A stretch of 64,000 bases of DNA, taken from NCBI RefSeq assembly GCF_034531395.1, contig NZ_JARVCO010000012.1, forward strand, positions 744,001 through 808,000. The letters are read 5' to 3'. Below the pieces are notes generated by a model that had not been told where the DNA came from, ran no database searches, and saw only the letters and a list, made by a program, of their open reading frames with translations. The translations under genes and the position numbers were made by a program. Of the stretch, positions 1-64,000 are shown piece by piece. Source of the DNA: Pontiella agarivorans. Lineage in GTDB: Bacteria; Verrucomicrobiota; Kiritimatiellia; Kiritimatiellales; Pontiellaceae. Within the stretch, counting starts at the first letter, position 1; each line of letters begins with the position of its first letter.

Positions 1-22
1 TTTCGGGTTTCCAGTCTCATGC

Positions 23-1168
23 TTATTTACCCAGTTTTTTACGGGAGCGTTTAACAATGATTTCGCTGACCAGATTCATGATGAAAGAGAAGGCCAGCAG
101 GCAGAACGCCATGGCGAACAGGACGTGAAAACGGGAGGAGCCGGTTACGTGGTCCGCTTCGCCCATATCGCCGGCAATGGTGGCGGTAAGGGTTCGGATC
201 GGCTGCAGTACATTATACCAGGGTTCCGGAATACGGGAGGCGTTGCCGGAGGCCATCCAGACCACCATGGTTTCCCCGATGGCCCGCATCACTCCGAGAA
301 TGACCGCGGCCAGAATGCCGCTGATCGAGGCGGGAATGATGGTTTTGATGATGGTTTCCGCCCGTGTGGCCCCGAGGGCATACGAACCTTCGCGCAGTTC
401 GCGGCCGGCGGCCTGCAGGGCATCTTCAGAAACACTGACTACCGTGGGAAGGGCCATGATGCCGAGAATGATGGATACGTTGAGGGCATTGGTGCCGGAA
501 CTGATTTCGAGGCCGAGCAGTCGAGTTGAGAGTTGGAAAAGAAAAATGAGAGTCAGGGTTCCAAGGATTGGAAAAATGATTGCTCCCGCAATTTTAGGGT
601 TGGGGATTTGTTTACGGAGTTTATCAATCAGGAGGTCGCCGAGTACAATGACAAGCAGGGCGAGGATCGGCCCGAGCACCAGCCAGACGCCGGTTGAAAG
701 AATGATGCCGCCATGATTCTGGAGCAGGGGAGCGAAAACAACCAGGGCAAAGAAGCCGTATGCCACCGAGGGGATCGCCGCCAGGACCTCAATGACCGGT
801 TTTACAATCTGCCGGACCTTGAACGGGAGAAGGTCGGAGAGGCAGACCGCGGCGGAAATACCGAGGGGAACCGCAACCGCGACCGCTCCGAGTGTAACCA
901 ATCCTGTGCCGACAAAAATGGGCAGGGCCCCGAATTCAGCCGGTGATCCGGAGGGATACCAGCGGGTGCTGGAGAAGAATTCTGTGAATCCTTCGAGTTT
1001 AAAAAACGGGATCGCATCTTTCAGGATGAAATAGAAGATAAAGAAGACGGCGAAGGTGGAGAGCGAAGTGATCAGAAAAAGGAAACTTTGACCCAGCAGC
1101 GTGCTGATTCTCTGACGCCGGCTGGCGGCATCGCTCATGATTAGGTTCGTATTAGCTGTTTTGCTCAT
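23..1168 (-). CDS. pstC: Phosphate ABC transporter permease PstC
   Basis: Inner-membrane permease of the high-affinity phosphate importer PstSCAB. The 381-residue product has an N-terminal membrane helix (about 25-50), a helix group at 80-150 and the permease EAA loop at about 253-300 (EGSYALGATRAE followed by the RAIGET helix), which is diagnostic of PstC/PstA proteins. It is longer than the usual ~300-320 residues because of a hydrophobic insert around 153-215. It lies 238 bases after pstS on the same strand, separated by a hairpin at 1353-1383; pstA and pstB would be expected beyond the left edge. A GGGA stretch sits about 12 bases upstream of the start; a second ATG at 1135 is possible. 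Family assignment is firm. Confidence 0.93.
   Translation of the reverse strand: MSKTANTNLIMSDAASRRQRISTLLGQSFLFLITSLSTFAVFFIFYFILKDAIPFFKLEGFTEFFSSTRWYPSGSPAEFGALPIFVGTGLVTLGAVAVAVPLGISAAVCLSDLLPFKVRQIVKPVIEVLAAIPSVAYGFFALVVFAPLLQNHGGIILSTGVWLVLGPILALLVIVLGDLLIDKLRKQIPNPKIAGAIIFPILGTLTLIFLFQLSTRLLGLEISSGTNALNVSIILGIMALPTVVSVSEDALQAAGRELREGSYALGATRAETIIKTIIPASISGILAAVILGVMRAIGETMVVWMASGNASRIPEPWYNVLQPIRTLTATIAGDMGEADHVTGSSRFHVLFAMAFCLLAFSFIMNLVSEIIVKRSRKKLGK
559..573. repeat. TTCCAAnnnTTGGAA palindrome within pstC
   Basis: Perfect 6+3+6 copy (centre GGA) inside the coding region for a PstC hydrophobic insert. Same centre as the spacer copy at 33629-33643. Confidence 0.7.
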
Positions 1169-1352
1169 AGATACAGAAATCCCTTAAATATCGCGACAGA
1201 CCATGGGGCAGAACTGTTAGTGAAAGATTAGTGGCGGATTAAGGTTGGGTGAGTGCAGGCGGAGTATCGGAAGGCGGTAGATTTTCCAGAGGGTGGTAAT
1301 GGCGGCCGGTTGCGGGTGGGCACGGTTTCCGTTTCAGCGCGTTTGACGAAAA

Positions 1353-1383
1353 GCGGGATTCGAGCCTTTCGGCCGAATCCCGC
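1353..1383 (-). terminator. Hairpin between pstS and pstC
   Basis: Arms GCGGGATTCG and CGAATCCCGC are perfectly complementary, extended by GCC/GGC around a small loop, and are followed on the minus strand by TTTTCG. It lies just after the pstS stop codon. This is the arrangement expected of a partial terminator that keeps pstS transcript above that of the permease genes; that role is inferred. Confidence 0.75.
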
Positions 1384-1406
1384 AGGCAGGTGTAGAATAA
1401 AACAGG

Positions 1407-2225
1407 TTAGTATGCGGTGACCGGAACAAATCCGATTTCTTCCACCATTTCCTGTCCGTCCTCGGTCAGGTGGATGGTTATAAACTGATAGAGGGGAGTG
1501 CCCAGTTTGGGATAACCGTCGGTATACATGAACAGCGGGCGGGCAACCGGATATTCGCCGGTCTGTACCGTTTCCGCTGAGGGATAAATCCCGTTGATCT
1601 TCAGGGCTTTCACCGTTTTGTCCACAAAGCCGAGGCCGGCATAGCCGATCGCGGCAGGTGTGCTCTGGACGCGCTGGCGGATGGCGCCGTTGGAACCGAC
1701 ATATTCACATTTTCCGCCGATTTTCTCTTTGTTCATCACCAGCTTGGCAAAGGTTTCGTAGGTGCCGGAGTTGGTGTCGCGGGAGATCGTTACGATGGCT
1801 TTATCGGGGCCGCCGACTTCTTTCCAGTTGGAGATTTCGCCCAGATAGATTTTCCGGACCTGTTCAACGGTAAGCTCCTGCACCGGGTTGGAGGGGTGCA
1901 CCAAAATCGGCAGGCCGTCGAGGGAGACGACGTGGGCAACCGGCTGAATTCCTTTATCCGCCGCCGCTTTGAATTCGGTCTCTTTCATCGGGCGGGACAT
2001 AATGGCGACATCGCATGTGCCGTTAACCATTGATTTTGCACCATTGCCGGAGCCGGATTCGGAAACGGTGATGTTCACGTCGGGATTGGCGGCCATATAA
2101 TATTCGGCAAAGGCTTTGGCAATCGGTCCGACCGTTGTGGAGCCGTCAATAACGATCTTATCGGACGCACCGGCTGTTGCAGCAACCGTTGCCGCGGCCG
2201 TCATTGCGAGGATCTGTATTTTCAT
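1407..2225 (-). CDS. pstS: Phosphate-binding periplasmic protein PstS
   Basis: Periplasmic phosphate receptor feeding PstC/PstA. A signal peptide covers about residues 1-20 (MKIQILAMTAAATVAATAGA). Type II binding-protein features are visible: DGSTTVGPI near the mature N-terminus, SGSGNGAKS, and SRDTNSGTYETF near 148-159, all in the loops that coordinate phosphate in PstS relatives. The length of 272 residues is normal for the compact PstS class. AGGAG lies eight bases upstream of the ATG and supports this start. It is first in the pst unit; the 5' region holds TAAC-type motifs that may be Pho boxes. The neighbourhood (PhoBR, OprP porins, Na/Pi symporter) supports phosphate as ligand. Confidence 0.95.
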   Translation of the reverse strand: MKIQILAMTAAATVAATAGASDKIVIDGSTTVGPIAKAFAEYYMAANPDVNITVSESGSGNGAKSMVNGTCDVAIMSRPMKETEFKAAADKGIQPVAHVVSLDGLPILVHPSNPVQELTVEQVRKIYLGEISNWKEVGGPDKAIVTISRDTNSGTYETFAKLVMNKEKIGGKCEYVGSNGAIRQRVQSTPAAIGYAGLGFVDKTVKALKINGIYPSAETVQTGEYPVARPLFMYTDGYPKLGTPLYQFITIHLTEDGQEMVEEIGFVPVTAY

Positions 2226-2330
2226 GATTCTTTCTCCTGATTTGTTATGAATTCCTAACAGAATTTCTTAAAGGGCACGGGCAATCTGTGCTCTGCATGT
2301 TAGGCGGGCATTAGAGAAAGATTCAGAAGC

Positions 2331-2367
2331 GGTAAGTTCCAATATATTCCTAACATTGGAACTTACC
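2331..2367. terminator. 13-bp stem hairpin after the TolC-like gene
   Basis: GGTAAGTTCCAAT at 2331-2343 pairs perfectly with ATTGGAACTTACC at 2355-2367 around an 11-base loop. It sits 12 bases past the stop codon of the TolC-like gene and upstream of pstS. There is no clear T-run on the minus strand, so a Rho-independent role is likely but not certain. The loop holds CCTAACA, a motif that recurs near phosphate genes here. Confidence 0.5.
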
Positions 2368-2378
2368 GGCGGTGGTTG

Positions 2379-3695
2379 TTATTCCAGCTCATTTCCGGTG
2401 GCGGAAAGCAGTCTCAGCTGGGCCATATTGTATTTCGCGGCAGTGGCCAGATAGAGCGATTCCGCATCCGCCAATGCCCGGATGGATTGAAGCGCTTCAA
2501 GGGGGAGTCCCTGATTTTCAAAAATGCGCTCGCTGTTGAGTTCGTAGGATTTGCGGGCCCGGTCAACGGCGCGCTTTGCCAGATCGATCTGCCGGGCGGC
2601 ACTTTTGAATGCGGTGTGCGCCACACGCACTTCCGCGGCAATATCGGCTGCGGCCTGTTCCTGTTGCGCTTTGGCTTTGGTCATTTCCGCCTGATGATGT
2701 TTCATCCGGTTGCGGTTGCGCAGGCCGAGGCTGTCGAATTCCCAGTACAGCATGCCGTAAAGATCGCTGCGGCCGTCGTCATAATCATTACCGGTTCCGG
2801 TGCCGCCGCCGAAATTACCGTAACTGTATCCCACCTCCAGTTTCGGGAAAAAGATGCCGTATTTTTCCTGTTTGAGCCGGGCCTGTTCTGCAGCGGCTTC
2901 GGCGCGGTACTGTCCGATTTCCGGGCGGACTTCCAAGGCCTGGATGACCAGATCCTCAAGTTCGGTATCGGAATCAACCAGCAGAAGCGGGGTGATCAGG
3001 TGATGGGCCGGAATCAGCGCGACCTCCGGCTCCAGCCGCAACAGCCGGGCCAGGTGGTATGAGGCGATGTGTTTGCGTTCTTCCACCATTTCAGCTTTCT
3101 GCTGTTGAATGAGCGATTCCACTTCAGCCCGTTCCGCATCGGCCTGAAGCCCCTGACCGCTTGCCGCGAAATCAGCGGTCTGTTTGGCCAGAGCTTCAGC
3201 GTGACCTGCCGCTTCCCGGGTCACCTCAACCTCATGCGTTGCACGAACCAGTTCATAATAGGCCGCCGCCACATCCAGCATCACCTGCAGGCGGATCGAC
3301 TCCTCGCTGAACTGCTGCGCCCGCAACTGCTGTTTTGCCGCAAGCGGTGCGAATACCGCTTCCGAAAAATCGAGGTTGAAGGCCAGACCGGGGGCGGTCA
3401 TGGATCCCATGCCGAGATAGCGCGAATTGCGTTCGGCATCAATCACACTCCCCGATGTTTCCTGCAGGGCTCCATCCTGATAGGCATAGCCCGCCCCGAT
3501 GCGCAGCGTCGGCACCCACTGGTACCACGCTGCGGATTTTTCGAGTTCGGCCTGGGTGACATTCTGCACCTGAACCGCCAGTTCGGTATTCCGTTCATCG
3601 GCCAGTTTGAGAGCGGCAGGCAGGTCGATGGTGAGGGTTTCCCCGTACGATGCGGCAGTGAGGCCCGCCGCGATGCTCAGTAGAATTTTTTTCAT
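2379..3695 (-). CDS. TolC-family outer-membrane efflux channel
   Basis: Outer-membrane component of the tripartite efflux pump encoded just upstream. The 438-residue product starts with a signal peptide (MKKILLSIAAGLTAASYG) and consists of long, alanine-rich helical stretches with heptad character repeated in two halves, as in OEP/TolC proteins; there are short tyrosine/glycine-rich segments where the beta-barrel strands would lie (near 60-85 and 270-300). GGAGA lies nine bases before the start. It follows the RND pump gene by 17 bases, so adaptor, pump and channel form one transcript. Substrate cannot be told from sequence. Confidence 0.86.
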   Translation of the reverse strand: MKKILLSIAAGLTAASYGETLTIDLPAALKLADERNTELAVQVQNVTQAELEKSAAWYQWVPTLRIGAGYAYQDGALQETSGSVIDAERNSRYLGMGSMTAPGLAFNLDFSEAVFAPLAAKQQLRAQQFSEESIRLQVMLDVAAAYYELVRATHEVEVTREAAGHAEALAKQTADFAASGQGLQADAERAEVESLIQQQKAEMVEERKHIASYHLARLLRLEPEVALIPAHHLITPLLLVDSDTELEDLVIQALEVRPEIGQYRAEAAAEQARLKQEKYGIFFPKLEVGYSYGNFGGGTGTGNDYDDGRSDLYGMLYWEFDSLGLRNRNRMKHHQAEMTKAKAQQEQAAADIAAEVRVAHTAFKSAARQIDLAKRAVDRARKSYELNSERIFENQGLPLEALQSIRALADAESLYLATAAKYNMAQLRLLSATGNELE

Positions 3696-3712
3696 TTTCC
3701 AATCTCCGGAAA

Positions 3713-6700
3713 TTAGATGTGTTTGGGCTGATGACGTTTGGCCAGTGTGTAGACGCAGGGTACGAGAAACAGCGTCAGGATGGTGGAGGCAATCATGCCG
3801 CCGATCATCGCCCGCGCCAGCGGTACCATGGCTTCGTTGCCGACCGAGAAGTTGAAGGCAAACGGCAGCATGGAAGCCACCATCGTCAGCGAGGTCATCA
3901 GAATCGGACGCAGACGAACGCAGGCCGCTTCATAGGCCGCTTCGAAGGCATTATGCCCGCGCTCCATCTGTTTGTTGGCAAATTCGACCAGCAGAATCGA
4001 GTTGTTCACCACCACGCCAACCAGCATGAGGGCACCCATCAGCGACTGGATGTTAATGTTGGTATTGGTCACAAAGAGCGCAATCACCACACCGGACAAG
4101 GCCAGCGGAACGGCGAGCATAATGATCAGCGGTTCAGAGAACGAGCGGAACTGAGCCATCAGCACGAGGAATACCAGCACGATGGCGGCCAGTAATCCGA
4201 AGCCGAGTGATGCCGCACCTGTACGCATGGTCTGCACGGGGCCGCGCAGGTCAACACTCACGCCTTCGTCTAAGGTGATTCCGGCGAGCACTTCTTCAAT
4301 ATCTTTCACCACGGAACCGAGATCGCGATCTTCAACATTCACGTAGATGTCGTTTATTCGCGACATATTGTAGTGGGCAATTTCGCCGGGAATATTCACA
4401 CGGCTGATTTCCGCTACACTTGAAAGCGGGACGGTGCTCGGGCCGTTCGGGGTTTCGATTCGTAGCGGAATATTCCGCAGTTCGTCGAGCGATTCCACGC
4501 GGTTGTCGGCAAACTGAACGCCGATATAAAAATCGACGCCAGTGCTCGGATCAACCCAGATCATGGGGGCCATTCCGACACTCGACCCGTAGGCGGTTAG
4601 TACATTTTTGGCCACGTCTTCCTGTGTCAGTCCAACGAGGGCGGCTTTGGCGCGGTCGACTTTGATGTCGAGCTGTGGATAATCCAGCGACTGCGCAATC
4701 TGAACATCAACAGCGCCGGGAACCGTCTTGACCGCACGTTCCACCTTTTCCGCTGCAACGCGGCAGGCTTCGAGCGATCCGGAGGAAACCTGAATGTCGA
4801 TGGGGGTTGCCACCCCTTCATTGAGGGCTGCGTTAATCATGCCGCCGGTAACAAACAGGAATTTTTCTTTTGGCAGTTGTTCCGCCAATGCAACGCGCAG
4901 TTGTTTAACATATTCCATAGTGCTTGTTTTACGGCCCTGATCAGTCAGGTTGACAATCAGAAAAGCGGTGTCTGCGCCGGAGTTGGAGCTGAGCACGGTT
5001 GAAAATCCTGCCCCTTTACCAATGGGCATTCCGATGTTGGCGATCACCGATTTAATTTCATCTTCGGGGATAATGCTCTGGATCAGCTGTTCCACCTGTT
5101 CGACCACTTTTTCAGTGTTACCAAGCTGGGTACCCGGAGCAGTTTTCATACGGATCTCAAAGGAGCCTGCATCCACATCGGGGAAGAGTTCCCTGCCGAG
5201 CATGGGCGTGAGCAGGAAGCAGGCCGCCGATAGACCACCGATCACGAGGATTGTCAACCAGCGGACTTTCATGCTTTTGGCGAGGATGTTTTGGTAGAAG
5301 CCTTTCGGTTCGCCTATACGTTCTTCAAGGTTATGTTCAAGGTTGGGTGTTTTGCCGGCGCGGGTGGGGAAGCGCGCGCAGAAGGTCGGGCAGACCGTCA
5401 TGGCAATCACATAGGATGCCGCAATAGTCAGCACGGCGGCCAACGCCAGCGGCTGGAACATAAACTTGATCATTCCAGTGAGGAATAAGGCCGGGATAAA
5501 TACCGCCAGCGTGGTCACAACACCAGCCAGAATCGGCATCGAGACTTCTTCAGCTCCATCGCGCGCCGCATCGACGGGATTTTTCCCCAGTTGACGGTGA
5601 CGGATAATATTTTCCACCACCACAATGCCGGCGTCCACCACGGTGCCGACCGCGAGGGCCAGCCCGCCGATGGTCATGACGTTGAGGGTTTCGCCGGTGA
5701 AATAAAAGCCGAGGATACCGGCAAGCAGCGAGAGCGGCAGCATCAGCAGGATGGCAAGCGACGGCCGGAATCGGCGCAGGAAAAGAATCACGATGAGGAC
5801 CACGAGAAGCGCTCCGATCATAATTTGTTTCTGCAGGCCGGCCATGGCTTGGCGAATATAGGTGGACTGGTCGCTGACGAGAGTAATTTCGGTGGATTCC
5901 GGGATATCGCCGCTCTTTTTCATGGCGGGGATTTTTTCGGCGAGGCCGTCGCGGATGCGATCAACCACCTGCACGGTGTTTTCGCCGGGTTCGCGGAGAA
6001 GCGGGCAATAGACCGAGCGCTTACCATTCACGCGGACCACATTGTATTGAATGGCGGCATCGTCCTGGGCATAGCCGATGTCTTTAATGAAGATCGTTTG
6101 ACCATCGCGGACGGCGACGGGCACATTGTCGATGTCGGCTGTTCCGGGCAGGGTGTTGACCGGATGAACCTGATATTCAAGTCCGCCCAGTTGCATGGTT
6201 CCGCCACCGAGCACCAGATTGGCTTTTTCCAGCGCGTTCACGACATCGAGTGGTTCGAGGTGGTGTGCAGCCAGTTTATCCGGATCGATGTAAATCATCA
6301 TCTGGCGGAATTTTCCGCCGAACGGGTGGGGGATCTGAACGCCTTTAATTCCGCCCATCTTGTTGCGGACGGCGTAGTAGCCAATTTTATAGAGATCGGT
6401 TTCAGTCAGTCCTTCTCCGCCGATGGCCGCGAGCACGACCGGCAGGTTGGCCGGTTCGCCACTCATTGTGAAAGGAACCTCAATGCCGGGCGGCAGGTGG
6501 TGGAGGTCGCTCATTTCAATGTTCACGACATCGTTCATGGCGGCCGAAGGGTCGGCACCGGCCTGGAAGGTGACTTTGATGATGCAGGCTCCGGGCATGA
6601 TCCGGGCTTCAATGGTGTCGCGTTTGCCCGCCATAGTCAGTACGCGTTCGACGCGGGCCGAAACCGATTTTTCCATATCGAGCGTGGGCAGCCCGGGATA

Positions 6701-6847
6701 AGAATAGTAGGTCGCCACGACCGGTTTTTTGAAGCTGGGGAGAATATCGGTCGGAATTTTCGGGTAGACCGCCCAGCCGAGGAAGGCCAGGGCCAGCACG
6801 CCGGCTAAAACGGCAAATGAGTTTTTAAGGGAAAATTTTACAAGCAT
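3713..6847 (-). CDS. RND efflux pump, inner-membrane permease
   Basis: Proton-driven efflux transporter of the AcrB/MexB-like RND superfamily. At 1044 residues it has the full 12-helix, two-porter-domain layout: an N-terminal helix at 8-30, a large periplasmic loop to about 340, six helices at 340-500 with the proton-relay segment GTVVDAGIVVVENI (Asp about 405), then a second loop and the final helix bundle from about 870. It lacks the paired DD of AcrB and has a single Asp, as in several other RND branches. GGAGA precedes the ATG. The adaptor gene is 14 bases upstream and the TolC-like gene 17 bases downstream. It could export drugs, detergents or metals. Confidence 0.93.
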   Translation of the reverse strand: MLVKFSLKNSFAVLAGVLALAFLGWAVYPKIPTDILPSFKKPVVATYYSYPGLPTLDMEKSVSARVERVLTMAGKRDTIEARIMPGACIIKVTFQAGADPSAAMNDVVNIEMSDLHHLPPGIEVPFTMSGEPANLPVVLAAIGGEGLTETDLYKIGYYAVRNKMGGIKGVQIPHPFGGKFRQMMIYIDPDKLAAHHLEPLDVVNALEKANLVLGGGTMQLGGLEYQVHPVNTLPGTADIDNVPVAVRDGQTIFIKDIGYAQDDAAIQYNVVRVNGKRSVYCPLLREPGENTVQVVDRIRDGLAEKIPAMKKSGDIPESTEITLVSDQSTYIRQAMAGLQKQIMIGALLVVLIVILFLRRFRPSLAILLMLPLSLLAGILGFYFTGETLNVMTIGGLALAVGTVVDAGIVVVENIIRHRQLGKNPVDAARDGAEEVSMPILAGVVTTLAVFIPALFLTGMIKFMFQPLALAAVLTIAASYVIAMTVCPTFCARFPTRAGKTPNLEHNLEERIGEPKGFYQNILAKSMKVRWLTILVIGGLSAACFLLTPMLGRELFPDVDAGSFEIRMKTAPGTQLGNTEKVVEQVEQLIQSIIPEDEIKSVIANIGMPIGKGAGFSTVLSSNSGADTAFLIVNLTDQGRKTSTMEYVKQLRVALAEQLPKEKFLFVTGGMINAALNEGVATPIDIQVSSGSLEACRVAAEKVERAVKTVPGAVDVQIAQSLDYPQLDIKVDRAKAALVGLTQEDVAKNVLTAYGSSVGMAPMIWVDPSTGVDFYIGVQFADNRVESLDELRNIPLRIETPNGPSTVPLSSVAEISRVNIPGEIAHYNMSRINDIYVNVEDRDLGSVVKDIEEVLAGITLDEGVSVDLRGPVQTMRTGAASLGFGLLAAIVLVFLVLMAQFRSFSEPLIIMLAVPLALSGVVIALFVTNTNINIQSLMGALMLVGVVVNNSILLVEFANKQMERGHNAFEAAYEAACVRLRPILMTSLTMVASMLPFAFNFSVGNEAMVPLARAMIGGMIASTILTLFLVPCVYTLAKRHQPKHI

Positions 6848-6861
6848 GGGGAATCTCCGGC

Positions 6862-7908
6862 TTACTTACGGGCTTTAACGGATACGGCGTCGCCGTCACG
6901 CAGGCGGCCGAGGCTGTTGGCGACAATCTGTTCGGTGCCGGTCAGGCCGGAAAGGATTTCAATTTCGGTGCCGGTGTCGGAACCGGTGGTTACCGGAATC
7001 CGTTTTATTTTTTCATTTTCAACGGCGTAAACGTGCGGGGCACCGTCGTTCAGGCGGACCGAACCGGCGGGCAGGATGAGGGCATCGCGGCGGTATTCGA
7101 GTTCAACGGTCACTTTTCCGTACATGCCGGGGTAGAGCAGCCCCTGTTGGTTATCGAGATCAATTTCAGTACGCATACGTCGGGTTTTTCCATCAAGCAC
7201 GCCCGCTGACCGGGTGATTTTTGCGGAGAAGGTCTGGCCGGGATAGGCATCGAAGGTCAGCCCCACGCGGTCGCCGTTGTTCAGCCAGACGGCTTCCCGT
7301 TCCGGGATATAGGTGACGGCTCTCAACGGGGTAACCGATGCCACTTCAAGCAGCACGTGGCCTGAATCGGCCGCTACGAGATCGCCGGGATCCACATTGC
7401 GGGTTGAAACAATTCCGTCGAAGGGGGCGGGAATCTCCGTGTATTGCAGTATCTGTTCGGCTTCGGCCAGTTTAGCTTCGGTGACCGCTTTTGCGGCGAC
7501 CGCCTGATCAAAGCGGAATTGTGCTTCCTGTGCCGCTTTTTCGGTGATTGAGCCCTTAGCGGCGAGATCCTGAACCCGGCGGTTTTCGGATTCGGCAGCA
7601 GCCACGGCGGCTTCCCGGTTCCGGATTTCCGCCTGCAACACAGCTGCTGCAGCCACCAGTTCGGGGGCGTCGATGCGAACCATGGGCTGTCCTTTTTTAA
7701 CGGGTGAGCCGATATCAACGAGCACTTCCCGGACATATCCGGTGACCCGTGTGCCGAGATCGGCGGAATGAAAGGCTTCCAGGCTCACCGGCTGGGTGGT
7801 GGTGATGCTCAGATCCTTTTTCTGAACGGGAACCAGCTCCACGGGGGCGGCGGCGTTTGTCAGAGCAGCGGTCAGCAGACCGGCGGTTAGAATCAGCTGT
7901 TTTTTCAT
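6862..7908 (-). CDS. RND efflux periplasmic adaptor (membrane fusion protein)
   Basis: HlyD/AcrA-type adaptor that bridges pump and outer-membrane channel. It has a signal peptide to about residue 20, a lipoyl/barrel-sandwich half (YVREVLVDIGSPVKKGQPMVRID), an alpha-hairpin coiled coil at about 75-140, the returning lipoyl half (YTEIPAPFDGIVSTRNVDPGDLV), a beta-barrel segment and a membrane-proximal domain; 348 residues is normal. No N-terminal lipobox is seen. It is first in the pump operon, with a palindrome upstream and a sensor kinase/regulator pair just before it. Confidence 0.92.
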   Translation of the reverse strand: MKKQLILTAGLLTAALTNAAAPVELVPVQKKDLSITTTQPVSLEAFHSADLGTRVTGYVREVLVDIGSPVKKGQPMVRIDAPELVAAAAVLQAEIRNREAAVAAAESENRRVQDLAAKGSITEKAAQEAQFRFDQAVAAKAVTEAKLAEAEQILQYTEIPAPFDGIVSTRNVDPGDLVAADSGHVLLEVASVTPLRAVTYIPEREAVWLNNGDRVGLTFDAYPGQTFSAKITRSAGVLDGKTRRMRTEIDLDNQQGLLYPGMYGKVTVELEYRRDALILPAGSVRLNDGAPHVYAVENEKIKRIPVTTGSDTGTEIEILSGLTGTEQIVANSLGRLRDGDAVSVKARK

Positions 7909-7949
7909 GGTAACTCTCCTGTCGTTTAAAAATTCAATCGTGCTGATGG

Positions 7950-7980
7950 GTATATAATATGAGTGTAATACTCATGATAC
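7950..7980. promoter_or_regulatory. Palindrome in the efflux operon promoter
   Basis: ATGAGT (7959-7964) and ACTCAT (7970-7975) are inverted around GTAAT, and outer GGTAT/ATACC arms flank them. A TATTAT-like -10 box on the minus strand overlaps. Placed about 45 bases upstream of the adaptor gene, it is a good candidate operator for the linked two-component regulator; binding is inference. Confidence 0.4.
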
Positions 7981-8091
7981 CTTAACACAGACGTGGAGAA
8001 GAGGTGTATGCGGGACAGGTTGGAATTAGAATGGGATTGAAAATCCCGTAATACATTGTCGTTCAATGAAATGAGAATATCTTAAGATTGC

Positions 8092-9111
8092 TTAAGGTAG
8101 TCGGATGTCAAATCGGACTCCGCCTTGGGCGCGATTGCGGGCTTTTATGCTTCCGTTGTGCAGTTCAATGATTTCCTTCACGATGGCCAGTCCGAGGCCG
8201 TTCTGGCCGGAACTGCTTCTGAATTCTTCAAAAATATAGGGAAGGAGTTCTTCTGCTATAGCGGGACCGGTATTTTCAATGGTGAGAATTCCGCCGGACT
8301 GTGAAACGATGATTTCGCCGTTTACGGGGACATGGCGGATGGCGTTATCCAGCAGATTGGCGATGACCTGTTCGATCAGTTCCGGGATACCCTTCAGTTT
8401 GAAACCGGTGTCCAGCTGGTGATGAATGGAAATTTTTCCGGCTTCGGCCAGCGGTGAAAACTGATCGATAACGCGGGTGATGGGATCCGCAAGCAGAAAA
8501 GAGACGAATGATTTCCGTAGCGTACCGGCGTTCAGGCGTGCCAGTTGAAGGAGCTGGCTGACCATGCCGGTAAGTTGGCGAAGGTCTTCGAGCATCTGTT
8601 CAATGGAACGGGCATACTCCTGCGGAGTCCGGGCTGACATCAGGGCCGTTTCACCGGTACTGCGCACGGCAGCCAGTGGGGTCCGCAGCTGGTGGGCGGC
8701 ATCACCGCTGAAGCGTCGAAGCCGTTCCAGTGTGGTTTCGTATCGGTCAAAAGCGAGGTTGAATCCGGTGGCAAGCTGGTCGAGCTCATCGTAGGTGTTG
8801 TTCAATGAGATGCGTTTTGAAAACTGCCCGCCGCTGATCTCTTCCGCGGTCTGCACCATCTCCTGGAGGGGCTGTAGGAGCTGTCGGGTCAAGCGCCAGG
8901 CAATAAATGCAGTAATCGGCATGGACGCCAGGCCGACCAAAAAGAAAACCACCACTTCGTGAGCGGCTTCGTTGAATCGGGATGGATCAAAAACCGCTTT
9001 GCGGAATTCCACGATGCATAGAATAACAAAAAAAATAAGATAGGAGCTCAGCAGCAGAAGAATCAGTTTGCGAAAATAGCGGATCCGCAGGGGGGATTTC
9101 CGGAATTTCAT
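8092..9111 (-). CDS. Sensor histidine kinase of the efflux cluster
   Basis: Membrane sensor kinase of the QseC/CusS type. Two membrane helices (about 15-35 and 53-75) enclose only a short periplasmic loop, followed by HAMP (about 70-125), HisKA with phospho-accepting His140 in GDAAHQLRTPLAAVR, and an HATPase domain ending in NGLGLAIVKEIIELHNG. At 339 residues it is short, so the stimulus is probably sensed in the membrane or through a partner. Its ATG overlaps the stop of the regulator gene (ATGA), showing translational coupling. The efflux genes follow on the same strand 183 bases later, so they are the likely targets. Confidence 0.88.
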   Translation of the reverse strand: MKFRKSPLRIRYFRKLILLLLSSYLIFFVILCIVEFRKAVFDPSRFNEAAHEVVVFFLVGLASMPITAFIAWRLTRQLLQPLQEMVQTAEEISGGQFSKRISLNNTYDELDQLATGFNLAFDRYETTLERLRRFSGDAAHQLRTPLAAVRSTGETALMSARTPQEYARSIEQMLEDLRQLTGMVSQLLQLARLNAGTLRKSFVSFLLADPITRVIDQFSPLAEAGKISIHHQLDTGFKLKGIPELIEQVIANLLDNAIRHVPVNGEIIVSQSGGILTIENTGPAIAEELLPYIFEEFRSSSGQNGLGLAIVKEIIELHNGSIKARNRAQGGVRFDIRLP

Positions 9112-9788
9112 GAGCGTTCCTCCAAGGTAAAGCCGATACCGCGGAGGGTGTGCAGCAGTTTAACCGGTGCACCGGTATCGATCTTTTTCCGGAGATTGGA
9201 AATATGCACATCAATAATGTTGTCGTATGAAACCGAGTGTGAGGCGGTTTGCAGGACTTCGCGGGCCAGCATTTCGCGGGGAACCGGTTCGCCGGTACGG
9301 CTGGCGAGAAAATAGAGGATATCGAATTCGCGGGGAGTGAGTTCAATGCTGCAGCCGGCGCGGTCAACCTTCCGCCTGACCGGATCAATTTCCAGGTCGG
9401 CAATCTTTATGGTGGTATCGGCCGGTTTCTTCCCTCGGCGCAGCAGGGCGCGAATACGTGCCTGAAGTTCCGCAAACGCGAAGGGTTTTACGAGATAATC
9501 ATCGGCCCCGGCATCGAGTCCCCGAACACGATCATCAATTTTATCACGTGCGGTAATGAGGATGACCGGCAGAATGGGATCGGTTTCGCGGATCCGGTTC
9601 AACACATCGAGCCCATCCATATCCGGCAGGCCGAGATCCAGCAGAATCAGATCAGGTTTGCGATTGTTGAAACAGGTCAGGGCATCACTCCCTTTTCCGA
9701 CCACGGTCACGTCATATTCCGATTCGCGCAGCCCTTTGGCGAGGGTGGCGGAAATCCGTTGGCTGTCTTCTGCGATGAGTAAATGCAT
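9108..9788 (-). CDS. OmpR-family response regulator of the efflux cluster
   Basis: Two-domain DNA-binding response regulator. The receiver spans about 1-115 with phosphorylation site Asp51 (LILLDLGLPDMDG), the switch Thr in ITARD and Lys in VKPFAF; the winged-helix domain covers about 125-220 and ends in LLHTLRGIGFTLEE, typical of the OmpR/PhoB group. At 226 residues it is complete. It overlaps the kinase gene by four bases. Similarity to CusR/QseB/PmrA types is general and does not identify the signal. Confidence 0.9.
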   Translation of the reverse strand: MHLLIAEDSQRISATLAKGLRESEYDVTVVGKGSDALTCFNNRKPDLILLDLGLPDMDGLDVLNRIRETDPILPVILITARDKIDDRVRGLDAGADDYLVKPFAFAELQARIRALLRRGKKPADTTIKIADLEIDPVRRKVDRAGCSIELTPREFDILYFLASRTGEPVPREMLAREVLQTASHSVSYDNIIDVHISNLRKKIDTGAPVKLLHTLRGIGFTLEERS

Positions 9789-9834
9789 GGGGCTGGCTAC
9801 CAGAGTCGTCTGAAGAGGTCAATCCGCAAAAGGA

Positions 9835-10992
9835 TTACCAGCTGATGCGGAGGGCGGAGCTTACACCATAACCGGAATAGTCGTCCGCCGCACCGGCGAC
9901 GTTTTCACCGTAATTGTATTCAACCGCATTCTGCCACTTGAGGCGGTGCCCGTAGATAAACCAGTTGAATCCGCACAGCAGGTTATGCGTTTGTTCAACT
10001 TTCTGCCGGTCGGCGTTGGCAGAGGCCCAGGGGGGCATGACCACATCGGGGTTGCCGTTCAGGGCAGCGACGGCGGCATACTGTAATACAAGCTGGAGGG
10101 ATTCGGTCAGGTTGTAAAAGGGCATAATTTCGAGTCCGAGCAGATCGCTTTGGTCAATCGAATATTCGGAATCGTGAATGCCTTCAGAGGCGGCCAGATC
10201 GGCCTGGATTCCCCATTTTTCCGAAAGCATTTGTTTAAGTACCAAAGAGAGGACCTGTCGGTGATCTGCGGAACCGACGTCCTGCTGACCGGAAAAGTTT
10301 TTATATGCGGTTGCGTAATCCGGCGAATTATAGACGTAGTCCACCCGAACGGAGCTGTTTTTTCCGGTCCGGTATCCGAGGGAAAAGAGGCCGAAATAAC
10401 CGGCATCGAAATGGCTGAACTCCGCTTCACCGCTGGCAGAATATCCACCGGCTGTATAGAAAAAACGGTCGGTTCGGCCGCCGACGGATGCCCCGGTGAA
10501 AAAGCGGGCGGCAAACCAGATATTATTGGCCACAGCGCTGCGTTCGGGGGTGAGCAGTTTGGTGGTGGAGGTCGCGCCGTCCAGCGTGAAATTCACGGCC
10601 TGTTTGCCCAGGGTCAGCTGCAGGGAATCGATGGGTTTCCAGCGGATATAGGCATCGGTGATGCGGCGGTAGAACTTCTGCCAGTCGCCGGAGTCGGCCT
10701 GATTGAGGTTGAAATCCAGCTCCGTCTTTACATTCAGTCCGTGTTTAAAATCGGTTTTTGCACCCATTCGGAAGCGCCGCCAGAACAGGTCGTCCAGACG
10801 GTCAGCGCCTTCATGAAATGAGATGCCGTCGGCCTGCAGACGACCGGTGATGAGGACGGGGTCAAAGGTTCCGGCGAGCGTGTAGAGCGGAAAATTATCT
10901 GCGGTACGGGCAGCCTGTGCGCTGACCATGCCCGACAGCAGCAGGAATGTAACGGTTTTCAGAAAGGATGGTTTATGAGGGGATTTCGACAT
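9835..10992 (-). CDS. OprP/OprO-type phosphate porin (copy 2)
   Basis: Outer-membrane 16-strand porin of the phosphate-selective O/P family, expected to pass phosphate or polyphosphate. The start was set at the ATG at 10992, six bases after AAGGTG, in preference to a GTG nine bases further up. A signal peptide ends near AQA; then comes an N-terminal strand (VLITGRLQADG), the family segment LGKQAVNFTLDGATST with TPERS, and a C-terminal strand ending in SALRISW, the aromatic terminus required for barrel assembly. It is about half identical by eye to the next upstream porin, so the two are tandem paralogues. Confidence 0.86.
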   Translation of the reverse strand: MSKSPHKPSFLKTVTFLLLSGMVSAQAARTADNFPLYTLAGTFDPVLITGRLQADGISFHEGADRLDDLFWRRFRMGAKTDFKHGLNVKTELDFNLNQADSGDWQKFYRRITDAYIRWKPIDSLQLTLGKQAVNFTLDGATSTTKLLTPERSAVANNIWFAARFFTGASVGGRTDRFFYTAGGYSASGEAEFSHFDAGYFGLFSLGYRTGKNSSVRVDYVYNSPDYATAYKNFSGQQDVGSADHRQVLSLVLKQMLSEKWGIQADLAASEGIHDSEYSIDQSDLLGLEIMPFYNLTESLQLVLQYAAVAALNGNPDVVMPPWASANADRQKVEQTHNLLCGFNWFIYGHRLKWQNAVEYNYGENVAGAADDYSGYGVSSALRISW

Positions 10993-11074
10993 ACAGATCA
11001 CCTTTTTCTTGCGGTCTTGGATGAAGAAACAGGATGGCAGAGAGCGGCGGTTTAAGGCAAGCCTGCAAAAAGAA

Positions 11075-11099
11075 AGGGCACCCGGTATCCGGGTGCCCT
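11075..11099 (-). terminator. Rho-independent terminator of porin copy 1
   Basis: Near-perfect hairpin: AGGGCACCCGG and CCGGGTGCCCT around TAT, followed on the minus strand by TTCTTTTTGC. It lies 31 bases past the stop of the upstream porin and separates the two porin genes. Confidence 0.85.
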
Positions 11100-11129
11100 G
11101 AGGCAGGTTATTTGCGTGTTGCGGTTTAA

Positions 11130-12254
11130 TTACCAGCTGATGCGCAACGCGGAGGTCAATCCGTACCCGTTGTAGTCGTCGCCGGATCCGGCGCGGTTTT
11201 TCCCATAGTTATACTCTACGGCATTCTGCCACTTCAGCTTATGGCCATAGAGGTACCAGTTGAAGCCGAGCAGGAGATTGTGAGCGGTTTCCACTTTATC
11301 CCGGTTGACGTTACGGGAGGCATAGCGGGCCATATTGACATCCACATCACCCTCGAGACTGGTCACGCCGGCATACTGCAGAACGAGCTGCAGGTTTTCT
11401 GTGAAATTGTAAAAGGGCATGATGTCGACGCCGAGCAGATCGCTCATGCCCTCGTCGGAATTGCCGATGCCGCCGGCGATGTCGGCCCAGAGACCGAGTT
11501 TTTCATTGAGCTGGGTTTTGTAGACCAGTGCTGCAATGTGGTTAAGTTTGCTGGTGCCGTATCCGCGACGGCTATCGTAGTCGGTGTCATTGAACACATA
11601 GTCCAGGCGCAGCGTACTGTTTGCTCCGACCTTGATTCCGCCGGAAAGCAGGGTGAAGTATCCGCTTTCAAAGTGCCCGAAACCGGATTCGCCGCTCGAA
11701 GAATATGCGCCGGCTTTATAGGACCCGTTTCCAACCTCCCCGTAGACTGCTGAACCGGTGAAATATTCCGTGCCGAACCAGAGGTTTCCGGCCACAATAC
11801 TGCGTTCGGGAGCGATCAGTTTTTTGGACGAGGTGGCCCCGTCGAGGGTGAAGCCGGCAGACTGTTTACCCACCTTCATTTTTACTTTTGCAGACGGAGC
11901 CCAGCCGATGTACGAATCCGTTAGGCGGTTGTTGAAGGCATCCCAGTTTTCGATTTCATTCAAATCGAAATCGCCTTCAATATGAATCAGCCAGTCCTGA
12001 AAAAGCTGGGTTTTGAGGCCGAGGCGAAGACGACGCCATATCAGGTCTTCGTTGTGTTTACTGTCCCCGCCGAATGAGTAGGCATCGCCCTGCAGGCGGC
12101 CGACAAAGGCAAGCTTCTGCAGTACGGCAGCCTCGTCATTCTCATAAGCCGCTGTGCCCCAGATTTCATCGTAGACTGAACTCTCCTTGGCAACTGCAGT
12201 CAGCGCGGTCAGCACCAGTAATGCGATCATTCCCTGTATACGCTCTTTTTTCAT
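11130..12254 (-). CDS. OprP/OprO-type phosphate porin (copy 1)
   Basis: Paralogue of the downstream porin with the same architecture: signal peptide to AVA, strand FVGRLQGDAYS, a lysine-rich family segment KVGKQSAGFTLDGATSSKK with APERS, and the terminal strand TSALRISW. Start at 12254 was chosen because AAGGAT lies upstream; ATGs at 12275 and 12269 lack such a site. The gene is preceded by a ~365-base spacer with repeated TAAC motifs and lies just after the Na/Pi symporter, which fits phosphate-starvation control. Selectivity for phosphate versus polyphosphate cannot be read from the sequence. Confidence 0.86.
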   Translation of the reverse strand: MKKERIQGMIALLVLTALTAVAKESSVYDEIWGTAAYENDEAAVLQKLAFVGRLQGDAYSFGGDSKHNEDLIWRRLRLGLKTQLFQDWLIHIEGDFDLNEIENWDAFNNRLTDSYIGWAPSAKVKMKVGKQSAGFTLDGATSSKKLIAPERSIVAGNLWFGTEYFTGSAVYGEVGNGSYKAGAYSSSGESGFGHFESGYFTLLSGGIKVGANSTLRLDYVFNDTDYDSRRGYGTSKLNHIAALVYKTQLNEKLGLWADIAGGIGNSDEGMSDLLGVDIMPFYNFTENLQLVLQYAGVTSLEGDVDVNMARYASRNVNRDKVETAHNLLLGFNWYLYGHKLKWQNAVEYNYGKNRAGSGDDYNGYGLTSALRISW

Positions 12255-12570
12255 ACCTTCATCCTTCATTTGCATTTTGTTAGGTTACAGTTTTCCGGAC
12301 CCTGTGAATGTCCCGTTCAACCCGCTTTTTACCGATATAATTTCTCTTTTCAGGGGTTGTGTTCGGAAAATGTTAACGAAAAATTCATTTCCTCGTTAAA
12401 TATGAGCAAATGATTAGGTTCCGAGTGTTAGGGATGTATGAGCATTGCGTTAGTCGTTGATATTGGAATGAGGATTCTCGCCGACCCCCGGAGGGCCGTT
12501 CCGGGGTGAATCAGTGAGCATCGGCGACTGAATTCCACGGATTGGAAAGTATAAAAGGGGGGGGATATAT
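12255..12570 (-). promoter_or_regulatory. Porin promoter region with candidate Pho motifs
   Basis: Non-coding spacer upstream of the porin. On the minus strand it carries CTAAC, CCTAACA, CCTAATC and GTTAACATTTT motifs between about 12360 and 12462 and an AT-rich TTATAT further down. The segment TAACATTTT is shared with the phoB upstream region. A second feature is a stem with CGCCGA/TCGGCG and CCCCGG/CCGGGG arms at about 12480-12527. PhoB binding is a guess from context. Confidence 0.35.
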
Positions 12571-12576
12571 AAAAAA

Positions 12577-12599
12577 AGGCCCCCGGTCCGGGAGCCTTT
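12577..12599 (-). terminator. Rho-independent terminator of the Na/Pi symporter gene
   Basis: GC-rich hairpin (AAAGGCCCCCGG against CCGGGAGCCTTT), followed on the minus strand by a run of seven T. It lies about 20 bases past the stop codon. Confidence 0.88.
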
Positions 12600-12619
12600 G
12601 CGTGCGGAGAATATCCGTA

Positions 12620-14404
12620 TTAAGTTTCGCTGTTAACCACTTCCGCAATGTTGAGGGCGTGGTCTTTCATACGACGGTAGAAGTTGAGAATATCGGTGTA
12701 GGCCAGACTGAAGTAGGGCGAGGCCTCTTCTTTCTGGAGGCGGTCGATATGTTCGGCACGGATCTCTTTCATCAGTTTTGAAATGGCCGTGCCTTCCGTG
12801 CTGGCCCAAGTGAGCACGTCCGGATTATCGTCTTTCATGAATTTGTCTACTTTGATGATATAGGCAGCGACGCGGTCGTGGAGGATGAGCAGTTTTTCCT
12901 TGGCGGAACCTTCAAGGTCAAGATTGCCTGCTTTGAGTTTTTTCAGGCCTTTCAGGACATTGGTCGAGTAATCGGAGAGACTTTCATATTCGTCGGCCAG
13001 CCGCATCTGTTTATTTGCGGTGTTGGTGACTTCCATCGGAACCTGACCGGACACCATATTGCTGAGAAAGAGAAAGATTTCTTTCTGCACATTATCGAGG
13101 ATTTCTTCGCGCTCGAAGATTTTGCGTTCCAGTTTTTCCGTTGTGCCGTTGTCGAGACAGGTGCGCAGCTTGGTCATCATGCCTTCCACGCTGTCGGCCA
13201 TGAAGTTAAGCTGGCCTTGCGACTGCACAATACCGAGCGACGGGGTATCCAGCATGCGGACATCGAGGTAGGTGAGGTGTGCGGCTTCCTTTGTGTCCTT
13301 TTCCGGGGCCAGTTTGGTGACAAATTTAGCCAGAAAACCGATAAGCGGCAGGAAGATCAGGACATTGGCGACATTGAAGGTGGTGTGCGTGAGGGCAATG
13401 CCGGCGGTTACCAGCTGATCAAACCGTCCGGCTACTGCTTTTCCGGAATCGGTCAGAGGATCGGCCAGATTGGCATCCGCGATAATGGCCTGAATGTCAC
13501 CGTCGGGAAAGAGTGTGTTGGCAAGTTCGGTGAGGGTCACGGTGGTGGGGTCGAATCCGGTTTTTACGGCAATCAAATGCGAAAGGCTGCCGATGGCCAC
13601 CGGGAAAAGGGCAATAAACCAGGCGGTGCCGATGACATTAAAGAAGAAGTGGGCATAGGCGGCGCGTTTGGCGTTGGTGGTCGTGCCGATGGAGGCGAGC
13701 AGGGCGGTGACGGTGGTGCCGATATTTTCGCCCATCACCAGCGCGGCGGCGGTGCGGAATTCGATGACCCCGGTTGCGGCCAGGCCGATGGTGATCCCCA
13801 GTGTGGCCGAAGAGGATTGTACAATCATGGTCAGAATCATGCCGACCATGGCGCATTTAATGATGCCGAGGTAGCTGGTTGCCTGGAAGGCGTGGAACCA
13901 GGCCTCGAATTCCGGCAGCGTTTTAATCGGTTTAAACCCGTTTTTCATCAGTTCGAGACCAAAGAAGACCATCCCGATACCCATCAGGGTCATCCCGATG
14001 TACCGCACTCGCTGATTTTTCGAAAAGAGGAAGAAAAACGCGGCAATCCCGAGAATGGGCAGGCCGTATTTGCCGATTTTGAGCACCAGAATCCAGCCGG
14101 TGATGGTGGTGCCGATGTTGGCCCCGAGAATGACCCCGATGGCCTGCATCAGGTTCATGATGGCGGAGTTCACGAAGCCGACAACCATGACGGTGGTGAC
14201 CGAGCTGGACTGCACCAGGCAGGTGACCAGAATACCGGTGGCGACACCCATGATGCGGTTGTTGGTGACCGCGCTGATCATTTTGCGCAGACGGTCGCCG
14301 GAAACCGCCTGAAGTCCTTCCGACATGTGTTTCATGCCCAGCAGAAAAATCCCCAGTCCTCCGATCACCGGAAAGACAATCTTCAAAATGAAATCGATAT
14401 TCAT
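12620..14404 (-). CDS. Na+/phosphate cotransporter with PhoU-like tail
   Basis: Sodium-coupled phosphate symporter of the NptA/PNaS (SLC34-like) family. Two inverted repeats carry the signature QSSS motifs: CLVQSSSVTTVMVVG near residue 62 and MIVQSSSATLGITIG near 193, each following a GxxxG-rich helix. The C-terminal ~200 residues (from about 395) form a cytoplasmic, helical PhoU-like domain seen in many bacterial members (594 residues in total). AGGGGTG precedes the ATG. It follows phoR by 105 bases on the same strand and ends in a strong terminator. It gives a second, low-affinity or high-capacity uptake route beside Pst. Confidence 0.92.
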   Translation of the reverse strand: MNIDFILKIVFPVIGGLGIFLLGMKHMSEGLQAVSGDRLRKMISAVTNNRIMGVATGILVTCLVQSSSVTTVMVVGFVNSAIMNLMQAIGVILGANIGTTITGWILVLKIGKYGLPILGIAAFFFLFSKNQRVRYIGMTLMGIGMVFFGLELMKNGFKPIKTLPEFEAWFHAFQATSYLGIIKCAMVGMILTMIVQSSSATLGITIGLAATGVIEFRTAAALVMGENIGTTVTALLASIGTTTNAKRAAYAHFFFNVIGTAWFIALFPVAIGSLSHLIAVKTGFDPTTVTLTELANTLFPDGDIQAIIADANLADPLTDSGKAVAGRFDQLVTAGIALTHTTFNVANVLIFLPLIGFLAKFVTKLAPEKDTKEAAHLTYLDVRMLDTPSLGIVQSQGQLNFMADSVEGMMTKLRTCLDNGTTEKLERKIFEREEILDNVQKEIFLFLSNMVSGQVPMEVTNTANKQMRLADEYESLSDYSTNVLKGLKKLKAGNLDLEGSAKEKLLILHDRVAAYIIKVDKFMKDDNPDVLTWASTEGTAISKLMKEIRAEHIDRLQKEEASPYFSLAYTDILNFYRRMKDHALNIAEVVNSET

Positions 14405-14509
14405 TTACAACACCCCTGTTTGAATAAAAATTGCGCGGAGAACCTACCACATGACTAATGAAAAGCTAATAAATAATACAGCGATTTGGGACGGGAAAAG
14501 CAGACGATT

Positions 14510-16288
14510 TCAGTGCTCTTTAGGAATCGGAAGGTCAATGGTGAAGGTGCTGCCGGAACCGAGTTTGCTTTCAACCCGGATGGTGCCGTCGTGTGCCTGC
14601 ACAATATGTTTCACGATGGAAAGGCCGAGCCCGGTTCCGCCCAGTTTACGGCTGCGGGCAGTGTCGACGCGGTAAAAACGTTCAAAGAGGCGTTCGAGGT
14701 GTTTGCGTTCAATCCCGAAACCTTCGTCTTTAACATAGATGCTGACAACGCTTTCCTTTTTTTCTGCCAGCACCAGCACTTTTTTGTTTTCTTCGGAATA
14801 CTTTACCGCATTGATGATCAGATTCACCAGTGCCTGCTCCAGCAGAGGAGCGTTGATTTCAAGTTCGAGGTCCTCCGGGCAGATACAGTCGATTTTTATC
14901 TGCTTTTTCCCGGCCTGCAGCTGGCAGAGATAGATTGCGGTTTCAATGACACTTTGAAGCTTTGCGGGCTCCGTCATCACATGGCCTTCTTTCTGCTCGA
15001 GGCGGGAGAGTGTGAGCAGGTCATCGATGATATTATTCAGACGCCCGGCCTGCTGACTGATAATTTCGAGGAAGCGGAGAATATTGGGTTCGTGGTTCCA
15101 GTCATCGGAAAGCAGCGTTTCCACAAAACCTTTAATCGAGGTGATCGGGGTTTTGAGTTCGTGCGATACATTGGCCACAAAGTCGGACCGCACCGTCTCG
15201 AGGTGACGCAGTTGAGTAACATCGCGCAGAACCACCAAAGCCCCGATGGCGGCGTTCTCGGCATCCCAGAGTACGGTTCCGCGGACCTGAATCTGTTTCT
15301 CCACATCACCGATCAGGGCCATATCCCGGCTGATTGCACGCTGTGAGCCCAGCAAAGCCTTAATGAATTCCTGAAGATTGGCATATCGGATCACCTGCTG
15401 AACAATTTCCCGTTTCACTTTATGATGATCCACGCCCAGAATTTCGCCGGCGACCCGGTTCATATGGATGATGCGTTCTTTTTTATCAATGGCCAGAACG
15501 CCTTCATCCATAGAGGATAATACCGCATTCTGTTCATTTCGCTGCTCGTTCAGTGTAGTGAGCGTTTTATCCAGCTGTTCCGACATGGTGTTGAGTGATT
15601 CCGCCAACTCATCGAGTTCAAGCGCCTGCTGGCGAGGCACGCGCTGGATGAAATCGCCAGCGGCAAAGCGCCGGGCGGCCTGGCCCATGCCGCGGAGCGG
15701 ATAGGTGATGCGGCGAACCATGATCACGCAGACCACCATGGCCAGAATACCGGCCAGAACCGAAACCACCAGAACACGAACGGTCATGGCATCCAGTTCT
15801 TTTTCGATATCGGTCATCGGGAGCGCCGCGCGTACGGCGCAGAGGGTTTCCTGATTTTCATTTTTCAGCGGAACGGCAATATACATCATGTCCTGCCTGA
15901 CCGTACGGCTGAAGCGGGTATCCATTCCGGGATCACCGGCCAGGGCCATGCGGATTTCCGGCCGGTCATCATGCGGTTCGATTTCCTGCACCTTTTTATT
16001 GGAATCGCCGACGACCTTCCCGTCGGGCAGCACAATCGTGAAACGGGTCTGTGAGGAAGAACCGACCGTTTTACAGAGGGCATCGATCTGAGCCGTTTCA
16101 TCCTGCAGATGAAAATCTTTAATCTGTTCGGAAAGCAAGGTGGCCCGGGTGAGAATATCTTTTTCCAGGGCCTGGAAATAAAGATTCTGCATGGAGTGGA
16201 AGGCATACAGGGCCACCACAAGAATGGCACCCGCTATCAATATCCAGTACGAGGGCAGCAGCAGCCAGAACAGATGTTTTTTTTTCAT
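14510..16288 (-). CDS. phoR: Phosphate regulon sensor kinase PhoR
   Basis: Membrane-bound sensor kinase. Domains in order: helix at about 7-28, a ~130-residue periplasmic domain, helix at about 170-193, HAMP to about 245, PAS about 255-350 (ERIIHMNRVAGEILG), HisKA with His376 in VANVSHELKTPITSIKG, and HATPase ending GGTGLGLSIVKHIVQAHDG. This corresponds to the long PhoR/PnpS type with an extracytoplasmic domain (592 residues). It follows phoB by 14 bases. Assignment rests on domain order plus linkage to phoB, a Na/Pi symporter, phosphate porins and pst. Confidence 0.88.
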   Translation of the reverse strand: MKKKHLFWLLLPSYWILIAGAILVVALYAFHSMQNLYFQALEKDILTRATLLSEQIKDFHLQDETAQIDALCKTVGSSSQTRFTIVLPDGKVVGDSNKKVQEIEPHDDRPEIRMALAGDPGMDTRFSRTVRQDMMYIAVPLKNENQETLCAVRAALPMTDIEKELDAMTVRVLVVSVLAGILAMVVCVIMVRRITYPLRGMGQAARRFAAGDFIQRVPRQQALELDELAESLNTMSEQLDKTLTTLNEQRNEQNAVLSSMDEGVLAIDKKERIIHMNRVAGEILGVDHHKVKREIVQQVIRYANLQEFIKALLGSQRAISRDMALIGDVEKQIQVRGTVLWDAENAAIGALVVLRDVTQLRHLETVRSDFVANVSHELKTPITSIKGFVETLLSDDWNHEPNILRFLEIISQQAGRLNNIIDDLLTLSRLEQKEGHVMTEPAKLQSVIETAIYLCQLQAGKKQIKIDCICPEDLELEINAPLLEQALVNLIINAVKYSEENKKVLVLAEKKESVVSIYVKDEGFGIERKHLERLFERFYRVDTARSRKLGGTGLGLSIVKHIVQAHDGTIRVESKLGSGSTFTIDLPIPKEH

Positions 16289-16302
16289 TACCGTTTTTCG
16301 GC

Positions 16303-17016
16303 CTATTCTTCTTCTTTGAAGCGGTATCCGATGCCGCGGACCGTTTCGATATATTTTCCGGCCGCAGCCAGCTTTTTGCGGAGGCCGACAATCTGGACAT
16401 CCACTGAGCGGTCTGTGACCGGATAATCTTCGCCGTGAACGGCATCCACAATCTGGTAACGTGTGAAAACACGACCGGGCTGCTGGGCCAGCAGCTGGAG
16501 CACTTTAAATTCGGTAAAGGTGAGGGTCACGTCCTTTCCATCGACCTCAACCTTATGGCGGCCGATATCCACCGTGATATTATGGATATTAATCAGCTCT
16601 TCATTGGCGGCCGGTTTTGAAGCCGATATGCGGCGCAGGGCGGCTTTCACCCGGGCCAGAAGGACACGCGGACTGAACGGTTTGGTGATATAGTCATCGG
16701 CACCCAGTTCAAGGCCGGTCACGATATCCGCTTCTTCACAGAGCGCGGTCAGCATAATAATCGGAATGCGCTCCGTCTTGGGATCGGCTTTGAGTTTTTT
16801 ACAGACTTCAAGGCCGTCGGCCCCCGGCAGCATGATATCCAGCAGGATCAGGTCGGGCTTGAACTGCTGGGCTGTGGTTAAACCTTCTTCTCCGGAATCC
16901 ACCACCTTCACGCGATATTTGCTGCGCTCCAGATTGAACTGTAAAAGTTCCTGAATCGGTGCTTCGTCCTCAACAACCAGAATTTTAATCTTTTCCATGG
17001 CGTCAATGTTTCGCAT
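16303..17016 (-). CDS. phoB: Phosphate regulon response regulator PhoB
   Basis: OmpR-family regulator for phosphate starvation. Receiver at the N-terminus with phosphorylation site in LILLDIMLPGADG, then a winged helix with FTEFKVLQLLAQQPGRVFTR and RSVDVQIVGLRKKL ending in ETVRGIGYRFKEEE, all typical of PhoB. Two starts are possible: 17016 or the internal ATG at 16998 (MEKIKILVVEDE), which gives the usual PhoB N-terminus; neither has a clear ribosome site. Upstream on the minus strand, CTAACA and TGTTAG are inverted about ten bases apart, possibly an autoregulatory site. Confidence 0.88.
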   Translation of the reverse strand: MRNIDAMEKIKILVVEDEAPIQELLQFNLERSKYRVKVVDSGEEGLTTAQQFKPDLILLDIMLPGADGLEVCKKLKADPKTERIPIIMLTALCEEADIVTGLELGADDYITKPFSPRVLLARVKAALRRISASKPAANEELINIHNITVDIGRHKVEVDGKDVTLTFTEFKVLQLLAQQPGRVFTRYQIVDAVHGEDYPVTDRSVDVQIVGLRKKLAAAGKYIETVRGIGYRFKEEE

Positions 17017-17488
17017 TTACCGAATGCTAACAATCTTTAAAATGTTAGAAAACGGTTAAAGCCGTATTGCAGTTGTTAATCTGAGGGGGATGAGAAAATG
17101 CATCGGATGGGGTTAAGTAAAGGGATGCGTTAACAGCAATTTGTAATAGGCGAAAACAGTCGTAACAGTAAAGGTAACTACTTACTTGTAGTAAGATATA
17201 AACAAAGATGCCATCAAGCAAGCCGTGGTGGGAATTTGAGACGCTGACGGCTACTCAGGGAAATGTAACAAATCGAATTGGGTCTGCCTGCATTTGCACC
17301 TTCGGGCAACGCGTCAGATGCGTTTTCAACGCGCATTAAATAGCATCTGAAGAAGCTGCATGATGCCGAATACCCTAAGGAATCGGCGTCACCAAAGGGA
17401 GTCGCTGGATGGTGACGGGTTCGTTGGAAAATGGTTTCCAAACATTGGAAATCGAGGGTTCATATTTCTGACCTTATTTTTCCATCTC
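17017..17488. other. Spacer between arnD and phoB with inverted repeats
   Basis: No convincing gene. The phoB-proximal part (17020-17110) has several TTAAC/TAACA motifs. At 17214-17400 there is a segment rich in short inverted repeats (CAGATGC and GCATCTG around GCGTT/AACGC) that could be a folded RNA or a decayed repeat. At 17422-17451 TTGGAAA, TTTCCAA and TTGGAAA alternate, so two overlapping palindromes share one arm. The short minus-strand reading frame at 17214-17441 has no protein-like features. Confidence 0.5.
17435..17451. repeat. TTTCCAAnnnTTGGAAA palindrome (spacer copy)
   Basis: Perfect copy with centre ACA, 38 bases past the stop of arnD. It belongs to a dispersed family also found at 559, 17576, 33629, 34971, 36102 and 57354. 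Confidence 0.8.
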
Positions 17489-18385
17489 TCACTTATGCAC
17501 GACGGATTTCTGTGCGCCGATCCAGCCTTCGCGGCCGGGGAGGACGCGCTGGACGATGGCGTCGGAGGGCAGATTTTCCAATGATTGGAACAGAGTGCCG
17601 CAGGGAACGATTTCGATATTCCGCTCGGCGGCTTTGGTCAGGAAGTCGTCAAATAGGTCGCTACAGACGATACCTTCCACCTCGGCGTGAATCGTCAGTA
17701 CATTGAGTTGGTCCGGTTTGATGAGCGACAGGATGTGCTCGTTGAAATTGTCGTTGGTGATGCCGTCGCGTCCGATGATTTCATCGTAGGTCGGAATGTT
17801 GACGGGGACCTGCGGTTGTTTCAGGCGCTGCCCGTTCACGGTCGGCATGAACAGGGAGGAGCCCCGGCAGTCGCTGTTGTATTCGAACGGGAAACGCTCT
17901 TTCTGCAGTAAAACCTCATCGGTGGTTTTCCAGCCGGGGGTGGCGGAACAGGTCGGCGCCGTGCCGCAGATTTCCGTCAGCAGCTTTACCCCTTTTTCCA
18001 GATGCTGGAAAATATCGTTGGCGCTCATCCGGTCGAGCTTCGCCTGCCACGCGTGGTGATCCCACGCATGCAGACCGATCTCGTGGCCTTCGTCGGCTGA
18101 CCGTTTAATTTCGGACGCGCACTTTTTTCCGATAATCGGTCCGGGGAAAAAGGTGCCGCGCAGGAGGATGTCCCAGCCGTAGAGGCTGGTGGCATTGCTG
18201 CGTAGCATTTTGATGAGGAAGGCGGGTTTGAGCAGCCGCCAGAGATGGCGACCCATGTTGTCGGGCCCGACCGAAAAAAAGAACGAGCCCTTTACGCCGT
18301 GCTTTGCCAGCGTATCGCAAAGGGCGGGCACCCCGAGCCGGGTGCCGCGCAGCGTGTCGACGTCTATGCGCAGCCCCAGTTTCAA
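17489..18385 (-). CDS. arnD: ArnD-type deformylase
   Basis: Polysaccharide-deacetylase-fold enzyme that removes the formyl group from undecaprenyl-phosphate-L-Ara4-formyl-N. The sequence matches ArnD closely: [11 protein letters not shown] at the N-terminus (metal-binding Asp), [33 protein letters not shown] and [11 protein letters not shown] (metal-binding His). Length is 298, normal. It overlaps arnA by four bases (ATGA) and is last in the operon. A TTCCAA-TGA-TTGGAA palindrome is embedded in the C-terminal coding part. Confidence 0.93.
17576..17590. repeat. TTCCAAnnnTTGGAA palindrome within arnD
   Basis: Perfect copy (centre TGA) encoding FQSLEN near the ArnD C-terminus, 125 bases from the spacer copy at 17435. 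Confidence 0.7.
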
Positions 18386-20388
18386 GCCATCACCTCTTCA
18401 TCCTGGAATTCACCCAGTTCAATAGCCTGCTGAAGGAAAAAGTCGAGCGTTTTGGCAATCGAGTCCTCCAGCCCGGTGGAGGGAGCCCAGTCGAGGCAGC
18501 GTTTGGCGTTGGCAATGCTGGGGACGCGGCGCTGCATGTCCTGATAGCCTTTGCCGTAGTAGATGCCGCTCTCCACCTTCACCATGCCGGCGAACGGCGG
18601 AAACTTATTCCGCAAGGGATGAGCATCGAACTGTTTCACCAGAATGTCGGCCATCTCCTTGATGCTGGCCTCGTTGTCGGGGAAGCCGATGTTGATGATC
18701 TTTCCGCTGCATTTTCCGTCTTTGTTTTCAATGATCCGGAACAGCGCTTCGATGGCTTCATCGACATCGATAAAGCACCGTTTCTGCTCGCCGCCGTCGA
18801 TCAACTGAATCGGGGCGCCCTGGCAGAGGTTAAGGATCAGCTGGGTGATGGCGCGCGAGGAGCCGATACGGGCCGACATAAGAGTGTCGAGACGCGGGCC
18901 GATCCAGTTGAAGGGACGAAAGAGGGTAAAGTCGAGCCCCTCATTTTCTCCGTAGGCCCAGATGACGCGGTCGAGCATCTGTTTGATGCACGAATAGATC
19001 CAGCGCTGCTTATTGATCGGGCCGAGCACCAACGGCGATTCCTCTTCGTCGAATTGTTCGTCGGGGCACATGCCATAGACTTCCGAAGTGGACGGGAAGA
19101 GAATACGTTTTTTGTATTTCACGCAACTGCGCACAATCCGCAGGTTTTCTTCGAAATCCAGTTCAAATACTTTCAGCGGATTGCGGGTGTATTCAATCGG
19201 CGTGGCAATGGCGACGAGCGGAATGATGATATCGCACTTGCGGATGTGGTATTCGATCCATTCGTTGTGGATCGAGACATCACCTTCGCGGAAGTGGAAA
19301 GAGGGATGATTCATCAGATGTTCGATGTAGGTGTTGCGCAGGTCGAGGCCGTAGACCTCGTATTTGCCATCGGCCAGCAGGCGGTCGGACAGGTGGCTGC
19401 CGATGAACCCGTTGACGCCGAGAATGAGGACGCTCTTGCGGCGGGTCTGTTCGTGTCTGATTTTGGGGTTGGGTCCGAACTTCATGTTGGGCAGCAGGTG
19501 GGCATCCGCGGCGAGCTGGCTGCCGCCTTCGAGTACGCCGCCTTCCATCTGTCCGCTTTCTATCCATAGGGCACTGTCGCCGCAGACGATAACCAGCGGG
19601 TCGGCACTGAGGATGGTGCCCGGTACGGCGGCGGATACCCGGGGTTCGACCGACGCTTTCCAGAAATAGAATTTGCGGTCGCCGATGAAGGAGAAGGCTC
19701 CGGGGTAGGGGCGGGTGACGGCGCGGATGAGGTTGCGGATCTGCACCGCACCCATTTCCCAGTTGATTTCTCCGTCGGCCGGTTTACGGCCACCGAAATA
19801 GGAGGATTTGGAATGATCCTGCGGAGTGCGGTCCGCGGTGCCGTCCTTGATTTTCGGAAGGGTTTCGAGCAGCAGGTCGCGGGCGCTGTTTCCCAGTTTG
19901 CCGAAGAGGGTTTTTGCAGTATCGTTGTCATCAATCGCAATGCGGTTCTGAGCAATAATGTCGCCATCGTCGGGTTTGAGGGTCATGTAGTGCAGGGTTA
20001 CGCCGGTTTCGGTTTCACCGTTGGCCAGCACCCAGTTAACCGGGCATCGCCCGCGGTAGGCCGGCAGCAGCGAGCCGTGGAGGTTGATGCAGCCTTTCGG
20101 GGGAATGTACAGAATCTCCTGCTTTACCAGATCGCGGTAGTAGAACGAAAAGATTACCTCCGGGCGCAGGTCACGGATTTTCTGCACGATCAGTGGATGA
20201 TTGATGTCCTCGGGGGCATAGACCGGAACCCCGAGTCCGGCCGCTTTTTCGGCCACGGAATCAAACCAGGTATTTTCATTCGGGTTGTCGACGTGGGTGA
20301 AGACGGCGGCTATTTCATAGCCCGATTCGCGTAAGGCTTCGATGCCTTCGCAACCGATGGAATGGTATGCCAGAACGACAGTTTTCAT
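18382..20388 (-). CDS. arnA: Bifunctional ArnA: formyltransferase and UDP-GlcA decarboxylase
   Basis: Two-domain cytoplasmic enzyme of the aminoarabinose pathway, 668 residues, full length. N-terminal formyltransferase domain (1-300) has the catalytic triad at Asn102, His104 and Asp140 ([19 protein letters not shown]), the same numbers as in Escherichia coli ArnA. The C-terminal SDR-type oxidative decarboxylase has GVNGFIGS (324-331), TSEVYG (434-439) and the Tyr465/Lys469 pair in YSCIKQ. It overlaps arnC upstream and arnD downstream, each by four bases. No ugd gene is in the window, so UDP-glucuronate must be supplied from elsewhere. Confidence 0.95.
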
Positions 20389-21347
20389 ACGTATTGTTCC
20401 TTTGGGGATGAATGATTTTCGCGACCGACAACGGTGCGGACAAAATAGCGGGGACGGTCGCGGACATCGTGGTAGATGCGGCCGATGTATTCGCCGAGCA
20501 GGCCGAGACCAATGAACTGCGCCCCGACAAAGACGAACAGGATGGCAAAGAGGGTGAACACGCCTTCGGCCGCCCAGGCCGGTCCATGCAAGAGACGCAG
20601 GACAAGGATTAGGGTGCCCAGTCCGATTCCAAAGGCAGAGATCATACCGCCGATCACACTCAATACGCGCAACGGGAAGGTGGTAATGCTGGTGAGCAGA
20701 TCGAACTGGAGATTGATCAGCTTCCAGAAACTGTACTTCGAATCGCCGTCGGCACGCTCGCTGTGACCCACCGGTATCTCCGTGACCCTGTGGGCGAAAG
20801 TGTTAGCGAGTACGGGAATAAAGGTGCTTCGTTCGCGGCACTGGAGCATAGTTTTCACGATTTCACGGGTGTAGCCGCGAAGCATGCATCCGTAGTCGTG
20901 CATCAGCACGCCGGTTGTTTTCTGTACCATTTTGTTGACCATGCGGGACGGCAGCGTGCGGAAAAAGGAGTCCTGCCGGTTTTGCCGGACCGTGCCGACC
21001 ACGTCATAGCCCTCTAGCATCTTTTTGACGACGTTGGGGATTTCCTCCGGCGGATTCTGCAGGTCGGCATCCAGGGTGATGATCAACTCTCCCTGGGCCT
21101 GGGCGAAGCCGGCCATGACGGCGGCATGCTGGCCATAGTTGCGGTTGAGCAGCACGCCCACTACTTTGCCTCCGAATGTTTCGGCGGCTTCGCTAATCAT
21201 CAGGGCGGAGTCATCGCGGCTTCCGTCATCGACCAGAATGATTTCATAGGGAATATACATGTCGTCGCACGCGATGATGCTGCGGCGGATCAGTTCGGGC
21301 AGGTTTTCCTGCTCGTTGTAGACGGGGATGACGATGGATGCTTTCAT
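20385..21347 (-). CDS. arnC: ArnC: undecaprenyl-phosphate Ara4FN transferase
   Basis: GT2 glycosyltransferase that moves 4-formamido-arabinose from UDP to undecaprenyl phosphate at the inner membrane. GT-A motifs VIPVYNE (6-12), LVDDGSRD (38-45) and [12 protein letters not shown] (about 96-107) are present, followed by two C-terminal membrane helices (about 232-290) ending in [11 protein letters not shown]. Length 320 matches ArnC. AAAAGG lies 8-10 bases before the ATG; the gene sits four bases after arnB and overlaps arnA. Confidence 0.94.
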
Positions 21348-21350
21348 GGG

Positions 21351-22505
21351 TCAGCCTTTTTTCAGTACGGTTTTGATGGCAGCCACGACGTCATCCACAT
21401 CCGAGTCCTGCATAGACGGACAGAGCGGCAGGGAACAGATGCGGTCGGAATTCCATTCTGTTTCCGGCAGCATACCGGGGTGGCATCCGAAGGTTTCAGT
21501 GTAGTATTTCTGCAAGTGGACGGCGCGGAAGTGGAGGCCGGTTCCAATGTTCTGCTCCTTGAGCGCGGCCATGAAGGCATCGCGTTCCAGCCCGGCCTTG
21601 TAGATGTCGAGCCGGACGATGAACAGGTGCCAGGCGTGCGTATGGGGGTAGGCGGGAAATTTCAAGGGTTGGATTTCGGGAAGGTCAGCCAGTTTTTCGT
21701 GGTAGCGGGTGACCAGTTCCGTGCGCCGAGTGTTAAAGGCGTCCAACCGTTCGAGTTGACCGAGGCCGAGCACGGCAGAGATGTCAGTCAGGTTATATTT
21801 ATAGCCTGGTTGGATCACCTGCGCCTGCGGGGTCCGCCCCTTAATCTGGCGATCAAAGGCGTCGACGCCGAGGCCATGGAACTTGAGTGATTTTACTTTA
21901 TCCAGCAGTTCGGAGTTATCGGAACAAACCATGCCGCCTTCTGCCGTCGTCATGTTTTTGATGGGATGGAAGGAAAAGATGCAGGTGCCTTTTTTGCCGA
22001 TGCGCTCGCCTTTGTATTCGGTGCCGGCCGCATGGGCGGCATCTTCGATCAAGGCAATACCGTGTTCTGTGGCCAGTTCGCGGATCGGGTCCATATCGAC
22101 TGGGGCCCCGGCATAGTGGACCGGAATGATGACTTTTGTTTTTTCGGTGATCAACGGCTCAACGGTTGCGCGGGAAACCATGAGCGTATCCCGATCAATG
22201 TCGGCAAAGACGGGCGTGGCTCCGAGCAGGCAGATCAGGTTGACGGTGGAGACCCACGTCATGGACGGCGTGATGACTTCATCGCCCGCTCCGACTTCAA
22301 GAGCCTGGAGTACGCAGTGCATACCGCCGGTGGCCGAGGCTACGGCGACCGCGCCTTCAGCGCCGCAGTAGGATGCAAAAGCGGCTTCGAATTTTGCGCA
22401 GTTCGGGCCGGTGGTAATCCATCCGGAGCGGAGCACATCGGCCACGGCGAAAATCTCCTCATCGGAAACGGACGGTGTGGAAAAAGGAAGAAATGAGGTG
22501 CGCAT
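21351..22505 (-). CDS. arnB: ArnB: UDP-Ara4O aminotransferase
   Basis: PLP-dependent aminotransferase of the DegT/DnrJ/EryC1/ArnB family forming UDP-4-amino-arabinose. Visible: substrate loop GWITTGP near 28-34, EDAAHAAG (154-161) and the Schiff-base Lys183 in [16 protein letters not shown]. Length 384 is standard. GGAGAA lies seven bases upstream of the ATG and the gene starts two bases after arnT. Operon context makes ArnB far more likely than other family members. Confidence 0.94.
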
Positions 22506-22507
22506 AG

Positions 22508-24184
22508 TTAGTTCTCCGGGGTGTCGGTAGTGAGGGGCTCATAGACTGCAAACCAGGTTTTCCGCCATTGCCGCTCGAAATTGGGAGGGGGTAGCTTGGC
22601 CCGATCGGGATCGCCGGGTTTTGATCGGATAGCCAGTGCGACCCGCCGGTCGCCGCGTTTTTGGATAAGTTCCTGCAATTCCGGCGTGGTTGCCAGATAG
22701 CGGTGTTCGGAATCCGGATAGGAGAGTCCATACGTCAGTTCTCCTTTTCCTTGGTACAGGTAGACATCGTCCCGTTTGTACACGTAGCAGACGGCGTGCA
22801 CGGTTTTAGGATTTGCGACCAGGACTGTATGGGCTGTGATTCGGTCGTTTTCTGATTCGAGAAAGCCTTGAATGCCGAGGCTTTCGGAGATGTCTCTGGG
22901 CGCGCAGATTTGGGCCGAAATAAAGAGGATGCCCGCCGAGATTCCCAAGCGTACGACCTTCCGTCTGCCTTGCTCACTTTTATAGGCGCTGATCAGAAAG
23001 GCCAATGCCGCAGAACATCCCATCAGCAACCCCGTCACTTTTAGGCCGAAGTGCGTGTCGAGCGGGGGGAGCAACTGAAAAGCATTTAAGCCGACAATAA
23101 TCGGCAGCGCAACCAGCAACACTCCGACGATGGTCGCCATCAGGATGATTCCGACCTGAAGTGATTTCTGCTTCCGCTGTTCTTCAAAACGGTCAACCAA
23201 CGCCCAGGCCAGTAAAAGGGAGAACGGGGCGAAGCAGGGTAAAATATAGGTGCCCAGTTTTCCGGATGACGCCGAGAAAAAAAGAAACGGAGCGATCAGC
23301 CAGCACAGGGCAAACTGAACCAGGGGTTCGCGAAGGCGGCGCCGCAACAGGTCGCGCAAAGGCATGGGGGCAATGAATATCCAGGGAATGGCTCCCCCGA
23401 TAAACACGGGAATGAAATACCAGAAGGGATTTTCGTGTTGCGCATGTCCTTTGGAGCAGAATCGACGAATATGCTCTTCCCAGAAAAAATAGTGCCAGAA
23501 GTCGGTTTCTTTTGCGGCCACCGCCAAGCACCACGGTAGCGCAACGGCAATCGCGGTAAACAGCGGTATCCAGGGCAGTACAAACAGCTGTTTCCATTGG
23601 CGGCGAATCAGCAGGTAGGGGACGGTCACTACCACGGGCACGGCCAGCGCGATGAAGCCTTTCACCAGAAAGGCGCACCCCGCAAAAACTCCGGTGAGTG
23701 CCAGCAGGGCCAGCTTCTTTTTTCCAGTGGTGTTCAGGGCGGTATACAGGCTGCAGAGCGTTAAGGTAATAAAGCCGGTGACCATACTGTCCAGCACGCT
23801 GAACGTACCGACTCCCATAATTTCGCCACAGGTCATAAAAAGGAACGCTCCGAGCGCAGCCATTTGTGGGCCCCGTTCGCGTTTCATGAGTAAAAACAGT
23901 GCAAAGGCGCCCAGCCCCGTCGCCAAGGCCGACATCAGCCGAACGGCAAAATTCGTTTCTCCGAAAATTCCCATGGCGAGTGCGTTGAGCGCATGGCCGC
24001 CGGCGGGTTTTTCGAAATAACGCAGGCCATTGAGTCGCGGAACAATGAAGTCGCCTGAGTCGAGCATTTCGCGGGCAATTTCGCCATAGCGCATTTCATC
24101 GGGAACCGAGAGTTGACGGAAATTCAGTGGAAGCAGGTAAACAAGAGCAAAAACTGCGAGCAGTTTTATGAACGTTTGTTTCAT
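22508..24184 (-). CDS. arnT: ArnT-like lipid A aminoarabinose transferase
   Basis: GT83 integral membrane glycosyltransferase that transfers Ara4N from undecaprenyl phosphate to lipid A phosphates on the periplasmic face. Family motifs [14 protein letters not shown] and YFEKPAGG lie in the first periplasmic loop, with [10 protein letters not shown] further on; about a dozen hydrophobic segments follow. The start was set at the ATG at 24184 (558 residues), which begins a membrane segment and clears the upstream stop; an in-frame ATG at 24250 would overlap the GT9 gene by 31 bases. No obvious ribosome site is seen at either. Confidence 0.88.
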
Positions 24185-24219
24185 AGAACAGGATGGGTCG
24201 GGGTTGAGGTCTGAATACT

Positions 24220-25200
24220 TCAGGCGGCAGAGAAAATGAGTTCCCGGCATTTAACATTCACGGTTTCGACAGGGAGTTGTTTAAAGCTTTCGGGATCGTT
24301 GGCCTGGATGACCCATTCGTTATGTTGATACAGGTTGGCCTGTCCGGGAGAACAACCGTTAATGAGCATCAATACGCGTTTATTTTGGGCCATGGCGAGG
24401 TGAATCATTCCGGTATCTCCTCCGATGATGAGCGAAGAAAGGTGCATCAAACCGGCGGAAACCAAAAGGGGGGTGTTGCTGAAGGCAGGGAAGCCTCTTT
24501 CCCGGGCCAGTTCCAGATTCGGGGCATCATTCGGTCCACCGCCGAATAGAACTTGAATGCCCTGATCCCGCCAATATTCAGCGACAGCTATATAGTTCAT
24601 GAAGGGCCAGTTTTTTCTTTCGTTGCTGGTGAAGGGCTGGATATACAAACTGGGTTTTTCAGGGTCCAGTTGTGTTTTTTCGAACAACGCCTTTGCCTGG
24701 TTAATCGCATCTTCGGGAATGGAAAATTGGTTTTCGGGTTCCGACATACGGATCCCGCAGGTTCGCAGTAATAAAAGGTCCCGCTCGATGGGATGCAGAT
24801 TCGTGTTACGTGGAATGCTCTGGGTGTATGCCCATTTCCGGCCCCGGCTGTAAATGCTGCCCCATCGTTTCGGAGCACCGGTTAACCAGGAGAACCAGGC
24901 CGTTTCCCCATAGCCCTGCAAATCGACCACCAATGAAAATCTTCCTGCACGGAGGCGGTAAATCAGCCGGAATAATTCCGGTAGCGCCCGCAACGGGTCT
25001 GTAATCGCTTTCTGATCGAGGGTGAGAATCTCATCCACCTCTTTAAATCCTTCGAGCAGGGCGGAATTCGAACTGCGGGTGAGGTAGGTGATGCGGGCGT
25101 CGGGATAGTGTTCCCGCACCGCATGAACGGCGGGCAGGGTAAGGACGATATCTCCGATGGACCGCAGACGAATGATTAAAATATTGGCGCGCTTTTTCAT
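24220..25200 (-). CDS. GT9 heptosyltransferase-like glycosyltransferase
   Basis: Cytoplasmic glycosyltransferase of the GT9 (ADP-heptose:LPS heptosyltransferase) family. N-terminal ILIIRLRSIGDIVLTLPAV and the donor-site segment GGDTGMIHLAMAQNKRVLML (about 258-277) are characteristic; length 326 is usual. It is first in the arn operon, 35 bases before arnT, implying a role in LPS core building beside lipid A modification. Whether the donor is ADP-heptose cannot be decided here. Confidence 0.88.
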   Translation of the reverse strand: MKKRANILIIRLRSIGDIVLTLPAVHAVREHYPDARITYLTRSSNSALLEGFKEVDEILTLDQKAITDPLRALPELFRLIYRLRAGRFSLVVDLQGYGETAWFSWLTGAPKRWGSIYSRGRKWAYTQSIPRNTNLHPIERDLLLLRTCGIRMSEPENQFSIPEDAINQAKALFEKTQLDPEKPSLYIQPFTSNERKNWPFMNYIAVAEYWRDQGIQVLFGGGPNDAPNLELARERGFPAFSNTPLLVSAGLMHLSSLIIGGDTGMIHLAMAQNKRVLMLINGCSPGQANLYQHNEWVIQANDPESFKQLPVETVNVKCRELIFSAA

Positions 25201-25386
25201 GGTTTAGCTCCCATTGGTTCCGCGTCAGATGATTGAGTTTCCGCGGTCTTGTTCATGGAGGGAACGTAGTGCCGGGATATCTCGAGAGGCAATTTCAGGA
25301 ACTTAACCATTTCGTCATGTTCGGTTGATTGCGCTGGTCTGGGTTATGCAGGTATATACTATGCCTTTCGAGAGGAAGGGCGGTTC

Positions 25387-26064
25387 GTGGATATATTATT
25401 GATAGAAGATGATCAAAAAATTGCTTTGTTTGTGCTGAAAGGGTTGCGGCAGGCGGGCTACACCGCTGAGCATGCCCCCCGCGGTGACGACGGATTGCAG
25501 ATGGCACTGGCGGGGAATCACTCGTTGCTCATTGTCGATCTCATGCTGCCCGGCCTGGATGGACTTCAGATTATTCAGCAGTTCAGGGATGCCCGGCGGA
25601 ATACGCCGATTCTGATTCTGAGTGCTAAAAGCGATATTGAGGACCGTGTGCTGGGTTTACGTGCAGGGGCTGATGATTATCTGGTAAAACCGTTTTCTTT
25701 TGCGGAACTGCTGGCCCGGGTTGAAGCGCGCCTGCGCCGCTACGATCAGCATCCGCCGGCGGAACTCTGTGTGGCTAATCTCAGGGTGGATATTCTTCGG
25801 AATAAGGTCTATCGGGATGACGATGAAATTTTGCTCCAACCCTTGGAATACATGTTGTTGGTTTATCTGATGCGTCAGGAGAATCGGGTGGTTTCAAAGG
25901 ATACGATTCTGCAACAGGTCTGGCAGTATAATGCGGGCTCGCAGACCAATGTGGTGGAGGCCCGGATTTGCCAACTGCGGGAAAAAATTGACCGGGCCTA
26001 TCAGCCGAAACTGATTCATACGATAAGGGGGGCGGGCTATGCGCTCACCATCAAAGACCAGTAA
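25387..26064 (+). CDS. OmpR-family response regulator (PmrA/QseB-like)
   Basis: DNA-binding response regulator transcribed divergently from the arn operon. Receiver with Asp51 (LLIVDLMLPGLDG), switch residues in LSAKSD and VKPFSF, and a winged-helix domain ending in LIHTIRGAGYALTI. The GTG start is preceded by AGGAAGGG at about eight bases; a TATACT -10-like box lies at about 25355. By position and type it is the likely activator of the arn genes, as PmrA is in enterobacteria; that link is inferred. Confidence 0.88.
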   Translation: MDILLIEDDQKIALFVLKGLRQAGYTAEHAPRGDDGLQMALAGNHSLLIVDLMLPGLDGLQIIQQFRDARRNTPILILSAKSDIEDRVLGLRAGADDYLVKPFSFAELLARVEARLRRYDQHPPAELCVANLRVDILRNKVYRDDDEILLQPLEYMLLVYLMRQENRVVSKDTILQQVWQYNAGSQTNVVEARICQLREKIDRAYQPKLIHTIRGAGYALTIKDQ

Positions 26065-27676
26065 AAGCCGATCCTTTCGTTTTCGGATGGTGCGGTATAG
26101 CCTGGGACTCACTCTGGTGTTGCTTCTGGTTACCTTTGGGATCAGTTTATTCATGGTGTATCAGCAGTTGCGATCAGATGCCTTGACTCAGTTGGATCGG
26201 GCCATGGTATTTCTAACGGAAAAGTATGTGGGCACTGCTCCGGAATACGAGCCGCAGAAAATCCTGATGAACCAGTGGTCGGAAGAACTTCAGACCGCGT
26301 TTTATCAAAAATTTCCTACGGCAAAAATTGCTCTTATTGAAGCGGAAGGGCAGCACGATGGCCTGGGCTATGAAGTGATTGCATCCACCGGGCGGGAACG
26401 GATGGAAATCCTTATCTCGGAAGGAGGCCAAATGTGGATTGCCCATTCGGAATCGGTCGACGAAATTTTCCATGCGTTGGACGCATTTCTCATAAATCCG
26501 TTTGGCGATGCCTCGGTTCCGGGAGTCCGTTTGCTGTTACTGGATCCCAAGGGGGGAATTATAGGGGGGGACGCAGACGGTCCGATTCCTATGAATCGGG
26601 AAACACTCTTGCAACAATTGAAGGAAACAAATTCAGAAGTTCATTCGTCGGGCTTTATGAAAAGGATTTTTATTGCCCGGAAAATGTATGATGGAAATAT
26701 TCTGTGTGTCTCGGACGACTTTTCGGCCGGGATGATGGAGCTTCGGCGCTGGGGCATTTTTTTGCTGAGTTTGTTGGTGGTTTTTCTGCCGTTCAGCCTG
26801 ATAGCCGGGCTGCTCCTTTCACGGCATGCGATGGAAGGGGTTAAACGGGTTGCTGAAGCCGCCCGAGTGTTTGATGCGGGGCATCTGCAACAGCGGGTGC
26901 AGAGTTGCAGGGCAGGCGCCGAAGTGGAGGAGCTGTGCCGCTCATTCAATGGAATGGCCTCACGCATCGAAAAGCTCGTGCGGGAACTACGAGAGGTCAC
27001 GGCCAATATTGCCCACGATATTCGCACCCCCATCACCCGCATACGGGGACTGGTCGAAACCATGGACTGGAATGCGGCTTCCGAGGAAGAACGCGCGGAG
27101 ATTTCCGGAATGGTGATCGCGGAATGCGACCAACTGACGCCGTTGGTGAGTGATATTCTGGATATGGCCCGCGCAGAAACCGGGGTGATGGAATTGCATC
27201 GGGAACCGATCGATTTAGGTGCCGAACTGGAAAAATCAATCGAGATATTTTCTGCGTTTGCCGCAGAGAAACAAATAACACTGGAGCACACATTTTCGGG
27301 AGCGCCGGTTTTTGTGGAAGCGGATCGAAGTAAGATGCAACGGGTGATCTCCAATCTGCTGGATAATGCCATCAAGTTCACCCTGCCCGGAAGCCGGGTG
27401 GAGGTCCGTCTTTACCAGAATGAAAATCAGGCTGGATTCGAAGTGGTGGACAACGGGCCGGGCATACCTCCGTCGGATCAGGCATCAGTTTTTGAACGCT
27501 TTAACCGGGGCGGGGACAGCCGTACCATTCCGGGGAACGGACTTGGGTTGAGTCTCGTAAAGGCCTTTGTAGAATTGCACGGAGGCGGCGTAGAGCTGGA
27601 GTCGGCCGAACCGCATGGTTGCATCTTCAGGGTATGGCTTCCGCTGGAAAATCCGAATAAAGGCCGTGTAGCCTGA
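26039..27676 (+). CDS. Sensor histidine kinase (PmrB-like position)
   Basis: Membrane sensor kinase, 545 residues. Helix at about 17-42, a ~190-residue periplasmic domain (acidic patches such as DPKGGIIGGDADG), helix at about 237-260, HAMP to about 310, HisKA with His326 (NIAHDIRTPITRIRG), and HATPase ending NGLGLSLVKAFVELHGG. The start overlaps the regulator gene by 26 bases and has AGGGGGG upstream; an internal ATG at 26087 is an alternative. The large periplasmic domain is much bigger than that of PmrB, so the sensed cue may differ. Confidence 0.86.
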   Translation: MRSPSKTSKSRSFRFRMVRYSLGLTLVLLLVTFGISLFMVYQQLRSDALTQLDRAMVFLTEKYVGTAPEYEPQKILMNQWSEELQTAFYQKFPTAKIALIEAEGQHDGLGYEVIASTGRERMEILISEGGQMWIAHSESVDEIFHALDAFLINPFGDASVPGVRLLLLDPKGGIIGGDADGPIPMNRETLLQQLKETNSEVHSSGFMKRIFIARKMYDGNILCVSDDFSAGMMELRRWGIFLLSLLVVFLPFSLIAGLLLSRHAMEGVKRVAEAARVFDAGHLQQRVQSCRAGAEVEELCRSFNGMASRIEKLVRELREVTANIAHDIRTPITRIRGLVETMDWNAASEEERAEISGMVIAECDQLTPLVSDILDMARAETGVMELHREPIDLGAELEKSIEIFSAFAAEKQITLEHTFSGAPVFVEADRSKMQRVISNLLDNAIKFTLPGSRVEVRLYQNENQAGFEVVDNGPGIPPSDQASVFERFNRGGDSRTIPGNGLGLSLVKAFVELHGGGVELESAEPHGCIFRVWLPLENPNKGRVA

Positions 27677-27743
27677 GCGGCGTTTCGGGTGCCTTTAAAA
27701 AAAGGGGGTGCGTCTGAGGACGTGCTGACATGAAAGAGGGGAT

Positions 27744-27772
27744 TTGACACCGCTGGATGTCCCCCCTAGATT
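27744..27772 (+). promoter_or_regulatory. Sigma70-type promoter of the HMG-CoA reductase gene
   Basis: TTGACA at 27744-27749 and TAGATT at 27767-27772 are separated by exactly 17 bases and lie 25 bases before the start codon. GAGGAA provides the ribosome site. Confidence 0.65.
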
Positions 27773-27796
27773 CTCTTCTTTTCGAGGAACGAGACT

Positions 27797-28834
27797 ATGA
27801 GTGAATTTGCACAGATCCCCATGCAGTTTGTAGGACCTTTAAAGGTATCCGGACCGGTTATCGACGGTGAATTCGAGGTGCCGCTGGCGACCTATGAAAC
27901 GCCGCTGTGGCCGTCAGTGAATCGCGGGGCCCGCGTTTCCATGAAGTGCGATAAAGGGATACAGTGCACGGTCATCGACGACCGCATGACCCGCTCCGTG
28001 CTCTTTGAAGCGCCCGATGCGTCGGATGCCTTCCAGTCCCTGGAAAAAATTAAGGCCGATTTTCCAACCCTTGGAAAGGTGGTGGAGGGGACGAGCCGGT
28101 TTGCTCGGCTGATCAACGTCAATTCCCAGATCGCCGCCAACCTGCTGTTCATTCGGTTTGAATTCACGACGGGCGATGCCTCCGGCCACAATATGTGCAC
28201 GCAGGCGGCCGAAGCGCTGATGAATCACCTTCTTTCAACCCACCCGAACCTGAAATACGGCTCGATTTCCGGCAACTATTGTTCCGATAAAAAAGCCACC
28301 GCCGTCAACGGCATCCTCGGCCGGGGCAAATATGTCGTGGCCGAAATGACCATCCCCGGAAAACTGTGTCGGCGTTATCTCAAAACCACCCCCGAAAAAG
28401 TGGTGCAGCTTAATATTCGGAAAAACCTGATCGGCACGCTGCTGGCCGGCGGATCGCGCAGTGCGAATGCTCATTTTGCGAATATGCTGCTGGGATTCTA
28501 TCTGGCGACCGGGCAGGACGCCGCCAACATTGTGGAAGGTTCGCAGGGGTTCACGATTTGCGAGGAGCGGGAAGGGGACCTCTATTTTTCCGTCACCCTG
28601 CCGAATCTGATTATGGGCACGGTCGGCAATGGAAAGGGCCTCGATTTTGTGTTGGAAAATATGCAGCGCATGGGCCTGACCGAAAACCGCGAACCCGGCG
28701 AAAATTCGAAACGGCTCGCCTGTCTCTGCGCCGCGCAGGTGCTTTGCGGGGAACTTTCGCTCCTTGCCGCCCAGACCAATCCGGGCGAACTGATGGATGC
28801 TCATCGCCGCATCGAACGCGGTGCTTCTGCGTAG
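27797..28834 (+). CDS. Hydroxymethylglutaryl-CoA reductase, short form
   Basis: NAD(P)H-dependent interconversion of HMG-CoA and mevalonate. Motifs in order: PLATYETPLWPSVNRGA with Glu34 in the place of the ENVIG glutamate, TGDASGHNM (126-134), SDKKATAVN with Lys165/Lys166, QDAANIVEG with Asp241, GTVGNGKGL, and C-terminal His336. All four catalytic residue types are present. At 345 residues it is the catalytic core only, shorter than class II enzymes (~430). No other mevalonate gene is nearby; the gene leads a patch with regulators and a reductase remnant. It may be biosynthetic or serve mevalonate breakdown. Confidence 0.86.
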   Translation: MSEFAQIPMQFVGPLKVSGPVIDGEFEVPLATYETPLWPSVNRGARVSMKCDKGIQCTVIDDRMTRSVLFEAPDASDAFQSLEKIKADFPTLGKVVEGTSRFARLINVNSQIAANLLFIRFEFTTGDASGHNMCTQAAEALMNHLLSTHPNLKYGSISGNYCSDKKATAVNGILGRGKYVVAEMTIPGKLCRRYLKTTPEKVVQLNIRKNLIGTLLAGGSRSANAHFANMLLGFYLATGQDAANIVEGSQGFTICEEREGDLYFSVTLPNLIMGTVGNGKGLDFVLENMQRMGLTENREPGENSKRLACLCAAQVLCGELSLLAAQTNPGELMDAHRRIERGASA

Positions 28835-28853
28835 AGCAAGTCAATGATCCCGG

Positions 28854-29467
28854 ATGTTGGAATATAAGGCGAAGGAGCGCGATGATTTCGGCATTGAATA
28901 CATCGAGCTGGATGCATTTTATAAACGGTTCCCGTTTAAGAATCATGATCCGTCGAAGCCGCACCGCGTGCATTTCAACAACCTGATTCTCATTACCAAA
29001 GGAACCTGTATCCATTTTGTGGATTTCCATGAATATCCGGTTCAACCGGGCTCTATTATTTATGTGAACCGCAATCAGGTGCAGGCGTTTGATTTCGATC
29101 GGCGACCCGAGGGAAAAATGCTGCTGATCACGCCCGGTTTATCGATCAGTTGCGCACGGAAATTCGGCTTCCTTTTTTTGCGCCGCATCATATTGATGCG
29201 ACGGCTGTTCCGGTCTTTTCTACCCGCCAGCAACAGGCGCATAGCTGCGGCGTGTTGATGGATGAAATCCATTTGGCGTTGGGATCGACTCATGAATCAG
29301 CGTTGGTTCGGCTTCTGTTTGCCGCGTTGTGCTTCAAAACGTTTGGCGAACGGCCAGATGAACTTTCGCGAAAGTTTGATGAGCATCGTATTCAGGATTT
29401 CAGGACATTTATTAGGCAGGTTGAAGAGCATTTTACCGAAACGCGTGAATCGGCGGCCTATGCCTAG
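28854..29467 (+). pseudogene. AraC-family regulator, frameshifted and cut short
   Basis: Remnant of an AraC-type transcription factor. The cupin-like sensor part reads from 28854 to about 29136 (FKNHDPSKPHRVHFNNLILITKG style N-terminus), then the frame shifts near 29138 (one T apparently lost in the run at 29138-29140) and continues to a TAG at 29465-29467. Homology-like sequence resumes right after the TAG (HTTYKTL resembles the first HTH helix of AraC proteins) but stops there, so most of the DNA-binding domain is missing. It starts 19 bases after the HMG-CoA reductase gene, of which it was probably the regulator. Confidence 0.75.
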
Positions 29468-30043
29468 ATGATGCATACCACCTATAAAACGCTGGTTCGG
29501 CATCTCTCAATTATGACGTTGCCGCACGAAGGCCAGCTGGGATTCACAACACGAATTCCCGGAAGCGGGTCCACATACAAACAGCGATTCTCCAGCATTA
29601 AAGTCGGAACGGAGATGATTGCATTCAAACCGAAGAATGAACTCAAACTGGCCCGTAACGGCAGACCGCTGGTGATGGTTTCCATGGGGGTTGGTGTTGC
29701 AACCATTCGTCCGCTCATTCTGGCTTTTCTTGCAGACCAAACGGGAATACCGAAGTTGGTTAACCTGAATGTCGATCGTGATGGCAGCTTTGTCTATGAG
29801 AAAGAACTGCGCGCGGTACCTCCTCAATATGTCAATGATTGGGTTTCATCCCGAACCGAATTTTATGATCACCTGGCGGACTACGCCAACGATCGGGATC
29901 ATCAGTTTTACGTCATTGGAAGTGATGCGTTCATTGCGCAGAACCTGCAGTTCTTGACCGGCCGGGGAGTGGATCCGGCGGATGTATTCATTGACCGACC
30001 CGAGGAGATTAAAGCAAAAATTTTAAATGAACTGAAACCGTAG
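29468..30043 (+). pseudogene. Ferredoxin/flavin reductase fragment fused to AraC remnant
   Basis: 191-codon frame in the same phase as the second AraC piece. After about ten AraC-like residues it switches to the C-terminal two thirds of a ferredoxin-NADP reductase-type protein: RHLSIMTLP resembles the FAD-binding R-x-Y-S motif, LVMVSMGVGVATIRPLI the NAD(P)-binding GxGxxP region, and FYVIGSDAFIAQNL the conserved end. The first ~50 residues of such a reductase are absent, so a deletion probably joined two genes. It may still be translated from 29468 or an internal ATG at 29513. Confidence 0.65.
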
Positions 30044-30075
30044 GCCGAATACCCCGCTATATGCAGCGTGTAATT

Positions 30076-30199
30076 TGTAGGGCAGAAACGGTTGAGGAAC
30101 GAGACCTTTCAGCCGTGCGGGCGATCGGTTCGGCGGTGCGCCCGGCGGTGCGGGATTCGGCGGGAAGGATTCGCAAGCTCAACCGTTCCCGCCCTACAA
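30076..30199. repeat. Long inverted repeat overlapping the LysR 3' end
   Basis: Left arm at about 30076-30096 and right arm at about 30178-30199 (GTAGGGC...GGTTGAG against CTCAACCGTT...GCCCTAC) pair over ~22 bases with two mismatches; the inside is GC-rich with smaller stems. The first ~45 bases recur with changes at 33659-33703, so this is a member of a dispersed family rather than a simple terminator. Confidence 0.7.
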
Positions 30200-31098
30200 C
30201 GTGCCGGCATGCGGGTGCTGATGATTTCTTCAATCCGGTCGAGCGCTTCCGTATGCAGAGACCGCTTCCGGCGGGCAAAATAGAGCGTGTTCGTGAGGGG
30301 ACGGGAGCCGGCCCAGAGCATCTTGATTTCCCCCCGTTCGATGTAGGGCCGGGCCAGAAAGTCGGGGACGACCGCCAGGCCGTCGCCGGAAGCCAGACAG
30401 CGCAGGATGGACTGGATATTCGGCACGATATAGTTGGGTCGGAAATCCGGATGGCGGTCAAAGTTCTGCATCCAAAACCGATGGAGATGCTCGTTGTCCC
30501 CCGCGATCCCATACCACCGTTTTGCGATCAACCAGTCGAGCAGGTCCGTTTTTTTCTGCGCTTTTACAACCCGGTTGAATCCGCTGATGTCGGTGGCGGA
30601 GCCGGCCACAATCAGAATGTGCTCCTGTGAGAATGCGCGGTATTCAATCTCTGTGATCGCCTCTTTGCGCGGAGTCACCACCAGATCGATCACGTTGTTG
30701 TCCAGCTTGCCGAGCAGTTCGTGGTAGTCGCCGAATTCAAGAATCAGGTTGAACGGCAGCTCCGGCACCGAGGATTCCAGGCAAAGCTGAAAGGTTTCAA
30801 AACACATGCCCAGCGTAATGCTCGGAACATCGGTCTTCCCGCTGCGCTGCACGTTTCGCTCGATCTCCTCCAGCCGGGACAACGGATCGATCACGGCATT
30901 GTAGAGCATTTTTCCGCGCTCGGTCGGCACCAGTTTGCGGGGCAAGCGCTCGAACAATTGATAGCCGATATAGTTTTCCAGCGATTTCAGGTGCAGGCTG
31001 ACCCCGGGCTGTGAGGTAAACAGCACCTCGGCCGCCGCGGTCATGCTACCTTTTTCATAGATGGCCTTAAAGGTGCGGATCCATTCGAGATTTATCAT
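30109..31098 (-). CDS. LysR-family transcriptional regulator
   Basis: LysR-type regulator: N-terminal winged HTH (FKAIYEKGSMTAAAEVLFTSQPGVSLHLKSLENYIG, 10-45) and a periplasmic-binding-like effector domain from about 92. Length is 329, about 30 residues longer than normal, because the last ~35 codons (arginine-rich, from about residue 295) run into the inverted repeat at 30076-30199; the natural end seems overwritten. It is divergent from the SDR gene, with an inverted CCTATC/GATAGG pair between them, the classic LysR target layout. Confidence 0.85.
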   Translation of the reverse strand: MINLEWIRTFKAIYEKGSMTAAAEVLFTSQPGVSLHLKSLENYIGYQLFERLPRKLVPTERGKMLYNAVIDPLSRLEEIERNVQRSGKTDVPSITLGMCFETFQLCLESSVPELPFNLILEFGDYHELLGKLDNNVIDLVVTPRKEAITEIEYRAFSQEHILIVAGSATDISGFNRVVKAQKKTDLLDWLIAKRWYGIAGDNEHLHRFWMQNFDRHPDFRPNYIVPNIQSILRCLASGDGLAVVPDFLARPYIERGEIKMLWAGSRPLTNTLYFARRKRSLHTEALDRIEEIISTRMPARCRAGTVELANPSRRIPHRRAHRRTDRPHG

Positions 31099-31102
31099 GC
31101 GC

Positions 31103-31130
31103 CCTATCTATCAGTTTTATAATGGATAGG
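31103..31130. promoter_or_regulatory. Candidate LysR operator
   Basis: CCTATC (31103-31108) and GATAGG (31125-31130) form an inverted pair around an AT-rich core, five bases upstream of the LysR start and in the region shared with the divergent SDR gene. Binding is inferred from position. Confidence 0.4.
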
Positions 31131-31294
31131 TCAAATTACTATTATTTGTGTTATCCGTCCGGCCGATATACCTTGCGCTCATCGAAACGAATGAACGCGG
31201 GGAATAGGCATGAACCATGACGTCGGGCGGGAATCCTGAGATCCGCCCTTGGCCTTAAACCCGAAAAAAAAATAACATTAAACGGAGATACATT

Positions 31295-32074
31295 ATGAAC
31301 CTTGAATTAGAAGGGAAAACCGCGCTGGTAACCGCCTCGTCAAGCGGCATAGGATTGGAAATCGCCCGCTCGCTGGCTGCAGAAGGGACGCGGGTGGTCA
31401 TTAACGGCCGAACAAAGAAAGGAGTGGACGAAGCCATCGAGCAGATCGCCATTCCGGGTGCCGAGCTAATCCCTCTTGTTGCCGACAATGGAACCGTCGA
31501 GGGCTGCAACAAAACGATCACTCAGCTGAAGGACGTCGATATTCTCGTCAATAATCTGGGCATCTACGAAGCGGTTGGTTTCTTTGACGAGTCCGATGAA
31601 GCATGGCAGAAACTTTTTGACATTAATATCATGAGCGGCGTCCGCCTTGCCCGGCATTTTCTGCAGGGCATGCTGAAGCGCGGAAGTGGCCGTCTGATTT
31701 TTATCTCCAGCGAATCGGGCGTTAGTCCGGCTCCGGAGATGGCCCACTACAGCGCAACCAAAACGATGCAATTAGGGATTTCACGTTCTTTGGCTGAATT
31801 AACCAAAGGCAGCGAGGTGACGGTTAATTCCGTTTTGCCCGGGCCCACGCGCACCGACAGCGTGGAACAGTTTATCCAGGATGTTTTCCCCGGTCTGTCA
31901 CCCGTTGAAGCTGAACGTAAATTCATGCTCGAGAACCGACCGACTTCCCTGATCGGCCGCCTGATCGACCCCAAAGAAATCGGGGACATCGTTACGTTCC
32001 TATGCAGCGCACGCGCTTCTGTCATCAACGGATCCTGCATCCGTGCCGAAGGCGGTCTCATACGCAGCATTTGA
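31295..32074 (+). CDS. SDR-family oxidoreductase
   Basis: Classical short-chain dehydrogenase/reductase, 259 residues. Rossmann motif TASSSGIG (13-20), NNLG (86-89), catalytic Ser138/139, Tyr152 and Lys156 (HYSATK) and the PGPTRTD segment are all present. CGGAGA lies about nine bases before the ATG. The LysR gene on the opposite strand is its likely regulator. Substrate unknown; similarity to 3-oxoacyl-ACP reductases is only at fold level. Confidence 0.88.
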   Translation: MNLELEGKTALVTASSSGIGLEIARSLAAEGTRVVINGRTKKGVDEAIEQIAIPGAELIPLVADNGTVEGCNKTITQLKDVDILVNNLGIYEAVGFFDESDEAWQKLFDINIMSGVRLARHFLQGMLKRGSGRLIFISSESGVSPAPEMAHYSATKTMQLGISRSLAELTKGSEVTVNSVLPGPTRTDSVEQFIQDVFPGLSPVEAERKFMLENRPTSLIGRLIDPKEIGDIVTFLCSARASVINGSCIRAEGGLIRSI

Positions 32075-32287
32075 ACCCTTCACCACGTTTGCAAGCCGGG
32101 CCCGCCCCGGTTTTGCGCGCGTGGAAATAAAACGCCCCCAACCGGAACTATTACCTGAGCTGCGCCAAGGAACTGGAATCCGGTGAATTGAGTGAAATAT
32201 GGTTTTAATTTCGAACGGATCGACCGGTGGTGCGTCTGGAAAGCCTCGCATGCCTCAGGACCTGTAAATCACATTGGAAAGAACCAT

Positions 32288-33287
32288 ATGAAATCAAGAG
32301 CTTTAGTGTCGTTGTTTATCGCGTTTATGTTTGTCGGTATGGCTGTGACCGGCGTGTTGAGTTATATCTGGAAATATAATGACCGCTTGTCGGCCTTCCA
32401 TGTCATTTTCAGTTTATCGTTTCTGATACTGGCGCTGTTTCATATCTTCAATAACTACAAAACCGCTCAAAACGTATTTAACCAAAAAGAAGACGCGTTT
32501 CATTGGTCCGATTTTATCAGGCATTGTGGCCCTTTTCATTGTGGGAATTTCCTATTCCTTCTTTCCCTTTAAACAGATTGTCGGCTTTGGGAAAACACTG
32601 CGGAGGCAGGATGAAATCCGGAAAAAGACGGAATATATCATCACCACAAAATCGGAAACATCCGGCCGAAGCATTCAGATCGACTTTATTGCCGGGGCGG
32701 AATACATGACGAAACGAACCCTGCCGGATGGCAAGCTGGTGGTGTCCATTCCGCAGGTTGCGGTCTGGCTGGAAGATGCGGCAGGGAACTATCTGGAAAC
32801 GCTATATGTTTCCGGCAAGTCGGCCACCGGAAATTATAGTGGCGGGAAAAACCGCCGTCCCGGGGCGCTCCCGGTCTGGAGCCATGCACGTGGCGTGAAA
32901 TCGGCCGATGGCCTGTTTATGCCGGATGCCGGTTCGGCGGTCATCGACGGTCTCTCCGCCGCCACACCGCTGACCAGTTTTTCGTTGGTTTCGAAATATT
33001 CCGCAATGGGCAATCCGAAAATCATGATTGAGGTGAACAAGTCCTTTGACGACAATGACTACTTCAACAAAACGAACATTACGGACGATCCGGTCTATCT
33101 GAAAAACCCGAATGGCCAGCCGTCGTTGGTCTATAGCGCCGAACTGAAACCGGAAGCTGCTGTGGTGCTGGCCGAGCTCATCGGGCACGGGCATATCTCG
33201 GGAGGCGACGGCGCCGTCAATCCCGATCTTTCCAACGTAACCACCGCGCTGAACATCTTTAAGGGCATCGTCATCGAAACCGATTAG
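32288..33287 (+). pseudogene. DUF4405-like membrane protein with periplasmic domain, frameshifted
   Basis: Two frames read as one gene. The first (from ATG 32288) gives two membrane helices (ALVSLFIAFMFVGMAVTGVLSYI and an FHVIFSLSFLILALFHIF helix) typical of DUF4405. Near 32484-32494, in an A-rich run, the phase must change: the other frame then supplies the third helix (GPILSGIVALFIVGISYSFF) and a ~200-residue extracytoplasmic domain with VSIPQVAVWLEDAAGNYLETL, resembling DUF2271-type periplasmic proteins. The second frame has no good start of its own, although a GTG at 32526 exists. It could be a true frameshift mutation, a sequencing error or programmed slippage. Confidence 0.6.
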
Positions 33288-33361
33288 TCGTATTCCTTGA
33301 GCATAAGCCGCTCAATAAAGACCTGACTATTAAAGGCTCTTCGTAGAATTTTATGGAAGGG

Positions 33362-33408
33362 GCAACGGATTGATAGAAAGCAACGGATGATGTCTATCAA
33401 TCCGTTGC
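33362..33408. repeat. 16-bp perfect inverted repeat
   Basis: GCAACGGATTGATAGA (33362-33377) pairs perfectly with its reverse complement at 33393-33408 around a 15-base loop, 75 bases past the end of the frameshifted membrane protein gene. No T-run follows, so a plain terminator is unlikely. Confidence 0.75.
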
Positions 33409-33504
33409 GAATAAATTCCTGAGAGGAAGGCAGGGCTCTTTAAATCGCCAGCTTTAGCAGAAAATTTACGTAGAACCGTAAACAGACGGCTTTTTAGCAA
33501 CGTA

Positions 33505-33568
33505 GAGTAAGCGTCCCGCTTGCTTCCTGCGCAATAGAGCGAAGTAAAAACAAGCGGGACGCTTGTTC
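33505..33568. repeat. Inverted repeat with AAGCGTCCCGCTTG arms
   Basis: AAGCGTCCCGCTTG (33509-33522) and CAAGCGGGACGCTT (33551-33564) pair perfectly; flanking GTAG/CTAC extends the stem with a few mismatches. Each arm is itself partly self-complementary (AAGCG/CGCTT). Confidence 0.75.
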
Positions 33569-33700
33569 TACTTTCAATGGATCCGGAAACGTAGCGCAGG
33601 CGGCTCGCCTGCTCCCCGAATCTAGGGTTTCCAAGGATTGGAAAAAGGAGGCGTGATTGCAGGGCTGAAACAGTTGAAGAATGAAACCTTTCAGCCGCTC

Positions 33701-33780
33701 GCATCCTGAACGTTGGACCGTTCCAAAGAGTGGAAGATTTGCCGGGCCGGATTTCTCCGTCATTTATTTTTCGGTGCAGC
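33701..33780. repeat. Dispersed 80-base repeat, copy A
   Basis: Aligned without gaps to 34951-35030, the first 70 bases match at 55 positions, including CGTT(G/A)GACCGTTCCAAA and CATTTATTTT. A shorter third copy is at 33932-33968. Copy B covers the 3' end of the glutaminyl cyclase gene, so copy A may be debris from duplication of such a gene end. Confidence 0.65.
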
Positions 33781-34021
33781 TTCATATGCGTACAAAGCGA
33801 GGTCGGGGACCAGGGCGGGGCCGCGACCCCGCCGCCGAGCGAAGGAGGTCAAGGACCTCGGCTAGCGTTCGTTTGGGCACGCGACGGTTCGGCGCTGTTC
33901 ACTTCCAATCACCGGCGGTATGAGAGCTGTTCGCGTCCTGCTCGTTGGGCCGTTCCCAAGATTGGCTGGTTCATCGAATCTACGCAGTCTTAAAACGGGG
34001 CCTTGAGAGTATTGGGACAGG

Positions 34022-34804
34022 TTATTTATCGAAGAAGCGCCGAACAAAGAGGAAACTGCTTCCGAACAGTACAACTAATCCAAGGGCCGCCGGTTCCGGA
34101 ATGGCCGTGACTTTGAAATTATCGACTGAGATTGCTCCCGATCCATCCGTTTCCGTCACATTTGAAGCGAAAGCCGCCAGAATGAGATCGAAGTCAACGA
34201 TACTCCCGATGCTTCCTGAAACCCCGGGCAGTTCATCGGCAGACCAGGAATATTCAGTCAGATCGAATGTCTGCGCGTAGCTTCCGGATGTGCCGGCCGC
34301 AAATAAGGTGTGACCTGAGGGCCCGGTTTCCGGGTCACTGCCGTCCAGGAGGCTGATATCAGCGTACTTGTCGTCCGCCTGATTTTGAATGCGGCCGTTT
34401 TGCGCGCCGGTATTTGCGAGTGGTTCGTTTGCAGCAGGCGATCCGTTTTCCGTATAGCCGTGAAGGTGGAAATAAAGTGTCGATCCCGTACCGACCACAT
34501 AATCAAACGAAACCTGGATTTTGGTCAGGCTTGTATCCGTTGTGGTCACGGAAATCACCTGCCCAACGGCACCCTCTGATGGCACCCCGGAACTTGTGCC
34601 CGCATTGGCAAGGTTCCCACCGGACGCAGTCCACAGGGAATTTGTATTTTTGCGCCATCCTTCCCCGACATCATCCCGGGAAATCCGTCCGTCATTTGCA
34701 ATTGTCGATGCGGAAAAGTCATCATCGAAGAGGGTTACGTCTGCATAGGAGGCCGTACTTCCTATAAGGGAGAGCGCACATATGATTACAAGTGTTGTTT
34801 TCAT
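34022..34804 (-). CDS. Secreted protein with PEP-CTERM anchor
   Basis: Exported 260-residue protein of unknown function. Signal peptide at 1-21 (ending SYA), a beta-rich Ser/Thr/Gly/Asp body with no recognised enzyme motif, and a C-terminal PEP-CTERM tripartite signal: IPEPAALG, a hydrophobic helix (LVVLFGSSFLFV) and RRFFDK. Such proteins are sorted by an EpsH/exosortase, which is not in the window. It stands alone, flanked by repeats on one side and by the glutaminyl cyclase on the other. No clear ribosome site is seen. Confidence 0.82.
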   Translation of the reverse strand: MKTTLVIICALSLIGSTASYADVTLFDDDFSASTIANDGRISRDDVGEGWRKNTNSLWTASGGNLANAGTSSGVPSEGAVGQVISVTTTDTSLTKIQVSFDYVVGTGSTLYFHLHGYTENGSPAANEPLANTGAQNGRIQNQADDKYADISLLDGSDPETGPSGHTLFAAGTSGSYAQTFDLTEYSWSADELPGVSGSIGSIVDFDLILAAFASNVTETDGSGAISVDNFKVTAIPEPAALGLVVLFGSSFLFVRRFFDK

Positions 34805-34950
34805 TCTTACAGAGTCCAGATAAGATTCGTGCCGGTTATCAAAATAAGCGCATCACCATAGACTTTATCTGTAATCTGTCTATTCCGTTTATAGAAGGGT
34901 CGTTAATTTTTTTCATTTTAAAGGGATTCGACGATGTGGTGAATGAGTTT

Positions 34951-35030
34951 GCACCCTACACGTTAGACCGTTCCAAACGTTGGAACTTTTTCCGGACCGG
35001 TTTCCTCCACCATTTATTTTTCCGGGGCTG
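34951..35030. repeat. Dispersed 80-base repeat, copy B
   Basis: Counterpart of 33701-33780; contains a perfect TTCCAAACGTTGGAA at 34971-34985 and runs into the last five codons of the glutaminyl cyclase gene. Confidence 0.65.
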
Positions 35031-35811
35031 CGGTTTCGGGCGGATTGATTTGGATCAGGTAGCGTTTGTTCCAGCATTTTCCGGTGATCCAAAAGGCGTC
35101 GCGCTGCGGATCGTAGGCAATTCCGTTGAGAACGTGGCCGATGTCTCCATCGTTGTGCCGGGCGGCGAGGGCGGACAGGTCCAGTGAAAAGACCACGCGT
35201 CCGTTGTTCGGCGAAATGGCGACAATGGTGGGGGTCATGTACACATTCGCCCAGATCAGTCCCCGGGCATACTCCAGTTCGTTAAGATTATTCTGCCGCC
35301 GCATTCCGTTGTAAACAGGCCGTTGCTTTTCCACCTTAAAGGTTGAGCTGTTGCGAAAATACAGCACGTTGGATCCATCGCTCTGAATAAAGTGCGTACC
35401 GTCGTGCGTCAGTCCCCAGCCTTCGGTTTCGAGCACAAAGCGCTGCTGAATGCTGAAGTCTGCTGCATCCAGTCGATAGGCGCAGCCTTCCCGCCAGGTC
35501 AGTAGATAAACGGAATCGTTCAGCAGGTGGAGGCCTTCGGCAAAAACAGAAGCAGGCAGGTCCCGGCTATGGATCACTTTTCCCGTGGCAATTTTGTAGC
35601 GCAGGATTCGGGATTGCCCATAAAGGCCCGAACTTTCAATCAGTTCGTCGCCATCGACCATGAACCCCTGAGTGAAAAGGGTCGGATCATGATCCGTGGT
35701 TTTCAGTATGTTATAGGTCGCTTCTGCAGCGAGTCCCCGGGCAACCGGCATTCCGCAGACTATGAGTATTAACGCAATCGTTTGAAAATTTCCGGAGATC
35801 CATTTGTTCAT
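35014..35811 (-). CDS. Glutaminyl-peptide cyclotransferase (plant/bacterial type)
   Basis: Beta-propeller glutamine cyclotransferase that turns N-terminal Gln into pyroglutamate in secreted proteins. Family segments seen: FTQGF, ESSGLYGQS, AEGLHLLNDSVYLLTW, GWGLTHDG, NNLNELEYARGLIWANVY and VLNGIAYDPQRDAFWITGKCW. The start was placed at the ATG at 35811, because AGGA lies ten bases upstream and a signal peptide follows (ending ARGLAA); an in-frame ATG at 35907 adds 32 residues that hide the signal peptide. The product is 265 residues and probably periplasmic. Confidence 0.88.
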   Translation of the reverse strand: MNKWISGNFQTIALILIVCGMPVARGLAAEATYNILKTTDHDPTLFTQGFMVDGDELIESSGLYGQSRILRYKIATGKVIHSRDLPASVFAEGLHLLNDSVYLLTWREGCAYRLDAADFSIQQRFVLETEGWGLTHDGTHFIQSDGSNVLYFRNSSTFKVEKQRPVYNGMRRQNNLNELEYARGLIWANVYMTPTIVAISPNNGRVVFSLDLSALAARHNDGDIGHVLNGIAYDPQRDAFWITGKCWNKRYLIQINPPETAAPEK

Positions 35812-36320
35812 CGCAATCCTGAAGGTTACACCGTTGTGAAAAATGCCTGTGCAGGCGGGCGGGTTCAAGAGGAAACAGAGATGCAGATATCGAGGTCCTT
35901 CTGTCATGAGATCGTGGATAAAACGCTTCGGTGCATTTGTGCCGGAGCGTTTTTTTATTCCACTGTTCGGAAAAGCCGGGCGCCGATTTGTTTTCCAGGG
36001 GTTGAAAAACCGGGGATTTTAAAGGGGGTAAACAGAACGCTAACTCTTTTCTAGCGAACGGGCCATAAAGCGCCAACAGCATCCATAACATTCCCTAATG
36101 TTTTCCAAACATTGGAAAGGCCAAATCATCGGCGTTGAAGGGAGCAATTCAATTGGAACGGTTTTTAATCAACGAACCCTTTTCACTTTAACGCTTCAAT
36201 TGGATTGTCGAATACGGAAGGTAGAAAAGAAACGGCCTCCGGTTCTCCCCTTTAGCGCCATTTTATTTATCGCGGGTGACCGCATCGAATTAAATCAAAT
36301 GTTCATTAAAGGAGAAATTA
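35812..36320. other. Leader region of the TonB-system locus
   Basis: No gene is supported in 509 bases. It holds CGCTAACTCTTTTC with TAGCG (inverted, about 36038-36056), CATAACATTCCCTAATG near 36086, a perfect TTTCCAAACATTGGAAA at 36102-36118, and a strong AAAGGAGA ribosome site at about 36309. The TAACATT motif also occurs upstream of phoB and of the porin gene, which hints at shared control. Confidence 0.45.
36102..36118. repeat. TTTCCAAnnnTTGGAAA palindrome upstream of the TonB locus
   Basis: Perfect 7+3+7 palindrome, identical to the copy at 17435-17451 including the ACA centre, about 200 bases before the first gene of the locus. Confidence 0.8.
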
Positions 36321-38060
36321 ATGAAAAAGCAGTTTATTATTGCAGCAGCTATGGCTGCAGCGGGTATGGCCGGCGCGGCCGCTACCTATATTGATCAGGA
36401 CATCGAGACGTCCACCACCCTGTCGGCGCTGCCGGATGGAGATTACTACAGCCTGACGAACGTTGTTTACGTTATGCCGGGTGCTGCACTGACGCTCGAA
36501 GCCGGAGTGGTGTTTAAAAACTCGGGCGACGGCAGTCTGGGGGTCACCCGCGGTGCCCAGCTGTTTGTTGAAGGAACCAAATATGATCCGGTGATCTTCA
36601 CTTCGACCAACGATAATTTTTCCGCCTGGCAGGCGCAGTGCAACCAGTGGGGGTCTATTGCCATCTGCGGTAACGGCATGATCTCCGCTTCGCATTATAA
36701 AGGCTCCGCAATTATCGGTTCGGACAATGTGCAGAATACAAAAGATCCGGACGGCAACAGCGATAAAATCATGGAAGGCCTGAGTGCGGCCTATGTGGGG
36801 GATACCCGCCCGTATTACGGCGGTAACGATGATAACGATGACAGTGGTTCCATCAAATACCTGTCGATTCGTTACGGCGGTCAGCAGACTTCTCAGCCGG
36901 ATGTTGAGTTGAATGGTCTCTCCCTCGGCGGTGTCGGCGCAGCCACGGATATCGAATATGTGGAAGTCATGAACAACGTGGATGACGGCATCGAAATCTG
37001 GGGCGGTAAAGTGAATCTGAAACACGTGAATATCTGGAACGTGGGGGATGACAGCTTTGATATCGACCAGGGATGGCGCGGTAAGGCTCAGTTCGGTCTG
37101 ATTGTTCAGGGGCATTCCGGTGACTATGATCAGGGGTCCGGCGTTGGGGACAATATTTTCGAGCACGACGGTGCGGAAGATTCCGATGCCCAGCCGGTAA
37201 CGACAGGCGTGATCGCCAACTTCACAGCCATCGGGCAGGGTAACGGCAACGGTGAAGACGGTGACGGCGGAACGGCCTGGCGCGATGGAGCCCGTCTGCA
37301 GTATCGTAACTGCATCTTCATGGATGTTTCTGAACATGTGGTTCGTGCAGATGGCGATGACGGTGACGGTGCTCAGGGTTATGGCTACAACGGAACGCTG
37401 ACGTTTGATCAGGTTTTCTCTGAGTCGTATACCAACCTGCCTTCCAACAGCATCGGTATTGCGCCGTGGACCATCTATACCGCACAGGGCGAAGGTACGC
37501 TGGCCGGTTTTGAAAACTGTGTGTTCTACAACAACAATAACTACACCTGGTTTAACCTGCTGGGGCAGACCAATGCGGCACTCAATAACATTGTTGAGCC
37601 GGCGGCCATGCCGATTGCCTCAATTACCCGCGATACTACTGGGTTCACCAGCACACAAGGTAAAACCATCAGCCCGGTGCTGAGCCTTGATCCGTGCGCT
37701 GCGAACGATGCCGTGGATATGGGCGCTTCGGTTGCTGCGGATGGATTCTTCACGGAAGCCACCTATGCAGGCGGTTTCAGTGCAACGCATAACTGGTTGC
37801 TGGGATGGTCTGCTGCAGACCAGTTCGGCCTGATCGACAGCTCCAGCCATGGTGAAGGCGTGATGATCAACGATATGGTTCAGGGCGGTGTGGCTCTGAC
37901 CTTCGATACCGACGAAGGGGTTGAATACTTCGTGCAGAGCTCGGCTGATGCGGGTTTCTCTTCGGCTTCTGTTGAAGCCACGCTGATCGGTACCGGGGAG
38001 GAAATGGCCTGGGCGGATGCCGCTGCAGACCAGACTAAATTCTTCCGCGTAGTGAAGTAA
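36321..38060 (+). CDS. Secreted Asp/Gly-rich beta-helix-like protein
   Basis: Exported 579-residue protein leading the TonB locus; exact function unknown. Signal peptide MKKQFIIAAAMAAAGMAGA. The body has repeating beta-strand/turn segments rich in Asn, Asp and Gly (DIEYVEVMNNVDDGIEIWGG; NVGDDSFDIDQGWRGKAQF), as in right-handed parallel beta-helices, and resembles secreted proteins known mainly from Bacteroidetes. The last ~70 residues end in DQTKFFRVVK, a domain style common at the C-termini of secreted PVC proteins. AAAGGAGA lies before the ATG, so expression should be high, and a strong terminator follows. It may be a surface partner of the receptor or bind its substrate. Confidence 0.7.
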   Translation: MKKQFIIAAAMAAAGMAGAAATYIDQDIETSTTLSALPDGDYYSLTNVVYVMPGAALTLEAGVVFKNSGDGSLGVTRGAQLFVEGTKYDPVIFTSTNDNFSAWQAQCNQWGSIAICGNGMISASHYKGSAIIGSDNVQNTKDPDGNSDKIMEGLSAAYVGDTRPYYGGNDDNDDSGSIKYLSIRYGGQQTSQPDVELNGLSLGGVGAATDIEYVEVMNNVDDGIEIWGGKVNLKHVNIWNVGDDSFDIDQGWRGKAQFGLIVQGHSGDYDQGSGVGDNIFEHDGAEDSDAQPVTTGVIANFTAIGQGNGNGEDGDGGTAWRDGARLQYRNCIFMDVSEHVVRADGDDGDGAQGYGYNGTLTFDQVFSESYTNLPSNSIGIAPWTIYTAQGEGTLAGFENCVFYNNNNYTWFNLLGQTNAALNNIVEPAAMPIASITRDTTGFTSTQGKTISPVLSLDPCAANDAVDMGASVAADGFFTEATYAGGFSATHNWLLGWSAADQFGLIDSSSHGEGVMINDMVQGGVALTFDTDEGVEYFVQSSADAGFSSASVEATLIGTGEEMAWADAAADQTKFFRVVK

Positions 38061-38087
38061 GGCATCGCGATAGATGATCTGAATATG

Positions 38088-38121
38088 CTGGTGGCGGATT
38101 GCTCTGCCACCAGCCTTTTTT
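38088..38121 (+). terminator. Terminator between the secreted protein and the receptor operon
   Basis: GCTGGTGGC and GCCACCAGC form a perfect nine-base stem followed by TTTTTT, 27 bases past the stop codon. Read-through would allow a high ratio of the first product to the downstream proteins. Confidence 0.9.
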
Positions 38122-38136
38122 AAACGGATGTGTTAG

Positions 38137-39387
38137 GTGAGCAATATGATGCGGTTAGTGACAGGTTTGGTGCTTTCGACGGTTCTGGTGGCAGGAGCTG
38201 AAACATCTTCGAAAACTGCGGTTTCAATGGCGCCGTTTCAGGAACAGCTGTTGGAGCTGGCTTTTTCCGGAGTCTCCGAGATGCCGCTGCGTCCGCATAT
38301 TAAAAACCGGTCCCGGGCACAGCTGAAAACGGCACGGACCTGTTTGGAACTGAACAGCCCGGATAGGGCTGAACGCTTTGTGAATGATATTCAGAACTGG
38401 CAGCGCTGGATGGGCTATGCGGATATTGCCGCATATTATGCGGAGCTGGGGATGCAGGAGAAGGCGGAGGATTTTCTGGCGAAGGTTTATCCGGCGCTGG
38501 AAATGTCGGAAGATATTCGTTCCGGAAAAGTTGCCGCCAGCACAGAAAATCCTCTGATTGATACGCTGGTTGATCAGCGTTACCAGGCGGTGCTGACGCG
38601 TGTGGAGGAAGTCCGGCGTATGAGCCGTAAGACGGTTGGAACTGTCGCTCCGGAAGGGCGGTATGGTGAGGTGAATGCGGCCATTCTCAATGCGGAAGCC
38701 ATGGTGGAAAATGCCGCTGATACGGCGGAGGCGATTCAACGGCTCAAGCCCTTAACCACCCACAAAAATTTTGAAATTGCGTACTTCGGTTTTCATGCGC
38801 TGGTGCATGCGGTGGATCAGCATTATGACGCGGTGAATCTGAACCGGATTCTGAATGAGGAAATAAAGCCCGCTCTTACCAGGGTTCCGGTATTCATGAA
38901 AATTGATCTGTATCAGGAATTTGCTGCGATTGCGGTGAAACATAACGATATCGAATCTGTTCTCCCGATTCTTACGGAACTCGAATCGATGGTTGAAAGC
39001 CTGAAATCCGGTCCGCGTTATTATGTAACAGAAGCCGCCCGGGTTCTGCAACTGATGATAAAGGCCGGGCAGGATGAAAAAGCGTCGGAAGAGGTGGATC
39101 TGCTGCTGGCTTATTACCGGGAACACCGGGAGCTGATTGTGAATATGGAACGCGCTGCCCGGGTATGTGCTGTTGCTGAAGTATACGGGGCGCTGGGAAA
39201 AACCGATGTTGCGCTGGAGCTGTATGAAGAGGCGATTGCCGAGGGAACCTTTAATCCCAATTCAAGACCGCAGGCGGATGATTTAAACCGGATCTGCTGC
39301 TCTCTGGCATTGAACCATATTGAGCCGGGCAACCTGCTATGGGAGCGGCTGAATGAAATGCGGAATGACCTGGGAACGCCCTGGTAA
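38137..39387 (+). CDS. Exported helical-repeat protein of the TonB locus
   Basis: 416-residue protein, not recognised as a named family. A GTG start gives a signal peptide ending near AGA; a second in-frame ATG lies four codons on. The rest is almost wholly helical, with TPR-like pairs (GYADIAAYYAELGMQEKAEDFLAKVYPAL; ICAVAEVYG-type segments ending with LGKTDVALELYEEAI). It sits 76 bases after the secreted protein gene, across the terminator, and 17 bases before the receptor gene, so it probably works in the periplasm with the receptor or TonB. Confidence 0.72.
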   Translation: MSNMMRLVTGLVLSTVLVAGAETSSKTAVSMAPFQEQLLELAFSGVSEMPLRPHIKNRSRAQLKTARTCLELNSPDRAERFVNDIQNWQRWMGYADIAAYYAELGMQEKAEDFLAKVYPALEMSEDIRSGKVAASTENPLIDTLVDQRYQAVLTRVEEVRRMSRKTVGTVAPEGRYGEVNAAILNAEAMVENAADTAEAIQRLKPLTTHKNFEIAYFGFHALVHAVDQHYDAVNLNRILNEEIKPALTRVPVFMKIDLYQEFAAIAVKHNDIESVLPILTELESMVESLKSGPRYYVTEAARVLQLMIKAGQDEKASEEVDLLLAYYREHRELIVNMERAARVCAVAEVYGALGKTDVALELYEEAIAEGTFNPNSRPQADDLNRICCSLALNHIEPGNLLWERLNEMRNDLGTPW

Positions 39388-39404
39388 CGGATCCGCCGGT
39401 TTCG

Positions 39405-42400
39405 GTGGAACAGAATGTGTACGATTTTGGATGGTGTGAATTGAAAAACTGTTTACGACTTTTATTTGTTTTGTCTCTTTGTATCTGCGGAGCATCCGCT
39501 CAGCAGGGCGGTATTCGCGGTATGGTGATGGATGCCGATTTTGAAGTGCCGCTTCCCGGTGTTAAAGTGGTGATTTCGGAAACCGGCCAGGAGGCGGTGA
39601 CCGGTGATGCGGGAAGCTACTTCCTCGAACAGGTTGAGCCGGGGGCCTATACGCTGATGTTCAGCAAGGGCGGCTATACCCGTTTCACACAGCCGCAGGT
39701 GATTGTGTCGCCCGGAAAACTGGCGGAGATGGATGCGTCGCTGGCGGGCGAATATGAAGAGATGGATGAGCTTGTCGTAAAGGAGATCAGCCTGGGCGGT
39801 GCGTCAGAAATCGGCCTGCTGAATCTGCGTATGGAAAGCGTGGCGATGATGGATTCGGTCGGAGCGGATCTGATGAGCAAAGCCGGGGCTTCCGATGCTG
39901 CGCAGGCGCTGACCCTGGTTCCGGGTACGACGATTCAGGACGGAAAATATGCGGTGGTACGCGGGTTGCCGGATCGCTACGTCGCCTCGCTCATGAACAA
40001 CGTTCGCCTGCCGAGTGCGGACCCGGATAAACGCGCCGTTCAGCTCGATCAGTTTCCTTCGGCCATGATTGAAAGTATGCAGGTTTCCAAAACCTTTACG
40101 CCGGATCAGCAGGGCGATGCCTCCGGCGGTGCGGTGAATATTGTACTCAAAGGGATTCCGGATGAACGGGTGCTGCAGTTTAAAATCGGCACAAAATATA
40201 AAACCAACGTTGGCGATGCCGGCAGCGATTTTCCGGTCGATGATGCCATAGACATGGGCACGTGGGGGCATACAGCAGATGACATACAACCGCAGGATAT
40301 CAGCACGCCATGGTCCGGGGTTGTGGGGGTTGAACGCGGGGACAGCCGGCCCATGTATGACTGGTCGTTAACGGCCGGGGATAAGTTTGCGGTCGGTTCC
40401 GATCTGAAAGTCGGATTTGTCGGATCGCTTTTCTATAAGCGGGATGCTTCGTACAGCGAAGGGCGGAATGATAAATACTGGCTGGAGAATGACGGCGGAT
40501 TGCAGGATACGATGACGCCGCAATACAGCGGGGATAATCCCTATCTTACATTCGGCGGCACGTCTTATCTGAATCCCGGTTCGGAGCTGAGCACGTCACT
40601 GTATGATTTCCGGCAGGGGAGTGAAGAACTGCAGTGGGGGACCCTGGGAGGCATCGGTGCCGAGACGGAAAATAATGCGGTCAACCTGCTTTATTCCTAC
40701 AACTTCACCGGGGAGAGTACGGCCCGTCTGTCAGAAGATACGCGGGGAAAAACCTATTTTTTTCCGGGGTATGATCCCGATGACATCACATCGCCGGGCG
40801 GGGCGGATTCTGATTCAGCGCTTTTTGGCGGGAATCAGGATTTTTCCAGCTTTGCCGCATTTAATCGAAAAGAAGAACTGGACTACACCGAGCGGACTGC
40901 CGGAAGTCTGCAGCTGCGCGGAGATCACACTCTTCCGCTCGGCAGCCTGCGGATCGGTTCTGCTTTTACCTTTAATGAACCGGAGATTGACTGGACGGTT
41001 GCGTGGAGCGGATCAACAATGGATACCCCGGACCGTCGTTCGCTGGAAACCTATTGGCGGAGAGATGACGATGGAGACGGGATTCATCGCATGTATAATG
41101 ATGATGGCGGCCGTGCCCGTCTTATCCGCACTTGGCGCAGTGTTGATGAGGACAGTTTTCAGTATTTCGGAAATATCAACCTGCCGTTTGAAGCGTGGAA
41201 CGATGAAGAAGGATTTCTCAAATTCGGCGGCTTTGATGACTCGGTGGAACGTTCGTTTGATCAGAACAGTTTTTATACCACGCAGCAATTGAGTTCCCTG
41301 CAGGTACAGCCTTCCATGGCCTGGGAGGAGTTCTGGAGTTCCTACCTGAATGATGAGCGGATTGACATGAGCGATTATCCGTTCGACGTCAATTATGACG
41401 GTGCCCAGGATATTACCGCATTTTATCTGATGGGCGATTTACCCGTTGCTTCATTTTTGAAAATTACCGGGGGGGTCCGTTTTGAAAAAACGGAATTAAA
41501 TACCACCATGCGGGATGTTGATCCGAATGCGCAGTTATATATTCCGGCCAACAATTACGGTCCGCTTGATTTCGCGGGCAATGAAGATCAGGCAAATGCG
41601 GTAATTGATCAGAACGATGTGCTGCCTTCGATCGGGTTTGAATTTATTCCTCATGATAAAATTTCATTCCGGGGTTCGTATACCGAGACCATCGCCCGCA
41701 TGACTTTTAAGGAGCTGGTGCCGATTGAGCAGGTCGATACGCTGGGTGATGATCCGTTTATCGGCAATCCGGATCTGCAGATGAGCTCCATCCGGAACTA
41801 CGATTTGCGTTTTGATTATAATCCCTATCCGGGGGGGCTTGTTTCTGTTTCCTGGTTTTATAAGGAGCTGAAGGATGTCATTGATTATCGTCAGCAGATT
41901 CTGGGGGGAGCAACGCTGGCGACCACGCCGGACAATTATTCGGAAGGAACCATCAACGGCTATGAGCTTGAGATGCGCCAGTCATTAGGTGAATGGTGGG
42001 AACCGCTGGAGGGATTGGATTTGGGGGCCAACCTGACGCTGATCCAGTCTGAACTGGATGCTTCGGGTGCGGAGCTTGATGCGCTGGCCGGACTCCCCGA
42101 AATCATCGAGGCGGAATATGATGACGGCACGCGCGATATGATGGGCACCCCTGAATATCTGTATAATTTAAATGCCACCTATACGGTTCCGAAGTTCGGA
42201 ACAGAGCTCGGCCTGTTTTACATCTTTAAAGGTGATGCGCTGAAGGCTGCGGGAACACAGGATTCCAACCGGTATATTCCGAATATTTATGAAAAGGGTT
42301 ACGGGGTGCTTAACTTTTCCCTTTCGCAGAAACTGGGCAATCATTTCAAAGTCGGTTTCAAAGCAAAAAATCTGCTCAATCCGGAAATTCAGTCCGTCTA

Positions 42401-42488
42401 CCGCTCTGAATATGCCGGTGAGGATGTCATTCGGACCTCCTATAAAAAGGGCATCGAATACAGTGTGGGTGTGAGCACCACCTGGTAA
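39405..42488 (+). CDS. TonB-dependent outer-membrane receptor
   Basis: Large receptor, 1027 residues. After the signal peptide (LLFVLSLCICGASA) comes a carboxypeptidase-regulatory-like beta-sandwich (about 35-115, GIRGMVMDADFEVPLPGVKV), the plug (about 145-245, with YAVVRGLPDRYVASLMNNVRLPSADP and SGGAVNIVLKG), and a 22-strand barrel ending in GVSTTW. GTG 39405 is the longest start; a TTG at 39441 directly before the signal peptide (LKNCLRLL) may be the real one. The added N-terminal sandwich is common in SusC-like and other large-substrate receptors. No siderophore motifs; the linked TonB/ExbBD genes are probably its dedicated energisers. Confidence 0.92.
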   Translation: MEQNVYDFGWCELKNCLRLLFVLSLCICGASAQQGGIRGMVMDADFEVPLPGVKVVISETGQEAVTGDAGSYFLEQVEPGAYTLMFSKGGYTRFTQPQVIVSPGKLAEMDASLAGEYEEMDELVVKEISLGGASEIGLLNLRMESVAMMDSVGADLMSKAGASDAAQALTLVPGTTIQDGKYAVVRGLPDRYVASLMNNVRLPSADPDKRAVQLDQFPSAMIESMQVSKTFTPDQQGDASGGAVNIVLKGIPDERVLQFKIGTKYKTNVGDAGSDFPVDDAIDMGTWGHTADDIQPQDISTPWSGVVGVERGDSRPMYDWSLTAGDKFAVGSDLKVGFVGSLFYKRDASYSEGRNDKYWLENDGGLQDTMTPQYSGDNPYLTFGGTSYLNPGSELSTSLYDFRQGSEELQWGTLGGIGAETENNAVNLLYSYNFTGESTARLSEDTRGKTYFFPGYDPDDITSPGGADSDSALFGGNQDFSSFAAFNRKEELDYTERTAGSLQLRGDHTLPLGSLRIGSAFTFNEPEIDWTVAWSGSTMDTPDRRSLETYWRRDDDGDGIHRMYNDDGGRARLIRTWRSVDEDSFQYFGNINLPFEAWNDEEGFLKFGGFDDSVERSFDQNSFYTTQQLSSLQVQPSMAWEEFWSSYLNDERIDMSDYPFDVNYDGAQDITAFYLMGDLPVASFLKITGGVRFEKTELNTTMRDVDPNAQLYIPANNYGPLDFAGNEDQANAVIDQNDVLPSIGFEFIPHDKISFRGSYTETIARMTFKELVPIEQVDTLGDDPFIGNPDLQMSSIRNYDLRFDYNPYPGGLVSVSWFYKELKDVIDYRQQILGGATLATTPDNYSEGTINGYELEMRQSLGEWWEPLEGLDLGANLTLIQSELDASGAELDALAGLPEIIEAEYDDGTRDMMGTPEYLYNLNATYTVPKFGTELGLFYIFKGDALKAAGTQDSNRYIPNIYEKGYGVLNFSLSQKLGNHFKVGFKAKNLLNPEIQSVYRSEYAGEDVIRTSYKKGIEYSVGVSTTW

Positions 42489-42555
42489 CGACCTGCTAAC
42501 AATTCACTCACTGTTCAAAAACATTCTGACAATAGAACTCTAGCCCGAGGTAAAC

Positions 42556-43305
42556 ATGAAAAAACAACTGTTGATAATTTTAGCCGTTTCCGGCGCGGCC
42601 TTCGGGGCACAGGCGCAGGAACTGGATGAGACGAAAGAGGCGCTCTCGAAGTGGGTTGAAACCCGCAAGCTGATCTCGGAAGAGAAGCAGAAATGGGAGC
42701 TGGAACGTGAAATTCTGGGCGACCGGATTGATCTGGTCCGTAACGAGCGCGATACCCTGAATACCAAAATCCACGAGACACAGTCGCTGATTACCGACGC
42801 CGACAAAAAACGTGAGGATTTGGTTAAAGAAAAAGACGCGCTGAAAAATGCATCGGCGACACTCGTTAACCGAATCTTCACGCTGGAGCGCGAAGTGCTG
42901 AACCTGTTGCCGTCGCTGCCGGAGCCGGTTCAGGAGCGAATCAAATCGCTGAGTCAGCGGATTCCGAAAACAGAAGAGACGGAGCTCTCGTTGTCGGAGC
43001 GCTATCAGAACCTCATCGGAATCATCAACGAGCTCAACAAAGGAGCCGGTGAAATTACCGTGGTGAGCGAAGTGAAAAAACTTTCCGATGGCTCCAGCGC
43101 TGAAGTGCAGACGATGTATATCGGCTATGCGGCCGGCTATTCCTGCAACAACAACGGCGATGTTGCCTTCATCGGAACCCCGACTTCCGAAGGCTGGAAA
43201 TGGGAGCAGGATAATTCCATCGCCCGGACCGTTGCCGACTCCATCTCCATTTTGAAAAACGAAAAGGTCGCGGCCTTTATGCCGTTGCCCGTAAGCGTCG
43301 ATTAA
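42556..43305 (+). CDS. DUF3450 periplasmic coiled-coil protein
   Basis: 249-residue exported protein with signal peptide (MKKQLLIILAVSGAAFGAQA) and a long coiled coil at about 25-115, followed by a small globular part (EVQTMYIGYAAGYSCNNNGDVAFIG). DUF3450 genes stand next to TtpC-type exbB genes in gamma- and alphaproteobacterial TonB2 operons, as here. Its role is not established; association with the periplasmic part of the energising complex is likely. CCGAGG lies before the ATG. Confidence 0.85.
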   Translation: MKKQLLIILAVSGAAFGAQAQELDETKEALSKWVETRKLISEEKQKWELEREILGDRIDLVRNERDTLNTKIHETQSLITDADKKREDLVKEKDALKNASATLVNRIFTLEREVLNLLPSLPEPVQERIKSLSQRIPKTEETELSLSERYQNLIGIINELNKGAGEITVVSEVKKLSDGSSAEVQTMYIGYAAGYSCNNNGDVAFIGTPTSEGWKWEQDNSIARTVADSISILKNEKVAAFMPLPVSVD

Positions 43306-43315
43306 GGATTATACG

Positions 43316-44749
43316 ATGAAAAAATCAGGATTTAACTGCACGCCGCGCCGCAACTGTTTTCTTTCTGCTGTTGCGCTGCTGGTACTCACCGCACTGGGGG
43401 CGTCCGCTCAGAATGCCGTCCCTATGCAGGAAAAGCTGGAAGCCAGTCTGCAGGAGCTTTCCAATGTCCGGAACGCAATCGCCAGGGAAAAACTTCCGAT
43501 GGTGAAGGGGCTCAATGCACTGGAAGATGAGGTGATGGAGGTGCGCCTTGAACATCAGAAAATCATGCGTCAGCTCGACAGCCGCAATCTTGATCTGAAT
43601 AACCTGCGTTCCGATATTAAAAGCCGCAAGGGCGAAAAAAACTACATCTCCAATCTGCTGGTTGAATACACCCGGAACTTTGAAACCCGGCTGCACATTG
43701 CCGAGCTGGATTTATATGAAAATCTGGTAAAGGCCGCTTCGCTGGCGCCGGAAAACAGCAACCTTTCCGACCAGGAGATTTTTGTTAAACAGACTGAACT
43801 GGTGGAAACGTCCATTCAGCGTCTGCAGGAGATTGTCGGCGGCAGTGCATTCGCCGGAACCTCTGCCGGCGAGGACGGTCTTGTGAAACAGGGCAATTTC
43901 CTGCTGATCGGACCGGTGGCGCTTTTTGCATCGGAAGACGGTTCGCTGGCGGGGATTGCCGAACAGCGCCTCGGTTCGCTGGAGCCGACCGTTCTGCCGT
44001 TTGCCGATCCGCTGAATACGGAAATGGTGAAGCGTACAGTGGCGGAAAAGAAAGGTATCTTTCCGTTTGATCCAAGCCTTGGAAACGCCCGGAAAATCGA
44101 GGAAACCCGAGAGACCTTCAAAGAGCATCTGGCGAAGGGTGGAAAAGTGGGCTATGTGATTGTCGGCATGTTTGTGCTCTGTGTCGCGATTTCGATTTTC
44201 AAAGTCATTCAGCTGCTGCTGGTGCCGAAAGTGTCTGAATCGAGGGCGATGCCCGTGCTGAAAGCAATCCTGGTGAACGACCATAAAAAAGCTGCTGCCG
44301 AAATTGGCAAACTCAGGGGGCCGACAGCCGTCATGCTGACGTCCGGCATCGAGCATATCACCGAACCGAAGGAACTCGTTGAAGAGGTGATGTATGAAGA
44401 GATGCTGACGACGCGGATGCGTGTGAATAAATTTACACCGGTCCTGGCGGTCTGCGCGTCCACCGCACCGCTGATGGGGCTGCTCGGTACGGTTACGGGT
44501 ATCATCAACACCTTTAAAATGATCACGGTATTCGGGTCCGGCGATGTGAAAACGCTTTCCGGCGGGATTTCCGAAGCCCTGGTGACGACCGAAATGGGGC
44601 TGGTTGTGGCGATCAGTGCGCTGGTGATGTATGCCTTTCTTTCGCGTATGGCCAAAAAGATTACCGACCAGATGGAACAGGTGGCCATTCTCTTCATCAA
44701 CCGTTCGGTCCGTGCGGCCGGAGAAGCTGAAGAAGCGACGGCGGCGTAA
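43316..44749 (+). CDS. TtpC-like long MotA/TolQ/ExbB protein
   Basis: 477-residue member of the MotA/TolQ/ExbB proton-channel family with an extra N-terminal periplasmic domain, as in Vibrio TtpC. It has a signal peptide to ASA, a coiled-coil region (about 35-125), a membrane helix near 278-300 (VGYVIVGMFVLCVAISIF), and the canonical channel part with LAVCASTAPLMGLLGTVTGIINTF and SGGISEALVTTEMGLVVAI. It starts ten bases after the DUF3450 gene. It should link the ExbB-ExbD motor to periplasmic partners. Confidence 0.88.
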   Translation: MKKSGFNCTPRRNCFLSAVALLVLTALGASAQNAVPMQEKLEASLQELSNVRNAIAREKLPMVKGLNALEDEVMEVRLEHQKIMRQLDSRNLDLNNLRSDIKSRKGEKNYISNLLVEYTRNFETRLHIAELDLYENLVKAASLAPENSNLSDQEIFVKQTELVETSIQRLQEIVGGSAFAGTSAGEDGLVKQGNFLLIGPVALFASEDGSLAGIAEQRLGSLEPTVLPFADPLNTEMVKRTVAEKKGIFPFDPSLGNARKIEETRETFKEHLAKGGKVGYVIVGMFVLCVAISIFKVIQLLLVPKVSESRAMPVLKAILVNDHKKAAAEIGKLRGPTAVMLTSGIEHITEPKELVEEVMYEEMLTTRMRVNKFTPVLAVCASTAPLMGLLGTVTGIINTFKMITVFGSGDVKTLSGGISEALVTTEMGLVVAISALVMYAFLSRMAKKITDQMEQVAILFINRSVRAAGEAEEATAA

Positions 44750-44763
44750 GCGGAATCTGATCC

Positions 44764-45390
44764 ATGGACTTAAGCTTACAGGAATTCTGGAAACAAACGC
44801 TGACGATCTGGGGATCGGGCGGCTGGGCGATGTATGCACTGGCCGCCGATGCCTTCATCATTTTCTACATGGGCTTCAGCATCTTTTCGCGCATTCGGGC
44901 GAAGGGCTATCTTTATGTCTCTGAAAAAAAGATGAAGCGCTGGATCAAGGCTCCGGAAAAAGGGCGCGGTCCGGTCGGAAAAATGATCCGGTTTGTGATG
45001 GGGGCGCGTGACCTCGACGAGATCGGTATTTTCTTTGATGAGCTGAACCAGACCGAGATTGCACCGGTCAACCGGGATCTTAAAGTGATGCAGACCTGCG
45101 TGAGTATTGCGCCGCTGATGGGCCTGCTTGGTACCGTGACCGGTATGCTCTCGACCTTTGCGGCACTGGCCGGCGGATCGGGCGGCGATAAAACCATGGG
45201 CATGGTGGCCGGCGGGATTTCTGAAGCCCTGATCACCACGGAAACCGGTCTGCTGATTGCGCTGCCCGGTCTGATTTTTCAGTACAAGCTGGCCCGCGAG
45301 CATGCGCAGTACAAAGCCTTTCTGGCCCACTTGCAGACGGTGTGTTCCCAGCGAATTTATAAAGAGACCCTGAAAAAGGATGCCGCGTAG
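44764..45390 (+). CDS. ExbB-like proton-channel subunit
   Basis: Compact MotA/TolQ/ExbB protein, 208 residues, three membrane helices (about 15-40, 115-140 and 155-180) with SIAPLMGLLGTVTGMLSTF and GGISEALITTETGLLIALPGL, the conserved motifs of the channel. It follows the long paralogue by 14 bases. Having two ExbB-type proteins in one operon is characteristic of TonB2-type systems. Confidence 0.93.
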   Translation: MDLSLQEFWKQTLTIWGSGGWAMYALAADAFIIFYMGFSIFSRIRAKGYLYVSEKKMKRWIKAPEKGRGPVGKMIRFVMGARDLDEIGIFFDELNQTEIAPVNRDLKVMQTCVSIAPLMGLLGTVTGMLSTFAALAGGSGGDKTMGMVAGGISEALITTETGLLIALPGLIFQYKLAREHAQYKAFLAHLQTVCSQRIYKETLKKDAA

Positions 45391-45423
45391 CCCTTACGCA
45401 ATACGAATTACGGAGTATGTCAA

Positions 45424-45834
45424 ATGGGACGTTTCAGCAACAGCAGCGAAGATAATACAGAAGTGGCGGTGGATATTTCGCCACTGATCGACTGCGTATT
45501 TATTCTTCTGATTTTCTTTATCGTGACCACCACCTTTGTGGAGGAGACCGGCGTGGAAGTCGATAAACCGCAGGCGGCGTCGTCGGTTCAGCTGGAAAAA
45601 ACCAGCATCATGATCGCCATCACCCAGAACGGGGAAGTTGTTTATGGCGGCAACGAAATCGGTATTTCCGGTATCCGTCCTTTAGTGAAGCGCATGATGC
45701 AGAAGGAAGAGGTGCCGGTCATCATTCAGGCCGACCAGAACGTGATGTCCGGTCTGCTGGTCCGGGTGATCGACGAGGCCAAGCTGGCCGGTGCCGTCAA
45801 AGTGAGTATTTCCACCCTTAAGAACCAGGGATAG
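45424..45834 (+). CDS. ExbD-like subunit
   Basis: 136-residue ExbD/TolR protein: a short cytoplasmic N-terminus, one membrane helix carrying the essential Asp (VDISPLIDCVFILLIFFIVTTTF, Asp near residue 23) and a periplasmic domain ending in AKLAGAVKVSISTLKNQG. It is placed between exbB and tonB as expected. Confidence 0.94.
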   Translation: MGRFSNSSEDNTEVAVDISPLIDCVFILLIFFIVTTTFVEETGVEVDKPQAASSVQLEKTSIMIAITQNGEVVYGGNEIGISGIRPLVKRMMQKEEVPVIIQADQNVMSGLLVRVIDEAKLAGAVKVSISTLKNQG

Positions 45835-45840
45835 GACAAC

Positions 45841-46497
45841 GTGGAACCGTTCGCTAAATTTTTAAAACAGTTGGCGCAGCAATCGGCAAATGTCGCAATG
45901 GGCGGAGCCCTGACCTTTTCCTTTTTTATGCTGCTTCCGATTCTTCAGGTCATCACGCAGCCGCCGGCCAAAGATTTAACCATCCGCACGGTCGATGTGG
46001 CCAACGTGCCGCCTCCGCCGCCGCCCCCGATGGAAGAGGAGGAACCGCCTGAACCGGAGCCGGAAGAACCGCCGCCCCCGGCGGTCGATGCTGCTCCGCT
46101 GGATCTCTCGCAGCTTGAACTGGCTTTGAACCCCGGTGACGGCGGATTCGGCGGCGGCGACTTTTCCGTCAACATCGGTGCCGTGGCCGGTAACGGTGAT
46201 GAAGTCGATGCGATTTTTTCGCTCTCCGATCTCGATCAGAAACCGCGCGTGGTGTATCAGCCGGCCCCGATTTATCCGCCCGAGCTGGCGCGTAAAGGCA
46301 TGCAGGGCACCGTTTATGTTTTATTTCTTGTCGACAGGAATGGTCGAACCAAAGACCTGAAAGTTCAGAAGTCGACGCATCCGGCCTTCAATAATCCGGC
46401 CCTGAAGGCGGTCAAGCAGTGGAAATTTGAGCCGGGTAAACGCAAGGGCAAACCCGTCCAGTTCCGGATGCGAGTGCCGATCACCTTCCAAAAGTAG
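45841..46497 (+). CDS. TonB energy-transducing protein
   Basis: 218-residue TonB: membrane anchor near 18-38 (MGGALTFSFFMLLPILQVI), a proline/glutamate-rich spacer (PPPPPPPMEEEEPPEPEP), a glycine-rich linker and a C-terminal domain with YPPELARKGMQGTVYVLFLVDRNGRTKDLKVQKSTHPAFNNPALKAVKQWKFEPG, the classic TonB fold. The start is a GTG six bases after the exbD stop. The spacer is short and acidic rather than the EP/KP type of E. coli. Confidence 0.94.
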   Translation: MEPFAKFLKQLAQQSANVAMGGALTFSFFMLLPILQVITQPPAKDLTIRTVDVANVPPPPPPPMEEEEPPEPEPEEPPPPAVDAAPLDLSQLELALNPGDGGFGGGDFSVNIGAVAGNGDEVDAIFSLSDLDQKPRVVYQPAPIYPPELARKGMQGTVYVLFLVDRNGRTKDLKVQKSTHPAFNNPALKAVKQWKFEPGKRKGKPVQFRMRVPITFQK

Positions 46498-46506
46498 GAT
46501 AACGTC

Positions 46507-47961
46507 ATGATGAATATGTCCAGAAATTATAAAACCGCCGGCATCACCGCGCTGATGCTTTGCGCCGGCGTCGCCGGCGCCGATGAAATGCAGGATCTGA
46601 TCAATGCACTGCCGGATATGACCGGTATCCGTAAGCCGCCTTCAGCCATGGTCAACACAAAGCCGAAAAAGGTTCAGGACCTGTCGATCTGGGATGAAGA
46701 AATGTTCCAGAAACAGTTTATGGCCAGCTATGGCGTGAATACCGAAATTGAACCGAAGCTGACGGCCGTGGAATACGAACAGATGCAGAAAATTCTGGAT
46801 GCCATGTCGGCCGAGGATGATACGCAAAAAGCGGAAAAGCTCCTGTTGAAAAACTGCAAAGACTCCTCTTCGGCAACCTTTGAGTTCACGTTGGCGAATA
46901 TCTATTTTCAACAGGATAAGCTCGATGAAGCGCTGAAGTACTATGATGAGGCCATTGCGCAGTTTCCGAATTTCCGTCGGGCGTATAAAAATGCGGGTTT
47001 GATTCATGTGCGCAACGGGGATTTTAAAAAGGCGCTGCCGTATCTGACCAAAACGATTGAGCTGGGGGGACACACATCCATTGCCTACGGGCTGCTGGGT
47101 TTCGCCTATGGCTCCACTGATCATCATCTCTGCGCGGAATCGGCCTATCGTCAGGCGATTCTGCTCGATCCGGAAACCATTGATTGGCAGCTGGGGCTGG
47201 CCCGCAGTTTCTTTAAGCAGCAGAAGTTCGGTGATGCGGTGAGTCTCTGCAATACGCTGATCCGGAAAAAGCCGGACAACGCCGATTTCTGGCTGCTGCA
47301 GGCGAATGCCTATCTCGGGCTGAAACAGCCGATGCGGGCCGCGGAAAATTATGAATATGTTAATGCCATGGGTAAATCGACCCCGGAAAGTATGACCATG
47401 CTTGGCGATATTTATGTGAATGAAGAGCGTTGGGATCTGGCGGCCGATGCTTATCTGCGCGCTTACGAACTGAATGATGGCGCGGAGCCGGAAAAGGCCC
47501 TGCGTGCGGCAAAAATTCTGGCGGCCCGGGGATCGCTGGAACAGTCGGTTCGAATGCTGAGCCGGGTGGCGGAACGGAAGTCATCGCTGGATAAGGAAAA
47601 TCTCAAGGAGCTGTTGAAGCTGCAGGCCCGCGTGGCCGTGGCCGAGGGGGGCGGTGACGATGTGGTGGCCATTCTGGAGGAGGTGGTGGAAGTTGATCCG
47701 CTGGACGGCGAGGCCCTTATTCTGCTGGCTCAGCACTACGGCCGCAACGTGCCTGAAAAAGCGATCTTTTATTATGAGCGTGCCGCAGGGATTGAAAAAT
47801 TTGAAGCCGAAGCCAGGCTGTACCATGGGCAGCTGCTGGTGGGTCAGGCTAAATATGCCGATGCCATCCCGCTGCTGCGTCGCGCCTATGAGCTCAAGCC
47901 GCGTTCCGATATTGAAGATTATCTGAAACAGGTAGAGCGCATTGCGAAAACACGAAGTTAA
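46507..47961 (+). CDS. TPR protein of the TonB system
   Basis: 484-residue exported tetratricopeptide-repeat protein. A signal peptide ends at GVAGA; TPR units run from about 120 to the end (EFTLANIYFQQDKLDEALKYYDEAIAQFPNF; AYKNAGLIHVRNGDFKKALPYLTKTIELG). A TPR gene closes TonB2-type operons in Shewanella and Vibrio relatives, and is thought to help assemble or stabilise the complex. It begins nine bases after tonB. Confidence 0.86.
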   Translation: MMNMSRNYKTAGITALMLCAGVAGADEMQDLINALPDMTGIRKPPSAMVNTKPKKVQDLSIWDEEMFQKQFMASYGVNTEIEPKLTAVEYEQMQKILDAMSAEDDTQKAEKLLLKNCKDSSSATFEFTLANIYFQQDKLDEALKYYDEAIAQFPNFRRAYKNAGLIHVRNGDFKKALPYLTKTIELGGHTSIAYGLLGFAYGSTDHHLCAESAYRQAILLDPETIDWQLGLARSFFKQQKFGDAVSLCNTLIRKKPDNADFWLLQANAYLGLKQPMRAAENYEYVNAMGKSTPESMTMLGDIYVNEERWDLAADAYLRAYELNDGAEPEKALRAAKILAARGSLEQSVRMLSRVAERKSSLDKENLKELLKLQARVAVAEGGGDDVVAILEEVVEVDPLDGEALILLAQHYGRNVPEKAIFYYERAAGIEKFEAEARLYHGQLLVGQAKYADAIPLLRRAYELKPRSDIEDYLKQVERIAKTRS

Positions 47962-47970
47962 TCGATCAGT

Positions 47971-49686
47971 ATGGATCTGTTTTTAATCGACGGTATTGCG
48001 CCGTTTTTCAGGGGCTTCGACCAGGAGGTGATCAACTGGTCGAAAGCCCCTTTTGCTCATCTCGAAAAAGGCGATGGACTGAATGTGAAGCGGCTGGAGC
48101 AGATTCGGTGTGATTTTCGTACCTTCTGTGAAAAAGCGGCGGATGCAGGCTACAATGCCATCACGCTGGATGATCTGGCGCATCTGTGTATTTTTGATTT
48201 TTATGAACCGGAACTGATACATAAGCTGTTTGAATATCGCCTTTTTTTCAGCGAGCTGTTCGAAATTGCCGATGAAAACGGGCTCACGCCGTACATCACA
48301 ACCGATCTGCTGTTTTATAACCGCGCGATTGAAAAACATATCGGAACCAAAGACGAGGATGTGCGACGTTTTGCCGCCGACGCCTGCCGTCAGCTCTTTA
48401 CCGATTTTCCAGGTATTGGCGGATTGATCGTCCGTATCGGTGAGGCGGACGGGCTGGATGTGGAGGGCGATTTTCACAGTCGACTGGTGCTGAAGACTCC
48501 GTTGCAGGCCCGCCGGATGATTGAGGCACTGATTCCGGTTTTTGAGGAATTTGACCGCCTGCTGATTTTCCGCACCTGGAGTGTGGGCGTTGGGAAAGTG
48601 GGGGACATTATCTGGAATCCGGATACCTTTGATGCGGTTTTCCAGGGATTGGAACATGAGCATTTTATTATTTCCATGAAATACGGGCCGTCCGATTTTT
48701 TTCGTTATCTTCCGTTGAGCCGGCTTTTCTTTCGGGGCGGGCACCGGAAGTTGGTGGAGTTTCAGGCGCGGCGGGAATATGAGGGCTTCGGCGAATACCC
48801 GTCGTTCATCGGTTGGGACTACGAAAACATTCGGGATAAACTGATCGGCCAGAACATGGCCGGGATTTCGGTATGGAGCCAGACCGGCGGATGGAGCGGT
48901 TTCCGCCGCCTGACCTATCTGGATGACAACGCGGTCTGGAATGAAATCAACGCCTTTGTCACGGTGCGGCTTTTCCGGGATCAGACACGGACCACGGATC
49001 AGGTGATTCAGGAATACTACCGTCGGAATTACCCCGATCCGCATTGGCGGCCGCTGCAGGAACTGCTCAAACTTTCTGACGAAGTCATTAAGGAGCTGCT
49101 CTATACCGAAGATTTCGCATCGCGGAATATTTATTTCCGCCGGCTGCGGGTTCCGCCGCTGGTGAATGTGTATTGGCGACATATTGTGGCGAACCATTTT
49201 ATGCGTAAATTTATGCGCTGTTATGTCAGCGACGGACGGCGTGCCGTGAAGCAGGGCTTCGGTGCATTGAAAAAAATCAAACGGATGAAGGAGCTCGCGC
49301 TGCGGTTGGGGCTTCCGGCAGAGGATCTTCAGTTTCAGTACGATACGTTCAGTATCATTGCCGCGGTCCGGGAATATTATTTTCTCGATTTCACCGATGA
49401 GCTGGTGGAGCGGCTGCAGAAAATGAAAGCCGAATATGAAATGAAATATGAGGAACCGCGATATGTCCTCATGCTGGATACTTCAAAATTCAAACTGCGG
49501 CGTGCGCACCTGCATCTGATGCTGAAAACAATGTTCCGCGGCGAGCACGGCTATCGCCTGTTTGACCGAATCGTGATGCTGAATGTTCTTTCGGTCATGT
49601 ATCCTTTGCTGAAGCGTTTCAGCAGAAAGGCGGTGCCGGAATTCGCTTCCGAATCCGCTATGGGAATCGATTCGATCTTTAAATGA
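47971..49686 (+). CDS. TIM-barrel, glycoside-hydrolase-like protein
   Basis: Cytoplasmic 571-residue protein with no signal peptide, not firmly identified. The first ~330 residues look like a (beta/alpha)8 barrel: GYNAITLDDLAHL, GIGGLIVRIGEADGLDVEGDFHSR, LLIFRTWSVGVGKVGDIIW, FIISMKYGPSDFFRY, and SFIGWDYENIRDKLIGQNMAGISVWSQTGGW. Acidic residues at strand ends (ITLDD, RIGEAD) suit a retaining hydrolase, and there is a general likeness to alpha-glucuronidase-type barrels. A helical C-terminal region follows. It starts nine bases after the TPR gene and may share its transcript; it ends one base from the opposing dGTPase gene. Confidence 0.55.
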   Translation: MDLFLIDGIAPFFRGFDQEVINWSKAPFAHLEKGDGLNVKRLEQIRCDFRTFCEKAADAGYNAITLDDLAHLCIFDFYEPELIHKLFEYRLFFSELFEIADENGLTPYITTDLLFYNRAIEKHIGTKDEDVRRFAADACRQLFTDFPGIGGLIVRIGEADGLDVEGDFHSRLVLKTPLQARRMIEALIPVFEEFDRLLIFRTWSVGVGKVGDIIWNPDTFDAVFQGLEHEHFIISMKYGPSDFFRYLPLSRLFFRGGHRKLVEFQARREYEGFGEYPSFIGWDYENIRDKLIGQNMAGISVWSQTGGWSGFRRLTYLDDNAVWNEINAFVTVRLFRDQTRTTDQVIQEYYRRNYPDPHWRPLQELLKLSDEVIKELLYTEDFASRNIYFRRLRVPPLVNVYWRHIVANHFMRKFMRCYVSDGRRAVKQGFGALKKIKRMKELALRLGLPAEDLQFQYDTFSIIAAVREYYFLDFTDELVERLQKMKAEYEMKYEEPRYVLMLDTSKFKLRRAHLHLMLKTMFRGEHGYRLFDRIVMLNVLSVMYPLLKRFSRKAVPEFASESAMGIDSIFK

Positions 49687-49687
49687 A

Positions 49688-50989
49688 TTATCCCATGCCG
49701 CTCAGCTGCCGGGCGAGGCGTGAGGCATAGTGGTCGGTCATGCCGGAGATAAAATCCGTAAGTTTCAGCAGCGCCGGATAAAGATCATCGCCATATTTCG
49801 GAGCATCGGATTTGAGCAGCGTAATGACCTGTTCGCAATGGTAGGAGATGTATTTATGGTCGATTCGCTGACGGGCCGCCGTGCAGAACAGCTCCAGCAT
49901 ATTGCCGATGTGTTTATATCCGCCGAGCTGCAGCCCCATTTTGCGCGGATCGGTGTAGATGTGTTTTTTGGCGTACCGCTTGGCGCGGTCGAGCGCTTCT
50001 TTCAGGTCCGGCGGGCATAGACTGATCAGCTCAACATCGTAGGGGATTTCTCCGGAAAGAAACTGCTCTTCATGTTCAAGGAAAGCTGCGGATACCGCAT
50101 TTACGGCTTTGTTGATGGAGGCGGAACGCAGTGAGGAAATCTGTTTGCGTTTACTGACTTTGGAGTCGGGCTTCTTTCCGCAGATATCGCTCAGCAGGCT
50201 TTTGACTTTGGAGTGCGAGACCACGCCGATTTCCTCGGCGTCTTCCAGATCGATGATCCGGTAGCAGATGTCGTCGGCGGCTTCGGCCAGATAGGCCAGC
50301 GGGTGGCGTTTATAGCGACCGTCCTCTTCTTTGATCATGCCGGTCTCTTTCGCCACCATTTCCATCAGATATTTTTCCGCCTGAAAGGCCCCGAACTTTT
50401 TTTTGCCGCGGATTTTATCGCTGGTCCACGGATACTTCATCAATGCCCCCAGCGTAGCGCAGGTCAGCTGCATGCCGCCGTTACCGGGATTGTTTTCCAG
50501 ATTGCTCACAATCCGGAAGGCCTGGGCATTGCCCTCGAAGGATTGGAAATCGCTGATCTGTTCCGGGGTCAGTCCTTCAAGATGGTGTGCGTTTTTCGGA
50601 TCGGAAAACCAGAGCTGAATCGCGTCTTCACCGGCATGGCCAAACGGGGGATTTCCGAGATCGTGCATCAGGCAGGCCGCCTGTAGAATCTGGCCGATGT
50701 GCGTCGGGTTGATCCCATCGGGCAGGGGCAGGTGTTCGCCGACGGACATGCCCAGACTGCGGCCGACAATGGAAACCTCCAGGCTGTGGGTCAGCCGCGA
50801 ATGAATGTGATCGTTCGGCGAAAGGGGGTGCACCTGCGTTTTATCGCTCATCCGCCGGAACGGATGGCTGAAGGCGATGCGGTCGTAATCGCGGTGAAAA
50901 CCGGTGCGTGTTCCGCCCTGGTCAATCTTACGCTTATCCAGCAGGCGGTTGCCGCTCAGTAACTTTTCCCAGCTCATTTTTTCAGCCAT
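49688..50989 (-). CDS. dgt: Deoxyguanosinetriphosphate triphosphohydrolase
   Basis: HD-domain enzyme that cleaves dGTP (or other dNTPs) to the nucleoside and triphosphate. The start at 50989 has GAGGAAG seven bases upstream and gives MAEKMSWEKLL; the frame extends further up without coding character. Visible: DYDRIAFSHPFRRMSDKTQV, HSRLTHSLEV, CLMHDLGNPPFGHAGEDAI (metal-binding HD) and LAYLAEAADDICYRIIDLEDA. 433 residues, complete. It is monocistronic, convergent with the TIM-barrel gene and divergent from the GreAB-like gene. Confidence 0.93.
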   Translation of the reverse strand: MAEKMSWEKLLSGNRLLDKRKIDQGGTRTGFHRDYDRIAFSHPFRRMSDKTQVHPLSPNDHIHSRLTHSLEVSIVGRSLGMSVGEHLPLPDGINPTHIGQILQAACLMHDLGNPPFGHAGEDAIQLWFSDPKNAHHLEGLTPEQISDFQSFEGNAQAFRIVSNLENNPGNGGMQLTCATLGALMKYPWTSDKIRGKKKFGAFQAEKYLMEMVAKETGMIKEEDGRYKRHPLAYLAEAADDICYRIIDLEDAEEIGVVSHSKVKSLLSDICGKKPDSKVSKRKQISSLRSASINKAVNAVSAAFLEHEEQFLSGEIPYDVELISLCPPDLKEALDRAKRYAKKHIYTDPRKMGLQLGGYKHIGNMLELFCTAARQRIDHKYISYHCEQVITLLKSDAPKYGDDLYPALLKLTDFISGMTDHYASRLARQLSGMG

Positions 50990-51074
50990 AAATACTTCCT
51001 CATTAGATGCATAGATCATGACTGCAGGTTTATCATGAATCAAACTTCCAATGGCTGGAAATTTGCGGCTATAA

Positions 51075-51548
51075 ATGCGCGCCATGAAAGAGACGGTTAT
51101 AGCAGCAGTGATCCAGAGCCTGGAAAAAGAACTCGAGCGGCAGGCGCGCGCGAACGCGCAGTCGAATGCCGCATCGGCCTTCAGCGCGGCCCATGCCGAA
51201 AAACAGCGCGATACCACCGGGTTTGAAGCGGCGCATCTGGCCCGCGGCTATGCCGGCCAGGCGCTGGAGCTTCAGCATCGGATGGATGAGCTCAAAGCGA
51301 TGCCGGTTGAGGATTTTACCGGCCAGGAAATCGATGTCGGAGCCATGGTTGAGGTGGATTTTGACGGAGAGTCGGATACGTATCTGCTGTTGAACTGCGG
51401 CGGGGGAACGGAAGTCAAGGTGGACGGCTGTACGGTGACGGTGATCACGCCGGAGTCGCCACTGGGTTCCCGGCTGATGAATAATTTCGAGGCGGGTTTT
51501 GTTGAACTGCCTACCGGTCTTGAAGGCATTATTCTTGCGGTCTATTGA
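51075..51548 (+). CDS. GreA/GreB-like transcription factor
   Basis: 157-residue protein with an N-terminal helical hairpin (ETVIAAVIQSLEKELERQARANAQSNAAS, then KQRDTTGFEAAHLARGYAGQALELQHRMDEL) and a Gre-type C-terminal FKBP-like domain (VDFDGESDTYLLLNCGGGTEVKVDG, VITPESPLGSRLM). This matches the small GreAB-like family found beside true GreA. It may bind the secondary channel of RNA polymerase; the function of this subgroup is poorly known. An alternative ATG lies at 51084. A TTCCAA-type palindrome is found just upstream (51046-51060). Confidence 0.78.
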   Translation: MRAMKETVIAAVIQSLEKELERQARANAQSNAASAFSAAHAEKQRDTTGFEAAHLARGYAGQALELQHRMDELKAMPVEDFTGQEIDVGAMVEVDFDGESDTYLLLNCGGGTEVKVDGCTVTVITPESPLGSRLMNNFEAGFVELPTGLEGIILAVY

Positions 51549-51553
51549 TTCGC

Positions 51554-51600
51554 CACGGAATGCCGTAAGCGGAGCGCGTTTGTGATTTGTGTATTCCGTG
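51554..51600 (+). terminator. Possible terminator after the GreAB-like gene
   Basis: CACGGAAT (51554-51561) and ATTCCGTG (51593-51600) pair around a 31-base loop just after the stop codon; no clear T-run. Weakly supported. Confidence 0.35.
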
Positions 51601-51726
51601 ATAGTTGGGGTTTGTTGCTCATGCAGAGCTAACCCCTCCCGAATTTCGGGCTAATCCTTTCATTAAATAGTTCATGCCGAACGCAAACGGTTTACGAACC
51701 GTAATCATATCCATGAAAGGGAATTT

Positions 51727-52383
51727 ATGTCCTCCAGAGCACAGAAACGCAGACTCGAAAGCAGAAATCTCAAACGAGTCGTCGGCAATGTCCGTGAATA
51801 TTTAAACACCGAAAAGCCGCTGGGCTGGCAGCAGCGGATTCAGCTTTTACTCTCCTGGGGCAATATCGGCTATTCGGCCAGTGCCCGGTATCTTCAGCAG
51901 GTTGAACGTATTTTCCGCGAAAGCCGGGGGGCGGTTCTGGAATGCGGATCCGGGGCGACCACTCTACTCATCGCGCTGCTGGCCGAAAAATATAACCGGA
52001 AAGCCTGGGCCTTTGAGCATCACGAATACTGGGCCGCTCATGTGAACGACGTACTCGCTTCGCTGGACCTGAAACAGGTGACCGTCTGCCACACACCGCT
52101 GAAATCCTATGGTGAATTCGAGTGGTATGACGTGCCGGCCGATCTGCCGAGCGATTTCGGTATGGTGATCTGTGACGGACCGCCGGGAACGATCCGGGGC
52201 GGGCGTTACGGCCTGTTTCCGGTGATGGGAAATCATCTCGATCCGGAGTGCCGTATTCTGCTGGATGATACACACCGTAAAAATGAGCAGGAACTGATCC
52301 GGCGCTGGAAAGGCGAACGCCGCCTCGGTACGCAGCCGATCGGCTTTTTTGGATCCTGCACGGAGCTTGCACTGGTTTCTTAG
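51727..52383 (+). CDS. SAM-dependent methyltransferase-like protein
   Basis: 218-residue protein with a Rossmann-type core: AVLECGSGATTLLIALLAEKY (motif I-like), AFEHHEYWAAHVNDVL (acidic motif II), and VICDGPPGTIRGGRYGLFPVM (motif IV-like). Similar class I methyltransferase-fold proteins occur in envelope gene clusters, but the substrate is unknown. AAGGGAAT lies before the ATG. It is a single gene, convergent with tcdA. Confidence 0.6.
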   Translation: MSSRAQKRRLESRNLKRVVGNVREYLNTEKPLGWQQRIQLLLSWGNIGYSASARYLQQVERIFRESRGAVLECGSGATTLLIALLAEKYNRKAWAFEHHEYWAAHVNDVLASLDLKQVTVCHTPLKSYGEFEWYDVPADLPSDFGMVICDGPPGTIRGGRYGLFPVMGNHLDPECRILLDDTHRKNEQELIRRWKGERRLGTQPIGFFGSCTELALVS

Positions 52384-52417
52384 GCTGAAACGTTACGGGG
52401 ATCTGCGGCTTTGGTCT

Positions 52418-53230
52418 TTATGAAGGCGGTTCGGCTTCTGCGGTGAGGTCGTTGATGATTCTGGCGGCCATGGCGAAACCGAAGCTTCCGGTGAGGAAGG
52501 TGGCGGACCCGAAACCGAACTGGCAGTCGAGTTGTTTGGGGCCTTCGCCGGCTGCGGGTTTTTCAAAGCAGATGCCGCCGTCGGGGTGCGGATAGCGGAT
52601 GGTCTCCGCAGAGAAGACGCAGGGAATACCGAATTTCTTTTTGTGCTTCAGGTGCATGCCCGGAATATTTTTACGCAGCTGTTTGCGGCAGGCTGCGAGC
52701 AGGGGATCGTTAAAGGAGTCGCGCAGGTCGGCCGTCTGGATTTTGGATGGATCCACCCGGCCGCCGGCACCGCCGCTGACGATCACCGGAATGCCGAGTT
52801 TCGTGCAGTGCGTAATAAGATGAATCTTGGCGTTTTTTTTGTCGATGGCATCCACGACGTAGGAAAGGCCGGAGGTGACCAGTTCGTCGGCGTTTTTATC
52901 AGAATAGAATTCGCGGATGGGGGTGACTTTGCACTCGGGATTGATGAGGTGAATGCGGTCGGCCAGAATATCGACTTTGGCGCGGCCGGCAGTACCGGTC
53001 ATGGCGTGGATCTGGCGGTTGGTGTTTGAAAAGCAGATGTCGTCCCAGTCCACCAGCGTCAGGTGCCCGATGCCGGAACGCGCCAGCGCCTCGGCGACCC
53101 AGGAGCCGACTCCGCCGACGCCGACGATCAGCACGTGCGCTGCCCGCAGCTTTTCCATAGCGGTTTTTCCGTAGAGTCGGAAAAGTCCGCCGAACCGATG
53201 TTCATATCCGCCTGTTTCGATCTTACTCAT
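52418..53230 (-). CDS. tcdA: tRNA threonylcarbamoyladenosine dehydratase TcdA
   Basis: E1-like ThiF/MoeB enzyme that cyclises t6A37 to ct6A in tRNA. ATP-binding GVGGVGSWVAEALARSGIGHLTLVDWDDICFSNTNRQ (38-72) and YVVDAIDKKNAKIHLITHC are typical; 270 residues. RFGGLFRLYGKTAMEKLRAAHVLIVG at the N-terminus and the FLTGSFGFAMAARIINDL end match TcdA/CsdL. Confidence 0.93.
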   Translation of the reverse strand: MSKIETGGYEHRFGGLFRLYGKTAMEKLRAAHVLIVGVGGVGSWVAEALARSGIGHLTLVDWDDICFSNTNRQIHAMTGTAGRAKVDILADRIHLINPECKVTPIREFYSDKNADELVTSGLSYVVDAIDKKNAKIHLITHCTKLGIPVIVSGGAGGRVDPSKIQTADLRDSFNDPLLAACRKQLRKNIPGMHLKHKKKFGIPCVFSAETIRYPHPDGGICFEKPAAGEGPKQLDCQFGFGSATFLTGSFGFAMAARIINDLTAEAEPPS

Positions 53231-53439
53231 AGATTAAAATTAGTAACCACGGAAGGCACAGAATATTCAGAAAACAGGACTTCCGTATATTCCATGTTTT
53301 CTGTGGTTCAGCTCGATTGAACGTGCGGGACTATAGTTCCGGGGATTGGAAAATCAAGCGGGGAGTTGGGGAGCGGAAACTCATGTAATCCTAATGGCCG
53401 GCCAATTCGACGGTAACGGCATCGGGTGAATTTGCGCAC

Positions 53440-55836
53440 ATGAAAACAAATGCTTCTGTATCCAAAGCCGACCTGCATGTGCACAGTAAATATTCCAACC
53501 GGCCATCCGAATGGTTTCTTCGCCGCATCGGCGCGCCGGAAAGTTTTATGGAGCCGCTGGAGGTATACCAGGTCTGCAAAAAAGCGGGCATGGATTTTGT
53601 GACGATTTCCGACCATAACTGTATTTGCGGTGCGAAGGAGATTGCTCATTTGCCGGGGACCTTTATCTCGGCTGAACTGACCACCTATTTCCCGGAAAAC
53701 GGCTGCAAGGTTCATTGTCTGGTTTCGGGGATTACGGAAAACCAGTTCCGCGATATGCAGAAGGTCCGTGAAAATATTTACGATCTGCGCCAGTATATGA
53801 ATCAGAACCGGGTCATTCATACGATTGCGCATCCGCTGTTCCGGGTGAACGATAAGCTGACGGTAGAGCAGGTTGAAAAACTGCTGGTGATGTTCAACCG
53901 TTTCGAAGGCATCAACGGATCGCGGGTTCCGCGGGCGTGTGAGATTGGAAATGCGATTTTCTCCAGTCTGACGCCGGATGTGATTTCCAGTCTGGCGGAT
54001 AAACATAACCTCGAACCGGTCGGGCTGGAGCCGTGGAATAAAACGCTGACCGGCGGATCAGATGATCACGGCGGGCTTTATGTTGCCAGCGCGTATACGG
54101 TGACGCCGCATGCGCCGGGCGTGATTGATTTCCTGGAATATATTCGTGAGGGACAGCACGAGCCCGGCGGGGTCGGTGGAACCAGTGTCCGGCTGGCCAA
54201 CAGTCTTTACCGTATTGCCTACTGCTACTACAAAGAGCGGCTTCTTTCTCCGGGAACCAACGATCGTTCGGTCATCGGTAATGTGCTGAAAACCATGGCG
54301 GAAACACCGGATGAAAAAGGGCCGGAAAAAACCGGTTTTCGGGCATCCGTCAAAGCGGCGTTTCAGAAAAAGGTTCAGAAGGCCTATGTCAAAACGCAGA
54401 TGAATGAGCTGGAGCAGATGATTGTTGAGGAGCTTACACGCGTACTTGAAAATGATCCGCAGCAGCCGGTCGAGGATGAGGATTCGGTTAATTTCAAGTC
54501 GGCCTGCCGCCTGAGTCAGGAACTGAGTTTTGCGTTCATTCAAAAGGCGGCGAAAAAGATCCGCAAGGGCGAACTGATCGGATCGTTGCAGGCGGTTTCG
54601 TCGCTGGGCCCCGTTGCGCTCGGTATTGCGCCGTATCTGACGGCATTCGCCACGCAGCATAAGGACGAGGAATTTCTGCGCCGCGTGGCCAACCGTTTTC
54701 CAGCGGCTGGAAGTCTTAAGGAAAAAACCGGCCGCAAAGCGTGGGTCACCGATACATTCACCGATGTCAACGGGGTCACGAAAACCATTCGCACCCTGGC
54801 CGCTATGGCGAAGGAGAATCACAAGGAGATCACCGTCATTACCAGTCTCGATGAAGAGCCGACGGCCGATTTTCCGGTTAAAAATTTTAAGCCGGTGGGT
54901 TCGTTCAGAATGCCGGAATATGAATCGCTCATGATCAGCTATCCGCCGTTCATGGAGATGCTCGCTTACCTTGAAAAAGAGGAGTTTGATGAAGTCATCA
55001 TTTCCACACCGGGAACGCTGGGGATCTGTGCGCTGGGTGCGGCCTACATGCTGGGCCTGAAAACCAAAGGCATCTATCACACGGATTTTCCGCGCTTCTT
55101 TTCCGATATTCTGGACGATGAAAAAATGGGCGAGGCGGCCTGGCGCTTTATGCGCTGGTTCTATGGCCGGGTGGATCAGATTCTCGTCCCGACCCGGCAG
55201 TATAAAACCCGGTTGATGGATGGCGGATTTGACGCCGGTAAAATCGATGTCATGCCGCGCGGAATTAATCGTGAACGGTTCAGTCCGGAACATCGGAACC
55301 GGGCCATGTGGGAAAAAAATTATAACCGCAACGGAAGTTTTAAATTTATTTATGCCGGCCGCGTTTCGCGGGAGAAAAATATCGAAGTTATGCTCAAGGC
55401 CTTTACCCGGCTGGTGGAAAGCGGAAGCGATGCGGATCTGATTGTGGTGGGCGACGGACCGCAGCGGGATGAGCTGCAGCTGAAGTACAACGATCCGCAG
55501 ATTGTTTTTACCGGCTATCTCTACGGTGACGAACTGGCTGAAGTCTATGCCAGTGCTGATCTGTTTGTATTCCCGAGCCTGACGGACACCTTCGGGAATG
55601 TCGTGCTCGAAGCCCATGCGTCCGGTCTTCCGGCGATTGTTTCAAACGAGGGCGGTCCGCAGGAAATTGTGGAATCGCACAACTCGGGGCTGGTGGTAAA
55701 CGCCCGTACACCGGATGAACTGTTTGAGGCGATGAAGCGTGTCACCGGGGATTATGCACTTTATGAACAGCTCAAAATCAATGCCGGTCTTAAAGCGCAG
55801 GACAGCCGATGGGAGCACGCCCTTGAAAAATTGTAA
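53440..55836 (+). CDS. PHP-domain and GT4 glycosyltransferase fusion
   Basis: 798-residue two-enzyme fusion. The N-terminal PHP phosphoesterase domain has metal ligands in KADLHVHSKYS (9-19), ISDHN and IAHPLFR, and ends with GGSDDHGG near 205-212. A helical linker follows (about 280-420). The C-terminal half is a GT4 GT-B glycosyltransferase: FIYAGRVSREKNIEVML, VVGDGPQRDEL, and VFPSLTDTFGNVVLEAHASGLP, carrying the E-x7-E region. No membrane helices or signal peptide. Neighbouring genes encode a secreted protein and a flippase-like membrane protein, suggesting glycolipid work. The start ATG has a weak GGGTGAA upstream. Confidence 0.85.
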   Translation: MKTNASVSKADLHVHSKYSNRPSEWFLRRIGAPESFMEPLEVYQVCKKAGMDFVTISDHNCICGAKEIAHLPGTFISAELTTYFPENGCKVHCLVSGITENQFRDMQKVRENIYDLRQYMNQNRVIHTIAHPLFRVNDKLTVEQVEKLLVMFNRFEGINGSRVPRACEIGNAIFSSLTPDVISSLADKHNLEPVGLEPWNKTLTGGSDDHGGLYVASAYTVTPHAPGVIDFLEYIREGQHEPGGVGGTSVRLANSLYRIAYCYYKERLLSPGTNDRSVIGNVLKTMAETPDEKGPEKTGFRASVKAAFQKKVQKAYVKTQMNELEQMIVEELTRVLENDPQQPVEDEDSVNFKSACRLSQELSFAFIQKAAKKIRKGELIGSLQAVSSLGPVALGIAPYLTAFATQHKDEEFLRRVANRFPAAGSLKEKTGRKAWVTDTFTDVNGVTKTIRTLAAMAKENHKEITVITSLDEEPTADFPVKNFKPVGSFRMPEYESLMISYPPFMEMLAYLEKEEFDEVIISTPGTLGICALGAAYMLGLKTKGIYHTDFPRFFSDILDDEKMGEAAWRFMRWFYGRVDQILVPTRQYKTRLMDGGFDAGKIDVMPRGINRERFSPEHRNRAMWEKNYNRNGSFKFIYAGRVSREKNIEVMLKAFTRLVESGSDADLIVVGDGPQRDELQLKYNDPQIVFTGYLYGDELAEVYASADLFVFPSLTDTFGNVVLEAHASGLPAIVSNEGGPQEIVESHNSGLVVNARTPDELFEAMKRVTGDYALYEQLKINAGLKAQDSRWEHALEKL

Positions 55837-55852
55837 ACATGATCGGTGTCGC

Positions 55853-56506
55853 ATGATTCGCGGTGCGCTCGGTTTTGCCGTGCTGCTATGCGGCATTTCC
55901 GTCAGGGCTTTGGAAACCCTTCCGCTTCTGCCGGACGGGGCATCGAAAACGCTGCTGGAAAGCAGAAACCCGATCTACTGCGAAACCGAGGGACGGGTTC
56001 CGGTGGATTATGCTCAGGCTCTGAAGGTGTATGCGCATCCGGACCTGCTGGTGAATGTGCAGGCGGCGTATTCCGAGCATGTGCTGAAAGAAGGTGCGCC
56101 CGAATTCTCCATTCAGCAGACCGCCGAAAAGAAATTTCACTATGTGAACCGCAAAAAGGAACGCACCGATATTTCAGAAATCTTTCGCCGCGAAACCTCC
56201 GACACCACGTTTGATATTATCCTCTATTCCTCTGGAAAACGTTTCTTCGGAAATTATCAGGCCGTTATTCATGTGCAGTTGCTCGATTGCGGTGACGCGG
56301 GCGTCGGTTACGTGGCATCGGTCTATGCCTACCCGGAAAATGCGGTGAGCCGCTTTTTTTCCCGTCATCTCGGACTGGTGGAAAAATACTTCAATAAAAA
56401 GACCGGGCATCTTACCGAAATGATTACTGTAATTTCCCGCAGCCTGTGTGAACAGGCAGCGGTTGCGCAAGACGAACCGGAAGAACGGGGGAGTCAGACA
56501 TCATGA
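55853..56506 (+). CDS. Exported protein of unknown function
   Basis: 217-residue protein, not recognised. Start chosen at 55853 because a signal peptide follows (MIRGALGFAVLLCGISVRA); a TTG at 55823 in the same frame is an alternative. The mature part is mixed alpha/beta with no cysteine pairs except two scattered residues. It begins 16 bases after the fusion gene, so it probably shares that transcript, and its stop overlaps the next small frame (ATGA). Confidence 0.65.
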   Translation: MIRGALGFAVLLCGISVRALETLPLLPDGASKTLLESRNPIYCETEGRVPVDYAQALKVYAHPDLLVNVQAAYSEHVLKEGAPEFSIQQTAEKKFHYVNRKKERTDISEIFRRETSDTTFDIILYSSGKRFFGNYQAVIHVQLLDCGDAGVGYVASVYAYPENAVSRFFSRHLGLVEKYFNKKTGHLTEMITVISRSLCEQAAVAQDEPEERGSQTS

Positions 56507-56616
56507 CGACGAATCCCCGGGTTCCGACCTTTCCCGCTCCGCAGAAACCGGAGTATGCCAAGCTCACCCGACCGGCCCCCGTGCAGGTCCCGCCGACAGC
56601 AATTAACCGGCCATAG
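56503..56616 (+). CDS. Small proline-rich open reading frame, 37 aa
   Basis: The ATG overlaps the preceding stop codon (ATGA) and GGGGGAG lies nine bases upstream, which favours coupled translation. The peptide is proline-rich (PTFPAPQKPEYAKLTRPAP) with no membrane helix. It may be a genuine small protein or a chance frame. Confidence 0.4.
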   Translation: MTTNPRVPTFPAPQKPEYAKLTRPAPVQVPPTAINRP

Positions 56617-56789
56617 CTGCCGGCACTGCAGTAATGAGAAAGGGGCCAGCCGGCTTCTTTTCAGAGGGCTTGGATAAATACAGGCACGCGCTACGGTTAC
56701 TTTTTCAGCTTCGGCTGCAACCCGCTTTTCCGATTCATATCCCGCATATTGGTTGGATTCTTCACAGGTCTCTTCAAAAAATACACCTC

Positions 56790-56821
56790 ATAATTTCATA
56801 CATTGCAATGTATGAAATTAT
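56790..56821. repeat. 32-bp perfect palindrome
   Basis: ATAATTTCATACATTG is followed at once by its exact reverse complement, with no spacer. It lies in the ~290-base spacer between the convergent small frame and the flippase-like gene. It is AT-rich and of operator-like symmetry; it could also fold as a terminator for either strand. The rest of this spacer holds nothing recognisable. Confidence 0.9.
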
Positions 56822-56907
56822 AAATGCGGCCGGGGCGTCTGCTGAATATTGGAGAGTGTTGAAGCGGTGCCGTTTTCAGGAATGCAAAGCCCGGCTGTTC
56901 TGCTCGG

Positions 56908-57918
56908 CTATATCAGTTTTTTGAGCGTTCGCGTAAAGATGATTCCGCCGAAAAGCAGATAGAAGTGGTAGGTAAAAATCCGCCAGAGCAGGATGACAAC
57001 GCCGACGTGATTGAGGGGGATTAGACGGGGCAGGGCGAGGGCGGCGAGGACTTCAACGCTTCCGCCGCCTCCGGGAGCGACGACGAGCATGGAAATCATG
57101 AACAGTGCACCTTGCATGACGATGAGGGGCAGGGGATTGACGGAGGTTCCGAGCAGGTAAATGGCGAGGGGAAGAATGCTGTACCGTGCGGTGAACTGAA
57201 GCGCAGCGAGGACGAAATTGATGGCGAGAAGGCCGCGGTGGTTTTTGAAAATAAGAGTAACGGCATTTTGGCCCTGCCGGAAACCGTGGGTTAGGTTTCT
57301 GCGGGCGAGCCGGAGACGTCCGCCCATGCGGTGTTTTCGATAGGTCTGCTGTTTTTCCAGCGATTGGAAAATCCGTTTGCGCCAGGCATAGAGCGGAACC
57401 GGAATGAGCAGGAGGGCGAGCCATTGTATGGACAGATTTCCGGAGAGGGAATCGAGCGGTATATATTTGAGCAGGGAAGCAATGGGAAAGGGAATGATGG
57501 AGATGAAAAAGAGCATATCGATGAAAACGTCGGCCGCCAGAAGGGATGCGCCGTGAACATAGGAGATGCCGGATTTTTTGAGGAATCCGAGCCGGATGGC
57601 GGCGCCGTCGACCCCGCCGGGGGAGGCCATGACGCCGAATTCGAAGGAGACGGCAATGCTCCATGCCCGGGGATAGCTGATGGGATGACCGATGCAGCGG
57701 CTCATCAGCCAGAAGCGTGCGCCGTTGCAGCACTACGCGAGCAGAATGGGAATTGAGAGGAGAGCGACGCTCGGCCGGCGCACCGTTTCTTTCAGCAGTT
57801 TGAGCGTGTCGCCTGTGGAGGTGAAAAGGAGTACAAGACTGGATAGGATCACAGTGATCACCAGTCCCTGAATAGCGATTTTTGAAAACGTCCGGGGGTT
57901 GAGGTCCGGCGGGTTCAT
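56908..57918 (-). pseudogene. LPG-synthase-type membrane protein, amber-interrupted
   Basis: Integral membrane protein of the lysylphosphatidylglycerol-synthase transmembrane/AglD family (UPF0104), proteins thought to move or flip lipids. One frame of 336 codons from ATG 57918 is broken by a single TAG at 57733-57735; sequence on both sides is in phase, and a Trp codon (TGG) would restore it. Conserved motifs lie downstream of the stop: ASPGGVDGAAIRLGFLKKSG and VVAPGGGGSVEVLAALALPR. The downstream part has an ATG at 57705 and could be made separately, lacking the first helices. TAG is a normal stop elsewhere in the window. Confidence 0.78.
57354..57370. repeat. TTTCCAG-CGA-TTGGAAA palindrome in the membrane protein gene
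   Basis: One-mismatch copy within the flippase-like gene, encoding FQSLEK. Confidence 0.6.
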
Positions 57919-58091
57919 CCGCCTGCACTGTTCGGCGGTTGGGTGTTACGGTGCGACGGCACGATCAGCACATGCCCGATATCGGGCCGGATGCCGTAGC
58001 GGTGCCTCACGTCTTCGTTCAGCGGGCTGTAAAACGGCATGATGTCGCAGATGTTCATAAACGTCCGGAACTTTGGCCGGGCGGTGTTCAT
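57915..58091 (-). CDS. Small open reading frame, 58 aa, coupled to the membrane protein
   Basis: A short frame from ATG 58091 whose TGA overlaps the ATG of the membrane protein gene. The peptide has a basic start (MNTARPKFRTF) and a proline/histidine-rich second half (PFYSPLNEDVRHRYGIRPDIGHVLIVPSHRN). No family is recognised. Coupling suggests it may be real. Confidence 0.35.
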   Translation of the reverse strand: MNTARPKFRTFMNICDIMPFYSPLNEDVRHRYGIRPDIGHVLIVPSHRNTQPPNSAGG

Positions 58092-58178
58092 AAAGATCTA
58101 GCGAAACGTTGCTGTTGTGTGAGCGGGTTTTGATTTGTCCGGAGCATGATGCCCCGGACATTGGGAGGGCGGAAAGGC

Positions 58179-58877
58179 TCAGTCGTCGCGGCCGCCGAGC
58201 AGGCCGAGGCGCATGAGGTAGTAGAGCAGGGTGAGCAGGGCGGTGACGGCGGAGGCAACATAGGTCAGGAAGGCGGCATCGAGCACTTTTCCGGCGTCGG
58301 CGGCTTCGGAGGGCAGAACAATGCCGTCGGTGACCATCTGTCGTTTTGCGCGGGCGGAGGCATCCCATTCGACCGGCAGAGTGACGACGGAAAAAAGAAA
58401 GCCGATGCCGAAAAGGATGACGCCGAGTTTGATCATGCCCATGCTCTGCATAAAAATACCGAGGAAAATAAAGACGTAGGAACCCCAGGAGCTGAACTGG
58501 GTGACCGGCACCATGGCGCTGCGGATCTGGAGCGGGACGTAGCCCTGGGCATGCTGCAGCGCGTGACCGGCCTCGTGGCAGGCGACGCCGATAGCGGAGA
58601 GCGACGGCGAATCATAGACATCGGGCGACAGATTCAGAGTCCGGTTGGCGGGGTTGTAGTGATCGGAAAGAAAGCCGCGGGTACGGTTGATCGCAACATC
58701 GTGCAGTCCGGCGCGGTCGAGCATCTGTCGGGCGGCCTGAGCCCCGGTCATGCGCGAGCCGGCGATGACACGGGCATATTTATTGAAGGTTCCTTTGGTT
58801 TTTGCAGAGGCGATTCCGGCAAGAATCAGGCCGGGGATCATGAACAGCCAGTAGACGGGATCGAGCGATAACAGCAT
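58179..58877 (-). CDS. YugP-family zinc metallopeptidase
   Basis: Membrane-anchored neutral zinc metallopeptidase (DUF2265/YugP), 232 residues. An N-terminal helix (VYWLFMIPGLILAGIAS) is followed by YNPANRTLNLSPDVYDSPSLSAIGVACHEAGHALQHAQGY, containing the HExxH zinc site, and then three membrane helices. AAGGAAG lies before the ATG. It is monocistronic and divergent from purF. The natural substrate is not known. Confidence 0.9.
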   Translation of the reverse strand: MLLSLDPVYWLFMIPGLILAGIASAKTKGTFNKYARVIAGSRMTGAQAARQMLDRAGLHDVAINRTRGFLSDHYNPANRTLNLSPDVYDSPSLSAIGVACHEAGHALQHAQGYVPLQIRSAMVPVTQFSSWGSYVFIFLGIFMQSMGMIKLGVILFGIGFLFSVVTLPVEWDASARAKRQMVTDGIVLPSEAADAGKVLDAAFLTYVASAVTALLTLLYYLMRLGLLGGRDD

Positions 58878-59103
58878 AACTTTTACTTCCTTGTTAAGGT
58901 TTGCCCCATAGACGACCAGACGGTCGGAATGTTCAAAAATGTTGCAGAAAATATGGTGAATAAAGGGGTTTCCGGCAATTGCAATTATGTTGACGAATTT
59001 GTAGCGGATGAAAGTCGGCAGAGGGACTTGACCGGGGGAATGATCTAGGGCACGGTGCGCCTTTTCCTAATCAAACCCGAACATAACCAGAGGACGGTAT
59101 GTT

Positions 59104-61002
59104 ATGAGCGATTGGATCGGTCATGAGTGCGGTATTGCCGCGGTACGATTGTTGAAGCCTCTCGATTACTACATCGAGAAATACGGAACCGCAATGTATG
59201 CGGTGAATAAGCTGACTCTCCTGATGGAGAAGCAGCATAACCGCGGTCAGGATGGTGCCGGCGCCTGCGCCATCAAACTCGATATGCCTCCCGGCGAGCC
59301 CTACATTTTCCGTACCCGCTCGGCCGACAAAAATCCGATCATGGCGGTACGCAACCGCATGGTGAAAGCCTTTGCCGATGCCCGCGAAAAAAATCCCGAA
59401 AAAATGAATGACGGGGAGTGGGTGAAAAACAACGTGCTGTTTGCCGGCGAGTTGCTGCTCGGCCATCTGCGCTACGGCACTCACGGAGCTCAGGGCGAAT
59501 CGTTCTGCCATCCCTTTCTGCGTCAGAACAACTGGATGACCCGTAACCTGGTGGTTGCGGGTAATTTTAATTTAACGAACAACAACGAGCTGTTCGATAT
59601 GCTCGTCGAACTGGGGCAGCACCCGCGTAACAAAGCCGATACCGTGATGGTTCTTGAAAAAATGGGCCATTTTCTCGATGAAGCCAACGATTTCCTCTTT
59701 CGCAAATATCGCAAAGAAGGGCTGAGCCGTATGGAAATCACGGACAAAATCATCCAGGAGCTGGATGTGATCCGGATTCTGAAAAAGGCGACGCGGTCGT
59801 TTGACGGCGGCTATGTGATGTGCGGCATGATCGGACACGGCGATCTGTTTGCCCTGCGCGACCCGAGCGGCATCCGGCCGGGCTTCTACTATCATGATGA
59901 TGAAATTGTGCTGATTGCTTCCGAGCGTCCGCAGATCCAGACGGCGCTGAATGTGCCAGTTGAATCCGTGAAGGAGATCGAGCCGGGGCATGCGCTGGTG
60001 GTGAAACGTACCGGCGAAGTGGTGATGAAAGAGGTCAATAAACCGCTGGAAAAAACGCCGTGTTCATTCGAACGGATCTATTTTTCCCGCGGAACTGACA
60101 AGGATATTTATCAGGAACGCAAGAATCTCGGCCGTTCTCTGGTGCGGCGGGTGATGGATACGGTGGATTATGATCTGGAAAATACCGTTTTTTCCTATAT
60201 CCCGAATACGGCGGAAACTGCCTTCCGCGGGCTTGTGGAAGGTGTGAAGGATCTGGTGACTGAGCGCACGAAAGGGCAGTTGCTTCAGGACGGTGGGCGA
60301 ATGAGTGCTGAGCGCATTGACGAACTGCTCTCATTTCAGCCGCGCGTTGAAAAGCTGATGACCAAAGACGCCAAGCTGCGCACGTTTATTACGGCCGATG
60401 CCGACCGCAACGATTTGGTGGCGCAGGTCTATGACACCACTTACGGCATTGTGAAGCCCAACGACACCCTTGTGATTCTTGACGATTCTATTGTGCGCGG
60501 TACGACGCTGCGGACCTCCATTCTCCGTATTCTCGACCGCCTCGGCATGAAAAAAGTCGTGATTGTTTCATCAGCTCCGCAGATTCGGTATCCCGACTGC
60601 TACGGCATTGATATGTCGAAAATGAAGGATTTCATTGCGTTTGAAGCTGCCGTGGAACTGGTTCGTGATACCGGCCGCGAAGAGTTGCTGGAAGACATTT
60701 TTATGTCCTGTCTGGACGACGAGGAAAAACCAATGATCCAGGCCGAAAACCAGGTGAAAAAGCTGTTTGAGCCTTTTACAGCCGATGAAATTTCCAAGAA
60801 AATCGCTGAAATTTTAACGCCCAAAGGCATGAAAGCCGAAGTGGAAATTATTTACCAGAGCATTGAAGGGCTTCACAAAGCCTGCCCGAATCACAAGGGC
60901 GACTGGTATTTCACCGGAAACTATCCGACGCCCGGCGGCCACCGCGTAGCCAACCGTTCATTCATCAATTTCATGAAAAAAAGCGACGCCCGCGCATATT
61001 AA
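59104..61002 (+). CDS. purF: Amidophosphoribosyltransferase-like protein, long form
   Basis: Class II glutamine amidotransferase plus phosphoribosyltransferase, first step of purine synthesis. CGIAAVRL with Cys9 is the probable catalytic N-terminus after removal of eight residues; NRGQDGAG, LLGHLRYGTHG and the PRPP loop VILDDSIVRGTTLRTSILRILDR follow. At 632 residues it is over 100 longer than E. coli PurF, with an insert after the catalytic Cys and a C-terminal extension (SIEGLHKACPNHKGDWYFTGNYPTPGG), as in the Bacteroidetes-type long variant. It is a single gene with GAGGACGG upstream. Confidence 0.85.
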   Translation: MSDWIGHECGIAAVRLLKPLDYYIEKYGTAMYAVNKLTLLMEKQHNRGQDGAGACAIKLDMPPGEPYIFRTRSADKNPIMAVRNRMVKAFADAREKNPEKMNDGEWVKNNVLFAGELLLGHLRYGTHGAQGESFCHPFLRQNNWMTRNLVVAGNFNLTNNNELFDMLVELGQHPRNKADTVMVLEKMGHFLDEANDFLFRKYRKEGLSRMEITDKIIQELDVIRILKKATRSFDGGYVMCGMIGHGDLFALRDPSGIRPGFYYHDDEIVLIASERPQIQTALNVPVESVKEIEPGHALVVKRTGEVVMKEVNKPLEKTPCSFERIYFSRGTDKDIYQERKNLGRSLVRRVMDTVDYDLENTVFSYIPNTAETAFRGLVEGVKDLVTERTKGQLLQDGGRMSAERIDELLSFQPRVEKLMTKDAKLRTFITADADRNDLVAQVYDTTYGIVKPNDTLVILDDSIVRGTTLRTSILRILDRLGMKKVVIVSSAPQIRYPDCYGIDMSKMKDFIAFEAAVELVRDTGREELLEDIFMSCLDDEEKPMIQAENQVKKLFEPFTADEISKKIAEILTPKGMKAEVEIIYQSIEGLHKACPNHKGDWYFTGNYPTPGGHRVANRSFINFMKKSDARAY

Positions 61003-61244
61003 TCAGCTCTGCTGATGGCGTATGGGTTAGTCCTGTGCCTTGGTTTACCGATTTTACAGGGAAGACGTGTTCTTCATGGATCATTTCAATTCTCCTAAGC
61101 GCTTGAAGAGCACGTCGGGTCTTCAACTCAGTTTCATCTTTTCCAGATAAAAGATGTTATGCTTGCTTCACGTGTAACAAATTCGCGGGAAGCATGCTGG
61201 TAGCTTTATTTTTTTAGACTGATGAGCCGTCGAATTCCGGTTGA

Positions 61245-62657
61245 TTATGATCTGTCAGGTGAGAGCCAGGATCGTTCGATTTCTTCGATGGTTCGGCCTT
61301 TGGTTTCGGGCATGAGGAATTTGACCATGAGCAACAGCAGGATGAGTTCTCCGGCAAAAATAAAGTAGAGGGTGCCCGGCGGTGCGTTGGCTTCTACGAT
61401 GGGAAATAACTGGGCGACGGTGGCGCTGGTCAACCAGATGAAGACGGTGGCCAACGATATCGCTTTACCGCGTACGCGGTTGGGGAAGATTTCGGAGACG
61501 ACCACAAATTTTACCGGTCCCAGTGCGCACGCAAAGAAGGCGATGAACATATTGATGGCTATGACGATGGGCCAACCCATGATGCCGCGGGCAAAGAACG
61601 TTCCGATTAGAAGCATGGAGAGCATGGATCCACTTGCTCCAACGGTCAGCAGTTTGCGGCGTCCGGCGGAGTCGACAAAGAACAGGGCGAAGATGGTGGC
61701 AATGAAGTTGATGATGGCGATGATGGAAAATCCGCCGAGCGATCCGCTGAGTCCGAGCCCGGCATCTTCGAAAATGCGGGGGCCGTAATAGAAAATAACA
61801 GATACGCCGCAGGCTTCAGAAAGAACACAAATCAACACCGCCAGAATTAAGGGTTTACTCAGGCGCCGGGTAAAAAGGTCCGCAAAATGAACCTCACCTT
61901 CTTCGTTCAGTGTCTCTTCGATTTCAGCCCGGATTGTTGCCGCTTTCCGAGGGCCGTTGATTCGGGCAAGGATGGATTCGGCTTTTCCGGATCGTTGATT
62001 TTTGACCAGCCAGCGCGGGCTTTCCGGAATGAAGAAAGCACAGATGAGAAATAAGATGCCGGGCAGGGCTTCAGCCATAAACATGGCCCGCCAGTTTTCA
62101 TCGACAGCAAACTGTTTCCAGAAGCTGGATAAAGCGTTCGAATCTGCGTTGTTTTGTGCAAAATTAAAAATGCCCCAGTTGGCAAAAACGCACATGACGA
62201 TACCGATGGTGATCGTGAGCTGGAAAAGGGTGACCATGCGGCCGCGGTGTTTTTCGGGAGAGACTTCGGAGATATAGAGCGGGCAGATCATGGTCGCCGC
62301 GCCGATGCCGATCCCGCCCAGCAGGCGCGCCATGATCAGTTGGTCGGCACTGCCGGCGAGTCCGCTCCACATGGCCGAAATAAAGATCATGATAGAGGAA
62401 ATCATGAGCGTGATTTTACGTCCAACTGCATCCGATACCGGGCCGGCTATGCCGGAGCCGACCGCACAGCCCCATAGCACACAGCTGACGAACCAGCCCA
62501 GTTGCGCTTCAGTGAAGCTGAACTGTTTTTCGACCTGACTGGTTGTGCCCGAAACAACAACTGCATCATAACCGAAAAGAAGCCCGCCGCAGGCTGCGAC
62601 CAGGCAGATGAACCAGAGATAGGCCATTGAGCCGCTACTCGTGCTGTTTGCTTCCAT
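61245..62657 (-). CDS. Sugar porter of the major facilitator superfamily
   Basis: Inner-membrane sugar transporter, 470 residues, 12 helices. Signatures of the sugar porter family: [14 protein letters not shown] in helix 1, DAVGRK between helices 2 and 3, [10 protein letters not shown] before the central loop, DSAGRRKLL, and [12 protein letters not shown] at the end. Start placed at 62657 (MEANSTSSG) with GGAAGGA upstream; an in-frame ATG at 62702 adds 15 residues. Substrate not predictable; similar to proton-coupled xylose/glucose carriers. Confidence 0.92.
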
Positions 62658-62804
62658 GATACATAATCCTTCCAGATGTTTAAAAAATAGAACGGGTAAC
62701 AAACAGTATCCAGAATGCGGTTAGGGTCCGCCATGGATAAAGTAACGGTTGAAATGGATAATTCCCCGACCGCATTTTCCGGTGAATGTTTTCGAACCTT
62801 TCCG

Positions 62805-63173
62805 TCAGGAGAGACTTCTGGATATGCCAACAATAAAAATGCCGGTTACCGTCAGTCCGTAGCCTATCCCTTCAAGCGGCGGAAGTTCGGTCGGGGAGAG
62901 CAGGGTTATTTTTCCGGAAGGGGCCCGGGCCTGCATTAAAACGGCGGAGAGCATGACCAGGACAATGATGCAGGACATAATGAGCCCAAGTGAAGCGCCC
63001 CGTACATCGGCCCAGCACATCAGATATTGCGCGGTGACGATGGTCAGCGCGATGCCGGCAATCCATCCTGCTGAAGGAAGAGCATGCACCAGTGCGAATT
63101 TCGCTTTTTTCAGGCAGATCACTGTTCCGACATTGGTAAACGCTGCGAGCAGTACAATTAAAACATTTTTCAT
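62805..63173 (-). CDS. Small four-helix DMT/SMR-like membrane protein
   Basis: 122 residues with four predicted helices (1-18, about 34-52, 60-80, 100-118), the size of small multidrug-resistance or ArnE/F-type proteins. No SMR glutamate is seen in helix 1, so multidrug antiport is unlikely. Its start overlaps the stop of the activase gene (ATGA), so the two are co-translated. It could be a metabolite exporter or a subunit of a flippase. Confidence 0.6.
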   Translation of the reverse strand: MKNVLIVLLAAFTNVGTVICLKKAKFALVHALPSAGWIAGIALTIVTAQYLMCWADVRGASLGLIMSCIIVLVMLSAVLMQARAPSGKITLLSPTELPPLEGIGYGLTVTGIFIVGISRSLS

Positions 63174-64000
63174 GTCATGCGTCCTTTTAAAACGATACAG
63201 GCCTTCTTTTCCGGTCCGAGGTTTGCAATGGCGGTTTGCAGCAGATCAGCGCCATGGTTGCGCGTGATCAGCGGTGTGTTTTCAAAAGGCCATCGTTTTT
63301 GCAGTCTTCGGTATTTATCCGTTGCGAGGTTGTTGAATGCACACAGTTCCCAGCGTTCAATCTGCTCCGACCAGTGTTCCTTCAGAAACCGGGCAATGGC
63401 TCTTATATTTGCTCTGCTGTCGGTGGCCCCGGGAATCAGCGGTGTGCGGATCCATAGTTTAAGTCCGGGGTGCTTCGCGGCATAAGCGCTGATTCTGCGG
63501 AAGTTTTCCAGCGTCTGCCGATTATCCCTTCCGGTCCATTGTTTGTGTAGATTCGGATTCATGATTTTCAGGTCGAAGAGCATCAGGTCGGTGTGGGGCA
63601 GGACCATGGCAACCGCGCGATCTGATGCTGCGCCGCAGGTATCGATTGCTGTGTGGAATCCGGCCTGTCTGCAGCGCTGAAGCAGGGCGGAAACAAAGAC
63701 GGGCTGCTGCAGCGGTTCGCCTCCACTGAAGGTGACACCGCCGTTTTCAAAAAAGTCGGCATCGCGTTGGATTTCGATGAAAAGCTGTTCTTCGGTCCTG
63801 GTCTGGCGCAGTTGTTTCAAGGCCTTGGATGGGCAGTCTTTCACGGTTTTCAGGTTGCCGTTCCAGTTTGAATGATGTGTTCGTTCTCCGGTCTCATTGA
63901 AGCAGAATCCACATCCGATGCACTTCGATTCATCGAGCCAGATTTCCTGTTCTGATGACTGGCTTTCGGGATTATGACACCACGCACAGCGCAACGGACA
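63170..64000 (-). CDS. Glycyl-radical enzyme activating protein, partial
   Basis: Radical SAM activase of the PflA/HpdA type, cut by the right edge at its N-terminus. The last bases of the window complete the cluster motif CPLRCAWC (CxxxCxxC), followed by CHNPES, an extra ferredoxin-like insert (KCIGCGFC...CPSKAL), NGGVTFSGGEPLQQP, DTCGAAS and the LIPGATDS region. The partner glycyl-radical enzyme should lie beyond the edge. The insert looks like a single extra Fe-S site. It is coupled to the small membrane protein. Confidence 0.88.
   Translation of the reverse strand, partial: CPLRCAWCHNPESQSSEQEIWLDESKCIGCGFCFNETGERTHHSNWNGNLKTVKDCPSKALKQLRQTRTEEQLFIEIQRDADFFENGGVTFSGGEPLQQPVFVSALLQRCRQAGFHTAIDTCGAASDRAVAMVLPHTDLMLFDLKIMNPNLHKQWTGRDNRQTLENFRRISAYAAKHPGLKLWIRTPLIPGATDSRANIRAIARFLKEHWSEQIERWELCAFNNLATDKYRRLQKRWPFENTPLITRNHGADLLQTAIANLGPEKKACIVLKGRMT

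Follow-up and report, generated by a model that had tools for sequence, protein, structure and literature searches.

In Caulobacter crescentus the extracellular protein ElpS (CC0170) is made specifically under phosphate starvation, and its gene adjoins that of a TonB-dependent receptor (TBDR), CC0171; a cc0171 deletion did not alter the production of ElpS, and a shift to poor medium brought no observed change in intracellular phosphate (PMC2996285). In Flavobacterium johnsoniae the loci PUSIII and PUSIV combine the lipoproteins FI and FII with TBDTs and phoBR. Both proteins are strongly induced by phosphate depletion and very abundant; FI, encoded beside a TBDT, makes up 18.7% of the low-phosphate Flavobacterium exoproteome, the phoBR operon includes FII with its TBDT, and the same text presents FI/FII as proteins that might bind molecules of the plant wall (PMC8115612).

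The window analysed here, a stretch of 64,000 nucleotides from Pontiella agarivorans, carries nine consecutive plus-strand genes at 36321-47961, and a check of the open reading frames confirmed each of them as given in the initial annotation. They encode a secreted right-handed beta-helix protein resembling ElpS (gene 1, 36321-38060), an exported TPR-like alpha-solenoid (gene 2, 38137-39387), a TBDR of the subfamily paired with gene 1 (gene 3, 39405-42488), TtpB (gene 4, 42556-43305; DUF3450, PF11932, 102 bits), a TtpC-type ExbB with a DUF3450-like N-terminus (gene 5, 43316-44749; PF01618, weak PF11932), ExbB (gene 6, 44764-45390; PF01618), ExbD (gene 7, 45424-45834; PF02472), TonB with a TonB_C domain (gene 8, 45841-46497; PF03544, and TIGR01352 above cut-off) and a TPR protein in the TtpD position (gene 9, 46507-47961; TPR models, and a gene order shared with the Vibrio TonB2/3 operons, PMC6957404). 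The whole set recurs in the same order in related genomes and is therefore not a chance arrangement. We consider the operon, with a probability of about 0.7, to be a PhoB-controlled outer-membrane phosphorus-acquisition system, the computed support comprising the gene set, its conservation, a Pho box, a link to phosphate genes, the protein folds and the structure of the leader RNA.

The receptor, whose start may be GTG 39405 or TTG 39441, contains CarboxypepD_reg, Plug and barrel domains (Pfam). Its best NCBIfam model, TIGR01782, remains below cut-off, which sets it apart from the known siderophore and cobalamin types; a cobalamin reading was considered and rejected on this basis. Receptors paired with gene 1 score 412-565 bits even in Proteobacteria, and the other TBDRs of the same genome, over the stretches compared, match the paired subfamily with 16 bits or not at all. 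Homologues of gene 1, a family present in at least nine phyla, adjoin this receptor subfamily, on either side, in 93 of 99 assessable loci from Planctomycetota to Bacteroidota, rather than lying mostly away from TonB receptors, and the grouping of genes 1 and 2 with the receptor is thereby upheld; in the window gene 2 alone separates gene 1 from the receptor. Such an arrangement, an exoprotein gene beside its TBDR, is that of ElpS-CC0171, and the alphaproteobacterial copies, with gene 1 and the TBDR preceding a T2SS, reproduce the elpS-cc0171-gsp order. However, ElpS is a lipoprotein released with the help of the T2SS, whereas the N-terminus of gene 1, MKKQFIIAAAMAAAGMAGAAATY, has no cysteine and so no ElpS-type lipobox (LAGC), representing a plain signal peptide, and no T2SS adjoins the operon. 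The window operon also differs in having its own TtpBC-ExbBD-TonB-TPR energiser and gene 2. Judging by gene order and the published relation of FI/FII to ElpS, gene 1 and its receptor probably belong with the ElpS-CC0171 and FI/FII-TBDT pairs, and gene 1 would work like ElpS while being no ElpS lipoprotein.

Gene 1 has no match in Pfam or NCBIfam; in a sequence search of the PDB gene 1 itself matched nothing and its profile gave one weak match. The beta-helix suspected initially is supported by an AlphaFold2 model of a right-handed beta-helix (pLDDT 81), for which the nearest folds are pectate lyase, tailspike and polygalacturonase. FI/FII, surface proteins encoded next to TBDTs, likewise have a fold of the pectin-lyase class (FII: IPR011050), but for the Flavobacterium loci the accessible part of the publication describes neither energiser genes nor a gene 2 (PMC8115612). 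The invariant residues across gene 1 homologues are acidic, and phosphate could therefore be bound only via a metal or within a larger molecule. The AlphaFold2 model of gene 2 (pLDDT 81), with TPR folds, bears out the helical-repeat protein foreseen, of which Pfam and NCBIfam recognise only weak TPR matches and no curated family; a lipobox is present in many aligned homologues of gene 2.

The pectate-lyase-like fold, together with TIGR01782 as the best receptor model, would also fit a SusCD-like system in which a polysaccharide, bound or cut by the beta-helix, is imported by the receptor for carbon. The SusCD and PusCD systems do combine a TBDT with a surface partner, and PusCD is induced by phosphate starvation (PMC8115612). 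Their partner is SusD-like, however, whereas gene 1 is an unrelated beta-helix, and no SusD-like surface lipoprotein partner was found here in Pfam or NCBIfam, gene 1 being unmatched and gene 2 a weak TPR. The recurrent flanking clusters that were inspected contained no recognised SusD, CAZyme or sulfatase; the recurrent neighbours are phosphate genes and the promoter carries a predicted Pho box, which leaves glycan uptake very unlikely.

A very strong ribosome site and a dedicated terminator had been noted for gene 1, and both are present: a perfect AAAGGAG Shine-Dalgarno sequence at 36308 and, in the gap between genes 1 and 2, a plus-strand intrinsic terminator with a 12-bp stem and T6 tail (38087-38121). 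A comparable hairpin and T-run follow gene 1 in most relatives examined. It is plausible that gene 1 is strongly expressed and that its product serves as a surface partner. How the protein leaves the cell bears on a different reading, in which the receptor and energiser would carry the gene 1 protein out through the outer membrane and so form a TonB-driven secretion system for a phosphate-starvation exoprotein. A precedent is found in Myxococcus, where Oar, a TBDT with no phosphate link, is described as needed for secretion of the protease PopC and is thus functionally tied to one extracellular protein (PMC6434023); gene 1 and the receptor are nearly always neighbours, and the arrival of ElpS at the surface is independent of the T2SS, its route not being established (PMC2996285). 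However, at least 6 of 38 gene 1 homologues carry a T9SS sorting tail, and hence a separate exit, while in Bacteroidota the pairing of the homologues with the receptor persists, and ElpS release in Caulobacter is also aided by the T2SS. We regard export as unlikely.

The energiser shares with that of Vibrio vulnificus TonB3/TonB2 the order TtpB-TtpC-ExbB-ExbD-TonB-TtpD (PMC6957404). The TonB2 layout of the initial annotation holds in that the TonB2-like set is complete, but the receptor gene placed first and followed by the full TtpB, TtpC, ExbB, ExbD, TonB and TPR order is closer to Vibrio TonB3, and no beta-helix gene or gene 2 is described for those systems (PMC6957404). In Vibrio the TonB2 energiser powers the uptake of iron (PMC6957404), and HxuA is the surface partner of a TBDR and aids haem delivery to HxuC (PMC4873976); the operon might by analogy be a TonB2/TonB3 system for iron or haem, in which gene 1 would be an HxuA-like helper delivering haem to the receptor. 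This is highly improbable: Vibrio TonB2 is controlled by Fur and iron (PMC6957404), whereas no Fur-box match within three mismatches occurs anywhere in the window, no iron gene was recognised among the recurrent flanking clusters, and the promoter has a predicted Pho box instead.

The predicted Pho box, an 11-bp direct repeat, TCCCTAATGTTTTCCAAACATT, lies on the plus strand at 36092-36113. A matrix whose training set was limited to pstS and phoB promoters, leaving out that of gene 1 although it was in view when the consensus was first noticed, ranks the gene 1 promoter second of 352 upstream regions (score 23.7). The pattern used was the local CTAAY-N6-CTAAC repeat in place of the E. coli-type CTGTCAT; within the window its degenerate form matches seven times where 0.67 matches are expected, and of the six besides the gene 1 box five precede pstC, pstS (two, one on each strand), oprP2 and phoB. 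It is nearly absent elsewhere. The box is kept in ten gene 1 promoters of the same genus; three relatives of family f2 (L051, L052 and L059) have neither this Pho box nor the leader described below. The minus strand of the same window holds a Pho cluster (23-17016, with a few unrelated genes interspersed) in which NCBIfam and Pfam identify PstC (23-1168), PstS (1407-2225), two Porin_O_P genes (9835-11001 and 11130-12275), a Na/Pi symporter (12620-14404), a PhoR/PnpS-type kinase (14510-16288) and a PhoB-like regulator (16303-17016).

Core phosphate genes accompany 27 of 120 module loci and none of 40 random 20-kb windows (Fisher p 0.0002); PhoB-like regulators taken alone show no significant enrichment (27/120 versus 5/40 random windows, p 0.13), and for many copies of the module no phosphate gene occurs in the surrounding 9 kb. 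PhoB-like regulators, for which the best NCBIfam model is TIGR02154 (PhoB), below cut-off, adjoin the module in relatives, and Porin_O_P is among the flanking genes. Neighbours above cut-off are PstC, PstB, PhoU and Ppk1 for a Latescibacterota copy and PstS for a Verrucomicrobiota copy; of the 15 genomes with gene 1 and a PstC/PstA-type permease gene on one contig, 10 have the two at most 40 kb apart. On Alteromonas macleodii pBGP9 the order is phoB-phoR-pstS-(2OG-Fe oxygenase)-gene1-TBDR-DUF3450-TtpC-ExbB-ExbD-TonB-TPR. Low-phosphate control is by itself no proof of transport, and no effect on phosphate uptake was detected in Caulobacter (PMC2996285); the apparatus could instead use TonB energy for adhesion, or for sensing algal or mineral phosphate under starvation, with no phosphorus import. 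A dedicated six-gene energiser would, however, be costly for a sensor, and the neighbours are transporters and polyphosphate kinase, making such a role scarcely probable.

In the phosphorus-acquisition mechanism that we infer, PhoB would bind the box when phosphate is scarce and drive a transcript with a structured leader, from which the gene 1 product would be made in excess by virtue of its ribosome site and the terminator behind it. The exported protein may capture or process a phosphorus-containing compound at the cell surface via its acidic, probably metal-binding, beta-helix face, and the receptor would bring this compound, or the released phosphate, into the periplasm with energy from the operon's own TtpB-TtpC-ExbB-ExbD-TonB-TPR complex. 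The gene 2 protein could link the receptor to the energiser as a TPR scaffold in the periplasm, and the imported material would then be handed over to the Pst and Na/Pi carriers.

The suggestion that the system is undescribed stands in part: the structured leader is new, as is the presence in the module of gene 2 and a dedicated energiser, but gene 1 and the receptor probably group with reported pairs, and the Pho box and neighbours point to phosphorus. A beta-helix family that has no Pfam or NCBIfam model gains a testable function in outer-membrane phosphorus acquisition, with its own energiser in many lineages. If the reading is true, TonB-driven phosphorus uptake, so far suggested only in Caulobacter and Flavobacterium, would be widespread in Planctomycetota, Verrucomicrobiota and marine Proteobacteria.

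Neither the Pho box nor the leader RNA figured in the initial annotation. The leader (36130-36246, plus strand) is a conserved structured 5' RNA with hairpins P1 and P2 and a possible pseudoknot, P0. Covariation is seen in 9 of 27 pairs, with a score of 0.363 against 0.227 +/- 0.021 for shuffled and at most 0.135 for slid alignments; P0 is 92% paired but its covariation is not above shuffles, and it is therefore tentative. The leader model R1, searched in the window's genus, matches at the gene 1 operon only, and the leader is limited to one genus and one operon. The covariance models of Rfam 15 gave no credible match, the sole one touching the leader reaching 13 bits against a gathering score of 58.6, and the structure is previously undescribed. 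That it is a ligand-responsive, riboswitch-like cis-regulatory RNA, giving a phosphorus-scavenging operon driven by PhoB a further layer of control at the RNA level, is doubtful; a structure that binds no ligand and stabilises the mRNA or attenuates transcription would account for it just as well. According to a 2022 review, there is no known riboswitch for which regulation of Pho-system genes is extensively documented (PMC9971707), and this putatively Pho-controlled leader is a concrete candidate where convincing riboswitches are missing. Sequestration of the ribosome site by sequence 3' of P2 was rejected, the pairing being no better than shuffled in most members. In genome G014 a second leader copy lies at a contig end and the contig with gene 1 begins inside a leader; the two are probably the same site. 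Between the leader and the Shine-Dalgarno sequence, a small GCGG-GTGA-CCGC hairpin (36272-36283, plus strand), recognised from the sequence and alignment, is kept in most relatives.

The nine plus-strand genes at positions 36321-47961 of the window most likely constitute a phosphorus-acquisition operon of a kind that is already partly known. All nine ORFs of the initial annotation are present at the coordinates it proposed. Gene 3 encodes a TonB-dependent receptor that carries a CarboxypepD_reg domain at its N-terminus, and genes 4-9 were assigned by Pfam and NCBIfam as DUF3450, TtpC-type ExbB (whose own N-terminus is DUF3450-like), ExbB, ExbD, TonB and a TPR protein. In the same searches no family was assigned to gene 1 (36321-38060), and gene 2 (38137-39387) gave TPR matches that were all sub-threshold. 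The suggestion of a TonB2-like energiser is borne out: its genes follow the same order as in the Vibrio vulnificus TonB2 and TonB3 operons, in the second of which the receptor gene also comes first; TonB2 function requires both TtpB2 (DUF3450) and TtpD2 (TPR) (PMC6957404). This genome has two other TonB clusters of the DUF3450/TtpC type, along with two additional receptors (contig C7, ~208-228 kb; loci L002, L003, L090 and L092). Gene 10 (47971-49686, 571 aa), with a single weak match to the GH67 middle domain, is kept 3' of the operon or nearby in several relatives.

Gene 1 is present as a single copy in the Pontiella agarivorans genome. Among close relatives, 21 of 58 have a homologue, as do 49 of 289 genomes sampled from the phylum. 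Named contigs carrying homologues also belong to Planctomycetota, Omnitrophota, Bacteroidota, Gemmatimonadota, Latescibacterota, Ignavibacteria, Chitinivibrionales, Delongbacteria and Verrucomicrobia. The proposed association of gene 1 with the TonB receptor held in a gene-neighbourhood check: a receptor of the same subfamily adjoins the gene 1 homologue in 93 of 99 assessable loci, lying downstream in 57, upstream in 33 and on the opposite strand in the remainder, while four of the six exceptions have the module in a different order or lie at contig ends. The retention of adjacency while order changes speaks for a functional pair. By profile score this receptor subfamily is distinct: paired receptors of Proteobacteria reach 412-565 bits with its profile, versus 16 bits or no match for stretches of the other receptors of this genome. 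Other genomes of the window's class, and also Planctomycetota, have the complete nine-gene module, and gene 2 is confined to this subset. A small MORN-repeat protein recurrently adjoins the pair, mostly in Bacteroidota (L137, L142, L143, L155, L162, L164, L172 and L173).

Two published phosphate-starvation systems fit the gene 1/receptor pair. According to the original reports, Caulobacter ElpS, paired with CC0171, is produced specifically under phosphate starvation (PMC2996285), and the TBDT-paired Flavobacterium proteins FI and FII are related to one another as well as to ElpS; FI makes up 18.7% of the low-phosphate exoproteome, and FII (IPR011050) is encoded with its TBDT inside the phoBR operon (PMC8115612). 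Alphaproteobacterial gene 1 homologues have the gene order of Caulobacter elpS-cc0171-gsp. Unlike the operon described here, the loci in the available portions of these accounts include no dedicated TonB energiser, gene 2 or leader RNA (PMC2996285, PMC8115612). Transport would be import rather than export, and the molecule carried is presumably phosphorus-containing.

The flanking-gene clusters include PstS, PstC/A, PstB, PhoU, PiT, polyphosphate kinase, Porin_O_P and PhoB/PhoR-like proteins; representatives of all except PiT were confirmed by NCBIfam and Pfam. Core phosphate genes occur at 27 of 120 module loci versus none of 40 random 20-kb windows (p 0.0002), a ratio that is indicative because module loci served as seeds for the profiles and all random windows were drawn from within the window's own phylum, from ten genomes. 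PhoB-like regulators alone showed no significant enrichment at module loci over random windows. A PstC/PstA-type permease gene lies within 40 kb of gene 1 in 10 of the 15 genomes with both on one contig. The window itself contains a phosphate cluster (23-17016), whose genes encode PstC and PstS, two proteins of the Porin_O_P family, a Na/Pi symporter, a kinase of the PnpS/PhoR type and a regulator resembling PhoB. In Alteromonas macleodii plasmid pBGP9, phoB-phoR-pstS and one oxygenase gene directly precede the module; this oxygenase is of the 2OG-Fe(II) type (locus L186, 7377-8168).

A predicted Pho box, an 11-bp direct repeat, lies 5' of gene 1 (36092..36113, plus strand). A matrix whose training set consisted solely of pstS and phoB promoters placed the gene 1 promoter second of 352 upstream regions (score 23.7; 95th percentile 9.6), although the repeat was first noticed with this promoter in view. 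The twelve best-scoring regions were all promoters of phoB, pstS, pstC, oprP2 or gene 1, from either the window or its relatives. A degenerate pattern matched the window seven times versus 0.67 expected, and five of the six matches outside gene 1 sit 5' of pstC, pstS (two), oprP2 and phoB. A stricter pattern, designed to admit the gene 1 site, has one exact match genome-wide, that of gene 1. PhoB would be expected to bind here and induce the operon at low phosphate.

The strong Shine-Dalgarno sequence and separate terminator attributed to gene 1 are both evident in the sequence, and most of the relatives examined have a comparable hairpin and T-run after gene 1. The gene 1 protein was modelled as a right-handed beta-helix (pLDDT 81), closest among solved structures to pectate lyase, phage tailspikes, polygalacturonase, mannuronan epimerases and pectin methylesterase, with low TM-scores and every E >0.001. 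The invariant residues are markedly acidic (D221, D222, E225, D243, D244, D247, D249, E281 and D283), which suggests a metal site or active groove. T9SS sorting tails on at least 6 of 38 homologues support a probable surface or extracellular location. Relatives of 1000-1580 aa occur at loci L077, L080, L086, L186 and L187, and the long proteins of Verrucomicrobiota each match two or three beta-helix domains. Gene 2 was modelled as a TPR solenoid, and many of its homologues have a lipobox; it may contribute to phosphorus acquisition.

A leader RNA (36130..36246, plus strand) lies 3' of the Pho box and is conserved among same-genus genomes. Its two hairpins, P1 and P2, show both-sided changes in 9 of 27 pairs, with covariation of 0.363 versus 0.227 +/- 0.021 in shuffled and at most 0.135 in slid alignments; single-sequence folding energies were not exceptional. 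Among 58 relatives the covariance model matched only this operon, plus one weak match (E 0.1), and two copies outside the training set scored 94 and 110 bits. A search of Rfam gave no credible match. In genome G019 the leader and the opening codons of gene 1 run directly into the C-terminal part of gene 10 (L245 9300-9990, contig C72), an apparent deletion scar in which the operon between these points was lost; the leader standing before it ties this RNA to the operon, if the scar is not an assembly error. The leader could have a part in phosphorus acquisition. Sequestration of the ribosome site was unsupported by pairing analysis. At locus L057 the Pho box and leader are duplicated (2945-3066 and 3834-3955, ~900 bp apart), and the first copy is followed by a hydrophobic ORF of 34 codons.
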